Shown in pieces: positions 1-64,000 of a stretch of DNA of 64,000 nucleotides. The stretch comes from Leptasterias polaris (taxonomy: Eukaryota > Echinodermata > Asteroidea > Forcipulatida > Asteriidae). A program made the translations under genes and the position numbers. The notes below the pieces were generated by a model that saw nothing but the letters and a program-made list of their open reading frames with translations, was not told where the DNA came from and searched no databases. Where the stretch lies: assembly GCA_037783415.1 (NCBI GenBank), contig JAZGTN010000089.1, positions 3,906,001 through 3,970,000 of the forward strand, in the 5' to 3' direction. Every line of letters starts with the position of its first letter. Within the stretch, counting starts at the first letter, position 1.

Positions 1-176
1 TCAACAAACAAAAGATTTGCATACATTTTCAAAATCAAAGCAAGTGAGAGCAAAACTCATGCAATTGTACTATAATCTTGATTCAAAAAGGAGATCATAT
101 TTTTCTTTTAAAGTGCTGCACAATGAAGCTAAAATTATTGAATATCAACTCTACACTTAATTTCAATTAATCTCAC

Positions 177-386
177 CTGCTTCCAACTGGCAGGGTGGGA
201 CTTGGAGGAGATCTCCACCCCAATTACCATTAATACTACATCTTAGGTATACATCTGTGTGTCCAGTTTGAAACCTGTATCCTTGATCACACTGATAATT
301 GAGTAATGTCTTAGGTGTCAGACTAGAATTGCCAGTTACAATACGATAGGAACCATGCTCAATCGAAGGTGGTTGTTGACACTGAA
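177..386 (-). CDS. Exon 12: CCP7
   Basis: Phase 1-1 exon of 70 codons: CQQPPSIEHGSYRI, NYQCDQGYRFQTG, RCSINGNWGG, VPPCQLEA. Donor CAG|GTGAGA in phase 1, so the gene continues beyond the left edge. Confidence 0.86.
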
Positions 387-3300
387 CTGTAGAATAAAAA
401 AAGAGAAAAGAGTGGTTATATCTATTCAAAGGTAGGTTGCATCATGGTGGATCCGTCCATCACATGTGGGGTGTTATGGCCGAGTGGTTAAGAGCATCAG
501 ATTCAAGTTCTGGTGGTTAAGTCATCAGGGTGTGGGTTCGAGTCCCGGTCATGACTCTTATGTCCTTGAGCAAGACACTTTTCTATTGCTTCTCTTGACC
601 CAGGGGTATAAATGGGTTTCTGAAAGGGTAGAGATTGATATTGTGTTTTTAAAAAAAGCCTTCGGAGCGCCACGGCAGCCCAGGGCTGTATATTCCCAGG
701 GAGCTGAGAAAGAATAAAGGAATGCTATTGGCCCAATGACCAGGGCACTAATGTAAAGCGCAATGATACGTTGTTGTAAAATGTGCTATTATAAGAACTA
801 GTTATTATTTGTATTATTATTATTATTATAGTTTGCTCATTCTTTAGGCATTTACTTTATTTCAACTTAAGAGAAACTGGGCTCTATTTTATCATCAACG
901 CTTCCAACCTTTCAAGCTCTTGCTCATTTAGGAGACTACCATAAAAATAACAGACAAAAATGTTACATATTACATATATATATACAATAATTTCAAGTCT
1001 TTACCTGCTTTGCATGTTGGTATTGGGCCCTGCAGTTCTCCCAACAAGCATTGGGTTTGAGTGTTGGAAATAGTAGCAAAAAATCCTTTCTTGCAGCTGA
1101 AAGTGACCTGATCATTATGATCAATAATAACTGGTGCATCTAGTGATGGTTCCTGATTGTTTATGCTGAGTACATTAGTCAACTGACTTGCATCCAAGTG
1201 ACAACTTTCTGTAGACAAAGTAATAGCAGTATTCAAAATAAAATAATCCTTCAAAGCTAACATCAACTGCGTACACTTTGTAGCTAATAACCAATTAAAA
1301 CCAAAGGACTAATTAACTCTTTCAGAGTCTCCTAATTTTTTCTGTTTGAACCTAAATTCCCAGCTTTTTGAGGTTTTTCTGAAAAAGGAGTCTTTTTCAC
1401 GTAACCAAATTTATCTTGCTGATTTGAGTTGCCTTGGTAGGCCTACATCCCAAAGTCAATAGCATTTACTGAATGATAATGTCCTCTCATAACATGTACT
1501 CGTATGTTATGGGTCGAAAATGTACGATTGATGACACTTTTTTAGTACATAAACAAGATCGTACTTTTGGAATACATCAAAACACAGGTCGTACATGTAC
1601 GACCTTGGCACTGAAAGAGTTAAAAAACAAACTTTTTAAGGACATTTAAACAAAGAGTAACTAAACACGTAGGCCTACATGAAGTGTCAGTTTGTAGCCG
1701 TTGACATGATAACAAGCCCGGAACACTTGAGCGGGACGAGTTACTCGTTTAAAAGCCACCTATGTAGCGTGCACTATGCATGCATTCATGGTGTTATGTT
1801 TAGTTTGCCAGGTACAGACAGAGACAACATTTTGCAACCCAAGATCGAAGTTTTCAAAAGAAACTTCTGTTAGAAAACGCTTGGCAACCAAAACCGTTGT
1901 ATACACTCAAAAAGCAGTAATGAACTCACATTTTTACCCTATAGCAGAGTCTTTCTGCAATGCTTTGTAGTTAATTCAAAATTTACCAGAAAATTACATA
2001 TATCCCAATTAATGATTGAAACAAATCAACTAATTAGAAAGTTTGGATTCTTTTAATGTATTTGTAGGTTTGATAAAGCCCCTTTGTTATAAATGTGAAT
2101 GACAGACTTGTGTGTGAGTGTGAGTGGGCAGTAAAACAAAATGTGGACATCTTCTGGTTGTAGCTTGTGATAGCTGTGTGGAGGGCATACATCATGGTAT
2201 CTTGGCTGGGCCCCATTTTTCCTTCTTCAAACTGTTCTTGCAATTTTACAATCCATGTCTTCTTGGAAAAATGTTTAAAAAAATAATGTGAGACTTATCG
2301 GTAAATGCAAACATCAATGATTCTAAAAAACATGTGCATCTCAAAGGTCATAAGGTCAAAGAGTAAACTTATCTCAAGCTGAAAAATGTTACCTGTATCT
2401 GGTATAAGTGCTTTTAACAAAGACAGGGCTATCATTTTTTAGACACAGCGTTTTCTGAATTTTAGGAAAAAACAGATACTTACGAGGTACACAGCTTGGT
2501 GGTCCAGGTTCAAAGTGGCCTGCTTGACATACAACTTCATCATGTAACTTGATATATGTACTCTCACAAGTATAACCTACACTCCAGCCATGTTTAAGTT
2601 TTGAGATTTCCCGCTGGTTAAGCTGACCGTGCTCTGGAGCATTCACATCACAATCATCTGTAAATCATCAACAAATTAAAACCACTTCAAGAATGTAATC
2701 AGCTTAACTGGTTATATTATCACTGCATTCATAACCATTCAACTTTCCCACACAGTCAAAGATACAACTGATTTAGAAATGATATCATTAGATCATTCCA
2801 TGTCAAATGAACTCGCCTCTAAGGGTCATACGTTACAATTTTAAATTATATATAAGCACACTCACTGCACCTGAAGCATTTGTGTGCCAAATTATAGAAC
2901 AAAATATCATTTTGAAGTCAAGGTCAATGATTTTGCATCACTCTTTTGATATAAAAAAAGAAGAAAAATATTAAATGCTAAATAGACTTTTTCTTATGCG
3001 CTAGGTCAAAAGTTGATGCCCCACGTTCTCGTGGCCGCCCTAGGTTGCGCTTCAAGGATGTCCTTAAGCGAGACCTGGCTGCTTTTAACATCCCAGGCCA
3101 GTTGCCACCTGGGAGACTGTTGCACTGGACCCTCCTCCTTGCGCTCTGCTGTCCACACTCAGGGCGCTCGGTCTGTTCTCAAGACTACATTGATGATTGT
3201 GACAACGCCAAAATCATCAATGTAGATAATGGGATAGGCCAAGATGAAGTCAAAAGTTCAAAGACCGTAACTCCCAAACCACATGAACCCAAAACACTCA

Positions 3301-6300
3301 AACTTTGGAATTTTCTCATTTCTCATTTGACCAAACGAGTACAGAAAATCTGTTAGCATGGGTGCGTGTCAATTTGACACAAAATGACCTATTGAAAAAA
3401 ATCCTGAAAAATCTGCATTTATACCATCATAAAGAGCATGGATAATTGCGAGAACATAACACATGCTAAATTGCTACCTGTAAAGATGGAACTAGGTAAA
3501 GGCTACAGCACCCATCTACTGTATCTCAGGCTTTGCTGCTACGCCTCACTGATGAGCTTAAGATGATTTATGTGCATAACAAATACCTTAAAATGATACA
3601 TTGTGCATTCACGCAGTATGCACGTGGCACCAACATCTCTTAAATTGTCAACATAAAAATAAAATACGCACAAAGAAAACAGTTGATTTCACAGTTGCCC
3701 ACACCCCCATGCACTGTGCGTACATACATAACTGTCATATAATTATGCTTGTTTAGGGGCCATTTACTTCCTATAGTTTACACAACCATTCTTTATATCA
3801 CATGTTAACACAAACCGCTTGACCAATCAGAGTGCATAAACTCTCGAAAGAATCTATGAGTATTAACGATCAATAAACAACTGCTGCGGTTGTGAAATAT
3901 TATCATGTGTTAACTGCAACTGAAATTCACATTATAAAGAACTGTTATATAAAGAAAAACAAATTAACAAAATAAAGCAACTATACCTGGTTCACACGTG
4001 GGGATTGCACGTATCCATTCACCTCTCTTGTTGCATTTGTTGAAAGGAGACCCATGTAGAGTGTAACCTTCAGTGCAGTTATGATACACCTTTACACTGG
4101 CAGCGACAATTGTACCCACTGTAAGATCTGTATTCTTACTTAGGTATACTGTTAAGTTAGGAACATCATAGACCTCACATGCTGCAAAGAATTGGAGAAG
4201 CAAAGACACAGAACAAATTAAGTGATTGTAAAACACTGTATAATTTCCTTGAGCAAGTCATTAATGACTGATAATGTACTTGTACAATAGACCGATCCCT
4301 TACTGCAAGGACCAATCACACTTGTAAACGTGCATTCAAAAGTCTGACAACAGTTACAAAATGAAACTAGACTTAACTTTTTGTTGTATAACAAAAAGAA
4401 GGTGTTCGGAATGACGTTCAATTTGGTAGTAACACATCCCAGTTTGAATACATGTAAGCTACATTTCAGCTTGACCAAGCATACTACTCAGTATATAGCT
4501 CTTGAACCTGCACCTTTAAGGTGACGTCATGTCACACTCGATGACGTCATCGTGGTGTGAACAAATTTGTTGGATGTAACATATCACAACTTGGATACAT
4601 GCAAAGTTTCAGCTTGATTACCCAAGTCGTTCTGTACTTATAAATCTTGTAAGAACTAGCAGTGGCTCAAATTTAATTGAAAAAATTGGTAAACATGACT
4701 CTGTTAGAAATTTGTACGATAAGTTTTTATCAAAAGTTAGTGAATGAAACAAGAGTTTCTTCCTTCCATTGTTTAAACCCAATAAAGTTATAACTTTTTC
4801 CGTGCAATTTGGACTTTATGTATTACATACTGAAGTACCTACTCATATCACGCATAGAACTGAAGCAGCACAATGACCTCACTATGTCCCGAGTTTACAT
4901 TAATCCACTAATCCCAAAATGTTTGTAGCGCCCGCTAGAGTTGACTTTTGAATTGCGAGTTTATTTACTTAATTGGTGTTTGGACGGCCATTGGATGGAA
5001 GTATAATGTTTCTTGATATGATCGGCTGGTTCCCTTTACTTGTTTTTATAATGATCACATAACAATTATGAAATAATCGTGTACGATTTTTTTCACAACA
5101 ATGCTTACATGTTTAGAATGATAGAACATAAGAATCAAGTGTTTGATGGGCGTGAGGGCATCGATCTGCATGCTAGTTTCCATGGTAGTCGCTTTGGAAT
5201 CAAAACCCATTATTTTTGAATGATTATCCACTTGATTACAATCCTAAAGATGTTATTCAAAATAATAAATAAAGCCGCCACACTTCCTGTGTATACGAAT
5301 GCAACAATTAAAAAGTCGTTATTTATCGACAAAATTGGACCTGAGTATTTCCCTTCTTTTCTCAGTCTCATTTGCACGGGAGAGAACAATATTAATCGGT
5401 CAAAAACTGAAGTATAACAAGGCACTTCTTGTTTCGACCGGAAGTAGAGGTAACGTAATGTCACACACACAATACAAAAATAAGACCTAAATTAATTTGG
5501 TATAATCCCGCAAAAAGCAACCTACGGTCTCATGTCCGTGATTTGATATGGAAGTTCAAACATTACAAAATTAATATTTAAAAACCTTGTAATTTGACAT
5601 CCGATGAAGTCATGATGATATCACTGCAGCGGTGTCATCTACCTATGCATATCTAACTATGTGTGAAGATTAAAGTTTATGCGAGCTTAGGAAGTGTCTT
5701 TTTTTATTGGACAATCTTGAGGGAAAAGAAGACGACGAGATATGAATTCATGAAATGTTCAACTTTTGGTTAAAAAGCACACGATCAAGCATTTGTTTGT
5801 TAATGAGGTTTGCATGGACGGCTGTTTTAGAGACTAACAAAGCGTATTGTCAAAAGCAGGTTGCGCGAACCTTGAACAGAGACTAGACCACAAGCATGTT
5901 TGATGGACTTTGAACCTTGCGGATGATTTGCTCAATGTATACACACACACTACGTGATAAAAAACAGTAAACTGGTTTAGTTCGCGTAGTGTGTGTGTAG
6001 CCCGTGGTTTGACAGCGGGTCAATAAATACACGTAATAATTGGTCAATATTTCAAATATTTGTATAAAAAAAAGGAATGACGTCATCATGTTGTTTCTTT
6101 AGATTTACGTTGTCACTATCACTGTCTTTCAACATGCCAAGTTTCAACTCAGTCGAACTTGTGGTTTTGTAGATACACGGCTTCAAAAAGTAAACCTTTA
6201 AGGCGATACCACGTGACACATGATGACGTCATCAATATAAAACTTCACACATATGTTGTCTGCATGAAGGTCATTATATATACCAATTTTGAAACGATTA

Positions 6301-9300
6301 TCATAAACTTCGCCACAGACATCTAGTAAAAGTGTATTTTTAATTGTTTTCAACCTGCCGCTAGAGGGCGCTCTTGACATTTATGACGTCACTTATCTTA
6401 TTTTGTTAAACCAGACTCTTGCTCGACTATAACACCGTTAAAAAAAACTTCAAAAAGTGTGCCACTTTTAAATTACGAGGCACTTCCTGTTTCTTCCTGT
6501 TTCGACCGGAAGTAGAGGTCATGTGAGGTCACGCACACGACAAAAAATAAAGACCTATATGACCTAAGTATGATCCCGCATAAAACAACCGACGGCCTCT
6601 TAAGTGTGATTTGTTACAGAATTTCAAAGATTAATTTATTTTTTTCTAAAAACCTTGTAATTTGACACCTGATGACGTCATCATGACGTAACTGAAACGG
6701 TTTCGTCTCCTAATGGTTATCTATCTACATGTAAAGTTTCAAGTTTATATGAGGTTGGGAAGTGTGCTTTTGTTAGCGGACAAGGGACGGCCAGAAGCAG
6801 AAGACGAAGTAAAAAAAACAAAAAAACCCGAACAATAACAAGAGGTGTTCGGAGCTACGCTCCGCTCCGAACACCTAATGAGCAAACAGTCCTTACTTTT
6901 GAATGGTCCAAAACCAAAGACTTCCACCTCACATAAAGTCATCTCTGATTCTCTTGTGCTTGGCATTGGCAACCTGATGGTTATATATTGACCATACAGA
7001 TCCTTTGAAGCACAATCTACTTGAATGGGTTGCTGAGATGCTGTTTCTTCACTGATCTTTAGGGGTCCACATTGTCTCGATGTTGCTCTTTCAGTGAGTC
7101 CAACATCTATAGAAGCTTCGGACAGTCTTCCCTCTGAAAGAAATAAAAGGGTACAAAATCATAATCTGCAGAAGAAAAAAAACATTTCAAGAAAAATTCT
7201 ATTGGAATTTGAAAACAAGGAATATTCAGAAGCAGAATGCATGTTAGCCAACATGTCTATGCAACTCCTATCAGTGATTTAAGACCAGCAAAACACACCA
7301 CGTGGTCAGGTTTCATCCGATCAGAATAAATAAAATATCATGTTTCTTACCACAGCAATGTTGTTCTTTGTAGATATCAACAGATTCAATGATATAAATT
7401 CCCTGTAAATCCACCTGCCAGAATAGTTCATTTCCAGCCATTCCTGCATTACAGTAAGAAGAAAAAATCCTTTTGTCACCAGCACATTTGATTCAATCGA
7501 CTAACATTTATAAGACAATTCACTCATCATGTAACTGATATTCTCATACAGTTATTACTGAACACTGGTAGTGGATGAGCCAAATCAGGGTTTGTCCTGA
7601 ACTTTTCTAGTGACTGGTCAGCAGGACCACTTAGCTTGTCATTTCACTAGTACATCAGCTTTTTCACTAGTCCATTATTTCAAATGAAATAGGGATGCTT
7701 TTCAACACTGAACTAGTCAGCCGGACCACTTGAAGTAAATTTTGACTGGTACTCGGGTGTTTTAACTGGCCTCTGGCCAGTGGACTACTGTTACTGGAGA
7801 ACGCTGCAAATGCCATTATATACCTACCAGTTGTAGTTATCTAACTTGAAGTATACGTGAAGTATGAACCCGGTTTAATAGAGCTGACTCAACATGTAAC
7901 CTCTATTGTTGTTAATGTTGACATACTCACCAACATGAGTGCAACTTCCATGGTTGATGTCTGAATTTCGGTCCCCATCTACTGCTAAGCTTGCATTCCC
8001 AGTAATGCCTCTAACGGAGGTATCACTTTGCACTGCTGGCTTTCCATAAGCAATATTGAACGATGCATCTTTGGAATAAGCGATTACAAACAAGCTTTAG
8101 TACATTAGGATAAATGATTGTTGTGTGTAAAAGCGTGTAAAGGTTCTGCAAGAAAGACACAACATTGTTGTTATTTCTAAAAAGGCCATATATCCACAGA
8201 TGTTCTTTACATAAGATTTGTCTAACACATGAAAACAATATAGATGGATGTTTGTATAGCAAGTCCACAGAACATTCCAAGGACCAGCATTGCGTGGATA
8301 TGTTTGTTCTCAGATCCATCCAGCATTTGTAATTTTACAAACTTTATAATAATAATAATATAATAATAACTAGTTCCAGGGAATTTCCAGGGATATTTTC
8401 CTAGGAATTGGCTCTCGATGGTGTAAAAAGGGCTTGTAAGAAATTAAACCTCCAGTGTTCTTAAAGGCAAAATATAATTCATAAAATGGAAAATTCAGTT
8501 TGTGAATTACTAACAAAATGACTTATTATTGTACTATTTACAAACCATTGGGAATGCATTTGGGGTCCGGAACCCAGTGCCCTGCATGACAATGAATTTG
8601 GCCATCTCCAACACTTGGCTTTAGACCAGTGATACAAGTAACATCAGCTGTCTGTCCATTGTTGACACCCTTCTTGGAATTTCTGATGGTTCCATTTACG
8701 ATACTGAAATCTTGACAAGGATCTACAATGAAAAAGAAAAACAATTCTATTTAAAATATAAAAAATACTAACAAATTGGGTCTCATCACCATGTTAACAA
8801 TGCAAAAGCAATTTTGTCTTGGCAAATCAGCTGATTTGGTTGACAGTTAGGGAGAGGTGAGTTTATAAGAGATTGAATGAATGAAGCTTACTTGGTTGAC
8901 ATTTACGGAGAGGTGAGTTCATAATGAGACATTGAATGAATGAAGCTTACTTTGTTGACAGTTAGGGAGAGGTGAGTTCATAATAGATTGAATGAATGAA
9001 GCTTACCTTGTTGACAGTTAGGGAGAGGTGAGTTCATAATAGATTGAATGAATGAAGCTTACCTGGTTGACAGTTAGGGAGAGGTGAGTTCATAATAGAT
9101 TGAATGAATGAAGCTTACCTTGTTGACAGTTAGGGATAGGTGAGTTCATAATAGATTGAATGAATGAAGCTTACCTGGTTGACAGTTAGGGAGAGGTGAG
9201 TTCATAATAGATTGAATGAATGAAGCTTACCTTGTTGACAGTTAGGGAGAGGTGAGTTCATAATAGATTGAATGAATGAAGCTTACCTGGTTGACGGTTA

Positions 9301-12300
9301 GGGAGAGGTGAGTTCATAATAGATTGAATGAATGAAGCTTACCTGGTTGACGGTTAAGGAGAGGTGAGTTCATAATAGATTGAATGAATGAGGCTTACCT
9401 TGTTGACAGTTAGGGAGAGGTGAGTTCATAATAGATTGAATGAATGAAGCTTACCTGGTTGACAGTTAGGGAGAGGTGAGTTCATAATAGATTGAATGAA
9501 TGAAGCTTACCTGGTTGACAGTTAGGGAGAGGTGAGTTCATAATAGATTGAATGAATGAAGCTTACCTTGTTGACAGTTAGGGAGAGGTGAGTTCATAAT
9601 AGATTGAATGAATGAAGCTTACCTGGTTGACGGTTAGGGAGAGGTGAGTTCATAATAGATTGAATGAATGAAGCTTACCTGGTTGACGGTTAGGGAGAGG
9701 TGAGTTCATAATAGATTGAATGAATGAGGCTTACCTTGTTGACAGTTAGGGAGAGGTGAGTTCATAATAGATTGAATGAATGAAGCTTACCTGGTTGACA
9801 GTTAGGGAGAGGTGAGTTCATAATAGATTGAATGAATGAAGCTTACCTGGTTGACAGTTAGGGAGAGGTGAGTTCATAATAGATTGAATGAATGAAGCTT
9901 ACCTGGTTGACAGTTAGGGAGAGGTGAGTTCATAATAGATTGAATGAATGAAGCTTACCTGGTTGACGGTTAGGGAGAGGTGAGTTCATAATAGATTGAA
10001 TGAATGAAGCTTACCTTGTTGACAGTTAGGGAGAGGTGAGTTCATAATAGATTGAATGAATGAAGCTTACCTGGTTGACAGTTAGGGAGAGGTGAGTTCA
10101 TAATAGATTGAATGAATGAAGCTTACCTTGTTGACAGTTAGGGAGAGGTGAGTTCATAATAGATTGAATGAATGAAGCTTACCTGGTTGACGGTTAAGGA
10201 GAGGTGAGTTCATAATAGATTGAATGAATGAGGCTTACCTTGTTGACAGTTAGGGAGAGGTGAGTTCATAATAGATTGAATGAATGAAGCTTACCTGGTT
10301 GACAGTTAGGGAGAGGTGAGTTCATAATAGATTGAATGAATGAAGCTTACCTGGTTGACAGTTAGGGAGAGGTGAGTTCATAATAGATTGAATGAATGAA
10401 GCTTACCTTGTTGACAGTTAGGGAGAGGTGAGTTCATAATAGATTGAATGAATGAAGCTTACCTGGTTGACGGTTAGGGAGAGGTGAGTTCATAATAGAT
10501 TGAATGAATGAAGCTTACCTGGTTGACGGTTAGGGAGAGGTGAGTTCATAATAGATTGAATGAATGAGGCTTACCTTGTTGACAGTTAGGGAGAGGTGAG
10601 TTCATAATAGATTGAATGAATGAAGCTTACCTGGTTGACAGTTAGGGAGAGGTGAGTTCATAATAGATTGAATGAATGAAGCTTACCTGGTTGACAGTTA
10701 GGGAGAGGTGAGTTCATAATAGATTGAATGAATGAAGCTTACCTGGTTGACGGTTAGGGAGAGGTGAGTTCATAATAGATTGAATGAATGAAGCTTACCT
10801 TGTTGACAGTTAGGGAGAGGTGAGTTCATAATAGATTGAATGAATGAAGCTTACCTGGTTGACAGTTAGGGAGAGGTGAGTTCATAATAGATTGAATGAA
10901 TGAAGCTTACCTTGTTGACAGTTAGGGAGAGGTGAGTTCATAATAGATTGAATGAATGAAGCTTACCTGGTTGACAGTTAGGGAGAGGTGAGTTCATAAT
11001 AGATTGAATGAATGAAGCTTACCTGGTTGACAGTTAGGGAGAGGTGAGTTCATAATAGATTGAATGAATGAAGCTTACCTGGTTGACAGTTAAGGAGAGG
11101 TGAGTTCATAATAGATTGAATGAATGAAGCTTACCAGGTTGACAGTTAGGGAGAGGTGAGTTCATAACAAGAGGTTGAATGAAATAGGCTTACCTGGTTG
11201 ACAGTTAGGGAAAGGTGAGTTCATAACAAGAGGTTGAATGAATAAAGCTAATATATACCTGGTTGACGGTTAGGGAGAGGTGAGTTCATAACAAGAGATT
11301 GAATGAATGAGGCTTACCTGGTTGACGAAGTTAGGGAGAGGTGAGTTCATAATAGATTGAATGAATGAGGCTTACCTTGTTGACAGTTAGGGAGAGGTGA
11401 GTTCATAATAGATTGAATGAATGAAGCTTACCTGGTTGACAGTTAGGGAGAGGTGAGTTCATAATAGATTGAATGAATGAAGCTTACCTGGTTGACAGTT
11501 AGGGAGAGGTGAGTTCATAATAGATTGAATGAATGAAGCTTACCTGGTTGACAGTTAGGGAGAGGTGAGTTCATAATAGATTGAATGAATGAAGCTTACC
11601 TGGTTGACGGTTAGGGAGAGGTGAGTTCATAATAGATTGAATGAATGAAGCTTACCTTGTTGACAGTTAGGGAGAGGTGAGTTCATAATAGATTGAATGA
11701 ATGAAGCTTACCTGGTTGACAGTTAGGGAGAGGTGAGTTCATAATAGATTGAATGAATGAAGCTTACCTTGTTGACAGTTAGGGAGAGGTGAGTTCATAA
11801 TAGATTGAATGAATGAAGCTTACCTGGTTGACGGTTAAGGAGAGGTGAGTTCATAATAGATTGAATGAATGAGGCTTACCTTGTTGACAGTTAGGGAGAG
11901 GTGAGTTCATAATAGATTGAATGAATGAAGCTTACCTGGTTGACAGTTAGGGAGAGGTGAGTTCATAATAGATTGAATGAATGAAGCTTACCTGGTTGAC
12001 AGTTAGGGAGAGGTGAGTTCATAATAGATTGAATGAATGAAGCTTACCTTGTTGACAGTTAGGGAGAGGTGAGTTCATAATAGATTGAATGAATGAAGCT
12101 TACCTGGTTGACGGTTAGGGAGAGGTGAGTTCATAATAGATTGAATGAATGAAGCTTACCTGGTTGACGGTTAGGGAGAGGTGAGTTCATAATAGATTGA
12201 ATGAATGAGGCTTACCTTGTTGACAGTTAGGGAGAGGTGAGTTCATAATAGATTGAATGAATGAAGCTTACCTGGTTGACAGTTAGGGAGAGGTGAGTTC

Positions 12301-15300
12301 ATAATAGATTGAATGAATGAAGCTTACCTGGTTGACAGTTAGGGAGAGGTGAGTTCATAATAGATTGAATGAATGAAGCTTACCTGGTTGACGGTTAGGG
12401 AGAGGTGAGTTCATAATAGATTGAATGAATGAAGCTTACCTTGTTGACAGTTAGGGAGAGGTGAGTTCATAATAGATTGAATGAATGAAGCTTACCTGGT
12501 TGACAGTTAGGGAGAGGTGAGTTCATAATAGATTGAATGAATGAAGCTTACCTTGTTGACAGTTAGGGAGAGGTGAGTTCATAATAGATTGAATGAATGA
12601 AGCTTACCTGGTTGACAGTTAGGGAGAGGTGAGTTCATAATAGATTGAATGAATGAAGCTTACCTGGTTGACAGTTAGGGAGAGGTGAGTTCATAATAGA
12701 TTGAATGAATGAAGCTTACCTGGTTGACAGTTAAGGAGAGGTGAGTTCATAATAGATTGAATGAATGAAGCTTACCAGGTTGACAGTTAGGGAGAGGTGA
12801 GTTCATAACAAGAGGTTGAATGAAATAGGCTTACCTGGTTGACAGTTAGGGAAAGGTGAGTTCATAACAAGAGGTTGAATGAATAAAGCTAATATATACC
12901 TGGTTGACGGTTAGGGAGAGGTGAGTTCATAACAAGAGATTGAATGAATGAGGCTTACCTGGTTGACGAAGTTAGGGAGAGGTGAGTTCATAATAGATTG
13001 AATGAATGAAGCTTACCTGGTTGACAGTTAGGGAGAGGTGAGTTCATAATAGATTGAATGAATGAAGCTTACCTGGTTGACAGTTAGGGAGAGGTGAAGT
13101 CCAAACCCCATTATTGCAAGAATGATCTAACACATTCCCATCCAGGCTGTAGCCTTCACTACATTCAAATGTCCTGACTGTACCATGGTGAGGATTTTCA
13201 CCCGAGTCATAGACCACCCGACCATGTGGCAAACTTTCATTATCGCATGGTTCTGCAACCAAGAAACAATATCAAATATCACACAATACTTCATCATCAA
13301 AAAGCAGTCTCATTTCCAGCTTGTTATAAATTCGGCTTCAGAATTTGCTCGTGTACTAATCGAGAATCCTTGAATAGAACAGTTAGGATGACTCAGTAAT
13401 GATTTGTGCTCCAACGAAAAATAACATTGGAACCAGCTACGAGAGACTGGCCCAAGATTGCATTTACCTTTTATTTAATTGTTTTCTCTGCTCATTAATC
13501 TTTTCATGAACCATGTATAAAAAAAAATAGTTTATCATCTTTCAAGAATTTGTCGACCAAAGAGTAAATAAATACATACTAGGCTGGCAGACTGGTGGTG
13601 TATGTTGAGACCATATGCTATAAGAACAAGACATAGTAGCGCTTTCACCATGCCGTTCGTATCCATACAGGCAAGTATAAGAAGCTTCTGTACCATGAGG
13701 GATCATCAACACTGACAGGTTTACTTCTGGTTCATAAGATACGACACCATTAAGAGGATCATCAAGCCTGCTACAAGGAGCTATCCAAAACAAACAATAT
13801 GACCACAGTTAATTTAAGACAAAGTTCATCTGCAGTTTTTCCTAATATCTACCTTAATACATCTTCAAAACAAATTTCAAACAGGACTTTTCAAAGATAG
13901 ACAGAATTTTGTTTAAAACAACCAGATATCAGTGGCAATTAAGCGATTATTACTCTAAGTTTCATGCAATGTACTTTTAACTCGGGAGAGGAGGTAGGTG
14001 GGGAAAAACAAACTGCTATGGGATTGTTACTGATGCTGTAAGGTATATACATGTACCTGCTTCACATTTAGCATGAAATGACCACTGCCCGTTTTGGGGG
14101 TCATGCAATTAATAGATTGTGTAAATATAAGAATCTATCACAACCTGGGGATTCTGTGCTTCAACTTTTGAGGAGACTTGATAAATTTAGGCGTTAAAGT
14201 TGGCCCTATTTGACCGGGGAAGTGGAGAAGTGCTTCACGAAAACTGGCAGCAAGTCGGTTTTGGAAAAAACAAAAAAATCGTGTTTTTTTCTTCTGGGGT
14301 AGTTAGCAAAAATTCCAAACGGCTGACCTGCCAAAAATTGAAAAGAATTCTGAAGTTTAGTTGTCCGGAAATATGTCTGATTGGTTTTCAAGAGGCTGAG
14401 AGACTTACACGATTTTTTTAGTATTTTTGAATAATTATCATTTAGCATTGGTTCCTATGGGAGATTATTTAGTGTAGTGCGCCCATATGGCGCGCTTCTA
14501 ATCCAATATGGCGAATTAACGATCTATTGGCGATTTAACGATCATTATAGTATAGATAAGCTGGAGAGGCCTAAGCACAAAGAAATATAACTCCTGTGAA
14601 TAGATTATCCCTTTATGAAAGAATGGGGAAAATGGTACATGATATTTGTTTGTCTGTCCGAGAGTCGTACAAGTTTATTGTGTCGTCTTAAGAACAATTA
14701 TCTTCGAAAGGGGTCCACTTCATGAGCAAGACCTCACAAACCGCAGGAGCTTGTATTATAAGTATAGGTAATGAAGAAAACCATCGATGCACATGACGTG
14801 TTATCTTTGCAAAACTTTTTTTGGTTTAAACACAGGCTCTTTGCAACAAGGATATCTGGTCGAACAGTTGTACACCAAGAGTCAGCGATTCTTATCAACA
14901 AGGTCAGACAACATTAGATGGTACCATGATGTACCAGCTGAAGTGAAAGTGAAAGCTGCACGTATCCGGGTTGATTTCCCACGATCAGTTGCACTTTGCC
15001 CTCTGAAACACTTATCTAAACACTCAAATTAATGGACTACGCACATGGATAAAACGCTTTTCATAGCATAAAGCGCCCAATCCGAAGACAACGTGCCCCC
15101 TGCATGTGTGTGGTAGTTGTACTTGTTATAATGGCGGTAACATCACTTATTACTCAGTAATTAACAATTTGTTTCATTTGTCTACCAATGATTGATTTTC
15201 TGCTAGTCAAGATGGCTACAGTTTTCGTCAAAGACATTGTCAAATCATTTACACTTTAAACTCTCTACTCGATGAAATCATTCGTGACAATGTTGATCAC

Positions 15301-18300
15301 GATGTAATATCTTATCTTTTAGATTTAACGATCAACGTGCCACTATTTGATGTGCCTTCTGCATGCTATATGATCAGGTGTAAAAGTTTCAGTGTCAACC
15401 CACCGGCATGATACTAATACTAACTAGAGATTCAGTTTAAAACATAACTAACAACATGAAAACACTTTCGTTTTTCCGTCAACGACTGCAGAAGAATAAA
15501 AATCGAGATTAACAATATGAACACTTTCGTTTTTCCGTCAACGACTGCAGAACAATAAAAATCGAGATTAACAATATTTAGAAAACATTGGCAGTACTAA
15601 TTAAACAAAGTTATCAAAATAGTTGGTACAAAACCAGCATCATCGAGACTTTAAAGGGGCACATTGACTTCAAATCTATCGAAATGGTTGCCGTTTGGAA
15701 TTACTCCATATCCTTAGAAGAGTTGTTCATGCACTAAAACAACTACACAGTGTGGTGTACGTGTATAGTGATTAAAAGACATAGGCCTACGATTGTCTCT
15801 TGAAACACAACCAGCGGAACACGTGCTCCGCCATTTTGTGGAGTAAAAAATTTGATTTTACAAAATAGCAGACTGTGTTCTTTCATGCAATTACATATAT
15901 AAAAAAAAACAATTTCAAGGCTGGGGTGTTTATCTCGAATCATGATATTCTACTTTTAAAATGTTTTTCCAACATTGATAATTTCTTAACAAACGCTTTT
16001 CGTAGCCCAAAGCGCATAATCCGAAGGCAACATGCCCCTTATAGAAAACGCATTGAAATTTAATAAATTTACGATTTTGTAGTTGTGGTCGATTAAAAGT
16101 ATTTGAGTCTAAACCCGTGGAACTAACCTGTAGTTATTCGGTAACATGAACCATCTGCTTGCGGTTCCCAACCATCACAGCAAACAGATACTAAAGTGTA
16201 GGTGTCACGATACGCTATCCGTGGCTTGATACTATACACGATACTAAACAAGAAAAAAAACATGATTTATTGTAAAACGTGGCGAAGTAACCTACCAGGC
16301 GAATCTCAAGTTATTAATAATAATATTATAATAGAGTGCCAAGTCCACATAGGCCTACAACGCACCCAATGCGCTTAACAAAATTACAATTTGGAAGCAA
16401 TACAAGACAAACAAATTACAATTATTTACACACAAAAATAACAACATAACGCACATTTTAAATAATTCAAAGAAGCAAAAGAAATGGCTAAATGAAGACT
16501 TACACCAAAAACAGAAACAAATACGAAATCAAAATCAAATTAAGTAAGAAACACATATTTATAATGTTTTAAACAATTCAATAAAGCAAAACGAAAAGGC
16601 TCAATCAATGGAAACTTTAACAAAACACAGAAACAAAACAAAACCAATATTTAGAAAGTAAACCAATACAAATTAAACGATTGATTGGAAAATTATGCAA
16701 CAAAATAATCGTTAAAAGGGGCTGTGTCGTCATGACAAAAGCAAAAATGTGGCTGTACATGGAATTATAAACTCTCGCAGAGTTACAGCACGCGCGCGCG
16801 AGCTCTCCATTATGATACGGGGGATGGCGCAGTAGTCACATGCCTATGTCTACTTTGGTCATGATGACACTGTACCTTTAATGTAAAACCGTTGAAAAGT
16901 TTTACATGTACTGCACAAAATTGAAGTTGAATATTCAAATGTAATTTCCCCCCTTTTAATTTATTGCAATAATTGCATAAGGTATGACAAGCACTGTATG
17001 CTTTTTAAAAATTGGAAATCATGGAATTCCTGCCAAAAACCAGAGTGATTTCTAACTCCTTACCGGTACGCTGTGCACCTTTTCCAACCCATAAATCCAC
17101 ACTTAGCGACAGTTCTGTGAGATCTCGATATTTGATCTGTCGTTGTGTACGTCACTGTTGTTCTGTCAGGGGGAAAAAGCAGGGTATATGTTTAATGAGA
17201 AAATAACAAGTGAGTTTGACAATAAACATGGACTGGGTTCTATTCACGATGGGTCAGGTCTTGGGGGGTGGAGGGGGCGGGGCTACAGTTGCAATAATTA
17301 GATTTATTAAGGGACGCTACATGTATAGACCTGATGCATTGACGTCACCAAGCCGCCATCTTAGAGGTAAACTGATGATGAAACAATGGAAACGCGCTGA
17401 TTTGTACGCGCGGCGCACAGGACTGGCCAATGAACATCTTCCTTTTGACCTATAGGTGAGGGCGCCCTACTCAAATGACGTCATATGCATAAGGTCTATT
17501 GAGACGCAAAATGGGTGATGTCACATCGTCTTCAACAAGTGTTGCGCTTATAAACAAAATGACAGTACAGACAACAATACGCGATTTAAAATCACATGGG
17601 GGAAAATAATTGTTTTGTTTAATTCCGAAATATCAAAAGATTAAAAACATCATATTTATAGGTAATGATTTTGACAATGGAAATTGCCCCAAATAAGTAT
17701 GAAAGTGCAAGAGTAGGGTACTCGTTTCAGGTTCTAACCGTTATTTATGTTAACGCAATTCTCAAACTATTCCATAGATGTGTACTTGATGTATTTTCAT
17801 AGATAATGATTGATTAGTTGAGATCGGTGCGTATATAATGCATGGTGCCTAATTTCCTGTCGGTTTAAAAAAAGTTCCGTGTCCTTCACCAATGGCGTAT
17901 TACCAGCTGGGGACCATGGAATCGGGAGACCCCCCCCCCCCCCCCCCCCCCCCCCCCCACCCCACCCTCCGGCTTAGAATTCTTCCCACTTCCCCCAAAA
18001 TGAGATCTAAAAATGCAAAAATTAATGGTTTGATATACATGAAAGAAAGATAGTCCTACAGTTCACTGTGAGCGGGGGTGGGGGGGGGGGGGGGGCGGGG
18101 GAGGAGGGGTTAAGGTCTTGCTACTGTTGGGATAACCGTAACCCTCGATCCAGGCAATGGATCCACTGGCCAACGGTCTACAGATGACCGTCCGGCCGGA
18201 GGATCGATGGTCACGATCATTGCAATCAGTTTTATCATAGAGAAAAGGTATTGTTATTTTGGCACAAACACTGAATGCAGCACTTAAATATTAAAGTGAA

Positions 18301-18452
18301 CATGAAATGATTATAACCTACCTTACAGAGTTGGAGCACAGACCATCGACATCAGGCTGCGCAGAAACACTGTTCAACATGAACAGTACGAACACAGTTC
18401 CCAAGCAAACTCCATGTGTGTCAAACTGCCTGACTCTCCACGCCCTATCCAT
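177..18452 (-). CDS. Secreted EMI / Sushi (CCP) / F-type lectin mosaic protein, 3' end outside window
   Basis: Twelve exons, all with GT-AG borders, join in frame to about 685 codons with no stop before the left edge. Coding exons, 5' to 3' on the minus strand: 18452-18322, 16243-16128, 13780-13580, 13252-13073, 8722-8546, 8068-7931, 7443-7351, 7133-6897, 4181-3987, 2657-2484, 1208-1005, 386-177. Domain order: signal peptide, EMI, CCP, CCP, CCP, FTP (fucolectin/tachylectin-4/pentraxin-1 type lectin), CCP x4. Every CCP has four cysteines in the usual spacing. From the third exon on, every exon is phase 1-1, the classic pattern for domain shuffling. EMI domains mediate protein multimerisation in extracellular proteins. 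CCPs bind complement or ligands. F-type lectins bind fucose. The protein is therefore a plausible secreted or surface recognition or complement-interacting factor; the exact role is unknown. I do not recognise a named orthologue. The domain reading is strong; the claim that all exons belong to one transcript is inference from phase and order. Confidence 0.82.
466..800 (+). repeat. tRNA-derived SINE
   Basis: Starts with a tRNA-like head: box A TGGCCGAGTGG, box B GGTTCGAGTCC. A body follows containing the CCTTGAGCAAGACACTT motif found in many animal SINEs, then an AT-rich tail with TTATTATTATTAT. The anticodon arm is expanded, so this is not a tRNA gene. It lies in an intron of, or downstream of, the EMI/CCP gene. 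Confidence 0.75.
1005..1208 (-). CDS. Exon 11: CCP6 (divergent, no Trp)
   Basis: Phase 1-1 exon of 68 codons: SCHLDASQL, VTFSCKKGFFATIS, TQCLLGELQGPIPTCKA. Four Cys are present, but the usual Trp before the last Cys is missing. Confidence 0.78.
2484..2657 (-). CDS. Exon 10: CCP5
   Basis: Phase 1-1 exon of 58 codons: DDCDVNAPEHGQL, VGYTCESTYIKLHD, VVCQAGHFEPGPPSCVP. Donor C|GTAAGT. Confidence 0.86.
3010..3095 (+). mobile_element. Non-LTR retrotransposon (LINE) ORF2 C-terminal fragment
   Basis: One frame reads PRSRGRPRLRFKDVLKRDLA. This Arg/Lys-rich stretch is typical of the extreme C-terminus of many animal LINE reverse transcriptase ORFs. No RT core is present on either side, so it is a 5'-truncated remnant. 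Confidence 0.5.
3987..4181 (-). CDS. Exon 9: CCP4
   Basis: Phase 1-1 exon of 65 codons: CEVYDVPNLTVYL, VYHNCTEGYTLHG, NKCNKRGEWIRAIPTCEP. Acceptor TTGCAG, donor CAG|GTATAG. Confidence 0.85.
4480..6880. repeat. Dispersed repeat pair rich in TGACGTCA, ending in a hairpin
   Basis: Two diverged direct copies (about 4500-5760 and 6100-6800) share blocks such as CGACCGGAAGTAGAGG and AATTTGACA-C-GATGA. The region carries six TGACGTCA octamers near 4523, 4542, 6079, 6221, 6384 and 6674. It ends with a hairpin at 6843-6876 whose arms read AGGTGTTCGGAGC. Probably a non-autonomous mobile family; no protein is encoded. Confidence 0.55.
6897..7133 (-). CDS. Exon 8: F-type lectin domain, part 3
   Basis: Encodes GRLSEASIDVGLTE, a middle segment with two Cys (RQCG and VDCASKD), then GQYITIRLP and MTLCEVEVFGFGPF, the standard C-terminal strand of the domain. 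Donor A|GTAAGG; a repeat hairpin starts about 20 bp into the intron. Phase 1-1. Confidence 0.87.
7351..7443 (-). CDS. Exon 7: F-type lectin domain, part 2
   Basis: Encodes ELFWQVDLQGIYIIESVDIY followed by KEQHCCG. WxVDL and the vicinal CC are typical. The usual Arg-x-Asp just before the CC (fucose contact) appears to be Glu-x-His here, so canonical fucose binding may be altered. Phase 1-1. Confidence 0.85.
7931..8068 (-). CDS. Exon 6: F-type lectin (FTP) domain, part 1
   Basis: Encodes NIAYGKPAVQSDTS, then ASLAVDGDRNSDINHGSCTH. The N-A-x-GKPA-Q-S and AVDG..SCTH motifs are diagnostic of the start of fucolectin/tachylectin-4/pentraxin-1 (F5/8-like) lectin domains. Phase 1-1. Confidence 0.88.
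8546..8722 (-). CDS. Exon 5: CCP3
   Basis: Phase 1-1 exon of 59 codons: PCQDFSIVNG, VTCITGLKPSVGDG, IHCHAGHWVPDPKCIP. Acceptor TTGTAG; the donor G|GTTTGT is weak but canonical at GT. Confidence 0.85.
8837..13107. repeat. 56-bp tandem array (about 75 copies) made of a CCP2 exon end plus 5' splice site
   Basis: The unit length is exactly 56 bp. On the gene strand each unit contains CACCTCTCCCTAACTGTCA, then ACCAG or ACAAG, then GTAAGC and 30 bp of intron sequence. This is the 3' end and donor of the neighbouring CCP2 exon. Copies differ mainly at three positions (CAG/AAG before the donor, CAG/CGG, AAGC/AGGC). Longer variant units with AACAAGAG inserts occur at 11130-11345 and again at 12771-12985. 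The array sits in the intron between the CCP2 and CCP3 exons. Confidence 0.95.
9704..12985. repeat. 1641-bp tandem duplication inside the 56-bp array
   Basis: The block 9704-11344 is repeated at 11345-12985, including the rare variant units (AATATATACC insert, GACGAAGTTAG, GAAATAGGC). The offset is 1641 bp at every marker checked. A further ~600-bp stretch starting near 9301 recurs 840 bp later (15 units). Confidence 0.85.
13073..13252 (-). CDS. Exon 4: CCP2 (source of the 56-bp array)
   Basis: Phase 1-1 exon of 60 codons: PCDNESLPHGRVVY, TFECSEGYSLDG, HSCNNGVW, PLPNCQP. Its last ~25 bases plus the donor CAG|GTAAGC and the first intron bases are the motif amplified in the adjoining 56-bp array. 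The real exon is the copy that keeps the upstream domain sequence. Confidence 0.88.
13580..13780 (-). CDS. Exon 3: CCP1
   Basis: Phase 1-1 exon of 67 codons. Cys pattern: APCSRLDDPLNG, then ASYTCLYGYERHG, MSCSYSIW and PPVCQP. Acceptor GGATAG, donor A|GTATGT. Confidence 0.88.
14057..14107 (-). pseudogene. Remnant of a CCP exon 3' end between EMI and CCP1
   Basis: The minus strand reads NGQWSFHAKCEAG and then a good donor (CAG|GTACAT), exactly like the end of a Sushi exon. Upstream in the same frame is a stop, and the expected third Cys (TGC at 14107-14105) is one base out of frame, next to C5 and A4 runs. No first half of the domain was found. It looks like a decayed or half CCP exon. It could instead be the second half of a split CCP, as in CCP1 of factor B, read through a base error. 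Confidence 0.4.
15450..15580. repeat. Short tandem duplication (~63 bp x 2)
   Basis: ACACTTTCGTTTTTCCGTCA plus ACGACTGCAGAA and an AATAAAAATCGAGATTAACA tail occur twice in a row with one or two differences. No gene nearby; lies in the first introns of the EMI/CCP gene. Confidence 0.8.
16128..16243 (-). CDS. Exon 2: EMI domain core
   Basis: Entered after TTTAG in phase 2 and left at CAG|GTTAGT in phase 1. It encodes YSIKPRIAYRDTYTLVSVCC followed by DGWEP and a further Cys. The CC-x-GW motif after an Arg/Tyr-rich strand is the hallmark of the EMI domain C-terminal half, as in emilins and multimerins. Confidence 0.75.
18322..18452 (-). CDS. Exon 1: signal peptide and start of EMI domain
   Basis: The ATG at 18452-18450 opens MDRAWRVRQF, followed by a hydrophobic stretch (CLGTVFVLFML) and a likely cleavage site after SVSA. 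The mature start carries VDGLCSNSV, the first cysteine of an EMI domain. The donor reads AAG|GTAGGT and leaves phase 2, which matches the next exon. This ATG is the only one that gives a signal peptide in frame. Confidence 0.8.
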
Positions 18453-18587
18453 GTTGTGTTCTTCTTCAAAAAGTGTCCAAACAATTTAAAACCGTTGATA
18501 TAAGAAAACTGACTCCGTGAAGCTTGAAGACACTCAAAATGTCCAAATCGTTATACACAAAACAGCCCCAATCGTTACTCACAAAAC

Positions 18588-19530
18588 TATGGTGGCCCTG
18601 AAGGGACACGCATATCGCATACGTGTGCGCACACGTATGCAATGTCGTGAAACAATTCGCGAATATGTGCGCACACGTATGCAATGTCGTGAAACAAATC
18701 GCGAATGTGTGCGCACACGTATGCAATGTCGTGAAACAATTCGCGAATATGTGCGCACACGTATGCAATGTCGTGAAACAATTCGCGAATATGTGCGCAC
18801 ACGGTATGCAATGTCGTGAAACAAATCGCGAATGTGTGCGCACACGAGTGCGAATATATTTGCGATGTCGTGAACGTTTATTGCATACCAAGTTGCATAC
18901 CTTTGGGATGATGTCATAGTTGCAGACAATTTGTTAGTGACCTAGGGAGTACGTGGCGCTACAGTCAGGCTCCTGTAAGCATGGCTATACAATAATGTGT
19001 ACCCAGGAACTTGGCACCAGGCCAAGTTTCGCCAACATGTACTACAGCATAAGCTATCTACCTACAGCCTACTAATAAGTACTTGTGCTATTACAATCAA
19101 GGTCGAAGAGTACGCACGCGCGAGGGTATTTTACGGTCAAACACGCCCATTTTATGTTAATAGCCCACGTTCGTCCTGGGGAAAAAAGAAATACGCCACC
19201 CGCCTCGCTTGCCTCACAACAATGACTAAACCGCTGCAATGACTACCGCTAATCTCACTGTAGGCAACATGGTATGCAATAACGTTCACGACATCGCAAA
19301 TATATTCGCAGACGTGTGCGCACATATTCGCGAATTGTTTCACGACATTGCATACCGTGTGCGCACACATTCGCGATTTGTTTCACGACATTGCATACGT
19401 GTGCGCACACATTCGCGATTTGTTTCACGACATTGCGTACGTGTGCGCACATATTCGCGAATTGTTTCACGACATTGCATACGTATGCGCACACGTTTGC
19501 GATAAGCGATGTCTCTTCAGGGCCACCATA
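18588..19530. mobile_element. Fold-back element with arms of 42-bp tandem repeats
   Basis: Terminal inverted repeats TATGGTGGCCCTGAAGGGACA (left) and its near-complement on the right (one mismatch in the last bases). Next to each end lies a block of about five 42-bp units (GCAATGTCGTGAAACAATTC, then GCGAATATGTGCGCACACGT) in opposite orientation. The central spacer is ~380 bp. The direct repeat ACAAAAC at 18581-18587 and 19530-19536 fits a target duplication (6 bp if the symmetric ends are kept). All reading frames across the arms are repeat artefacts. It begins ~135 bp upstream of the EMI gene start codon. Confidence 0.75.
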
Positions 19531-20164
19531 CAAAACAGCCAATGCTGTTAGAAAGCTGAATTGCGAAGGACTCCAGCTACAACGTGTTCGAGAAGCAGGC
19601 ATGCAAGGGCGACTTTTTGGCAGCCAGCCAATTCAACCCATTATTATACCACGGAGCACAGCCAGAGATCGAAGTGTCTGATTTTTTCCCGAGGGAGGAA
19701 AACCGGAGGGCCCGGAGAAAAACCCTCGTGGCACAGCAGAGAACCAACGCACAACTCTACTCACATAATTATGGCCTTGGCCAGGTATTGAACCAGGGTC
19801 ACCTTGGTGAGAGGCGAGCGCTTATAGATAGTTCCCAGTAGACGCCATATTTACGGGCAAATTGCATTTTGGCATGCAGGCGCGTCAAGCGCTCAAATTA
19901 TTAACGCAGCCGCGTCGTTCACTAACCAATCATGCAATGAGTTTTGTGAAATGTGCGCGTGCTGCACGCCGTTCTCACGCGTAACGCATGACTGTGTGTT
20001 CCAAACTGCCCGTAAAGATGGCCGACTTACGTCATACTGCAACCTATCTATACGCACAAGCCAACCATGATCTGTGACCTGTATGTCGATCTAATTCATG
20101 CCCTGGCGTAGACAGTCATGTCGATATATCCGATGAATCGTATATCAGTTGTGTTTAATAATCA

Positions 20165-20200
20165 CTCGCGAAAAGGCCGCCTTCGGCGGCCTTTCGCGAG
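20165..20200. other. GC-rich perfect hairpin
   Basis: Arms CTCGCGAAA-GGCCGCC and GGCGGCC-TTTCGCGAG around a TTC loop, with one extra A in the left arm. It resembles a bacterial terminator stem but has no T tract and lies in animal intergenic DNA. Confidence 0.7.
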
Positions 20201-23200
20201 GCTGTTAGTTCCCTGTTTCAGTAAGTTTTCGTGTTTTGAATGCAGGAAAAAAAAATTGATTAAAAACAAAATAGAGAGAAGTTTATGGGAAAATGAATAT
20301 ATCCTGGATTTTCCGATACCCCGGGGAGGTAATATGGACGGACTGTCCAACCCCAAACCATGTTACATTTGTACACTGGTTTTTGTAAATTGTAAATTTG
20401 TGACTCTTTAGTCTTTCAAACACGTTGGATGGATGAAAGTTCAGCCCAGATTTTGACCGAAAATTACTGCTTTGCTCAAAATAGTAACAAACACAATCAC
20501 AATCGAACCTTTTTATGAACCGTGCGCATCCCATGGTGTATTTAAGGCGAGTTTGAAGTATTTTGTACAGGTATTTGATAGTTTTTACCAGTCAATGGCC
20601 CAGGTAAGAAAGTGCTTCCTTTCATTTGCTGCGATGACCGTCATGGTTGTGCATAAACAGTTAAAAATTCATTTTGGGAAAATGAACAATTTTATCAAAA
20701 CAAAAACATCACATAACGAAGCAATAATGCTTCGTTTTACCTTCAAAAATTATGACATAATTTTCTGTGTTCAAAATAAAGAAATATGAGGCAAAAACAT
20801 AAGCATCCGTGTGCTTCATAAGGGTCTCCAGAAAAGTAATTTGCCCAATAGTTAACGGAATTGGGCAGAAGAATTTTACTATTAATGGGATGTTAGCTAC
20901 ACTATTGAACTAGTCTTTCGCTGTATTCTTTATTTCCTAAGGATTCTCGAAACAGTCAAGAACACTTAAAGAATCCGTCTTCGTCAGCGTTACCGTTCAG
21001 AATCGAAATGTCCGCCATATCTCGTTTGTAAAATGAGGGCCCTAACTTGATTGGTCAAACCGTGAACTGATTGTATCTGGCCTATGTAACCAATCAACTG
21101 CTGCGTAAGGAAACGGTCAAAATGGTCATGTATGGCTCCTGACTTACTACACAAAACTGAATGCGGTGTTGGGTAAACATTGAGGTGCCTATAACTATCT
21201 CGTGAGAACACTATGTACACGTACACGAGTTATTGCTAGTAAATGATTTCATCGTTGTTTAAAAGGTTTTGTTTGTTTTGTTTGAAAAACTTTGACATCA
21301 GTCATCTAATTACTGAGAGGGAAAAACCAACATTGGTACATTTTTTGGTCTTGCAAACTTTTCACTTTGGCAAGCAGTCCTAGCGCCAATTATAACAAAT
21401 AAATAAATAATAATAAACAAATATTTTTAAAGCATTATTCCATTCCTCCGAAGGTATAAGCATTCTACCTGCATAAGTAGATCACTATATTTGACACTTC
21501 TACTGAGGGAACCTATGGTCAGATAATTAATTTTAATAACTGTTTACCACCAAAATGACAACTCTTTCATATTTTGATTTTCTTGTTTTACGGAAACATT
21601 TATTTAAATCTAAGTTTCTTCTTTCAGCTGCATGAATTTCTTGCACACATTTTTCTTTATATTAAATCCACATTGAACATTGCGTTTTCTTTTAATATCT
21701 TAAAGTTATTATACAGAACTGAAAACTTTATGAAGTTCACACTTGAACATTTTTTCTGTGAAATATAAATTCATAATCAAGAAAACTGTATCTGAAAACC
21801 TTAAAACAAACGTACTTCAGCTGATTTCGGTTGTTAGAACCCAAAATAATGACAATGTATTGACGTGTTGAAATCTGGGCCAGGTTTTGCATAGACTTGA
21901 TTTCAAGTCTGAGATCGCGGTTATTTCTCTGCATCAGCCACACAAAATTTCCCCCGCAGAATGGCTATCACGCGGTCTCAGCTCGTCTCAGCTCGCAATC
22001 TCAGACTTGACCCCTTGTGTATGGGATATTCATTTATTCACAACTGACATTTTACATAACAACACTATGCCAGAGAGATGGCCAATCAGGAGGCCACAAA
22101 ACTCCTGTTGGTTGCGTCTATTCCCAATAGGTTATAATCACTTCAGTATTTTCTGTAAAATCGATTGAGTCATTGTTTTTAATTTTTATAGTGCTTTGTA
22201 CGTATGCTATTTCTAATTTATACATAAAATAATACTAGATGTATTCTTAAAATATTGAAAAATAAACATAACAAATAACCTGATCCCTACTAGACGAAAA
22301 ACTGTGTTCCCTTTATTTGAATGGAATCGTCTAATGATTTTCCCAACGTTTTTATTTATTTTGAATTTAAAATCTAGAATCACTTTGGGTTTTTTGTTTC
22401 CAAACTGTAAGTTGAATCACTGAGCAGAGGCAGATTAGTTATATGTGATTCAATGTTGTATTTCTGTACTATATCCCGTGGTATAAACGGTCAAGTTTGA
22501 ATGTGCATTTTATTGACGGCTTCTGAGATTCTGACCAATCAGAGTGTTCCGTCCACTTTTGGACTAATTCGCCATAGGGTGTGTACAAACCGAAAAACAA
22601 TGTTCCCAAGTCTGTGATCGTAGGCCAAAGACGGTGGTTAATCCACAAGAGGGCGCTATTTCAGGCAATAATGTATTGGCTATCAGGTAGACTAAAAACC
22701 ACGAGCACAGACTTGGAACCAAGTCTAGGTTTTGCACTATTTTTCTCCTGACTCACACAAGGGGTTGAGCAAAAAATGTCACAGATTTGTTATTTCAAGT
22801 CAGTTGATCACACAAAACATCAATCATGTCTACGACTATTTTTGTCGGCTGTACCAATCCTCCATAACACCAACTAACATTCACAACTAACAGTACTTTT
22901 GTTACAACATTAGTAATAAATTACCTAAAAGGTAGGGTCATAGATTGATTTTTGTCTATGTAAGGCTTATTTATAGGCAAAATTATATGGAAAGATACAA
23001 TGAAGTCACAGGTGAAAGTTCAAGCTGAATACAGTGTCTATATGCTGAGAAAACAGAAGGGAAAAAAACTGTCACAGTATTTTCACAAGAACGTTGAATC
23101 CATCCACGTTTAGCGAAGTGACAGATAGATCGCATCTCTGGTTGCAGCATTCTTGAACGGGACACCATTACACAACCCACAGAAATCTGGCCGGGTTACA

Positions 23201-24715
23201 ACATCAGGAAGATACCGCAAGATACCAGTCACTGTATCTCCTGATGTAATTGGAATCCTCCAAAACTTTTACTTGAAACAACGGTAGGTCACAGAGAGTG
23301 CTAGGCCTGAAATTTGAAGTAAAAAAAAAAGAACCAAAACGTCATAAATTATTTTAATAATGGCAAATTACTTTTTCTTGTTCAACCAGATCCAATCAGT
23401 TACTAAAAGGGGACTGAAAATATAAGTTTATTGAAATAACCAGGCTTAATGCCTACTGTCAACAGAAATGTCTGGACCTGAACGTAAACGGTCAAGCTAT
23501 TTAAATACAAAAATTTTGCATCTGTGCATATATCAAAATAAAAAATTAAAAAACCGAGTATAGCGACCCAGTTGGGACAACTCAATGCAATAAAACAAGA
23601 CACATAATACCCTAAAAGAAAAAAGATGGCTAAATCAGTTTGGGTATGATCATCACACATCATGTACATAAAGCAAGAACAAATGATTAGTGAACTTCAT
23701 TGGTGCACATAGTGCTTCATGCATTTTTGATGAAGGAAATGTTTTACTAACTCTTGACTAACAAATACCGAGTTTTGTCCTTTGCAAGAAACTTGGTGTT
23801 GTAATGAACAAATTCAGCATGAACATACCACCAAGACATAACGAATAAAAAGCAGCCACATTATTGTATTCACAAGGAATGTTTTGGCCCTTATATTACT
23901 AAAGTATTGTTACGACATTACGCAACAATGAGTGCCACGCAGCGGCGACATTTCAGATTTTTTCCTGAATTTCCCAGAGCGAAAAAAACGACAACGGTTT
24001 TAATAATGGGCAGAAGTGAATGTGGCATCAATGGCACCGATCATCCTTCGTCTAACGAACGTAACGTATAATCGACCTCAAAATGTTTCCTCTGCTCGAA
24101 TCAGTCAGGTTCACCAAAAGTATGAATCTGTTCATCGAAAATTGTCAAAACCTAAGTACACTTCAGGTGAAAATTTAAATGTCTTTGAGTGGTTACTAAA
24201 TTGAGGTGGAAAGGGGTTTTTATACTACGTTAATTGTCAAGAAATCTACTTACCACTCGTAAGCGGCCGGGTTCGCGGGGTACGTGGCTTGGCTGCCAGG
24301 TTAAGGGCTAGATTTTGGTGCCGCACGTGATTCGTGCCGCACGTGAACGTTGTTTTTGTTGCGCATGTTTTCGTATTTCATCAGCCGCGCTTTCGTACCT
24401 TGCGTTCGTTCCAGTGGCGGCGCTACGGGGGCAAGGGGGGAAAATGCCCCCCCCCCCCCAGTTATTTTTTTTGCCCCCCCCCCCCACCCCCAGTTTTAAT
24501 ATGCCTTGAAATTGCGTGGTTTTCCTTTACTTTGCGAACTAACACGGTCGGCCATTTATGGAAGTCAAAAATGTCGAGGCATATTTGTGTGGATCATTGT
24601 ATTCTACTTTTAAAACATCTTTCTAACCATATGCATTTTATAACAAACGGTTACACACGCTTTTTATAGACCAACTCGCCCGATCCAAGGCAACGTGTCC
24701 CTTTAAGGGCGTCAT

Positions 24716-25030
24716 ATCAGATCTTATAAATCACCCAACCTGATGGTGTCGGTGTTTTGACGGTGTCGTTTTCTAAGCTGATAAGTTGCCCGACCTCTCT
24801 TGGTCTGCTTGTCTATAGGCCTAATGTCCAATCTGATCTTATAAATCATCTGATTGGATGTGATCTTGGTGATTTGAAGGTGGGTTTGTTTTTCTAATCT
24901 AATAAATCGCCTGACCACTCCTGATCTGCATATGTCGATGTCTTATCTCATCTTATAAAATAATCACCTGACCAGATGATGTCAATGTTTTGATGGTGTC
25001 TTTTTCTCAGCGAATAAATCGCCGGACCTC
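24716..25030. repeat. Degenerate ~120-bp tandem repeat
   Basis: About 2.5 copies of a unit with the markers ATCTTATAAATCA, GGTGATTTGAAGGTG and AATAAATCGCC-GACC. No coding potential. Confidence 0.6.
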
Positions 25031-25620
25031 TCCAATTGACAAACATGGTCGGCAGGAATGGACAGTATTTGACAGAAGTTACGGCCATCTGGCTGTACGA
25101 ATGGACACATCATTTGGCAAGACTAGAGTATTTGGCATGAAGTTAACGGGCGCTTGACTGGTGTTCCTTGCTCTATGCTGTATGGGATCAACACTTTCTG
25201 CCATGGTAACCTTAAAATCACAAATTATTTCAAGAAACTTGAACGCAAAGCTTATGTGAAAAGTGAAACTGTAGAACGTCGCAAGTAAAAACAGACATGG
25301 ATGTTTTAAAATGTCTATGTAAATCTTGGGGTCATATTGACCAACCATCAGACCTAACATCTGAGCTAACTATAAAAGTACAGCTGAAGACTCGCGTGAC
25401 ATTACTTAAGTAATATTCCACACTTTCTCTACTTTGCCCAACCATGCACCCGGTTTAAAAATGAAAGCGGAACTTGTGAAGGACATGTTTGTGTCCACTT
25501 TCAGGGTTTCCGGTAGTGCGTGGGTGAGAAGTAAATATCAACATAAAATAATAAGTATGTTTGGCTTATTTGTTGCAAGTGAACAGATATCAATTTATAC
25601 TCATCCTTAACACAAGTGTA

Positions 25621-25678
25621 GGTTCCAGGGCAGGCACAAGGATTTGCTGGAAACTTCGGGAAGTATTTTACGTGTCAG
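25621..25678 (+). promoter_or_regulatory. bf: Possible 5' UTR exon of bf
   Basis: A strong donor (TGTCAG|GTGAGT) at 25678/25679 is followed by an acceptor (TTACAG) at 26098, 14 bp before the bf start codon. That fits a non-coding first exon whose 5' end is unknown. No TATA box or other core element could be assigned with confidence. Confidence 0.35.
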
Positions 25679-26112
25679 GTGAGTCAATTTGATTGTTAAT
25701 CGCTGTTAGATTAAAGGTTTACACATCACGGGTAGATTCATTACTTTATATTTTTGATTATTCTTACCAAAGTGGAAATACCACTAAAATAATAGGTTTC
25801 CCCGTCCAATTTCAGCAAAAATTCATTTAATGTCATTAACACGCGTCCAAATTCACGCATTTCTCTCTAAGCCACTTAATTTAGGGTTTCTTTTTAGCTG
25901 TTTATGTATTTAATTTTGTTTTCGTGCTCGTAGGATTTTTTCTTTCTCATTCTGATTCATTTCAGTCATTCTATTTCATTTATAGGCATTCAAGACTACA
26001 CTTTTACCATTCCTAAGTTGAATTAATATAGACAGGAAAATGTTAGGAAAACATGTTAATACTTTAATACACGTATTTCATTTTCTGTTGATTTACAGGT
26101 GATAGTATCACA

Positions 26113-26173
26113 ATGGACACAGAAGACGTCTTTGTTCTTGTTGTGATCATCCTCTCGTTATGTGCAAGCACAG
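26113..26173 (+). CDS. bf: bf exon: signal peptide
   Basis: MDTEDVFVLVVIILSLCAST: short acidic start, hydrophobic core VFVLVVIILSL, then CAS, a fair signal-peptidase site. Ends ACAG|GTATGA in phase 1, matching the next exon. The exon begins at 26099 after TTACAG with 14 bases of 5' UTR. Confidence 0.85.
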
Positions 26174-29100
26174 GTATGATCAACTTATGCATCACACTTA
26201 ATAATGGGCCTATTTCGATGATTGTTTCCAAAGTTGTTAATCCATTAATCCATCACTTATGCAGCTTGTCGTAAACAACTGCAATCGGGGACCTCCTATT
26301 CTCCCTCTTTTGTTTATACTTTAACTTTTTTGCAACAGCTCCCATTGGTTTTGTACACGATCTCCAACTGGGCACCTTTCACCAACCGGGGACCCTATTG
26401 TCCTCTTTTGTTATAGGTCCCCGGTTTGAATGTGTATACAGTCTCACACACACACACAAGTGTGTAACAGCCTGCAATCGTGGACCCTCCTTTGTTCAAC
26501 TCTTTGTGATAGCAACCGTGGACCACAATGCTTTCCTTTGTGATAGCAACCGTGGACCTATTGTCCTCTTTTGTTATAGGTTCCCGGTTTGAATGTGGTT
26601 ACCTACTCACACACACACACAGTGTGTAACAGCCTGCAATCGTGGACCCTCCTTTGTTCCACTCTTTGTTATAGCAACCGTTGACCACAATGCTTTCCTT
26701 TGTGATAGCAACCGTGGACCTATTGTCCTCTTTTGTTATAGGTACCCGGTTTGAATGTGGTTACCTACTCACACACACACAGTGTGTAACAGCCTGCAAT
26801 CGTGGACCCTCCTTTGTTCCACTCTTTGTTATAGCAACCGTGGACCACAATGCTTTCCTTTATTTATTTATTACATTTCTTTACCCAGGGTATGCCCAAA
26901 CAGTTAAAACTGGTTTCCATTGGGGCCCTGCATACATTACAACATACAGCATAATTACAAATACGGTAAATAAAAAGCACATCGAAATATTACATTATAA
27001 AACTTGTACACGTATAAATATTACTCAGGTAAAATGAACTCAGAAAATGTGTATAGGGTGAATATACAATTTTGAAATCTAAAATTCGCTGATTATGGGA
27101 GGGGCAAAAAACCCGCAAAAACTCTTTTAGAGAAACACGGGGAAATTCCCCTCCGGTTCCTAATATTTATGGCAACCAAGTTTGTCTACTCCGTAGATCA
27201 GCACAGATTAGATCTCATAAATGGAAATGCTGACATATTTGCAGGAATATTATTATTATTCTTATTATTTTCTGCTAATGAAACCAAGGATCCCTCACGG
27301 AATCAGGCAGGGACTGAATATTACGGACTAATGAACGTTTTACGAAGTTCAGATTTGAATGAGGTTAGAGAAGTCGTGGTTCTCAATTGAACATACAAGT
27401 TATTCCATAAAATTGTACCAGTTACAGCAAAGCTTGTGGCAAAACATTCTTTTTTCGCAAAGGGAATCTTAAGCTTCATGTCTTTGTGATAGCAACCGTG
27501 GACCTATTGTCCTCTTTTGTTATAGGTCCCCGGTTTGAATGTGGTTACCTACTCACACACACACACACAACCTTACGGATCCGGTTTGAGGGGTCCTGCT
27601 ATTGTTGTTCTATTATTCCCTTTTATAAAGAATTCTCTTGTCCAGGTTGAACAAAGAATTCTATTGTGGGGTCCATTGTTCCATTGTCTAAAAGCCCACC
27701 CTCACGGATGGTGGCTTGTGTGGTCCTTCTATTGTTGTTCTATTATTCCCTTTTCTTAAGAATTCCCCTGTGGGGTCCAAGTTGAACAAAGAATTCCCTT
27801 GTGGGGTCCATTGTTCTGTTGTGTTTAGAGCTCAACAAGGATCCATGCGTATGCCCATACCCACCCTGAAAAATGCATCCTTGTGGAGCACTCTTTTGTT
27901 CTTTCCTTTGTCCCTGCACTTAACAGTTTCCCATAGACTTTGTACACAAATTTCCTTGTGGAGCACCCCGGTCTTTAGAAATTCCATGTGGAGACCTTTT
28001 ATTTTTCCTTTTTTGTTTTGTCGTTGGTCTCCATTAGGTACCGAAAGTGAAAGCCCTGTAACTGCCATTATGTAAAAGGGTGTGTGGGGGTGTGCGTGTA
28101 CTTGCATGGGGAACGGAAACAAACGAACTTCGTGTGAAAGTCGTATAGCTTCAAGCCAGTTGAATATCTTCTCACATCAGATATCAAAACGTGGGCAAAC
28201 AGGTTTTTAGTAAAAAGTGCAATGTGATACCCAATATCACCAGTAAGAAAACATTGACATGTGATACCCATGACCACCAGTAAACAAAAACTTACTCGCT
28301 TTCCTGAAGAAATATTCTGTGGGGTACCACTAGAACAAAGTAATCTTCTGGGGTATCATTGTTCAATTGTTAAAAGTACCCCGTAAGTCGGCGCGTGTCC
28401 CTGCGGATCGGGTTTGTGGGGTCCTGCTAATGTGTTCTAGTTCCTTTTCTAAGGAATTCTCTTGTGGGGTCCGGGTTGAACATATTAGTTTCAGTGGCGG
28501 CGGAACACTTTTAAAAGTGGGGGGGGGGGGGAAATATTTTCCCCATGTATTTTATTTCCATTTGCACAACATAGGTATGTAGGCACACACCGGCTATGTT
28601 GGGCTATTTTGGGGTACAAACATAGACCCACACATGACTCTGGAGGTCTTCCAGGAGTAGAGTAGACCAATCCCTAAAAGAAACCGTCAAATTTGGCCAT
28701 TATCGAGCATTTTCAAAAAACTAAGTTCACGTGATTTATCTGAACCAATTTTTTTTACGCAGATAAATCATATGATCTTTGGAGTTAATTTTACTTCCAG
28801 CGATCTAAAAAGTGTATTACTGAACCATATTCAACTCGGCTGGGTTAACAATGGGAGCGATTGACGCAGCTGTAAGCCCAAATGCAATTTGCCCGTAAAG
28901 ATGGCGTTTTTCGGGAACGATCGTTAGACAAAATTACTATACCTTATACAATGAACAACTACCACCATTCTGTGATTTGCCAATTGGCCATCAAGACGTG
29001 TTTTGTTAGTTCGTTTAAATGCAGATCGTGTCTACGTCATTCAGCCGCTAAGCTAATCGGATAACGTGGCGAGTGCGCATGCTCATAAAGACGCATCCCG

Positions 29101-32100
29101 ACTGTACCTCAAGACTCTTTCTAGAAAGGTGTCTTATATGAGCATGCGCACTTGCAGACAAGCATTTTTCAAAACGGCCGCACAATAAATCTTCTTTTCC
29201 GAATTATCGGAAATAGGTTGATTTAGTTGAGATAGTTCAAGTTTAAGCAAATACTTGGGCCAGTGTTCAACCCGGGGGGGGGGGGGGCGCAAACCAATGT
29301 ATTGAGTGGGGTCCAGAGGCCGGCCTTACGGCCCCTGGTATGGTCCAGGGGCGAAGCCCCGGTGGGGGTCCAGGGGGAAAAGCCCCCTGGAGCTATGAGC
29401 TTTTGGCGTTTTGGGGGTGAAAAATTAAGCCTCTTTATGCATAAAATTAGAAAAATAGACATACCTTTTAAGCACTTCTGATCCATTATAAATCTTTTAA
29501 TGTTATTTAATATTTTTCAGTGATGCTCCTCCCACTTGTTAGAACTTATTGCCACTCATCTGGGTTAGGCTGATAATGCCCGCATGGAGTCCCCAGAATA
29601 TTGTGTACAAGGTACATTGTCAGCAAAGGTTTTTGTTTTAAATAATAATACTGCAGACGTTGTTGATAGAACATTATGGGCGGTGCTACTTTTCATCACT
29701 GGGCGGCAAATTCCATGAATAAGTGGGCGGCAAACCCATATCCTACAGACAAACCTTTGTTTTGCGAAAGTGGTGTCACATAATAATAATTTATAGGCCT
29801 ACCATTACTGTTAAAAATGAAATTATAAGTTTAACCAGGGCATAAATGTAGTGTGTAATTTGGAAAGGGTAGGATTGCAGACCTTTTTAATCCCTGAACA
29901 TAGCCGACTAATATGAAAAATTTGGAAAAGAAGCAACGCGTGATGATATTCATTTTGGATCTCGTCGGTATCTGGTTTCATGCATATTCATTAAAAACAT
30001 CGCGGGTAAAAAAACATTACTATCCGGCGTTTCTCAAATTCAAGTGTAGTACTACAGGCAATCCTTAAGGGGGAAAACCATTGAATGCCGGAAGGACGTG
30101 AGATATATTTTATCCTAGACAAATTAGCCCGTTGGTTTCAAATGCTTAATATGTTATTGTTGCAAATTTAAACAATTACAAGTGAGTTATCATAAAAGTA
30201 TGGTGTTCAATATCTGTCACCTCGCACCTCGCACCTCGCGTTATCGAATCTCCCGTATAAAAGAGTAATTTGGCAGGGGGAAAAAATGACGAATGGCAAA
30301 GGAAGAAAAGAAAATACTGCCACCGGAAATAAAAACCTAAAACTACACACACATTTGCGACTTTTCTCCCTCGGCTCTTTTTTCCTTCCTCCTTCCTCCC
30401 CTCCCCCAATGTTTTTGTATTTCTTCCCTTCCCCTTCCTCCCCCGTTTTGTCTTTCTTTCCTTCCCCCTTCCTCCCCCGTTTTTTTTCTTTCCTTCCCCC
30501 TTCCTCCCTCGTTTCCTTTTTTTTGGGGGGACCCTCTTGGGGGAGCCTCCCCGAGCCCCCCCCCCCTTGGGTGCGTCCTTTCCGGTGTTGGCCTATAAAT
30601 TATTCTTCTACAAATCTTCATGTGATTGTAGAACATGTCAAGCAGTATTATATGCCGTTACTAAAGTCAAGTGGATGAGTTTTTAAAACGTGTTTAGCTG
30701 AAGCACGAACCAAAAGTGGTGAATACTACGTTGTCGTTTTTATTGAATAATAATGAGGCATAGTCAAACTAATATAACATACTTTTATGGGGTAACAGGT
30801 GATATTAAGTCCCCTCGGTATTGGAAGTTAAAGATGCATTGCCCGTATTTGGACAAAACTTGACGGTCAAAAATTGATAATGTAAAATTTGTATGTTCCG
30901 GGGTAGGAAGTCGTGTGTGAGATCAGGCTCAGAGATTATGCATCGAATTGCGGCTAAGGCTGTAACTGCGTAAAGGTGGGGGGGGGGGGGGGGGGGGGGG
31001 GGGAACTGCTCCCTTGCCCCCCCCCCCCCCCCCCCCCCCCCCCGCCCGGTTCCGCCGCCGGTGAATTTAATTTACCTTTGGGGTCCGTTGTTCCATTGTC
31101 TAAAAACTCTCATAAGGGCACTCCCGTGAGCGCTAAGAAAACGAGGAAGCTAACATGAGCATCATTGGGGAGTCAACATGAGGCGCTAGTGGGTATAAAC
31201 ATCGTAGTGTTTGCGCCTGCCGGCTTGAAAATACGCAAATGTACCGTAGTACCGGCAGTTCTAGAGGTAAGTAGAGTGTTGTGTATTAAATAAAATTGGT
31301 TGAGATCAACATTTGATCTTTATCTTCAATGTATCACGTTTAGATGGTATAGGCTGTTCAGAACCCGTGGTAGACAGAGCACACATTGAATTTAGCGCCT
31401 CACCAGGAGAAGATGGCCGCTACCCACGGGATACCGTGATCTCGGTACAGTGCTCTATGGGTGCAACAATGGAAGGTACAGTCTGTCTACAATTCAAGCC
31501 CATTGAGTGGCCCATATACAAAATACCCTACACTTAATTGGGCCTATCCACCTGGAAAGATGCACAGCTCAGACAATATGATAATTTATTTATTTAATTA
31601 CGTATTCCAGAAATGAACACCTTAATTAAAAGAGGAAGATCGGCCCAACTTCAACGTCTATACCCTACCTGAACTTGGGTGGGTGGGGGAGGGGTGACTA
31701 TACACAGGCGTCCGGGGACTTTCTTTTAATTTGGGGCGGTCCAGATTCAGTCTTGTGCAACCTAGAACTGATCAGAAGTATATATATATATATTTTTAGT
31801 TTTTTTGTTTTTACATCTTTGGTCGTTATGTAAACAATGCTTTTTGGAACCAGGAAACAACGAATTTGGTGATGTGTATGCACTGCTAGCGATACGTGTG
31901 CTGGGGTATTAAACATTCAGGTTTTGACTTGACCTCCTGTATGTCAAGCACATACTTTCCAGAGTTCTGTGAAAAAAACCACAAAAAAAACTACTCGGGT
32001 GAAATTCGAACCCACGGCCTTTGCCATAAAGCAGATGTCTTATCACTATAGACCACCACCGAGCTTGCCCGGTAGAGGCGGTACCCACTGCTATACCCCT

Positions 32101-35100
32101 ATTTAATAAATGTTATTTATTGCATCGGGGATAAAGAATATAATTTGATTTTTTACCCTTACACCAAATTATACCTCTATTTACTTAGTTCAAATTGAAC
32201 ATCTAAAATCCAAGAAAATTCAAAGTTAGTTGAATTCCGTCAAATTATGTGGGGGAAAAAAAACTACTTTAAGATACGAAACGTTATTATCTTGATTTAG
32301 AACAGAACCTCGCGCCAATGGTACTGCTTGTTTGCACGATAGCAAAATCCAGTACAGATTTGTCACACAAAAAGGACTCGAAATAAGGAGAAGTTGAGTC
32401 GATAAACAATGTAAACGACATCAACCAAAGACCAAGAGATTTATTTTGATATTTATACTCGGGAATAATCAGTTTGGGGAACATCATAGTATACTTCTTC
32501 TAGGACTCTAGGGGGGAAAATAACGGTAACTAACCGAGGCACATGTACTTTCACTCAGTGTATCAGGGACTTCATGTAACTATCTTCACTGATGCAGAGT
32601 GAGATGAAATGGTCTTAACATGCACCCGATACTCCACATTTCTGGGAGACGAGGTAGTAATCTGTGTTGGTAAGAGCTGACACTCGTTGACCCTTTTTTG
32701 TGGTTAACTACTAACAGAAATGTGGAGGCCCCATATACAGATTACATTCCTGTAATAGACCTTTCTTTTGCAACGTCACAGCCCGAGTTTTTGCCAACCC
32801 AGGTTGGAAAAGTATAGAAAGCCATAACTGCAAATCAAAAACAGATTGCCACAGTTTGAAGCAGTGTTACACAAATATTCAAAAATAGTGTTGAATTTGT
32901 TGGAAACAAATCAAACCATCATGGAAGGTATTTCCGTTCATGAATCTTTACAGAAAATGTTGAATTCAGCCGGCCATGCCATCCGGCGCACTTTGTTTAT
33001 CAACAAAAGAAAGGTCTATTACCTACCAACAGAGGTAGTAACCTGGGAGACGAGGTAGTAATCTGTGTTGGTAAGAGCTGACACTCGTTGACCCTTTTTG
33101 TGGTTAACTACTAACAGAAATGTGGAGTATCGGGTGCAACATTCGACTAACCTGCTCTAACAGTCATCGTCAGGGGATTGAGTTTGATTTTGTTTTGATT
33201 CCCTTTTCGGATTGACGATTGACATTATGTAAATTATAAATAATAGACTTATGGTGGTTTTGATTTATTCAATTCAAGCAATTATTTGTTTATTCTTTTT
33301 GCCATTCAAGGAAATCGGTTTTTGAGCTGTTTGGAGACAGACACATGGGATACTTTACCGACCTGCACACGTATAACAGGTAAGTGGCTAAAAGGTTACA
33401 TTTCATTACAACAGAATACAATAAAGTCGCTGGACCGAAGAAAAAAAATGTGTATGCAGAAAGACCTGACATAAAAAATTAACTAATTTCTGACGATGAT
33501 AGGGAAGTTTGTATAAAAGAGCTTCCTAAGTCTAAATCACTGGCGTAAACTAGACATTTTCATTGGGGAGGGGAGGGGAGGGGAGGGGGGGAGGGGGGGG
33601 GGGGGGTTAGAGCAAAGAATACTTTAGATAGTACATAACTTGGGAAGTAAGAGTCCTCAGTCTATAAATAGGTTCTATAAAGAGTATAACAGTTCAAAAG
33701 AAGCCATTTCCGAAAGTATCGGACTTTAAGTGCTGGTAAATGGTGGTCACATTTTGACGTTTTTCCGATGTTCAGACATAACTAGGGAAGTAAGAGTCCT
33801 CAGTCTATAAATAGGTTCTATAAAGAGTATAACAGTTCAAAAGAAGCCATTTCCGAAAGTATCGGACTTTAAGTGCTGGTAAATGGTGGTCACATTTTGA
33901 CGTTTTTCCGATGTTCAGCCAATTGAACCCCCAAAAATTATTTTAATTTTAAATAGCTATTTTTATAGATTCAACTAAAAATATAAGAATTTAAAATCTG
34001 GCAAAGATAAGTGGTAGTTTTAAGTAAACATACAAACAAATTATTGTTGGGATCTTGACATTTTTCCCACACGAATTTCTATACAAAATTTTCTTCAAAA
34101 TTCTTTAGACAAAAATCGGGCCAAACAACTTTAAGGAAAACGTTATGCCTCATTGTGTTATTTTAAACATAAACATGTTGGTAAAAAAAAAAAACTATAG
34201 AAAACCGAACTTTTAAGTAGTTGATTTTTAATTGTAGGCAAAAACACAGTTACATCTATCTGTCAACAGCTTTTAAAAAAAATACTTTGAGAAAAATCAT
34301 ACAATTGGGTCAAGCTTGAATAAAGTAGTTTAAAAAGTCATTTCGAAGGAAATGAAACACGCAACTTGTGTTCGGTATCTTTTGATTAGAATAAATACTA
34401 AATCTAAAACATAAATTGTATTATTATTTCAAAAAATTCAAAGGGCATATACAAGGTTCCTTAGGCCCTAATAGCTAAAATCTTTTGACGGAACAAACTA
34501 ATTTACTTGATTCCCTCAAAATAATAGTTTGTTCTCTCAAAGTAATATTTATTCATTACGAAATAACACTTTGCATGAACGAAATAAGTCTTAAAGCACT
34601 TGTTACCTGTTCTATTCTTTCTTTACGTGTCCCTTTAGATTTGTTGATTATATAGACCTTTCTATTGCAACGTCACAGCCCGAGTTTTTGCCAACCGAGG
34701 TTGGAAAACTATGGAAAGCCATAACTGCAAATCAAAAACAGACATCCTTAGTTTGTAGCAATTTTGCAAATGTTACACAAATATTCAAAAATAGTGTTGA
34801 ATTTGTTGGAAACAAATCGACCAATCATGAGAGGTATTTCAGTTCATGATTCTTTACAGAAAATGTTGAATTTGGTTTTGATAACATTCGGCCGTCCATG
34901 CCAACCGGCACACTTTGTTTGTCAACAATGGAAATGTCTTTACGGTTTGGCTTTGTTTTCCCCCTAACAGGGTTCATCAAATGCCCAACACTACCTGAAC
35001 TCTGGAACGGCAATATTAAACAGATTTCAGGTCGCTGGGCAAAAGTAAGCTGCAACACAGGATTTAGACTTTTAGGGAGACGCAAGATTAAATGCGCAAT

Positions 35101-38100
35101 GACAGCAGAAGGTGTTCCGCAATGGCCACTCACAGTGTGTCGAGGGAACATTTCATCCAAATATTTCTCAAAAAACATATTTATCTATTTGGAAAAATAA
35201 CGGAAGAGGATAGGGAGGGAAATGGGTGAACTCAAGCTATGGTTAATGAGGGATGAACAAGAAAGGTACATTTATGGCATTAGTGAATGGGTCCAGGACG
35301 AATGTTGGCATGTCCCAAAAGCATACTGTTCTCCTTTATAATTGTTTGTAACTTGAGTTGTTCCCTAAAATTGAATTTATTTCCCAGCTCCCTCAAAGTC
35401 ATAACTTTCTAGATGCGCACTGCCTGATGCAAGTGTGCAATAAATTGCCATTGACTACCAACGTGTTGTTTATGTTCATTTTAATACAGCTAGTATACAA
35501 TGCAACAATCCAGGTAATATAACGGGCGGTGATTGGACATTGGTCGCACATGACGGAAGAAGCACCAAGACGAATAGCAAGTTTAGTCCCAACACAAAAA
35601 TAAGCATCACATGCAGTCCTGGTTTTGTACTGGTAGGAAAACCGCAAGTCATTTGTGGAATGGATGGAAGTTGGAATATACCAACGTGTGAAGGTAAGTT
35701 TCCTCAACAGTAACTTGTTTCCCCCCTACAAATGTCTACATTAGTAGCCGGCTCTGTTAACAATATTTAAGAATGTCGATGAGTAATTTACAAGTTTTAT
35801 CAACTTCGTAGAGATCCGGTGTCCACCGCTTAATGAGAGTATTCCCCACGGAAACAGTGAAATGATGAACAGGACGTACAAGCAAGGAGATGTAGTTGAC
35901 TACTTCTGTGATACTGGCTATCGGATCTTTGGCAGTACAACCAGAGTTTGTTCTCTTCACTCCTCGGAGGGAACGTGGTCTCGCCTTAATCCTGTTTGTG
36001 AAGGTAAAACTATACCATCGTTTTATTGGATTCTATGATCCTTGGTGTTGGCATCTTTTGGGGTCAAATCAGTTTCAATTTTTTAATTGACGGTTTATTA
36101 TGATGAGTTTTTTAAAGGTGTCGCATCCTCATGCCATTGTTTCTTTATTGTCTTGTTTGTATTATTTGTCATAATGGTTTATCCTTAACCAACAACAACA
36201 AAAACAAACTAAAATGTGGTACTAATTAATAATATGTTTTCTGTTTACAATGTTACGTGTAACCAAAACCTTGATTTGTTATTTGCAGAGATTGTTTGCC
36301 TTCGTCCCAGTAGCATCCAATATGGAGACTTTTATTTGGAATCAAACAGTATAGGGGGTAAAGTGACATTCTATTGCAGATCGGGATACCGGATTAGAGG
36401 CTCAGAAGTCAGACATTGTCTTCCTAGTGGTAAATGGAGTGGAGAGCTGACATCATGTAATCATGACAGTAAGTCATTCAGGATATCAAAAAACTAGAAT
36501 TGAATTGAATTTATCTCAGGTCCCGTAGTTTTGGGAGGTGGGGGGGGGGGGGTAAGAACTTGTTGATAAGACTTTTCATAAACTTCCAAAAAGGTTGTAT
36601 ATTTGATAAAGTAAGAAAAACATCTGAGCTTGAATACACTTCACTGAGAGAAACAATAGTCACTGGTGCATTTCCAATAGGATTAGGAAAACATTTTATT
36701 TGTAGTATGCCATGTTGATAGTGAAATTCCTGCTGTTTAGATACATTGTATGTATAGCATATAAAAGAAACTGGGCGGGACATACATGTATCTCAACAAA
36801 ATCAGTTTTTTGTTTTAAAAAAGGCTCATTTAGTGAAGCTTTTACATTTTGTTGCAGTTTAATAAAAAATCTTCAATATGGTATGTCATTCATCTGGCAG
36901 GTTTTTACTGTCCAAATCCTGGAGTACCAATGGGAGGGTATATGGAAAATCAAGAGACAGCAAACTTCCAGAAAGGAGGAGTGGTGAGGTATGCATGTCA
37001 CTCAAATCGAGCTTTGATTGGTTCTGCAGAACGACACTGTAATACGTCTAGAAGTTGGTCAGGAGAAGAACCTAAATGTCGAGGTACAGTGTAAGATGAA
37101 GTGGCAGTAGCACACTACAATTACTAAACAGTACACACCTGACTGGCAGTACCACACTACAATTACTAAACAGTGCACACCTCACTGGCAGTAGAACACC
37201 AATTACTAAACAGTACACACCTCACTGGCAGTACCACACTACAATTACTAAACAGTACACACCTGACTGGCAGTAGCACACACTACAATTACTAAACAGT
37301 ACAAACCTGACTGGCAGTGCACACTACAATAACTAAACAGTACAAACCTGACTGGCAATAGCACACCACAATCACTAAACAGTACACACCTGACTGGCAG
37401 TAGCACATTACAATTACTAAACAGTACATACCTGACTGGCAGTAGCACACTACAATTACTAAACAGTACACACCTGACTGGCAATAGCACACTACAATTA
37501 CTAAACAGTACATACCTGACTGGCAGTAGCACACTACAATTACTAAACAGTACAAACCTGACTGGCAGTACCACACTACAATAACTAAACAGTACACATG
37601 CACCTGACTGGCAGTACCACACTACAACTAAACAGTGCACACCTCACTGGCAATAGCACACCACAATCACTAAACAGTACACACCTGACTGGCAGTAGCA
37701 CATTACAATTACTAAACAGTACATACCTGACTGGCAGTAGCACACTACAATTACTAAACAGTACAAACCTGACTGGCAGTAGCACACTACAATTACTAAA
37801 CAGTACACATGCACCTGACTGGCAGTACCACACTACAACTAAACAGTGCACACCTCACTGGCAATAGCACACCACAATCACTAAACAGTACACACCTGAC
37901 TGGCAGTAGCACATTACAATTACTAAACAGTACATACCTGACTGGCAGTAGCACACTACAATTACTAAACAGTACACACCTGACTGGCAGTAGCACACTA
38001 CAATTACTAAACAGTACACACCTGACTGACATATCAATCAATACTTAGCACAACGTTAAGCACACAAGACGCAAAGCACACAAGACATAAGTGCTCCCCA

Positions 38101-41100
38101 CAGCAACCAACGTGTATTATATAAGGTCCATTGTGATTTTTCCCCACAACGCAAGTTTAATTCATGGCCCAATTCATAGAGCTGCTTTTGCAGAAAATAT
38201 TATTAAAGAAATGTTTTTGCTAAACAAAAATGAGCAGGATACCAGTCAGAGATGATGAATGCGACATGGTAGTTTGGCTAGTAACTTTATACTGGTGTGC
38301 TTAAGCAGCTCTATGTAGCTGATACTTTTAGTGCTTAAGCAGCTCTAACAAGCGGGGCCCTGCCCTGATCCTTTGTACTAGATGAGTTGAGTTTTCTTGT
38401 TCACAGGTCCTTTTGACTTTGATGACATAAATGAGGTTGCACTAAAGATGGGTTATGTTGCTGAGAGTCTTGCCATCGATACTTCCAATAATACTGCAAG
38501 TAGGCCTAGATCTAAAGGAAGAAGCATAGATCTAACTTATAGTGGAGGATACGACATCTACTTTGCTTTTGATGCCTCTGGTAGCATTACTAAGCCTCAC
38601 TTTGAAACGGCTCTTGAGTTTGCAAAGATACTTGTTAAAAAGGTATGTATTATCCCTAACAATGAACCTAGCTATACCACTTTTGTTTATAGTACCCTTT
38701 ACTTTAACGATAATTTACATGTATACTGTATACTGTAGCAGTTCTTGAGACCGTTAACACCCAATTCTTCAGTTGAGGGAAGGGAGTGTGTTAAACTGTT
38801 CATGTTGTAGAATGCTCGACTATGAAACATATCCTGCACATGTCATAAAGTATGTGATTACAGAAGGCCCCCTACTTCTTCAAGTGTTTAGAACTCAATC
38901 TTTATTTTATATTAGTTGGAAATGGACATAGATGTGGTTTGTTGGTGCTCAGTGTTAAGTTTGATGTGGGTGCCACGAGCCTATTGTCCTTAGTATAACA
39001 CTATTATATAAATCCCATACGCCCCAATAACACGCGTCTCAACTAAACCTAAACCCACATTACCATAAAAAGTAAGGAAACTAAATGTAGCTTGCATGTT
39101 GAAAAAGAGCAATTCTAAGTATTACACACAAATTACACCCAACTGTTTTTCCCCAAGACTCGGGACAACACTAAGTAGGCCAATACAGTGCTTGTATACA
39201 GTTACTTTTAACGTGCCGTTGGCAGCGCAGCTATGGTTCTCAAACACAAAATCAACACAAAGCAACGTTATCTGCGTTTACCAGCGTTAATGTGACGTCA
39301 TGCGTGGGAGTTCGCTTTGCGTGTACAAACGAACACAGTTGTTTGTGGATGGGAGTTTGATAGTTTTTGAAAGTATGTTTTTCATTAAATTGTTTTTACA
39401 AAGTTTATTGGGTGCTGGAATAGTATGCCATCATTCTGTGACGTTGGTGGATGTTCGGAGAATTTATAAGAATCATGATTTTTGATGCATGTGGGTGGGG
39501 GGGGGGGGGCGGGGGGGCGTCGTTTTGATCGTTGACAACACTCCAATTTTGAGCAAATAATGATTTGCAGCACACATTTCACAGACGACTGTAAACATGA
39601 TTTGTCCCGGCCCAGCTAGCTGCACAAAAAACAAATGTGGGGTACCAGTGTGTCATTTGGCCACATGTCCACCTATTTCAGAACAGGTAAAACTCATCTG
39701 TCTATCCTGTAAAAAATAAACTGTAAGCCCGTTTTTTAATTTAGTTTTTTAGAGTTTACTTGAAGCCAAAACAATTTGAAGCAAGTCCTTTTTGACACTA
39801 CGGTCGACAGTAAAGCCCAAGATTGTGACCAGTGTGTTTCGGGCACCTCTTCTTACCTGTTGAAAGTACAGAGACAGAACGTGTCCACTATAATTAAGAA
39901 ACTTGAAAACACTATATGAGTTTGTAGCTTCAAATATGTACCTTCAAATGTATTTTGACCTTGATACAGTTTACAAATGTATGTGTAGGCCTATATGACA
40001 AGACAGAAATTTGAATCTGCATTAGCTATTTATAGATAAGGCTGGACAGTTTCCTTAAAGATTCTGTATTCTTTGTAGATTGGTGTATCTACTGCCCGAT
40101 ATGCAGCCTGTATTTATGCAACAAGGACGTTACCTTCACTTCTCATTTCTGACGACCAAAATTCAGTAGAAGACGTGCAAGAACGGATTGATAGCCTTGC
40201 TGATTTACGTGGCAGTAATGACTCTGAAATAGGTAAATCTTGAATTAGTTTTTACGAAAGTAATGTATCAATCTATGTATCTAACAATAATTGGCCCTAA
40301 CAGTGTGAGGAGCTGATCTTCACCGCGTGGTATTGACCGGGTCGGGTGGCTGGCCGCTAAACCGTCCGATGGCCTACCGCTACTGAAAACATATTTTAGT
40401 TAATTACTCGTTCAGGTTTTTGTAAAAACAAGTGAAACTCTTTAAAGGTATTATACAGGATTGGCAGAGCTGAAAAAATAATCAGACAAAGTGTTCATGT
40501 TTTGTGTAATCAACCACATACATGAAATAACAAACCTGTGAAAATTTGAGCTCAATTGGTCATCGAGGTCACGAGAAAATAGTGAAAAGAGACCTTATGT
40601 GTTTTCTGTTTTTCAAACATCGAGTTTATTATCGCGCGCGATAAAAACTATTGTTTTACTCATTTCTCAGAAACGATAGCATTTTAGGCAGAAATATTTT
40701 AAGGAACCCTTTCTACCATTACTTACTTTAAACCATGTAAGTTATGTGTGAATCTGTGAACATTTGTGTTTTTCGATCTTACCAATAGTGTATAGGGCCT
40801 TTAAGTTCTTTCCACAGACAGGCCCGATTGACATGGTCAATGACCCTTTGGGCAGTAGGAATCACGGTTTCGCAATATCCACTTAGAAAATACTTTCTGT
40901 ATAGGTTTGTTTATAAACAATACTGCGGTTTCACAGCGTAAAAACATAATTACCAACAAAAATTACAAATTAATTGTTTTCTCAAAAGAATGTGAGGGGA
41001 TCAGTTGCTCTAATTTGTTCAAATGTTCTTACACTTTTCAAATGTATCGAATTGTACAAGAATAATCTGACGAAACTGTTTTTCTTTCAGTTTTTTTATT

Positions 41101-44100
41101 TTTTTTCCCCCTGAGAAAAAAGGTTCATCCCCTTTGTCTGATGACACACATGTGATACAAATAGAAACAACAAATATAACAACTATTCAATATCCAACAA
41201 AAGTTATCGTATTTTGTCACCAGGGACAGGAACTGCAACTGGCAAAGCACTTCAATTCATCCACGAAAATATGATTCCTCTATCTGAGAGGTATAACCGT
41301 CATCGTCCTGGTGCTAAAAAAGTTCTCTTTCTCTTCTCCGACGGTAGGGTTACTCAATCACACTATTTTGAATAATATTTTGGTGGTTTATTTATTGCCC
41401 TTACACCGATTTAGATTTACCACTGTATACCCAGTACTGTCCAGAGTCCTGTGAAAAATATTCTGCCTCCTCTAAGGATCATCCAACATGTTCAAACCTT
41501 TAAAGCTCATACTTACGGTATTCATTTTAAGAACCTTCTCGCAAGTATAGGTGCTAAACAATTTTGTTATGCATGTTAATACAGTGGTAAGTCTATTATA
41601 TTGTTCATTTAGAACACTCCCCACTCCCACAGCAATGATGTCTGGCTAGTGGTAGATGTTTCCTGATTCATTGGGCCTACTGTAAGATAAAATAATTGTA
41701 AACACTTTTGTAACTGTTTACCAAAATTGTTGACTACTTCTATTGGCCCTAAGTCAAGTACCAGTGGTACGAAGCCCCTATAAAGGGACAGGTTATTAAA
41801 AAGAAAAAGAAAATGTAAACAAAATACTGAAATTATTGTAATCCCTCAAAGTAATATTTCATTCCCGCGAAATATTATTTTGTTCTCTTGAAGTATTATT
41901 TTGTTCCCTCAAAATGTTATTTCGTTCCCTCAAAATCATTTTATTCCACGAATAACTTATTGCGTTCCCTCGAATTATTATTTCGAGGGAACAAAATAAT
42001 ATTTCTATAGGGAACAAAATAAACAATATTTCGTGGTGACAAAATAATATTTCGACAGAAGGAAATAATGTTGGTTTGTATTTGTTTTATCTTTTCAATT
42101 GTTTTACCTGTCCCTTTAGGGGCGCCGTATTTCAAGGCCATTCAGACATGCTAATACCCAACAGCTTCAGGGGGCTCTACCATTTGAACCCCTGGACCCC
42201 ATGCCGTACATGCCGTTAATGCTATGACTCCCATGCCCCCTCCACATTTCAAAACAGATTGACGCCCATGCATGAATGGGTGCCTTAAAGTCTGAGAAAA
42301 GTTTGACTTGTTGTATGTAGTCTCATTCGAAAATTGAAAAAGCTACTGTCATTGAGAAAGTGTAGAGAAAGATGCACTTATAAACACTACTCATTAATTT
42401 ATCTCTTGTTTATCCTGGGTGATCCATTAGTAAGAAACACCCACTGATCTCCCATGGATCCCAGCTTACATACCAACCTACAAAAAAGCACTTAAGATAA
42501 AATACACAAAAGGTTAAAGGGAAAAACATTGCACATTCATTAAGAAACACTAGACCCAAGTACTCATAAAAACTACACAATCGCTATAAAATGGATGGAA
42601 TAAGTACAAGGGAAGAATGATGTACTCATGCCATTCTGTTGGCATTTGGAGCAGAACGTAATCTTCTAAATGTGGAAAATGTTCAATTCAGAGCTTGTTT
42701 TTACTCGCCTTTTGATGTCCAATCTACATTATGTCAAATTTATCTTTCATTTCTTCGGCAATTAACACAGTTCATGCATTTACTGAGTGTGATTGTGTTC
42801 AGCTTTGGCAGATTTTGAATTTTCTTTTTAACTAACCGGGCAGATTTGTGGTAGGCCTACTTTGAGAATTTTGTTTTCTTCAAATATTATTAAGCTACGC
42901 TGACTAATAATTCCGATGGATATTTCAGGCCGCACTAACGAGGGAGGTAGTGTAGCTCCTTCTAAAAAACAAGCTGAGATACTTCGAGTTGATTACAAAG
43001 TTCAAATCCACTGCATCGGAGTGACTCATGAAGTCGACATATCCGAGTTACAAGACATAGCATCAAAGCCACTCAGTGAACACTTGTTTCTAATTGCAGA
43101 CTACAGAGAGCTCAATCTGCTAGTCCAGATTATAACACATCAACAACTTGGTAGGTTTTCTATTGACACTTAAATTGAAAATGTTCACGTAGAACTTCTA
43201 CAGAATCAAAAGTGTTTTTTTGTTGTGGGCCAAACTAACACTGAATTTCAAGTGATTTCAAGTAGTGAGAAACTACTGTGGCTTTTCACTTTCCATAATA
43301 TGATGAAAAATATGTTAATTAGGGGCAGGTCAAAACAAGTTACAGGGACTCAACACAGAAGGGCCGGGTAATATTATTTTTATCATTATTCATAACTGTC
43401 CCCACTCTTTTATAGTACAAGAGAGCTGTGAAAATTATGGTATTGAACAAAAACCAGACATAATTACGTGAAAGCCTTTCAACTGATATAGGATAGTTTA
43501 AACTGTCTGAAGATTGATTAATTACAGATTATTCTAAATGTGGTTACAATGGCGGTCCAAAAAAAGCAGTACGAGCCAAGGGAAGAATATCAGGTGGAGA
43601 GGATGCACCATTATACCAATGGCCCTGGCAAGTCGCCCTCTATCATCAGGTACATTCTAACTTAGAGCTCGTTAAAACTGGATAACTTACAATATTCTAG
43701 AGCTAGGCAGTAATATTACAAATTGTAAACAGGTATAATACAAGGAAAGGTCCAGCCACAGTTGTTAAAAGTTACCCATAAAGAGTGGCATTGAAGTTCA
43801 TAAATCCAATGTACAAATTATAACTTGCTGATTAGTTACATGTAAAGCGCACATGAATTGGTATTTTTGTAATTATTATTGCAATGACATTAAACAATAA
43901 TAATACAATAATACCAGTTACTGGCACAAAGGAAATTTTTATTTTTATTTTGCATGCTGTGATATTGGAAATATTAATAATAATGGAGTAATGAACAATA
44001 CATGTAGTGTCAGTATCCCACAATTTTGACAGTCATGATGCATGAACAAAACCCCAGTAACTCAGCCATTTATTTCATTCCTTTAAACCATCTCAGTCAC

Positions 44101-47100
44101 TGGGGAGTAAAACCCAGTGCTGCCAAGAAAGCCTATGTAGTAATCACAAGACAAGCTCCGTCCTCATCCAGGTATCTGTTTACCTGGGTGAAGTGAAGCA
44201 GCTATGGTTAAGTGCCTTGCTCGAGGACACAAACTCATGACTGGGGTTTCCACCCACACCCACACACTATGATGGTTCGGGCAACTGTTGTGTCCATGTA
44301 GTTTTGTTCATGGGACTCCAAATCTGGTGACAAAGCCTACGAACTTGGTCCAAATATGCGTGACAACAGAACTTGGTTCTTATGAGCTTCAGTGAGCTAT
44401 ATGTACGTTATTTGCAGTACATGCTGCATAATTCTCGCAGTGAGATGCTTTAGAAGATAACAATTTTAGGGCTACAAATCTAATCCTTACTCAGACGACA
44501 ACAAAAATGCAATAAGCTTAGCCAATATGTGACTTTCCGCCACAGCTTGACACTGCAATTTATTTAAGTGCTATTAATACCTGCAATTAAACGCCAAATA
44601 ATAACACTATATAAAACAACAATTTGTAAAATGGCAAGGAGCCGGATACCGGACCTAGGGCAAACCGGCTTGAACAGACGAACAAAACATACATGTACTG
44701 AAGGACAACCATAAACGTACCAATGGCCACACCAAGGACTACCACGCACTTACCAAAGTGGCCACACCAAGGACTTACCAACATAAGTGACCACACCAAG
44801 GACTATACCGAGCCCTATCCAAAGTGGCCACACCAAGAGGGGGGTACCACATCCTTACCAACATAAACAGCTGAGCTACCTAGGACATTACCATTAATTA
44901 TAAACGATAAAAAGAGAGAAGTGTATCCCAGTCCTAGTAACACATCATAAATTCCCCAAGTTGGAAAACGAGGGGGACAGGTAAGATAGCCCGACCGAAA
45001 CACGGATGGCACTATCGTAAGAAAAATTACATAACCTTGGCCATTACAACTAAAAATTACGTGATACACTTTTACCTACAAATGAAATTATAAGACCTTT
45101 ACTATTTTTTGTAATTTTCTGCAAAAATCTGCCCTTTCAAAGGTGGAGCCATAGGGGAGGAGGCGGGTTATAAAGGTTGACTTAAATCACAAGCTGTGAC
45201 AAAGTGACGCTAAGCAAGAACAATTTCCCTCAAAAAGGGTAACAAACGACCTGCCAATATTGTGCTCTCATTGGCTGACCTATTTAACTTGAGGACCTAT
45301 CAAATCGTTTTCGCCACTATGCCTATGCTGAATGGTTGTTGGCCCGATCATCTGGATCCGCCAAACCAGTATAAATACATTCACACATCACAATTGCCAG
45401 AATGGACCAGAACGTCCAACCGTCAACACAGTGACAGTACATGCACATCATCAGCCTGATCCATCACAGATGCATGGCACTGCCGATCCAAGCATGAACG
45501 CACAGACTAGGAGAAATGTGCCGAGTGTAAAACATTTGATCATAAAATTGATAAAATGAACTGTCAATATGTTTTAAAGCTCAAGTATAAAAAGCACAGG
45601 GTGTTGTTTATTTGTTATTTTACAGGGAGACTTCTTCTGTGGTGGCACCCTTATTGCTAAGAATTGGGTTCTTACTGCAGCTCATTGCCTGACAGAGAGC
45701 AAGTCCTGGGATGGTATCAAGGTGTATACAGGTACATACAATTTACTGTCTACCCGCATGAGGATGTTTTCAAAGGCATCTCAATTGCAATTTTATTATT
45801 TTGACTTTGGAAAAAAACAGCTTGTTTTGCTTGTTTTGCTTGTTTTGCATAACGTGACTGGGTCAAAACTACGTCTGATTATTGTGCAGACCGCATACAA
45901 GTATTTGAGGAGATTTGCAGGTTTGCATGGTGGAGGTTCTTATACTATAGTAACTCTTTGTGTAAAACTTTTCAATTAGTGCAGGGTTCTGGGAAGAACG
46001 TAGGTTTACCTGACACTTTGAACATGCTCTATTCATCATCAACATTACATAGTGTACTGCATGGCTTTCTATATGAATTGCTCAGTATCACTGTGTATTG
46101 CATGGTTCTCTATTTGAATTGCTCAGTATCACTGTGTACTGCATGATGCAGGGTTCTCTGTTTGAATTGCTCAGTATCACTGTGTACTGCAGGGTTCTCT
46201 ATTTGAATTGCTCAGTATCACTGTGTACTGCACGGCCGTTCCGCAGTATTAAAATGTGCACGCCCTCAGTGTTCACGCTGCGTCCAGTTCATTCTGACAA
46301 GTTACGCGCGCGCGACATTTGCAAGTTTATGTTTACACCTGAAAAAGGTCACGTTTTGTGATTTGCATATCACCATTTCCTTAAATTTCATTGGTCGCAG
46401 GAATGTTTTGAATAAAAATAGTGATAATTCTCATGAATATTCATCTGATTAATCCTTACTTGGATCTCCGAGGTCAATTCAGCCATGTGAGCTGCAATCC
46501 AGGGGCCACTGCGTACGGGGTGTCATGGTGTCGTCGTTTTACTATTTTGGCGTGCGAATGACGTGCAAAAGAGTGTTATTTTATGGAAATAAGAGTTTTC
46601 ATCAACAAAATCTGACCACAGATGTTTAAAAGAAGCATACTCCAAGCCAATCAGGATAAAAGAAGGTAAAAGACAGCGGGATGATTTGTGATATTAGAGA
46701 TTTTGTTTGGTTATTTTCCAACGTGTGAAAAATGATCTTTCGTTTATTATGTACATTCAATACACTATAATATACAGAGGCTACGTAGAGTTTGCATACG
46801 TTCATTTTGTACATCGTTGTGTCAGTGTCGGGATATTTTCATGACTGATTTCAAACTAGCCTAGGCCCTATGATTTAAGTTGTTAGGCCTACTGTATCTG
46901 TGTTTTCAAAACAATTTTTTACTAGGGTATATATTATAGGCCTACTTTTTTGAATGAAAACTGGAAAAAATTTCATTCTACATGTACATACAATCCTCCG
47001 ATCCATCATGCCAACCCAAATGCAAATAATAATATACTAAATCGTGATTTGATTCTGGTCCCTGGGTGTCTGGAATAACACGTTTCTTGAAGTGAACTGT

Positions 47101-50100
47101 TACGTCCTGTGGTGGTATGGCTTAATTAATGGACATTATGTTTTTTTATTGGGATTGCTGATAATTAAACATTTTCTTATTTTCTCGAAATTACACAGCC
47201 ACTGTCGAACTCGAACCCTGCCAGTGCCAGCTTACCAAAGCAGAGAGGACTATAAGTAGGCCTACATGTGAAGGTGAGTGACTATTCCAAGTAAAATTGT
47301 AACGCTACACTAGTCCGACTTGTATTTTCATTTTGAAGCCTTTAAACTCAGCTGTGCTATTCATAATTTTGGAAATTAAAAGTCTTGCTGTGCATGTACC
47401 CCCCCCTTTGGCAAATTTGCATGCATATTATTTACACTATCTTGTCATCATGTATCATTCAGCTGTTGAAAACAATTGTTTAAGTTTGATGTGATCATGA
47501 TATGATGTATTTGCACACAAAATATTATAGCGTAGTAAATTAATACCCAACTTGAACCTTGCTTAAAAACAATATTTGTGTTATTCTTCTATTTTTGCTT
47601 TTTTTCTACATGTGATGACTTTGGCTTGTACTTCTGGAGTGGTTGACAAGTGGTGACGTCGCATTGTTGTCATGAGACGCTGTACAACACGACCTGTCCT
47701 GTTGAACTCGGTGTGTATGAGCTCGCCTCCTTGCTCATTGAGGAGGCCAAACCCAACACCAAACCTGGACAGCTGTTCAACGGCGTGGTTCTCCAATAAG
47801 TGCATCTTTGGTGTGATGCTGGATTCAGGGAAACTCTCTCGGTAAGATGCCATGAAGACCTTGATACACATATCTGCAACAACAAAAAAAACATCATTAC
47901 TCTGGACTGGTATTAACATTGGTACTTCACAACAAAAATTAAATGGAGTTGAGTAATTACCAATGCGGTTCAAGTCATCTGGTGATAATGCCCTCCTATG
48001 GTTTATCGCAAAGTGTGCATCGGCAAATTTTAGGAAAATATCCTCGAAAGTAGACCCCAATTTAGCTGCTTCTCTGATGAGTTCTTGCTGATGTTTCAGT
48101 GGAATGTCATCGTTGGATACACTTTGAAGGATTCTGGGGGGTCCGCTTTTGGTGGATTTTCGAGGAGATTTGATTGAGCTGTGAGCAATTTTCTGCACAA
48201 ACAATGGTTGTAAAGATGAGATGTAAAAAATGGATTGTCATAATTTGTGTTAGTATAAAACAGCATCATTGAATACAAAATGTACTATTTGTAAATTTGT
48301 AAATTTTGACTTAGTAATGTTTAAATGTGTTTACGTTTGGGTGTTTGTGTTGGCATTAAGCAGAAATTATGTGTTTGATGTTCTATTTCAGAAGCTAAAT
48401 CCTAACCATCAATATTTTTATTATTATGAAAATGTTTATTAAGTACATAATTTATTGATGGCTGTGGTATGCGAATGATGTAAATTTGACTTGTACACTT
48501 GTAAAAAGTATTTAAAGAAAATAATAATTAATAACAATGCAAGTTGTTTTACAATACATACCCGGCCTGGTGTTTTCAAGCGCACATCGTTTCCCTTGTG
48601 TGCACTAAGCTTTAACCAAGTCCAGCGATCACTGACTTCTTCAATTTCTGCTGGGATAGGTGTGCCTCTGCTGTGTTCCACTGCAACTTGCTTGAGAAGG
48701 TTTGCAGCCTTTATAATCTCATCTCTGTGTATTTTAACTGTGCTTGTCTCGGGATATGTTTGGATGGGGTTTGCTGATTTTGAACACAAGTCACAGTTAC
48801 ATGATGGTGTTTTATCCTTTTCTGGACAAACATGGTCAGCCATTTTGGACAGTTTACCTATTGTTCCGCATACTGTGCAAACTGTTGTCAATGTGCTAAG
48901 CTGAAGCCTCAAAATTCGGGGTGATGATGTGACGTTGTCATGATTCACACTAACTTGACATACAGGGCAGGGAACGGTGTGACTGCCTCGAAAAACGAAC
49001 CACTGCTCTAAACATGAAGAACAGTAGTTGTGTTCGCATTGAGTTTGCACAGAAGGGGAGCTCAGGATACACTGGCATATTGCACATATGAAAATTGTCT
49101 CCACTGCCTTCTCTGTGCCAAGAATGTCGAGATTTGGGGGAACTGTGTACGCAGAATCATTAGTCGCAAAGTTAAACAGATAACTTTTCTCACAGTCCTG
49201 TTTGTTGAGGCTCGGTGGATTAATGTTCGGAAGACCTTTTCCAGTACGATTTCTCTTAACAGGGCGACCCCCCTTAAGTACTTTTTCTGTACTGCTCACA
49301 TGTGGTGCATGTTCCAGATCTTGAGTGAGTCGGCCATTCGTCAGTAGTTTTTTGTGTAGCAGATGAATATTCAAATTCCCTAGTTTGTTGTTTACAATGT
49401 GTCAAATTACGCACACACCTCCAGCATAATTTATTCGGATGCCTTGTTGAATCATCGAGCCAGATATTTATACTGTACAGTATTTCTAATTCCTTTCTGT
49501 ATTGTGCACAATCCACTGCCACATATGAATTATTTGTATTTAATTTTGTGCACACACGACACAACTTATCAAGTGCTAATTGATGAAACTGCAATGTATT
49601 CATATCTGGAAAACTTCCTGTAAAGATGTCATCGTTGCAATAAAGTGTTTACCTTGAAACAGTGAATCACAGTAGTATTGCAGTCTGTTTGTTCAACACA
49701 TCTTTATTTGAGAGTCTGTGTTTGACGATCGCGATACGAACGTAAACAACATACTGAGTAGTAGTCATAGAGCTATGGTAGTAGTACATAGATCTTTTTA
49801 CTACACTAATCTACGTTTTGCATCCCGCGCGCTATTGACGTGTTGGCTGTGGAGGTGCGCGGTGCACGTCTGCGACTGTGTGTACATTTTAATAGGAGTT
49901 TTACGTGATTTTTTGTTCATCTCCGTGAAAAACACACTCTTAAAAATCTATTTCTTGTAAATATGCCCGCTGTCTTGTTTTATTCGTTTGGGCTTTAGGG
50001 AAAACAAGTATATTTTTTTCAAGAAATTGGCTCCACTTTATCGGGAAAACCCAGAATTTTTATTTTGGGACATTTTAGAATCAACAGTTTCTCACTATCT

Positions 50101-52091
50101 TCGGGAATTCACGTCCAGTTACCAGGGTGGAAAAACCCTCATATTTTATATTTTTCCTCACACATTATTACTCTCAATAAATAAAAGTGATCGATTGAAA
50201 GTGTTTATGATAAATTATGAACAAATAACTCGAAAATCAATTGGTTATGTATGGACAATTCAATGTAATTATCGTTTTTTTATTCAACGTTAACGTTGAG
50301 CCTCCGCCATTTTGGAAACGGATTGTTGTTTCATTACTGGAGGAAACGTTTGTTCGTTGCGAAATCTTTTAATGCGCTGTGTTAATGGGCTTGATACGGC
50401 CGTGACTGCGGGGTTCTCTATTTGAATTGCTCAGTATCACTGTGTACTGCAGGGTTCTCTGTTTGAATTGCTCAGTATCCTGTGTACTGCAGGGTTCTCT
50501 ATTTGAATTGCTCAGTATCCTGTGTACTGCAGGGTTCTCTATTTGAATTGCTCAGATATCACTGTGTACAGCAGGGTTCTCTATTTGAACTGCTCAGACA
50601 TCACTGTGTACTGCAGGGTTCTCTATTTGAATTGCTCAGTATCACTGTGTACTGCGGGGTTCTCTATTTGAATTGCTCAGCTACTGTGTACTGCAGGGTT
50701 CTCTGTTTGAATTGCTCAGTATCCTGTGTACTGCAGGGTTCTCTATTTGAATTGCTCAGCTACTGTGTACTGCAGGGTTCTCTATTTTACGTGTACTGCA
50801 GGGTTCTCTGTTTGAATTGCTCAGTATCCTGTGTACTGCAGGGTTCTCTATTTGAATTGCTCAGCTACTGTGTACTGCAGGGTTCTCTATTTTACGTGTA
50901 CTGCAGGGTTCTCTGTTTGAATTGCTCAGTATCACTGTGTACTGCAGGGTTCTCTGTTTGAATTGCTCAGTATCACTGTGTACTGCAGGGTTCTCTATTT
51001 GAATTGCTCAGCTACTGTGTACTGCAGGGTTCTTTATTTGAATTGCTTAGATTCACCGTGTACTGCATGTTTCTCATTTTGAAATGATCAGTGTGTACGT
51101 TATTTAGTGAAACAATGAGAAACACTGCACAATGTTTCACTGCCGACTAATTAAATGATGATTCATTTGCGTAGGTCTAACTGACATGAGTTTAATCCGA
51201 GCGGACACCACAGTGTATGAGGTTGATGGTAAAGATGCTTTGATAAAACATGAGAATTTTAGTTCGACTTTTTTGGCTAATGATATAGCGCTTCTGAGAT
51301 TAAAAGGCTATTCTCCTCTCAGCCAAGAAGTAAGGACTATCTGTGTTCCACAAGAAGATATGACAGGTAAGCTCCACAACCTTTTATCACATGGGCCTCA
51401 AACCTCAACACATTTTGTCTACTATTTAGAAACTTAAAGCCTATTTGTGTTGCTTCATAAAAAAATTACCTTTCCCTGATTTTCAAAATGAAGGCATTTC
51501 CACGTTCCACCAAATGAGAATTAAATAAAATGTAGTTTAATTGGTATTGTTCTGTTGCAGTAACTTGTCATTGATCTTGTATATTTTCAAACCAATATAA
51601 TTGATTAGATGTTCGTTGTTTTACTCATTTTGTTAGATGAATCCCTTTACTCACCGCATGGTGTTCATCCATATGTGACAGGCTGGGGTGTGGCAGAACC
51701 GTATGAAACAGATTGTCACGGCAAAACTGACCAAACTCCCACAGATCTCCTCCAGCAACTTCAAATTCCGTTAGTCACCAATGAAGCATGTAACGCAAGT
51801 CTTGCAGGAAAAAAAAGTGCTTATCTTTGTTTTAACGAATTTGATTTCAAAAGTGATGTACAATTTTGTGCTGGAGATCTACGCGGTGGCCTGGATGCAT
51901 GCAAGGGTGACTCTGGGGGACCAATCATGAGGGAACTTTCAATGAGTGATGGGAGTACAAGATGGGTACAAATTGGTATTGTCAGTTGGGGTGAAGGATG
52001 TGCGCAGGAAGGGAGATATGGATTTTACACCAGGCTTTCCAGATATTTTGGATGGATCCAACAACATGTTGGAAATTCCATTTTAATATAA
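26113..52091 (+). CDS. bf: Complement factor B/C2 homologue
   Basis: Coding exons: 26113-26173, 31344-31475, 33311-33379, 34971-35144, 35490-35693, 35812-36003, 36289-36468, 36901-37083, 38407-38642, 40079-40232, 41224-41343, 42929-43150, 43528-43649, 45626-45731, 51175-51366, 51637-52091. They join in frame to 933 codons plus stop. Domains: signal peptide (1-20), CCP1-6 (~21-398), basic linker, vWA (~430-640) with MIDAS DASGS, conserved Thr and SDG, then a trypsin-like protease with His (TAAHC), Asp (NDIALL), Ser (GDSGGP) and the S1 Asp (DACKGDSGG). In the family, factor B binds C3b through the CCPs and vWA domain, is cleaved by factor D in the linker, and its Bb part is the C3 convertase protease. 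Secreted, acting in coelomic fluid if an echinoderm. Vertebrates have three CCPs; echinoderm homologues are known with more. Anomaly: the CCP2 exon lacks a GT donor. Overlapping stop/AATAAA at 52089-52096; a further AATAAA near 52329. Confidence 0.93.
26394..28480. repeat. ~165-bp tandem repeat interrupted by an insertion, in bf intron 1
   Basis: The unit GATAGCAACCGTGGACCTAT ... CCCGGTTTGAATGTGG ... ACACACACAC ... TGTGTAACAGCCTGCAATCG recurs at about 26394, 26558 and 26723, and resumes at 27482. The array is broken at 26864-27478 by ~615 bp of unrelated sequence flanked by CTTT on both sides (possible 4-bp target duplication). The insert starts ATTTATTTATTACATTTCTT, followed by TACCCAGGG. 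Confidence 0.65.
30974..31060. repeat. Poly-G / poly-C inverted run
   Basis: A G run of over 30 bases is followed after 16 bases by a C run of over 20 bases, then GCCCGGTTCCGCCGCCGGTG. It may form a hairpin or G-quadruplex. Related heads (CAGTGGCGGCG plus a G or C run) lie at 24411 and 28493, so this is a repeat family. Exact run lengths may be assembly artefacts. Confidence 0.6.
31344..31475 (+). CDS. bf: bf exon: CCP1 first half
   Basis: Encodes IGCSEPVVDRAHIEFS, a linker and VISVQCSMGATMEG. It holds Cys1 and Cys2 of a Sushi domain that is split by an intron. Phase 1-1. Confidence 0.82.
31985..32075 (-). repeat. tRNA-like SINE head
   Basis: The minus strand shows box A (AGCTCGGTGGTGGTC) and box B (GGTTCGAATTT) with a near-cloverleaf between them. 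The acceptor stem does not pair well. Treated as a SINE head in a bf intron, not a tRNA gene. Confidence 0.5.
32625..34930. repeat. Duplicated segments flanking bf CCP1b and CCP2 exons
   Basis: A ~250-bp element (start CAACGTCACAGCCCGAGTTT) occurs at 32745-33012 and 34650-34930, the second copy ending just before the CCP2 acceptor. A ~95-bp segment (GTAATCTGTGTTGGTAAGAG) occurs at 32657 and 33057. A 143-bp tandem duplication lies at 33642-33927 (GGGAAGTAAGAGTCCTCAGT). Confidence 0.7.
33311..33379 (+). CDS. bf: bf exon: CCP1 second half
   Basis: Encodes GNRFLSCLETDTWDTLPTCT, giving Cys3, the Trp and Cys4 that complete CCP1. Phase 1-1, 23 codons, donor CAG|GTAAGT. Confidence 0.82.
34971..35144 (+). 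CDS. bf: bf exon: CCP2, lacking a GT donor
   Basis: Encodes IKCPTLPELWNGN, VSCNTGFRLLG, IKCAMTAEG and WPLTVCRG, a complete four-Cys CCP after a strong acceptor (CCCCCTAACAG). The expected phase-1 end is CGAG at 35144, but the next bases are GGAACA, with no GT at or near the border. The nearest GTs (35135-35138) would drop Cys4 and break the frame. Because the exon is 174 nt and symmetric, skipping it would leave a five-CCP protein in frame. Confidence 0.7.
35490..35693 (+). CDS. bf: bf exon: CCP3
   Basis: Encodes QCNNPGNITGGDW, ISITCSPGFVLVG, VICGMDGSWNIPTCEG. Phase 1-1, 68 codons, donor AAG|GTAAGT. Confidence 0.88.
35812..36003 (+). CDS. bf: bf exon: CCP4
   Basis: Encodes IRCPPLNESIPHGN, VDYFCDTGYRIFG, RVCSLHSSEGTWSRLNPVCE. 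Phase 1-1, 64 codons. Confidence 0.9.
36289..36468 (+). CDS. bf: bf exon: CCP5
   Basis: Encodes IVCLRPSSIQYGDF, VTFYCRSGYRIRG, HCLPSGKWSGELTSCN. Phase 1-1, 60 codons, donor ACA|GTAAGT. Confidence 0.9.
36901..37083 (+). CDS. bf: bf exon: CCP6
   Basis: Encodes YCPNPGVPMGG, VVRYACHSNRALIGSAERHC and WSGEEPKCRG. This CCP closely resembles CCP3 of vertebrate factor B (CPDPG ... VRYRC...L.GS.ER.C...WSG.EP.C), which identifies the gene family. Phase 1-1, donor GAG|GTACAG. Confidence 0.92.
37112..38035. repeat. 42-bp minisatellite in bf intron
   Basis: About 22 copies of a 42-bp unit (CACACCTGACTGGCAGTAGC, ACACTACAATTACTAAACAG, TA) with deletions in some. As 42 is a multiple of three, open frames run through it on both strands; these are repeat artefacts. 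It lies between the CCP6 and vWA exons. Confidence 0.92.
38166..38360. repeat. GGGCCCAATTT palindromic MITE, degenerate copy
   Basis: Shares GGCCCAATT-CATAGAGCTGC, AATGAGCAGGATACCAGTCA and GCTTAAGCAGCTCTA with a better copy at 60078-60271. It lies just upstream of the bf vWA exon. Confidence 0.65.
38407..38642 (+). CDS. bf: bf exon: linker cleavage site and vWA MIDAS
   Basis: Encodes a linker with RPRSKGRSIDLTYSGG and then YDIYFAFDASGSITKPHF. The basic SKGR just before the vWA domain sits where factor D cuts vertebrate factor B. DASGS is the MIDAS DxSxS metal motif needed for Mg-dependent C3b binding. Phase 1 in, phase 0 out. Confidence 0.92.
40079..40232 (+). CDS. bf: bf exon: vWA part 2
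   Basis: Encodes IGVSTARYAACIYATRTLPS, then SVEDVQERIDSLADLRGSND. Helix and strand pattern of the vWA domain, equivalent to the YATYP segment of vertebrate factor B. Phase 0 in, phase 1 out. Confidence 0.85.
40441..40805. repeat. TTAAAGG-ended MITE, copy 1
   Basis: Ends TTTAAAGGTATTATACA and TGTATAGGGCCTTTAA form imperfect inverted repeats. The ~365-bp body includes ATTATCGCGCGCGATAAAA. Close copies lie at 59338-59700; diverged ones at 59696-60068 and ~55150-55400. Confidence 0.7.
41224..41343 (+). CDS. bf: bf exon: vWA part 3
   Basis: Encodes GTGTATGKALQFIHENMIP, then RHRPGAKKVLFLFSDG. It carries the MIDAS Thr (GTGTATG) and Asp (SDG). Phase 1-1. Confidence 0.92.
42929..43150 (+). CDS. bf: bf exon: vWA part 4
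   Basis: Encodes RTNEGGSVAPSKKQAEILR, VQIHCIGVTHEVDISELQDI, ASKPLSEHLFLIADYRELN. Matches the final strand and helix of the vWA domain (FGVG ... LASK ... H.F....). Phase 1-1. Confidence 0.9.
43528..43649 (+). CDS. bf: bf exon: protease domain N-terminus with activation site
   Basis: Encodes YSKCGYNGGPKKAV, then AKGRISGGEDAPLYQWPWQV. The R-I-S-G-G motif is a conventional serine protease zymogen activation site. Phase 1 in, phase 0 out. Confidence 0.92.
44252..44788. repeat. Intron segment duplicated at 53756-54298
   Basis: The stretch from ACACTATGATGGTTCGGGCA to GGACTTACCAACATAAG is ~97% identical by eye to a segment downstream of bf. The upstream edge is the tail of a SINE (GAGGACACAAACTCATGACTG). 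Confidence 0.8.
45626..45731 (+). CDS. bf: bf exon: catalytic His
   Basis: Encodes GDFFCGGTLIAKNWVLTAAH followed by CLTESKSW. TAAHC holds the catalytic histidine with its disulfide partner Cys (FFCGG). Phase 0 in, phase 1 out, donor CAG|GTACAT. Confidence 0.95.
47199..47273 (+). other. Exon-like cassette inside the RAG1-like element, sense to bf
   Basis: ACACAG acceptor, 75 nt open in phase 1-1 (ELEPCQCQLTKAER ... RPTCEG), then GAAG|GTGAGT. It would insert 25 residues between the bf catalytic His and Asp exons without a frame change. No family similarity; this may be chance. Confidence 0.25.
47581..49603 (-). pseudogene. RAG1-like gene: N-terminal zinc/RING region joined to RAG1-type C-terminus, no DDE core
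   Basis: Exon blocks 49603-48562, 48192-47961 and 47873-47581, GT-AG borders, phases 0 and 1. Features in order: CRVC...CWRC zinc pair (49566-49420 region), TCTTCEQ second zinc knuckle, basic KGGRPVKRNRTGK, a C3HC4 RING (CAIC ... CEHNYC..C ... PCPVC), a further zinc finger (CTVCG...HVCP), then after the first intron a region ending in PKMHLLENHAV and FGLLNEQGGELIHTEFNR. The order matches vertebrate RAG1. The last block aligns with the segment around its third catalytic residue (Glu in ASEGNESGNK). The segment carrying the two catalytic Asp residues is absent; only a 369-bp intron is present there. A frameshift lies at an A5 run (49282-49286): the first frame stops just after, and the second continues with the basic motif. 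Probably an inactive, non-autonomous copy. Family assignment is strong for the N-terminal half and moderate for the C-terminus. Confidence 0.75.
51175..51366 (+). CDS. bf: bf exon: catalytic Asp
   Basis: Encodes LIRADTTVYEVDGKDALIKH, then STFLANDIALLRLKGYSPLS and VRTICVP. NDIALL holds the catalytic aspartate. Acceptor GCGTAG; the upstream intron contains the 41-bp minisatellite and the RAG1-like element. Phase 1-1. Confidence 0.94.
51637..52091 (+). CDS. bf: bf last exon: catalytic Ser
   Basis: Encodes YVTGWGVAEP, QFCAGDLRGGLDACKGDSGG followed by P, and VSWGEGCAQEGRYGFYTRLS, then a C-terminal helix and TAA at 52089-52091. The Asp six residues before the catalytic Ser predicts Arg/Lys specificity. 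Confidence 0.96.
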
Positions 52092-53755
52092 ATAAACTTG
52101 AACATACACATTACTTTCTCCCCCATTCACTTTAGTATAACTGCTTGATTATGGCACATTCGGCATGTTAGAGTAACAACACATGAAACAGGAAAAAGTG
52201 ACATTTTGAATGAGACTCTGAGTCTCTACATAACATTACAAACTCAAGGTTTTTGGCGTTAATTGCTGACAAAGACTAGACTGGTTTATATTTCATTTTA
52301 TGAGGGCACAACCCTCGGAGCCGGTATTAATAAAGTGGGTGTGTTTAATCATGGAATTTTAACATCCCAGTGGCCAATACGGCAGTTCTAAATAATTACA
52401 AATTATCATAAATTCATCATATTACATTTTGTTGCAGAGGTGTAAATGTACCAGGTCAAAACACAATGGTAGTGCTTAATAATAATGGATCAGTCTGTTA
52501 ATAAAATAAGTAGAATTGAAATTTGTGGATAATGAGGATCGTGTTTTTGATAATAAAAAAATTTAGATGTTGGTTACACTCCTTTAGTAGTGCTTTCTGG
52601 TTAAGGTACTTGAAATTTAACTAAAGGTGATAATGACTGTTTAAACACCAAGCTTTTCAACTTATAAAACTATATACTGTATTTCGCTAGTAAGTTTTGC
52701 AATGTTTAATTAAAACTTATTAAGGTTGCTTTTATTGTCTCTTGCATACAATAACTTTCAGTGTGAAAACTTAAATCTGTTTGTAATAAACATGCGCAGG
52801 ACAAGTTCTGCAAAATATTTTGTTAAAGTAGGCCTACATGTATGTAGATATGATTGTATGTGTTGAAGTCGGTTACCCTGCACATTCCTTTAGTCATACT
52901 AAAAATCGCAAAGAATCTTGGAAGGGATGTGAACCATTGACCTTCAGCTTTCTAGAGCAAACATTTGAACCTCTAATAGGCCATTTAGTATCTCATGACC
53001 TACACTCTCTCCAGGTCAAATTGGTGTTCTTGTTAAGACAAGGTCTAGAATCAAAAAGTCGTGGCTGCGAATCTCACCAAAGGTGTTTTTCATTTGTTTT
53101 CCCGCGCAGTACTCGGAAAGCCATGAGTAAATTATATGGAATACTTTTATTTCAATCTTATTATGTCATGCAAGATACACTCAATTTGTTTCAATGTTAT
53201 TCTTGCTAATTCGAATTGTTATTATATTAAGATTTTTTTAATTAGATTGTTAATCGTTGTGTTTTGGGTTCCAAGGTTCATCAATTAAAATAGCAAGATC
53301 AAATCTTGTATTCTAGATTTAAAATTTCAGCATCAGAGTTAATACTATTAGGTATATTTTATCCAGAAAAGTGTAACACTTAAATACAAATAAAATGATT
53401 TGTAATAAAACACATAATGTTCCTTTGTCTGTTCTGTCTGACCCCCCCCCCCCCCCCTGTATTACAGTTTTTCTAATTTAGTTTATTTCATGTAATTGTT
53501 GACCCAGTTAGCGTCAGACTCAGACAAAATTAATACCTGTTATTAATTATTAATTTTACCATCTTGCTTTACCACCGTGCGAACGAATTTTAGGCCAACC
53601 ATTTTGCAAGAGGAATGTTCTAGCTTACATGCTACATGTTACATGTTACATTTTATTATTAACAGTGTATGTCCATGTGTACGGATAAAAAGGGCGTAGT
53701 TTCTTGAAAAATCACCAACAAGAATGAAACTCAAGATTCACTTAAATTTGGCTTC

Positions 53756-54298
53756 CGTACCCACACCCCACACACTATGATGGTTCGGGCAACTGTTGTG
53801 TCCATGTAGTTTTTGTTCATGGGACTCCAAATCTGGTGACAAAGCCTACCGTACGAACTTGGTCCAAATATGCGTGACAACAGAACTTGGTTCTTATGAG
53901 CTTCAGGGCGCTATATATACGTTGTTTGCAGTACATGCTGCATAATTCTCGCAGTGAGATGCTTTAGAAGATAACAATTTTAGGGCTACAAATCTAATCC
54001 TTACTCAGACGACAACAAAAATGCAATAAGCTTAGCCAATATGTGACTTTCCGCCACAGCTTGACACTGCAATTTATTTAAGTGCTATTAATACCTGCAA
54101 TTAAACGCCAAATAATAACACTATATAAAACAACAATTTGTAAAATGGCAAGGAGCCGGATACCGGACCTAGGGCAAACCGGCTTGAACAGACGAAAAAA
54201 ACATACATGTACTGATGGACAACCATAAACGTACCAGTGGCCACACCAAGGACTACCACGCACTTACCAAAGTGGCCACACCAAGGACTTACCAACAT
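53756..54298. repeat. Copy of bf intron segment flanked by 36-bp direct repeats
   Basis: The insert matches 44252-44788. The flanks 53720-53755 and 54299-54334 are identical (AAGAATGAAACTCAAGATTC, ACTTAAATTTGGCTTC). This duplication of the target is far longer than usual transposon duplications. Confidence 0.8.
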
Positions 54299-55499
54299 AA
54301 GAATGAAACTCAAGATTCACTTAAATTTGGCTTCTGGACTCATTGTTAATTCGTAACTCACAATTCAACCAATCAAAAGCCGGAAAGTGCACGACAATGT
54401 CAGCGGGAATTTCAATGATAAAAGGTTGTGGAATGTCATGTCCGCGGATCCGGGCCGAGACGTCTGTTCTTATCCATTTTATGGGATAAACACCATGCAG
54501 GAAAACTAGAAACCTTTGAGCAATGGAGTTGAGTCATTTGGTTTGCGGTAACAACATGTGCATAATGTTTCTACTTGCTGTGTAGATTATGTTCTTTTGA
54601 GGACTTGTCTTGCTATTAGTATTACTACTGTCGCCGAGTAGAATATTCGGAATTCGGGAGACTTCTCCGTTCTAAAAAGAACTGTATGTCCTGCTTATGA
54701 ACTATACCTGGGCGGACTGAAGCCTGGTAGGAAATCGACCGGGACTGCTACTTTCGCTTAAAAGTGGATGCAACTTATCGTTATTAACTTCACTGCCGCG
54801 GATCGAGTTTTTAATTATTGGTCTCAACGTTTCGACCAGCTTGCTCTCCTACAGTACTAGTCGTCGTCAGGAGTCAGTCGTGACTGGTATGATCTAGTTC
54901 CACGTTGGCATCATGGAGAAATCTTCCGTAGACAGTAAATTATTGGTGAGTTTCAATCAGTATTATCAATTTATTTGGTGGAAGTAAAGTTGCCTTTACA
55001 GAGGGCACTCTTTGTAAAAGGGATTCTGCAAGGCATGCAATTGCTTTTAACATCATTATTGCTTGCATTCCTCTGGTATCACACAATCCACGCAAACATG
55101 ACTTCAATACTGCCAAAGACCTGTATCCACACTTGATGTGACCCAACATATACAAGAAAAAACAAACATGTGAAAGTTTAAGCTAATTCGGTCTTCGGAA
55201 TCATGAGAAAACAATGAAAACCCCATTATATATTTTTCCTTTTTTTTCAAACATTGGATCTTATCCTGCATGATAAAGACAAGTTGTTTTACTCATTTCC
55301 TAAAAACTATGGCATTTCAAGCAAAACTATTTCAAGGGAAGTTTTCCATCATGACCATCTTTTTTACCAATTTTACCAATGTTGTACACACCCTTTAAGT
55401 TTCAGAGTGACAGGTGAAATTATACGAGTAATACAAAGTAAAGGTTCCGGCGACACAGGTGGTCAAAAGATTGTATGTACAGCAAGTGGAAATTGATTT

Positions 55500-57050
55500 C
55501 CCTGCTGTATTTTTCAGGGATAATTCGTTGAGACCATGATAGCAATGGGATCATTTGCTTCCGTTTGAAAATTCATGTCTCGTGCTAAGTTGCACCTTTT
55601 GGGTAATTTGGTGGGGGTAGAAACACTTCCTGACCGCTCGTCACGCCTAACAAAATCGTCCCAGAAACGAAACTCACTACGAGAAGAGAGCCCTTGAGAT
55701 GGGCTTTCCAATAAAACCTTGACAGCTTAGTGTACACAAATCCCGGCCTTTTAATGGGGTTTTTTCTCTCCCAAGTTCCCAAGATGGGTACTAAATTCCC
55801 ATGATCTTGGGAAAATTCCTAAGAAGTGCTTGTCCACACACACACACACACACACAAATTTACGTGTAAATCCCCAAACGACAACGATTGTCAGTGAAAT
55901 AATAGTGGTCCACAAGGGTACGGGTAGTTTATTTTGCAAAAAAATACCAGGTATGTAATTATTTTTTCTTATAAAGAAAGGGGGCGTGCCCCCCACGTCC
56001 CCTGAATCTGCCCTGCTAACTTGATGGACATTTCCGGTCTGAAGTGGCCGTAATATAACCATTATTTGTCCATGGAGAGTCGGGTACAAACGTTGTTTCT
56101 CTAGCATGTTAAGTTTATGAGTTATTGTCAACTATAGCGCAGATTTTATTTGAAGCCATTTTTCGGCAGGAAATTTCTCGCTAGTGTTATAACGTAGCCT
56201 TTGTTGATTAAATTGGTGGTGGTGGTAACCCTACTTCCTGGCCACTCGCCTCGCCTTCAAAATGGTCTCAAAAATAAAATTTGTACGAGAAGAGAGCCCT
56301 TGAGATTGGCTTTCCAATAGTATAAAGCTTGTCAAAATCCAGTTTTATTCTGAGGGTGTTTTGACCGTCTTTATATTGTATTCGCCTCTCTGACAGCTCT
56401 GTGTGCTAAAATCCTGTTGAACATGCTTTTGAGGAGCAATCTGAGTATCCTCAGTAAGTTATAATTTCCAGTCTCAAGATGGTGCAAATTGGCAATAATG
56501 ATTTAATTTTTGGATGCAGTAATATCCAAGGAAGACTTCAGTTTAAATGTTGTCCCTCTTGCATGTTTAGTTTATAAGTTATTGTCAACTATAGCGCAGA
56601 TTTGTTTTCAAGCCATTATTCGGCAGGAAATTTCTCGCTAGTGTTGTGTTGAATAAATTGTTGGTGGTAGTAACCCTACTTCCTGGCCACTCGCCTCGCC
56701 TACAAAATGGTCTCAAAAATGAAAGTTACACGAGAAGAGAGCCCTTGAGATTGGCTTTCCAATGGTATAAAACTTGTCAAAATCCAGTTTTATTCCGAGG
56801 GTGATTTGACCGTCTATAGTTTGTAGTCGCCTCTCAGTACCTAAAATCCTGTTGAACATGCTTTTGAGGAGCAATCAGGGTATCCTGACTAAGTGCTCAT
56901 TTTCAGTCTCAATATGGTGCAAAGTGGCTATAAAGATTTGATTTTCGAATGCAGGGAATATCTAAGGAAAACTTAAGTTCAAATGTTGTCTCTCGTGCAT
57001 GTTTAGTTTAGGAGTTATTGTCAGGAAGGTGGCAGGAAAGTACTCTGCTA
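55500..57050. repeat. Diverged ~450-bp tandem repeats
   Basis: Blocks at ~55600, 56110 and 56570 share CTTCCTG-CC-CTCG, ACGAGAAGAGAGCCCTTGAG, CAAAATCCAGTTTTATTC and GTTGAACATGCTTTTGAGGA. No stable coding frame. Confidence 0.65.
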
Positions 57051-57573
57051 GCATCCATTGTGTTTTGGTAGTCAATTGGTAGATGTAACTGTTAAGTTTC
57101 ACTTTAAAAGAAACTAAACTAAAACAAGACGGAAATAAATCTCATGTTGGGAAACAAAACTCTGGTTCAGCTCATTTATGAGAAAGGTTTCTTACCTCGA
57201 TAAAATCAGTGGACATAAGTAATTAACACATAGTGAGACCCAACTGGCTGCGGCAGTTCAATGGGCACAGGGTGCTTTTACATAGGGCTAAACAATATGG
57301 CCCCAGCGGGTTTCGGAAACTATAAAAAGAGGCTCCACAACATAACCCAATGATCAAACTTAATCAATTAAACAAATAAACCAGCTAAATTTACCTCAGG
57401 CAATACTTAGACATGTAAATAACACAATTAGGTAGGAAAATCGTTGAGAAAGTGCAAAACAAGCCCTCTTATAACCTATGATGGAAAATGTTTGGTTTCA
57501 AGTAAAAATTGTTTAAACGGGATCCTTGTTCATTATTTTTTGATTGGCTAGTCTTGCTATGGCAATACATGAC

Positions 57574-57845
57574 TTACACCCGGTTCAGACAGGCGCTCTA
57601 GAGTTGAATTAAGTACTTGAAAAGTTCGACGTCTGAAACAGTTAGGAGCGACTGGATGCACTTGAAGTCGAAAGATCGTCTGTTTGGTTTCAGACGTCAA
57701 TCTTGTCATGAGCCGAACCTAATGTAAATGTTTTGTTAAGTTCGCCCGTCTGAAACCAAAATTTAATTGGGTCAACCTAGAGTCGTTCCTTGTCTATTTG
57801 GTTTGGCGCGACTCTAGAGCGCCTGTCTGAATCGGGTGTTACACA
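57574..57845. repeat. Palindromic MITE (ACACCCGGTTCAGACAGG ends)
   Basis: The left end ACACCCGGTTCAGACAGGCG, CTCTAGAGT is mirrored by ACTCTAGAGCGCCTGTCTGA, ATCGGGTGT at the right end. TTACA lies at or beside both ends. Non-coding, ~270 bp. Confidence 0.75.
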
Positions 57846-57865
57846 CCAATATGCTTGTCATTCTT

Positions 57866-58075
57866 AAATCTAATTGTTAAATTCAACACTTTAAAGAGTG
57901 CTGTGAGTGACAATTCTTCGTAAAGTTAAAATCCTCTGATTAAAAGGAATTTACAACATTATAGTACGTTAGATTTAACTTTGACAATGTTAATTTAACT
58001 TTTTCATATTGTTAAATCTAATTTTTAATAGATTTGTCACTGACCGCACTCTTTAAAGTGGTGTGAATTGAACAG
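57866..58075. repeat. Second inverted-repeat element
   Basis: Arms include CACTTTAAAGAGTGC-GTGAGTGACAA (left) and TTGTCACTGACCGCACTCTT, TAAAGTG (right), with AAATCTAATT at the outer and inner borders. Confidence 0.6.
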
Positions 58076-58499
58076 TGTACATGTTTTTATAAATTTGACA
58101 TATTACCCAAAATTCTGAAGCCTTTCCTAACGAAACACTTACTGATTATCATCAAAATCTCAGAAGTGTCCACTAATAGCGCCAGACTACACAATGCCAA
58201 ATTCTAGCTTGGATGAGTGTTACATTTGACTGTGAAGTTTGAAAGGAACCCTGTCTTTGTCCCCCAAAAACCCACAACACAATAGTTCACAAATGTAGGC
58301 ACAAATACGAAGATCGCGTGCCAATTACATATTCACCTTAGACAAGCAAATCTCAACAGTAAACTACATTTTTTTAAACAATTTGAACTTTGTTACTAAA
58401 GAACATACAAACATTGATTGCCATAAATTTTCCCTCGTGTACTTCTACTGCAGAGGTATGGGTGAAGGGAAAGTGGAACAGTAAAATAAGGGGATGGTT

Positions 58500-58633
58500 T
58501 TAAGGCGTCGGCAAATCCTCAACTTTTGTAGCGAATTTAAAGTCCTCAGGAAATAAGTCTAAGGCCCTAGGGTACATCAACTTATAGGATTGTCGAATGG
58601 TCACCTCAGCTGTACCCGCAATATCTCCAATTT
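58500..58633 (-). CDS. gtf2b: gtf2b last exon
   Basis: Encodes [34 protein letters not shown] and a variable tail ending DLPTP, then TAA at 58502-58500. Acceptor ATACAG. Confidence 0.96.
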
Positions 58634-61600
58634 CTGTATGAACAAAATCAAGAAAATCAAATTATCCACACTTGGCATTGACTAGTTTCTTTACCGCATT
58701 CAACTAGTTTCCCAGAGATTACCTGGGTTAGATCATCTGAACAAGCCATGGTAAGGGCTTGATAAACAAGAAGTTACCTTCTCGAGTCATTAGTTGCATG
58801 AAGGTAGTACCGTCATAGAAATCCCCCCCCCCCCCTCTCCTGGTTTCAGGCCTGCTCTGGAACCCTCTACCAGACTAGAAAGTCTGTTGTGCTGACGTCA
58901 CACGCTGGTTTTATCAAGCATGAAATGGTACCCAAAAAGTGTTTTGCAATTTGACCAGTTGCCTCTTTCTGCTTAGCAATTCAAGAGGTATACATGCTTA
59001 ACATAGCTGTAAGCTTTGAAAAGCTGTTAAGCAAACAAGTTTCCCTGAGTTTACCTGGGTTAGATTATCTGAAGCAGCCCTGGCAAGGGCTTTATTAAGA
59101 ACTATGTACCTTCTCGAGTCAAGTTAGGTGCATAGAAAAATTGCACTGCCATTGATAATCCCCAGTTATTTAATTTTCACTGAAAACTTATCAAAATGTA
59201 TTTGACCAGGTAACCTTCAATGAAGTGGCATCTTACCTTTTTGAGAGCGTTTGTCGTTGGACGCCTGAGACGCCATGTAAATTGCTGCAGCAGCAACGGA
59301 GATTGGGCTGCGCCTAATATATAGGAATATAAAGTATTTAAAGGTATTATACGAGATTGGCAGAGCTGACAAAATAGTCGCACACAGTGTTCATGTTTTG
59401 TGTGATCAACCATATACATGAAATAACAAACCTGTGAAAGTTTGAGCTCAATAGGTCATCGAGGTCACGAGAAAATAGTGGAAAGAGACCTTATGTGTTT
59501 TCTGTTTTTCAAACATCGAGTTTATTATCACGCGTGATAAAAACTATTGTTTTACTAATTTCTCAGAAACGATAGCATTTTAGGCAGAAATATTTTAAGG
59601 AACCCGTTCTACCATTACTTACTTTAAATCATGTAAGTTATGTGTGAATCTGTGAACATTTGTGTTTTTCGATCTTACCAATAGTGTACAGGGCCTTTAA
59701 AGGTATCATACGAGATTGGCAGAGCTGACAAAATAGTCGCAGACAGTGTTCATGTTTTGTGTGATCAACCATATACATGAAATAACAAACCACCTGTGAA
59801 AATTTGGGCTTAATCAGTTGTGTGAGTCAGGAGAAAGTAGTGAAAACCCATGCACAATTTTCAGAGCATGTAAACACATTGTCATTAATTTTGGTTGTAA
59901 TAACCAAAATCAGCTGTTGTGTTTTGTTAGGTTTTCTCGAATATGACTTCATTTCAGAGGGAAAAATTACACAGAAAAAAGGGTTTTAGTATGAACTTCC
60001 CAATCAGTAAGCTTTCAAACAAAATTTAAACAATGTTTTTTACTCTAACCAATCCTGTACAACACCTTCAACAATCAGGGCCCAATTTAATAGAGCTGCT
60101 TAAGCAGAAAAATATTGCTTAACGATTGTCTGCTAAGCAGAAATGAGCAGGATACCAGTCAAACATGGAACATGTGACAAGGTAGTTTGGCTGGTAACCT
60201 TATTCTGGTAAGCAAAATATTGTTGCGCTTAGCTACTTTTTGTGCTTAAGCAGCTCTATGAAATTGGGCCCAGAAACCCAGCGAGCTTATTTGGAGCATT
60301 TGAAATACTCGAACAGACAAGACTTGGCATTTGCAAAAGGCGGAAGTAAAAAACAAATGTTGTAAATTTCTCACCCAGGCACAAGATCCAATTCCATTGC
60401 TTTATTAGCAACCTGGGTCGCTGCCTTCTGAACTGACGTAGGAAGGGTGAGGTTGGAGCAAAAGCGAGACTGAAACATAGAAAACAGATGATTTAAAATC
60501 GTTAAAAAACCGTTGCAAAGATTTTGCGTTGGCAGTTACCAAACCCGAGATAGTTAGCAAAATGTCACAAATGATGCCCTAAAATGGAGAGAACATAACC
60601 TAAACAACAGTTTAAAAAAAACAAGTGTATTCAATCTGTATTTGATAACAAAGATATTGAAAAAATACGGAAACAACAAAACAGTAGGGCTAGGAAGCTC
60701 AGTTGGCAGAGGGCTGGCATGTTAATACAGAGGTCGCCTGTTCGAATCCCGCTCTAATCAGTTTTTCTTTCCCATCCAGTTTATATTACTAAATTATTTA
60801 AAGTAAAGCACCATACTCAAGGTCACAAGTGTCATGACTGGGATTCGAACCCACACTCTGCTGCTGACCAGAGCTTAGGTCCGGTAAACTAGACCGCTCG
60901 GCCACAACACATTTGTAATAAATAAAAAGAAACATTAAAGATAACTTTACCATGAAGTCACCACTGTTGATGAGGCTAACGTTTGTTTCTATTGCACGCA
61001 GTATCAGCTTGAAGCAACGACCAATCTCTTTCTTACTGACTCTCGATACAGCACAGATTTCTGAAACAGCCGAGCAAAGAGGAAAGTGGAAGGTCAATCT
61101 AGAAGTTAATTTTTGTGGTAATATAGTGAATTAACACTAGGGATTTGGGAATGTTACTTACAGTGAGGAGGGGATGAGCCTCTGGTAAGGGGGTAACTCT
61201 TTGCCGAATAAGCGCCCTTCTTTTGACCTGAAGCCGAGGGCGCCCTTCTCAAATGACGTCATGTGCATAAGGTCTATTATTAAATTCAATTCTTTGTTGT
61301 GGATGAATCGATGTAATGACCAATCTTACCTTTGAATGTTCTTGGAACACCCTCTTGCCTACATGCTATGTAGAGACATGCGGCAGCGATGGCATCATTG
61401 CTCCGTCCCCTCAAGCTGCGCTGCTCATGAACTTGCTTGAACAATCCATTGGTACGATCCTAGTCAGACCCCAAAAGTGAAAATTTACAAAAGCTATGAT
61501 TCTCTTAATAGTAAGGCTTTTGGTAAATTCTCCACAAGTTAAATACCATAAAAACCTACTTGATATAGAAGCACTGGAGAGCTGTTGACATGAAAAAACA

Positions 61601-63636
61601 TTGATAGAAACGACCCCCTTTGAAGAAGTCTTAGAGAAAGAGGTAATCACCCAAACATTTGAATCTGAGAAAGGCTTCAGGCATGAAGCTTTTTTCAGGC
61701 ATCTGAAAGCACACATTTTTGTGCAACAAGGATGCTTTTTTCCTATCATTATTTACTTGCAACTCCAATGACCAATTTAGCCCAATTTTTCACAGGTTTG
61801 TTATTTGAAGCATATCTTGAGATACATAAAGTGAGCATACTGGTCTTTGACAATTACCAAACACATACCCTGCCTTTAACCATATTTCTGTCAGCGCTAA
61901 CTGAAATGACAGTTTCTACTTAACATATAATTGTGAATTATAAATCATGCCACTGTAATGAAAGCGTCATCATGGAAAAAATATATATTTGAAACAATGC
62001 TTTACATTTTGTTCATGTTAACCTACCAGTATTGTTCTTGGTAAATTGATTCGATCCGACATTTGTGATATCTCTCTGAATGCGCTAATGAGGGCTCTAT
62101 CTGAACTGCTGACCTGGTGTGAGGAAGGAACAATTAAAGGTTTAGTGGAGCATTGAAATTGGAGGAGTCGATTCATTCGCACCACCTAGTTTTTAATAAA
62201 CACAGAAAGTGATGTGGGGAGTTTTGCATGGTGTGGATAATTATTATAAGAAATTCTTGTAATGAAACCAAGAATGCCTCATACATTGTAAATGAACTTA
62301 ATCGCTGTACAGCTTGCAAGCCTGAGGAAACCTGTAAACAAGGGTGCTTGCTATGTGAACCAGAAACACCGGGTTAACCCCTACTCTTCCACGACAAGTG
62401 TTCTGGGTTCTTTTATGAGCACTACCAATCCTAGTACACAGGACCTACAGCTTAATGCCCCACCCGTATGACAAAGCAATTAACATAAAGTATCTTGCTC
62501 AAGGACACAAGTGCCACGACCAGAACTCGGACCCACACTTTGCTGATCAAAAATACCAGAGCTCAAGAGAGGTGCTAGTGAGTAACTATTACAACTTGCA
62601 TGTACGACCATACAACCATGTGTAAATCTAAAGGGAGGAGTGTTGGCTCTGAAAAAAGTTGTTGTGGTTATCGCTTTTTGAACAGTATCCTGAAGACAAG
62701 CCGAGTACTATTCAAAACTTCAAGACTTTAACAGCTCTTATCAGAGCCAACACTCCTCCAAAAGGAAATTCATACATGGTTGAACCCGTAAGTTACTAGT
62801 AATAGTTACATTATAAGCTGTACAACCAACCTGCGAAACTTACTTTAAATTATATGGTCGCATTTTCGTGAGCACAAATTTGTTTTTTCAATGATTTCCA
62901 AGAACAGCCGTTTTTTGATTACGCCAATCACATTTAACAGTGACGATTTATTAAATCTCCAAAAGCTATTTTCTCAGCTTTCACTGTATTGTTTTTCTGG
63001 CAGAACAAGTTTTCAGGACGATTGGGACTGGTTTTCAGAGTGCAACTAACAAAGCATTTCTGTAACGATCACCAATCTTGAACTTGTTTTATTAAATATA
63101 TTAGTGCAGTCCTCAAAATAACAGAATCAAACAAATCAAGCCATTGCTTTTTGATGAATTAGGTGTTGTTCGTTTAATGTAAGTCACAGGTTCAAGTAAC
63201 AATGCCTTTCTCTAAATCATACGTATTCACGCAATAAACCAGTAATCCCTCTCACTCAATTGCTGCTCGATATGGGGCAGAGGGAGGCCCCCCCTCTATT
63301 GTGTCTTCATTGTGTTCTGGGAATCTCAGGAATTCTTTTGAGAATTTTAGGGGGGGTGCTTCTGTATACAAGAGGGAAGAGTGTGTTAGGGTTAGGGTTA
63401 GTTTGGGGGGGCCTCCCTCTGCCCCATATCGGGCATGGTATACTCTCACTTGTTTCCTATTTTGATATTTTGCCATGCCGTCATCCCCAAATCCTGCCGA
63501 ACCAGACGGCTGGCCGATGATGGTTGACAAGTCCCCACCACTGAGTAGAGGGTTCTCGGCAGCACCAACACGCGATGGGTCAGCATTGGCTTTGTCATTA
63601 CTGAATGTGCGCCATTCCGATCCAACATCGATACAT
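58500..63636 (-). CDS. gtf2b: Transcription initiation factor IIB (TFIIB), 5' exon(s) outside window
   Basis: Seven exons in frame (minus): 63636-63450, 62113-62027, 61459-61330, 61060-60951, 60469-60375, 59313-59237, 58633-58500. Together they give ~273 codons, against ~316 for the whole human protein; the missing N-terminus holds the zinc ribbon and its exon is to the right. TFIIB bridges TBP-bound promoter DNA and RNA polymerase II in the nucleus and helps set the start site. Visible here are the B-reader/linker ([13 protein letters not shown]), both cyclin folds, and the conserved C-terminus ([19 protein letters not shown]). Identity to vertebrate TFIIB is high throughout. All phases agree (0, 1, 0, 2, 1 at the successive joints). 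Stop TAA at 58502-58500. Convergent to bf. Confidence 0.97.
58695..59140. repeat. Diverged direct repeat pair in last gtf2b intron
   Basis: Two ~105-bp segments ~340 bp apart share TTACCTGGGTTAGAT-ATCTGAA, GCAAGGGCTT and TACCTTCTCGAGTCA. Non-coding. Confidence 0.6.
59237..59313 (-). CDS. gtf2b: gtf2b exon: cyclin fold 2
   Basis: Encodes [25 protein letters not shown]. Phase 2 in, phase 1 out. Confidence 0.96.
59338..60068. repeat. TTAAAGG-ended MITE, two adjacent copies
   Basis: Copy at 59338-59700 is close to the one at 40441-40805; a more diverged copy starts at 59696 and shares the TTTAAAGG junction. It lies in a gtf2b intron. The copies extend beyond 59313, so they stay clear of the exon by ~25 bp. 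Confidence 0.7.
60078..60271. repeat. GGGCCCAATTT palindromic MITE
   Basis: Ends GGGCCCAATTTAATAGAGCT, GCTTAAGCAG and CTTAAGCAGCTCTATGAAAT, TGGGCCC are inverted repeats of ~30 bp. The body is ~195 bp. In a gtf2b intron; a decayed sister copy is at 38166-38360. Confidence 0.8.
60375..60469 (-). CDS. gtf2b: gtf2b exon: start of cyclin fold 2
   Basis: Encodes [32 protein letters not shown]. Phase 0 in, phase 2 out, donor TGG|GTGAGA. Confidence 0.95.
60687..60790 (+). repeat. tRNA-like SINE
   Basis: Box A AGCTCAGTTGGCAGAG and box B TGTTCGAATCCCG with GGGCTAGGAAGCTCAGTTGG head. A related, deleted copy lies at 63818-63950. Both lack a good acceptor stem and CCA context. Confidence 0.6.
60800..60912 (-). 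repeat. tRNA-derived SINE, minus orientation
   Basis: The minus strand reads TGGCCGAGCGGTCTAG (box A) and GGTTCGAATCCCAG (box B), then CATGACACTTGTGACCTTGA, the same family as the copy at 466-800. A degenerate copy is at ~62485-62570. Confidence 0.65.
60951..61060 (-). CDS. gtf2b: gtf2b exon: end of cyclin fold 1
   Basis: Encodes [37 protein letters not shown]. Phase 1 in, phase 0 out, donor ATG|GTAAAG. Confidence 0.97.
61330..61459 (-). CDS. gtf2b: gtf2b exon: cyclin fold 1
   Basis: Encodes [43 protein letters not shown]. Near-identical to the vertebrate protein. Phase 0 in, phase 1 out. Confidence 0.97.
62027..62113 (-). CDS. gtf2b: gtf2b exon: start of cyclin fold 1
   Basis: Encodes [28 protein letters not shown]. 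29 codons, phase 0-0, acceptor CACCAG, donor CTG|GTAGGT. Confidence 0.96.
62634..62759. repeat. Short MITE with perfect 19-bp inverted ends
   Basis: GGAGGAGTGTTGGCTCTGA at the left and TCAGAGCCAACACTCCTCC at the right, 126 bp in all. Located in a gtf2b intron. Confidence 0.85.
63268..63431. repeat. Palindromic element carrying TTAGGG repeats
   Basis: Arms CGATATGGGGCAGAGGGAGG, CCCCCC and its reverse complement at the right end. The inside contains TTAGGGTTAGGGTTAG at 63386-63401. It lies in the gtf2b intron 19 bp after the donor. Confidence 0.8.
63450..63636 (-). CDS. gtf2b: gtf2b exon: B-reader and linker
   Basis: Encodes [40 protein letters not shown] and [10 protein letters not shown]. 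Acceptor CCGTAG in phase 2; donor CAA|GTGAGA. A palindromic repeat with TTAGGG starts 19 bp into the intron. Confidence 0.96.
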
Positions 63637-63817
63637 CTACGGGGAAAAAATGTGATGATCATAAAAGACAAGGGAATCTGTCTGGGTAAATTTTAATTAA
63701 ATTTTGGGGTGAACAAAGAAAATTTACTGGGTATAATCCATGGTTAAACTAACGTTAATTGGCTTCTGGGTGGCACCACCCGAACAAAGTTATTGACAAC
63801 ATGGAGACTGCCATCAA

Positions 63818-63950
63818 AGGGCTAGATAGCTCAGTTGGTAGCGTCGGCACATTAACCCTGGGGTCAAAATCCCATTCTGGTCAATTCTTCTTAGTTCACC
63901 CACAATTTGAATTAAAATTACCCAGTCAGTTTCCCCTTGTGGTTTATTAG
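63818..63950 (+). repeat. tRNA-like SINE, partly deleted
   Basis: GGGCTAGATAGCTCAGTTGG head with box A. Box B is reduced to AAAATCCCATTC. The rest matches the SINE style at 60687. Confidence 0.5.
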
Positions 63951-64000
63951 TTTAATTTTTGAAATTCAAAGTTGCAACCCCTCAAGGTGATCCCATGTGA

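Follow-up and report, generated by a model that had tools for sequence, protein, structure and literature searches.

An element inserted in a minisatellite intron

The window, a stretch of 64,000 nucleotides of Leptasterias polaris DNA (C89:3906001-3970000 in an assembly of 629.7 Mb and 334 contigs), carries on its plus strand exons that match the Sushi, VWA and Trypsin domains (the VWA match, at 23.3 bits, lies just under the cut-off of 23.8), a domain order from which we take the predicted gene to be complement factor B. Between the exons for the active-site His and Asp of its Trypsin domain lies an inserted element, with the following features:

45608..45745, plus strand: Trypsin-domain match of the host gene, active-site His (TAAH)
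46052..46230, plus strand: left part of the 41-bp target minisatellite (tandem-repeat row reported as 46052-46236)
46227..46230, strand not applicable: left ACTG target site duplication, 4 bp
46231..50404, minus strand (gene antisense to the host gene): whole inserted element, 4174 bp, 100% identical to copies L023 and L024
46231..46239, plus strand: left terminal inverted repeat, CACGGCCGT
47581..47873, minus strand: predicted exon C, from the catalytic-Glu block NEQGGELIHTEFNR to the stop codon
47679..47680: site of a further 21-nt in-frame deletion (GMRDALQ)
47961..48192, minus strand: predicted exon B, containing the deletion junction
48135..48136: internal-deletion junction relative to the 7.0-kb copies, with 2 bp (TG) common to both sides
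48562..49603, minus strand: predicted exon A, with ATG at 49603, zinc-binding (Chapa-like) region, GGRP, RING and a further zinc finger; homologues P0001-P0011 and P0017
48958..49086, minus strand: RING finger (Pfam PF00097, E 9.5e-7)
49282..49286, minus strand: frame-breaking run of five A bases, four in open-frame copies
50396..50404, minus strand: right terminal inverted repeat, ACGGCCGTG
50405..50408, strand not applicable: right ACTG target site duplication, 4 bp
50405..51092, plus strand: right part of the target minisatellite
51204..51359, plus strand: Trypsin-domain match of the host gene, active-site Asp (DIAL)

Each 9-bp inverted end occurs once in the 64-kb window. The 41-bp repeat is found on both sides of the element, the reported left row overlapping it by 6 bases, and removal of the element with one ACTG yields a joined unit, TATCACTGTGTACTGCGGGGTTCTCTATTTGAATTGCTCAG, that equals the unit at 50640-50680 letter for letter. 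A preliminary description of this DNA had given the same 4174-bp borders, inverted ends and flanking ACTG, and had the element breaking the minisatellite between the factor B His and Asp exons; all of this holds exactly. Moving the element's start one base to the right, which gives a 5-bp duplication (ACTGC), also fits the window but only 5 of the 21 copies read whole (see below), and a 5-bp duplication with symmetric ends fits none of them; we rejected this reading, symmetric ends with a 4-bp duplication fitting 19 of the 21.

A genome search with window positions 45200-46050 located an inverted, 85%-identical paralogue 13 kb to the left of the window (C89:3892714-3893204). At this locus, L126, counterparts of both Trypsin exons are separated by the minisatellite intron, and the element is missing: neither 9-mer end is present, and the joined window flanks align with it in one stretch of 1746 columns at 87.9% identity. 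Either the insertion followed the separation of the two genes or the element was cleanly lost from the paralogue, and the near-zero divergence of the window element from other copies makes the former far likelier. The minus-strand Sushi-like open reading frame at window positions 3967-4257 may be an exon of the inverted factor B paralogue.

Copies across the genome

The search for further copies with the same ends, suggested in the preliminary description, found them: assembly-wide, the left 33-mer occurs at 67 places (66 exact, one with one mismatch; reversed control, 0). Besides the window, 20 of the 66 copies were read in 10-kb stretches and the other 46 by short end pieces. Both ends were visible in 64 of the 67, window included, the right end being absent at both expected distances in L045, L111 and L117. 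Small contigs may represent second haplotypes; the 67 copies have 64 distinct 25-bp left flanks. The flanks of L091/L093, L095/L115 and L103-L109 (contigs C229, C260, C327 and C268) overlap or are nearly identical, from which we take these copies to lie in repeated DNA, at different positions.

An exact 4-bp duplication flanks 56 of the 64 copies with both ends seen, window included. Among the eight without it (L016, L023, L031, L055, L057, L073, L113 and L119), L016 regains it if the element's last base is counted as lost, right ends are altered in three further copies (L031, L055 and L057), and L023 has no target duplication though its sequence is identical to that of the window copy. The left end begins with CAC at 66 of the 67 places and with CCC at one; CAC...GTG stands at the two ends of 20 of the 21 copies read whole, the exception being L016, which differs in its last base.

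Among the 20 copies read, 13 measure 4156-4177 bp and five 7015-7038 bp. The other two are L011 (5574 bp), a short form with a nested insertion of ~1.4 kb at about element positions 2330-3718, and L015 (4336 bp), which carries a second, different internal deletion, lacks the shared junction and retains the 21 nt encoding GMRDALQ. A 40-mer across the deletion junction occurs at at least 58 places, the window's included, and one taken within the exon that encodes the first catalytic Asp at at least 7, six of them inside left-end copies (L018, L020, L021, L022, L026 and L065); all such pattern counts are minima. Copies that lack the left end enter the counts only through the junction and core patterns. 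The mean difference is 0.042% among short copies and 0.29% among full ones, and L023 and L024, at other loci, are identical to the window copy over all 4174 bp. These identical copies and the paralogous empty site accord with the preliminary claim of a relatively recent insertion.

The 21 nt are absent from all 14 short copies read whole (window included) and from L011, while L015 and all five 7.0-kb copies keep them. The extra A at 49282-49286 is found in 11 of the 14 short copies, again including the window's, with a stop after 109 codons; the other three have four A's and an open frame of 521 aa. We infer that the deletion preceded the extra A and that most of the spread followed both.

Coding capacity of short and complete copies

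The three minus-strand blocks of the window copy (49603-48562, 48192-47961 and 47873-47581) join at GT...AG in consistent phase into a remnant of 522 aa, read through one frameshift (X), with CxxC zinc-binding pairs and a RING. Compared with the 7.0-kb copies ~2.8 kb are missing, and with them the first two catalytic Asp and the CxxC, LH and GNH motifs; in the protein alignment the window sequence passes straight from a point shortly after the front part to one shortly ahead of the Glu block, the only catalytic block kept, and the DUF1280 stretch is deleted. To the preliminary description must be added a single frame break, which lies in the plus-strand T-run at 49282-49286 and which, with the missing middle, rules out an intact gene in the window copy.

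In L020 and L021, two of the five 7.0-kb copies read, ten exons give an uninterrupted protein of 981 aa; L018 (974 aa) and L026 (980 aa) are also stop-free, and L022 is frameshifted. The 981-aa protein consists, in order, of zinc-binding pairs, GGRP, RING, zinc finger, DUF1280 and core. Its core motifs in L020 and L021 (GGDKGG, GDYE, CCLYC, LHIS, GNHVHK and NEQGGE) are invariant or nearly so in an alignment of 40 sequences. Against Pfam, the L021 protein matched DUF1280 (E 4.8e-18) and RING (E 4e-6), and neither PF12940, the RAG1 core, nor PF12560 at E up to 1, whereas RAG1 itself (P0092), the positive control in the same scan, matched PF12940 with 1269.9 bits. A profile search of this kind, which the preliminary description had proposed for the window blocks, gives the complete protein no RAG1-core match. 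Against PF12560 the window fragment reached 21.7 bits, where the cut-off is 23.3.

Among 5.8 billion proteins searched with the window protein, 17 relatives of two kinds were found. Twelve (P0001-P0011 and P0017) match the front part, the sole named one, P0007 from Asterias, being called V(D)J recombination-activating protein 1-like; five sea-star proteins (P0012-P0016) match the last third at 50-62% identity, three of them with DUF1280. A search with P0014 in turn gave 79 proteins including the query, those named coming from echinoderms, sponges, Hydra and other cnidarians, amphioxus, an acorn worm and a mollusc. All 10 of the P0014 relatives scanned, mostly long ones, contain DUF1280 and 8 have a RING or RAG1-importin-binding match; none matches PF12940 at E up to 0.01. 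The tree of 26 family proteins pairs the genome copy with P0012 of Asterias amurensis (100/99), among sea-star sequences.

Relationship to RAG1 and to Chapaev transposons

The front part of the protein is distantly homologous to that of RAG1: a profile of the 12 front-part proteins alone, run with a reversed control, aligns with RAG1 98-382, through the RING, at probability 99.5 and E 2e-22. The core-family profile gave probability 46 and E 2e-4, weak alone, in an alignment of 518 columns in which the catalytic blocks fall together (a global run returned one aligned column and was discarded). Sequence searches of the PDB with the three window blocks found nothing for two of them and, for the third, 36 matches, only to RINGs of other proteins; at E up to 10, P0014 had no match and a profile of 40 relatives had 18 weak, mostly coiled-coil matches with no RAG1 chain. 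Since the model of the front-part relative P0004 matched many RINGs, with RAG1 (1rmd) 7th among 16 matches at E up to 0.001, a RING match is in itself hardly informative. The core of a brittle-star relative is predicted to adopt a RAG1-like fold, which would bring the family into the RAG1 superfamily in the wide sense. The preliminary description also saw the RAG1 order of motifs in the window protein; the zinc-binding pairs and the RING are indeed there, but the order is not strictly that of RAG1, since GGRP precedes the RING here whereas in RAG1 (P0092) GGRPR (392-396) follows it (293-331).

The hallmarks of Chapaev transposons given in PMC4079192 are 3-4-bp duplications and CAC...GTG ends; PMC3985635 equates DUF1280 with Chapaev transposases and puts it in one clade with RAG1; a Chapa domain followed by a RING is described for two Chapaev subgroups in PMC4411706; and PMC12730594, where it treats the CMCT clade, unites Chapaev and Transib there, with motifs in common with RAG1. 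The present family has a 4-bp duplication, CAC...GTG ends, DUF1280 (in L021), the catalytic motifs (L020 and L021) and, in its complete copies, a Chapa-like zinc-binding region followed by a RING, the Chapa-like part being judged from the profile match to the RAG1 N-terminal region and the sub-cut-off PF12560 score. Set against that literature, these traits of its sequence indicate that the element is a Chapaev (CMC/CMCT clade), a cousin of the RAG1/Transib line that stands outside it. The window copy differs from other Chapaev elements in being an internal-deletion derivative without the catalytic middle. Neither this Chapaev family nor its 4174-bp form appeared in the literature listings and article passages surveyed.

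The preliminary description had instead read the element as a RAG1-like transposon, naming the ProtoRAG/Transib group. As a ProtoRAG/TransibSU/RAGL element it would have lost RAG2L and most of its core. Such an origin, which we consider very unlikely, would account for the front profile extending through the RING, for the predicted RAG1-like core fold of the relative and for ends that start with CAC. Yet the duplications here are 4 bp, those of RAGL and Transib 5 bp in the account of PMC7204232; the core belongs to another sequence family, DUF1280, with PF12940 unmatched; and the RING present here is absent from echinoderm RAG1L as that account describes it. Nor was a RAG2L gene found: kelch and PHD were unmatched in all 15 L021 open reading frames of ≥70 aa outside the transposase exons, though a gene split into smaller exons might have escaped. 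ProtoRAG/RAGL identity was rejected on duplication length, core family and the absent RAG2L match. The ends, too, share little with RAGL beyond CAC and carry no RSS-like heptamer, CACGGCC having only CAC and the seventh base in common with the CACTWMC of protostome RAGL (as given in PMC7204232). Transib differs further in having no N-terminal zinc-binding or RING regions, as it is portrayed in PMC7204232 and PMC4411706. What survives of the preliminary reading as a whole is the recent insertion and a kinship with RAG1, the latter distant, seen in the zinc-binding and RING regions and with a fainter sequence signal in the core; membership of the RAG1/Transib line does not.

Origin and mobilization of the short copies

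The window element, sharply bounded and very recently inserted, is a non-autonomous derivative of a Chapaev. We are highly confident in reading it as an internally deleted Chapaev that inserted into the minisatellite of a factor B intron with duplication of ACTG and was likely mobilised in trans by its 7.0-kb sisters, whose 981-aa protein is predicted to have a RAG1-fold DDE core. This reading draws on the exact ends, the duplication, the paralogous empty site, the 58 deletion-junction against 7 first-Asp-exon places, and the two open 981-aa genes. The complete protein would bind the CACGGCCGT ends, cut at both and join them to the target with a 4-bp stagger. The short copies, having kept the ends and lost a working enzyme, would use that of the complete copies, just as Ds elements use the Ac enzyme. 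Movement in trans is the simplest reading, because a frameshifted copy without two of the three catalytic acids could hardly move itself.

The same short copies could in principle represent a separate, self-sufficient "N-terminal RAG1" transposon for which the short protein is enough, comparable to N-RAG-TP of Aplysia, described in PMC8355894 as a mobile element with coding sequence mostly or entirely like the RAG1 N-terminus and as one half of a two-transposon fusion. The 58-to-7 excess of junction over core exon and the open 521-aa frame in 3 of the 14 short copies agree with this. However, 11 of the 14, window included, end after 109 codons and have spread nonetheless, complete copies with the same ends exist, and two catalytic acids of three are missing, which makes self-sufficiency improbable. 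Here, unlike in N-RAG-TP, the origin is visible: a complete element, DDE core included, lost its interior. That the insertion is a domesticated host gene with an immune role beside factor B, as its position in an immune gene and its still visible long N-terminal reading frame might suggest, is scarcely credible given the intact inverted ends and target duplication, the frameshift in the window copy and the two copies elsewhere identical over 4174 bp. The factor B location is most simply put down to chance, as further copies occupy different repeats and other places in the genome.

More tentatively, and with rather less than even confidence, we propose that this is a living or very recently living Chapaev in which one transposase unites RAG1's whole non-catalytic front (zinc-binding region, RING and zinc finger) with a RAG1-fold DDE core, and that "N-terminal RAG1" transposons may be born from such elements by internal deletion. 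If the Aplysia N-RAG-TP arose likewise, the front half of RAG1 would be ancestral to the enzyme and never have been fetched from a second transposon; a deletion route to elements that encode mainly the RAG1 front is relevant to the hypothesis that RAG1 arose by fusion of two transposons. An active transposon in which a RAG1-like RING front and a DDE core occur together is, to our knowledge, not available as a laboratory system. Complete genes, exact ends, identical short copies and a paralogous empty site, an unusually full set of parts within one genome, make the role of the RAG1 non-core front in its transposon past testable.

Other repeats in the window

Window positions 45200-45560 form a dispersed repeat: 38 of the 40 scored genome matches span about that stretch, at 84-87% identity. 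Several of them are same-strand pairs ~6.4 kb apart (C58:4581040 and 4587465; C4:1870910 and 1877324), which resemble the two LTRs of a ~6.8-kb LTR retrotransposon, in which case the copy in the window would be a solo LTR. Within the host gene, ~22 copies of a 42-bp unit stand in tandem between Sushi and VWA exons (37102-38028), and a 56-bp array of ~75 copies, 95% alike, occupies positions 8837-13097.
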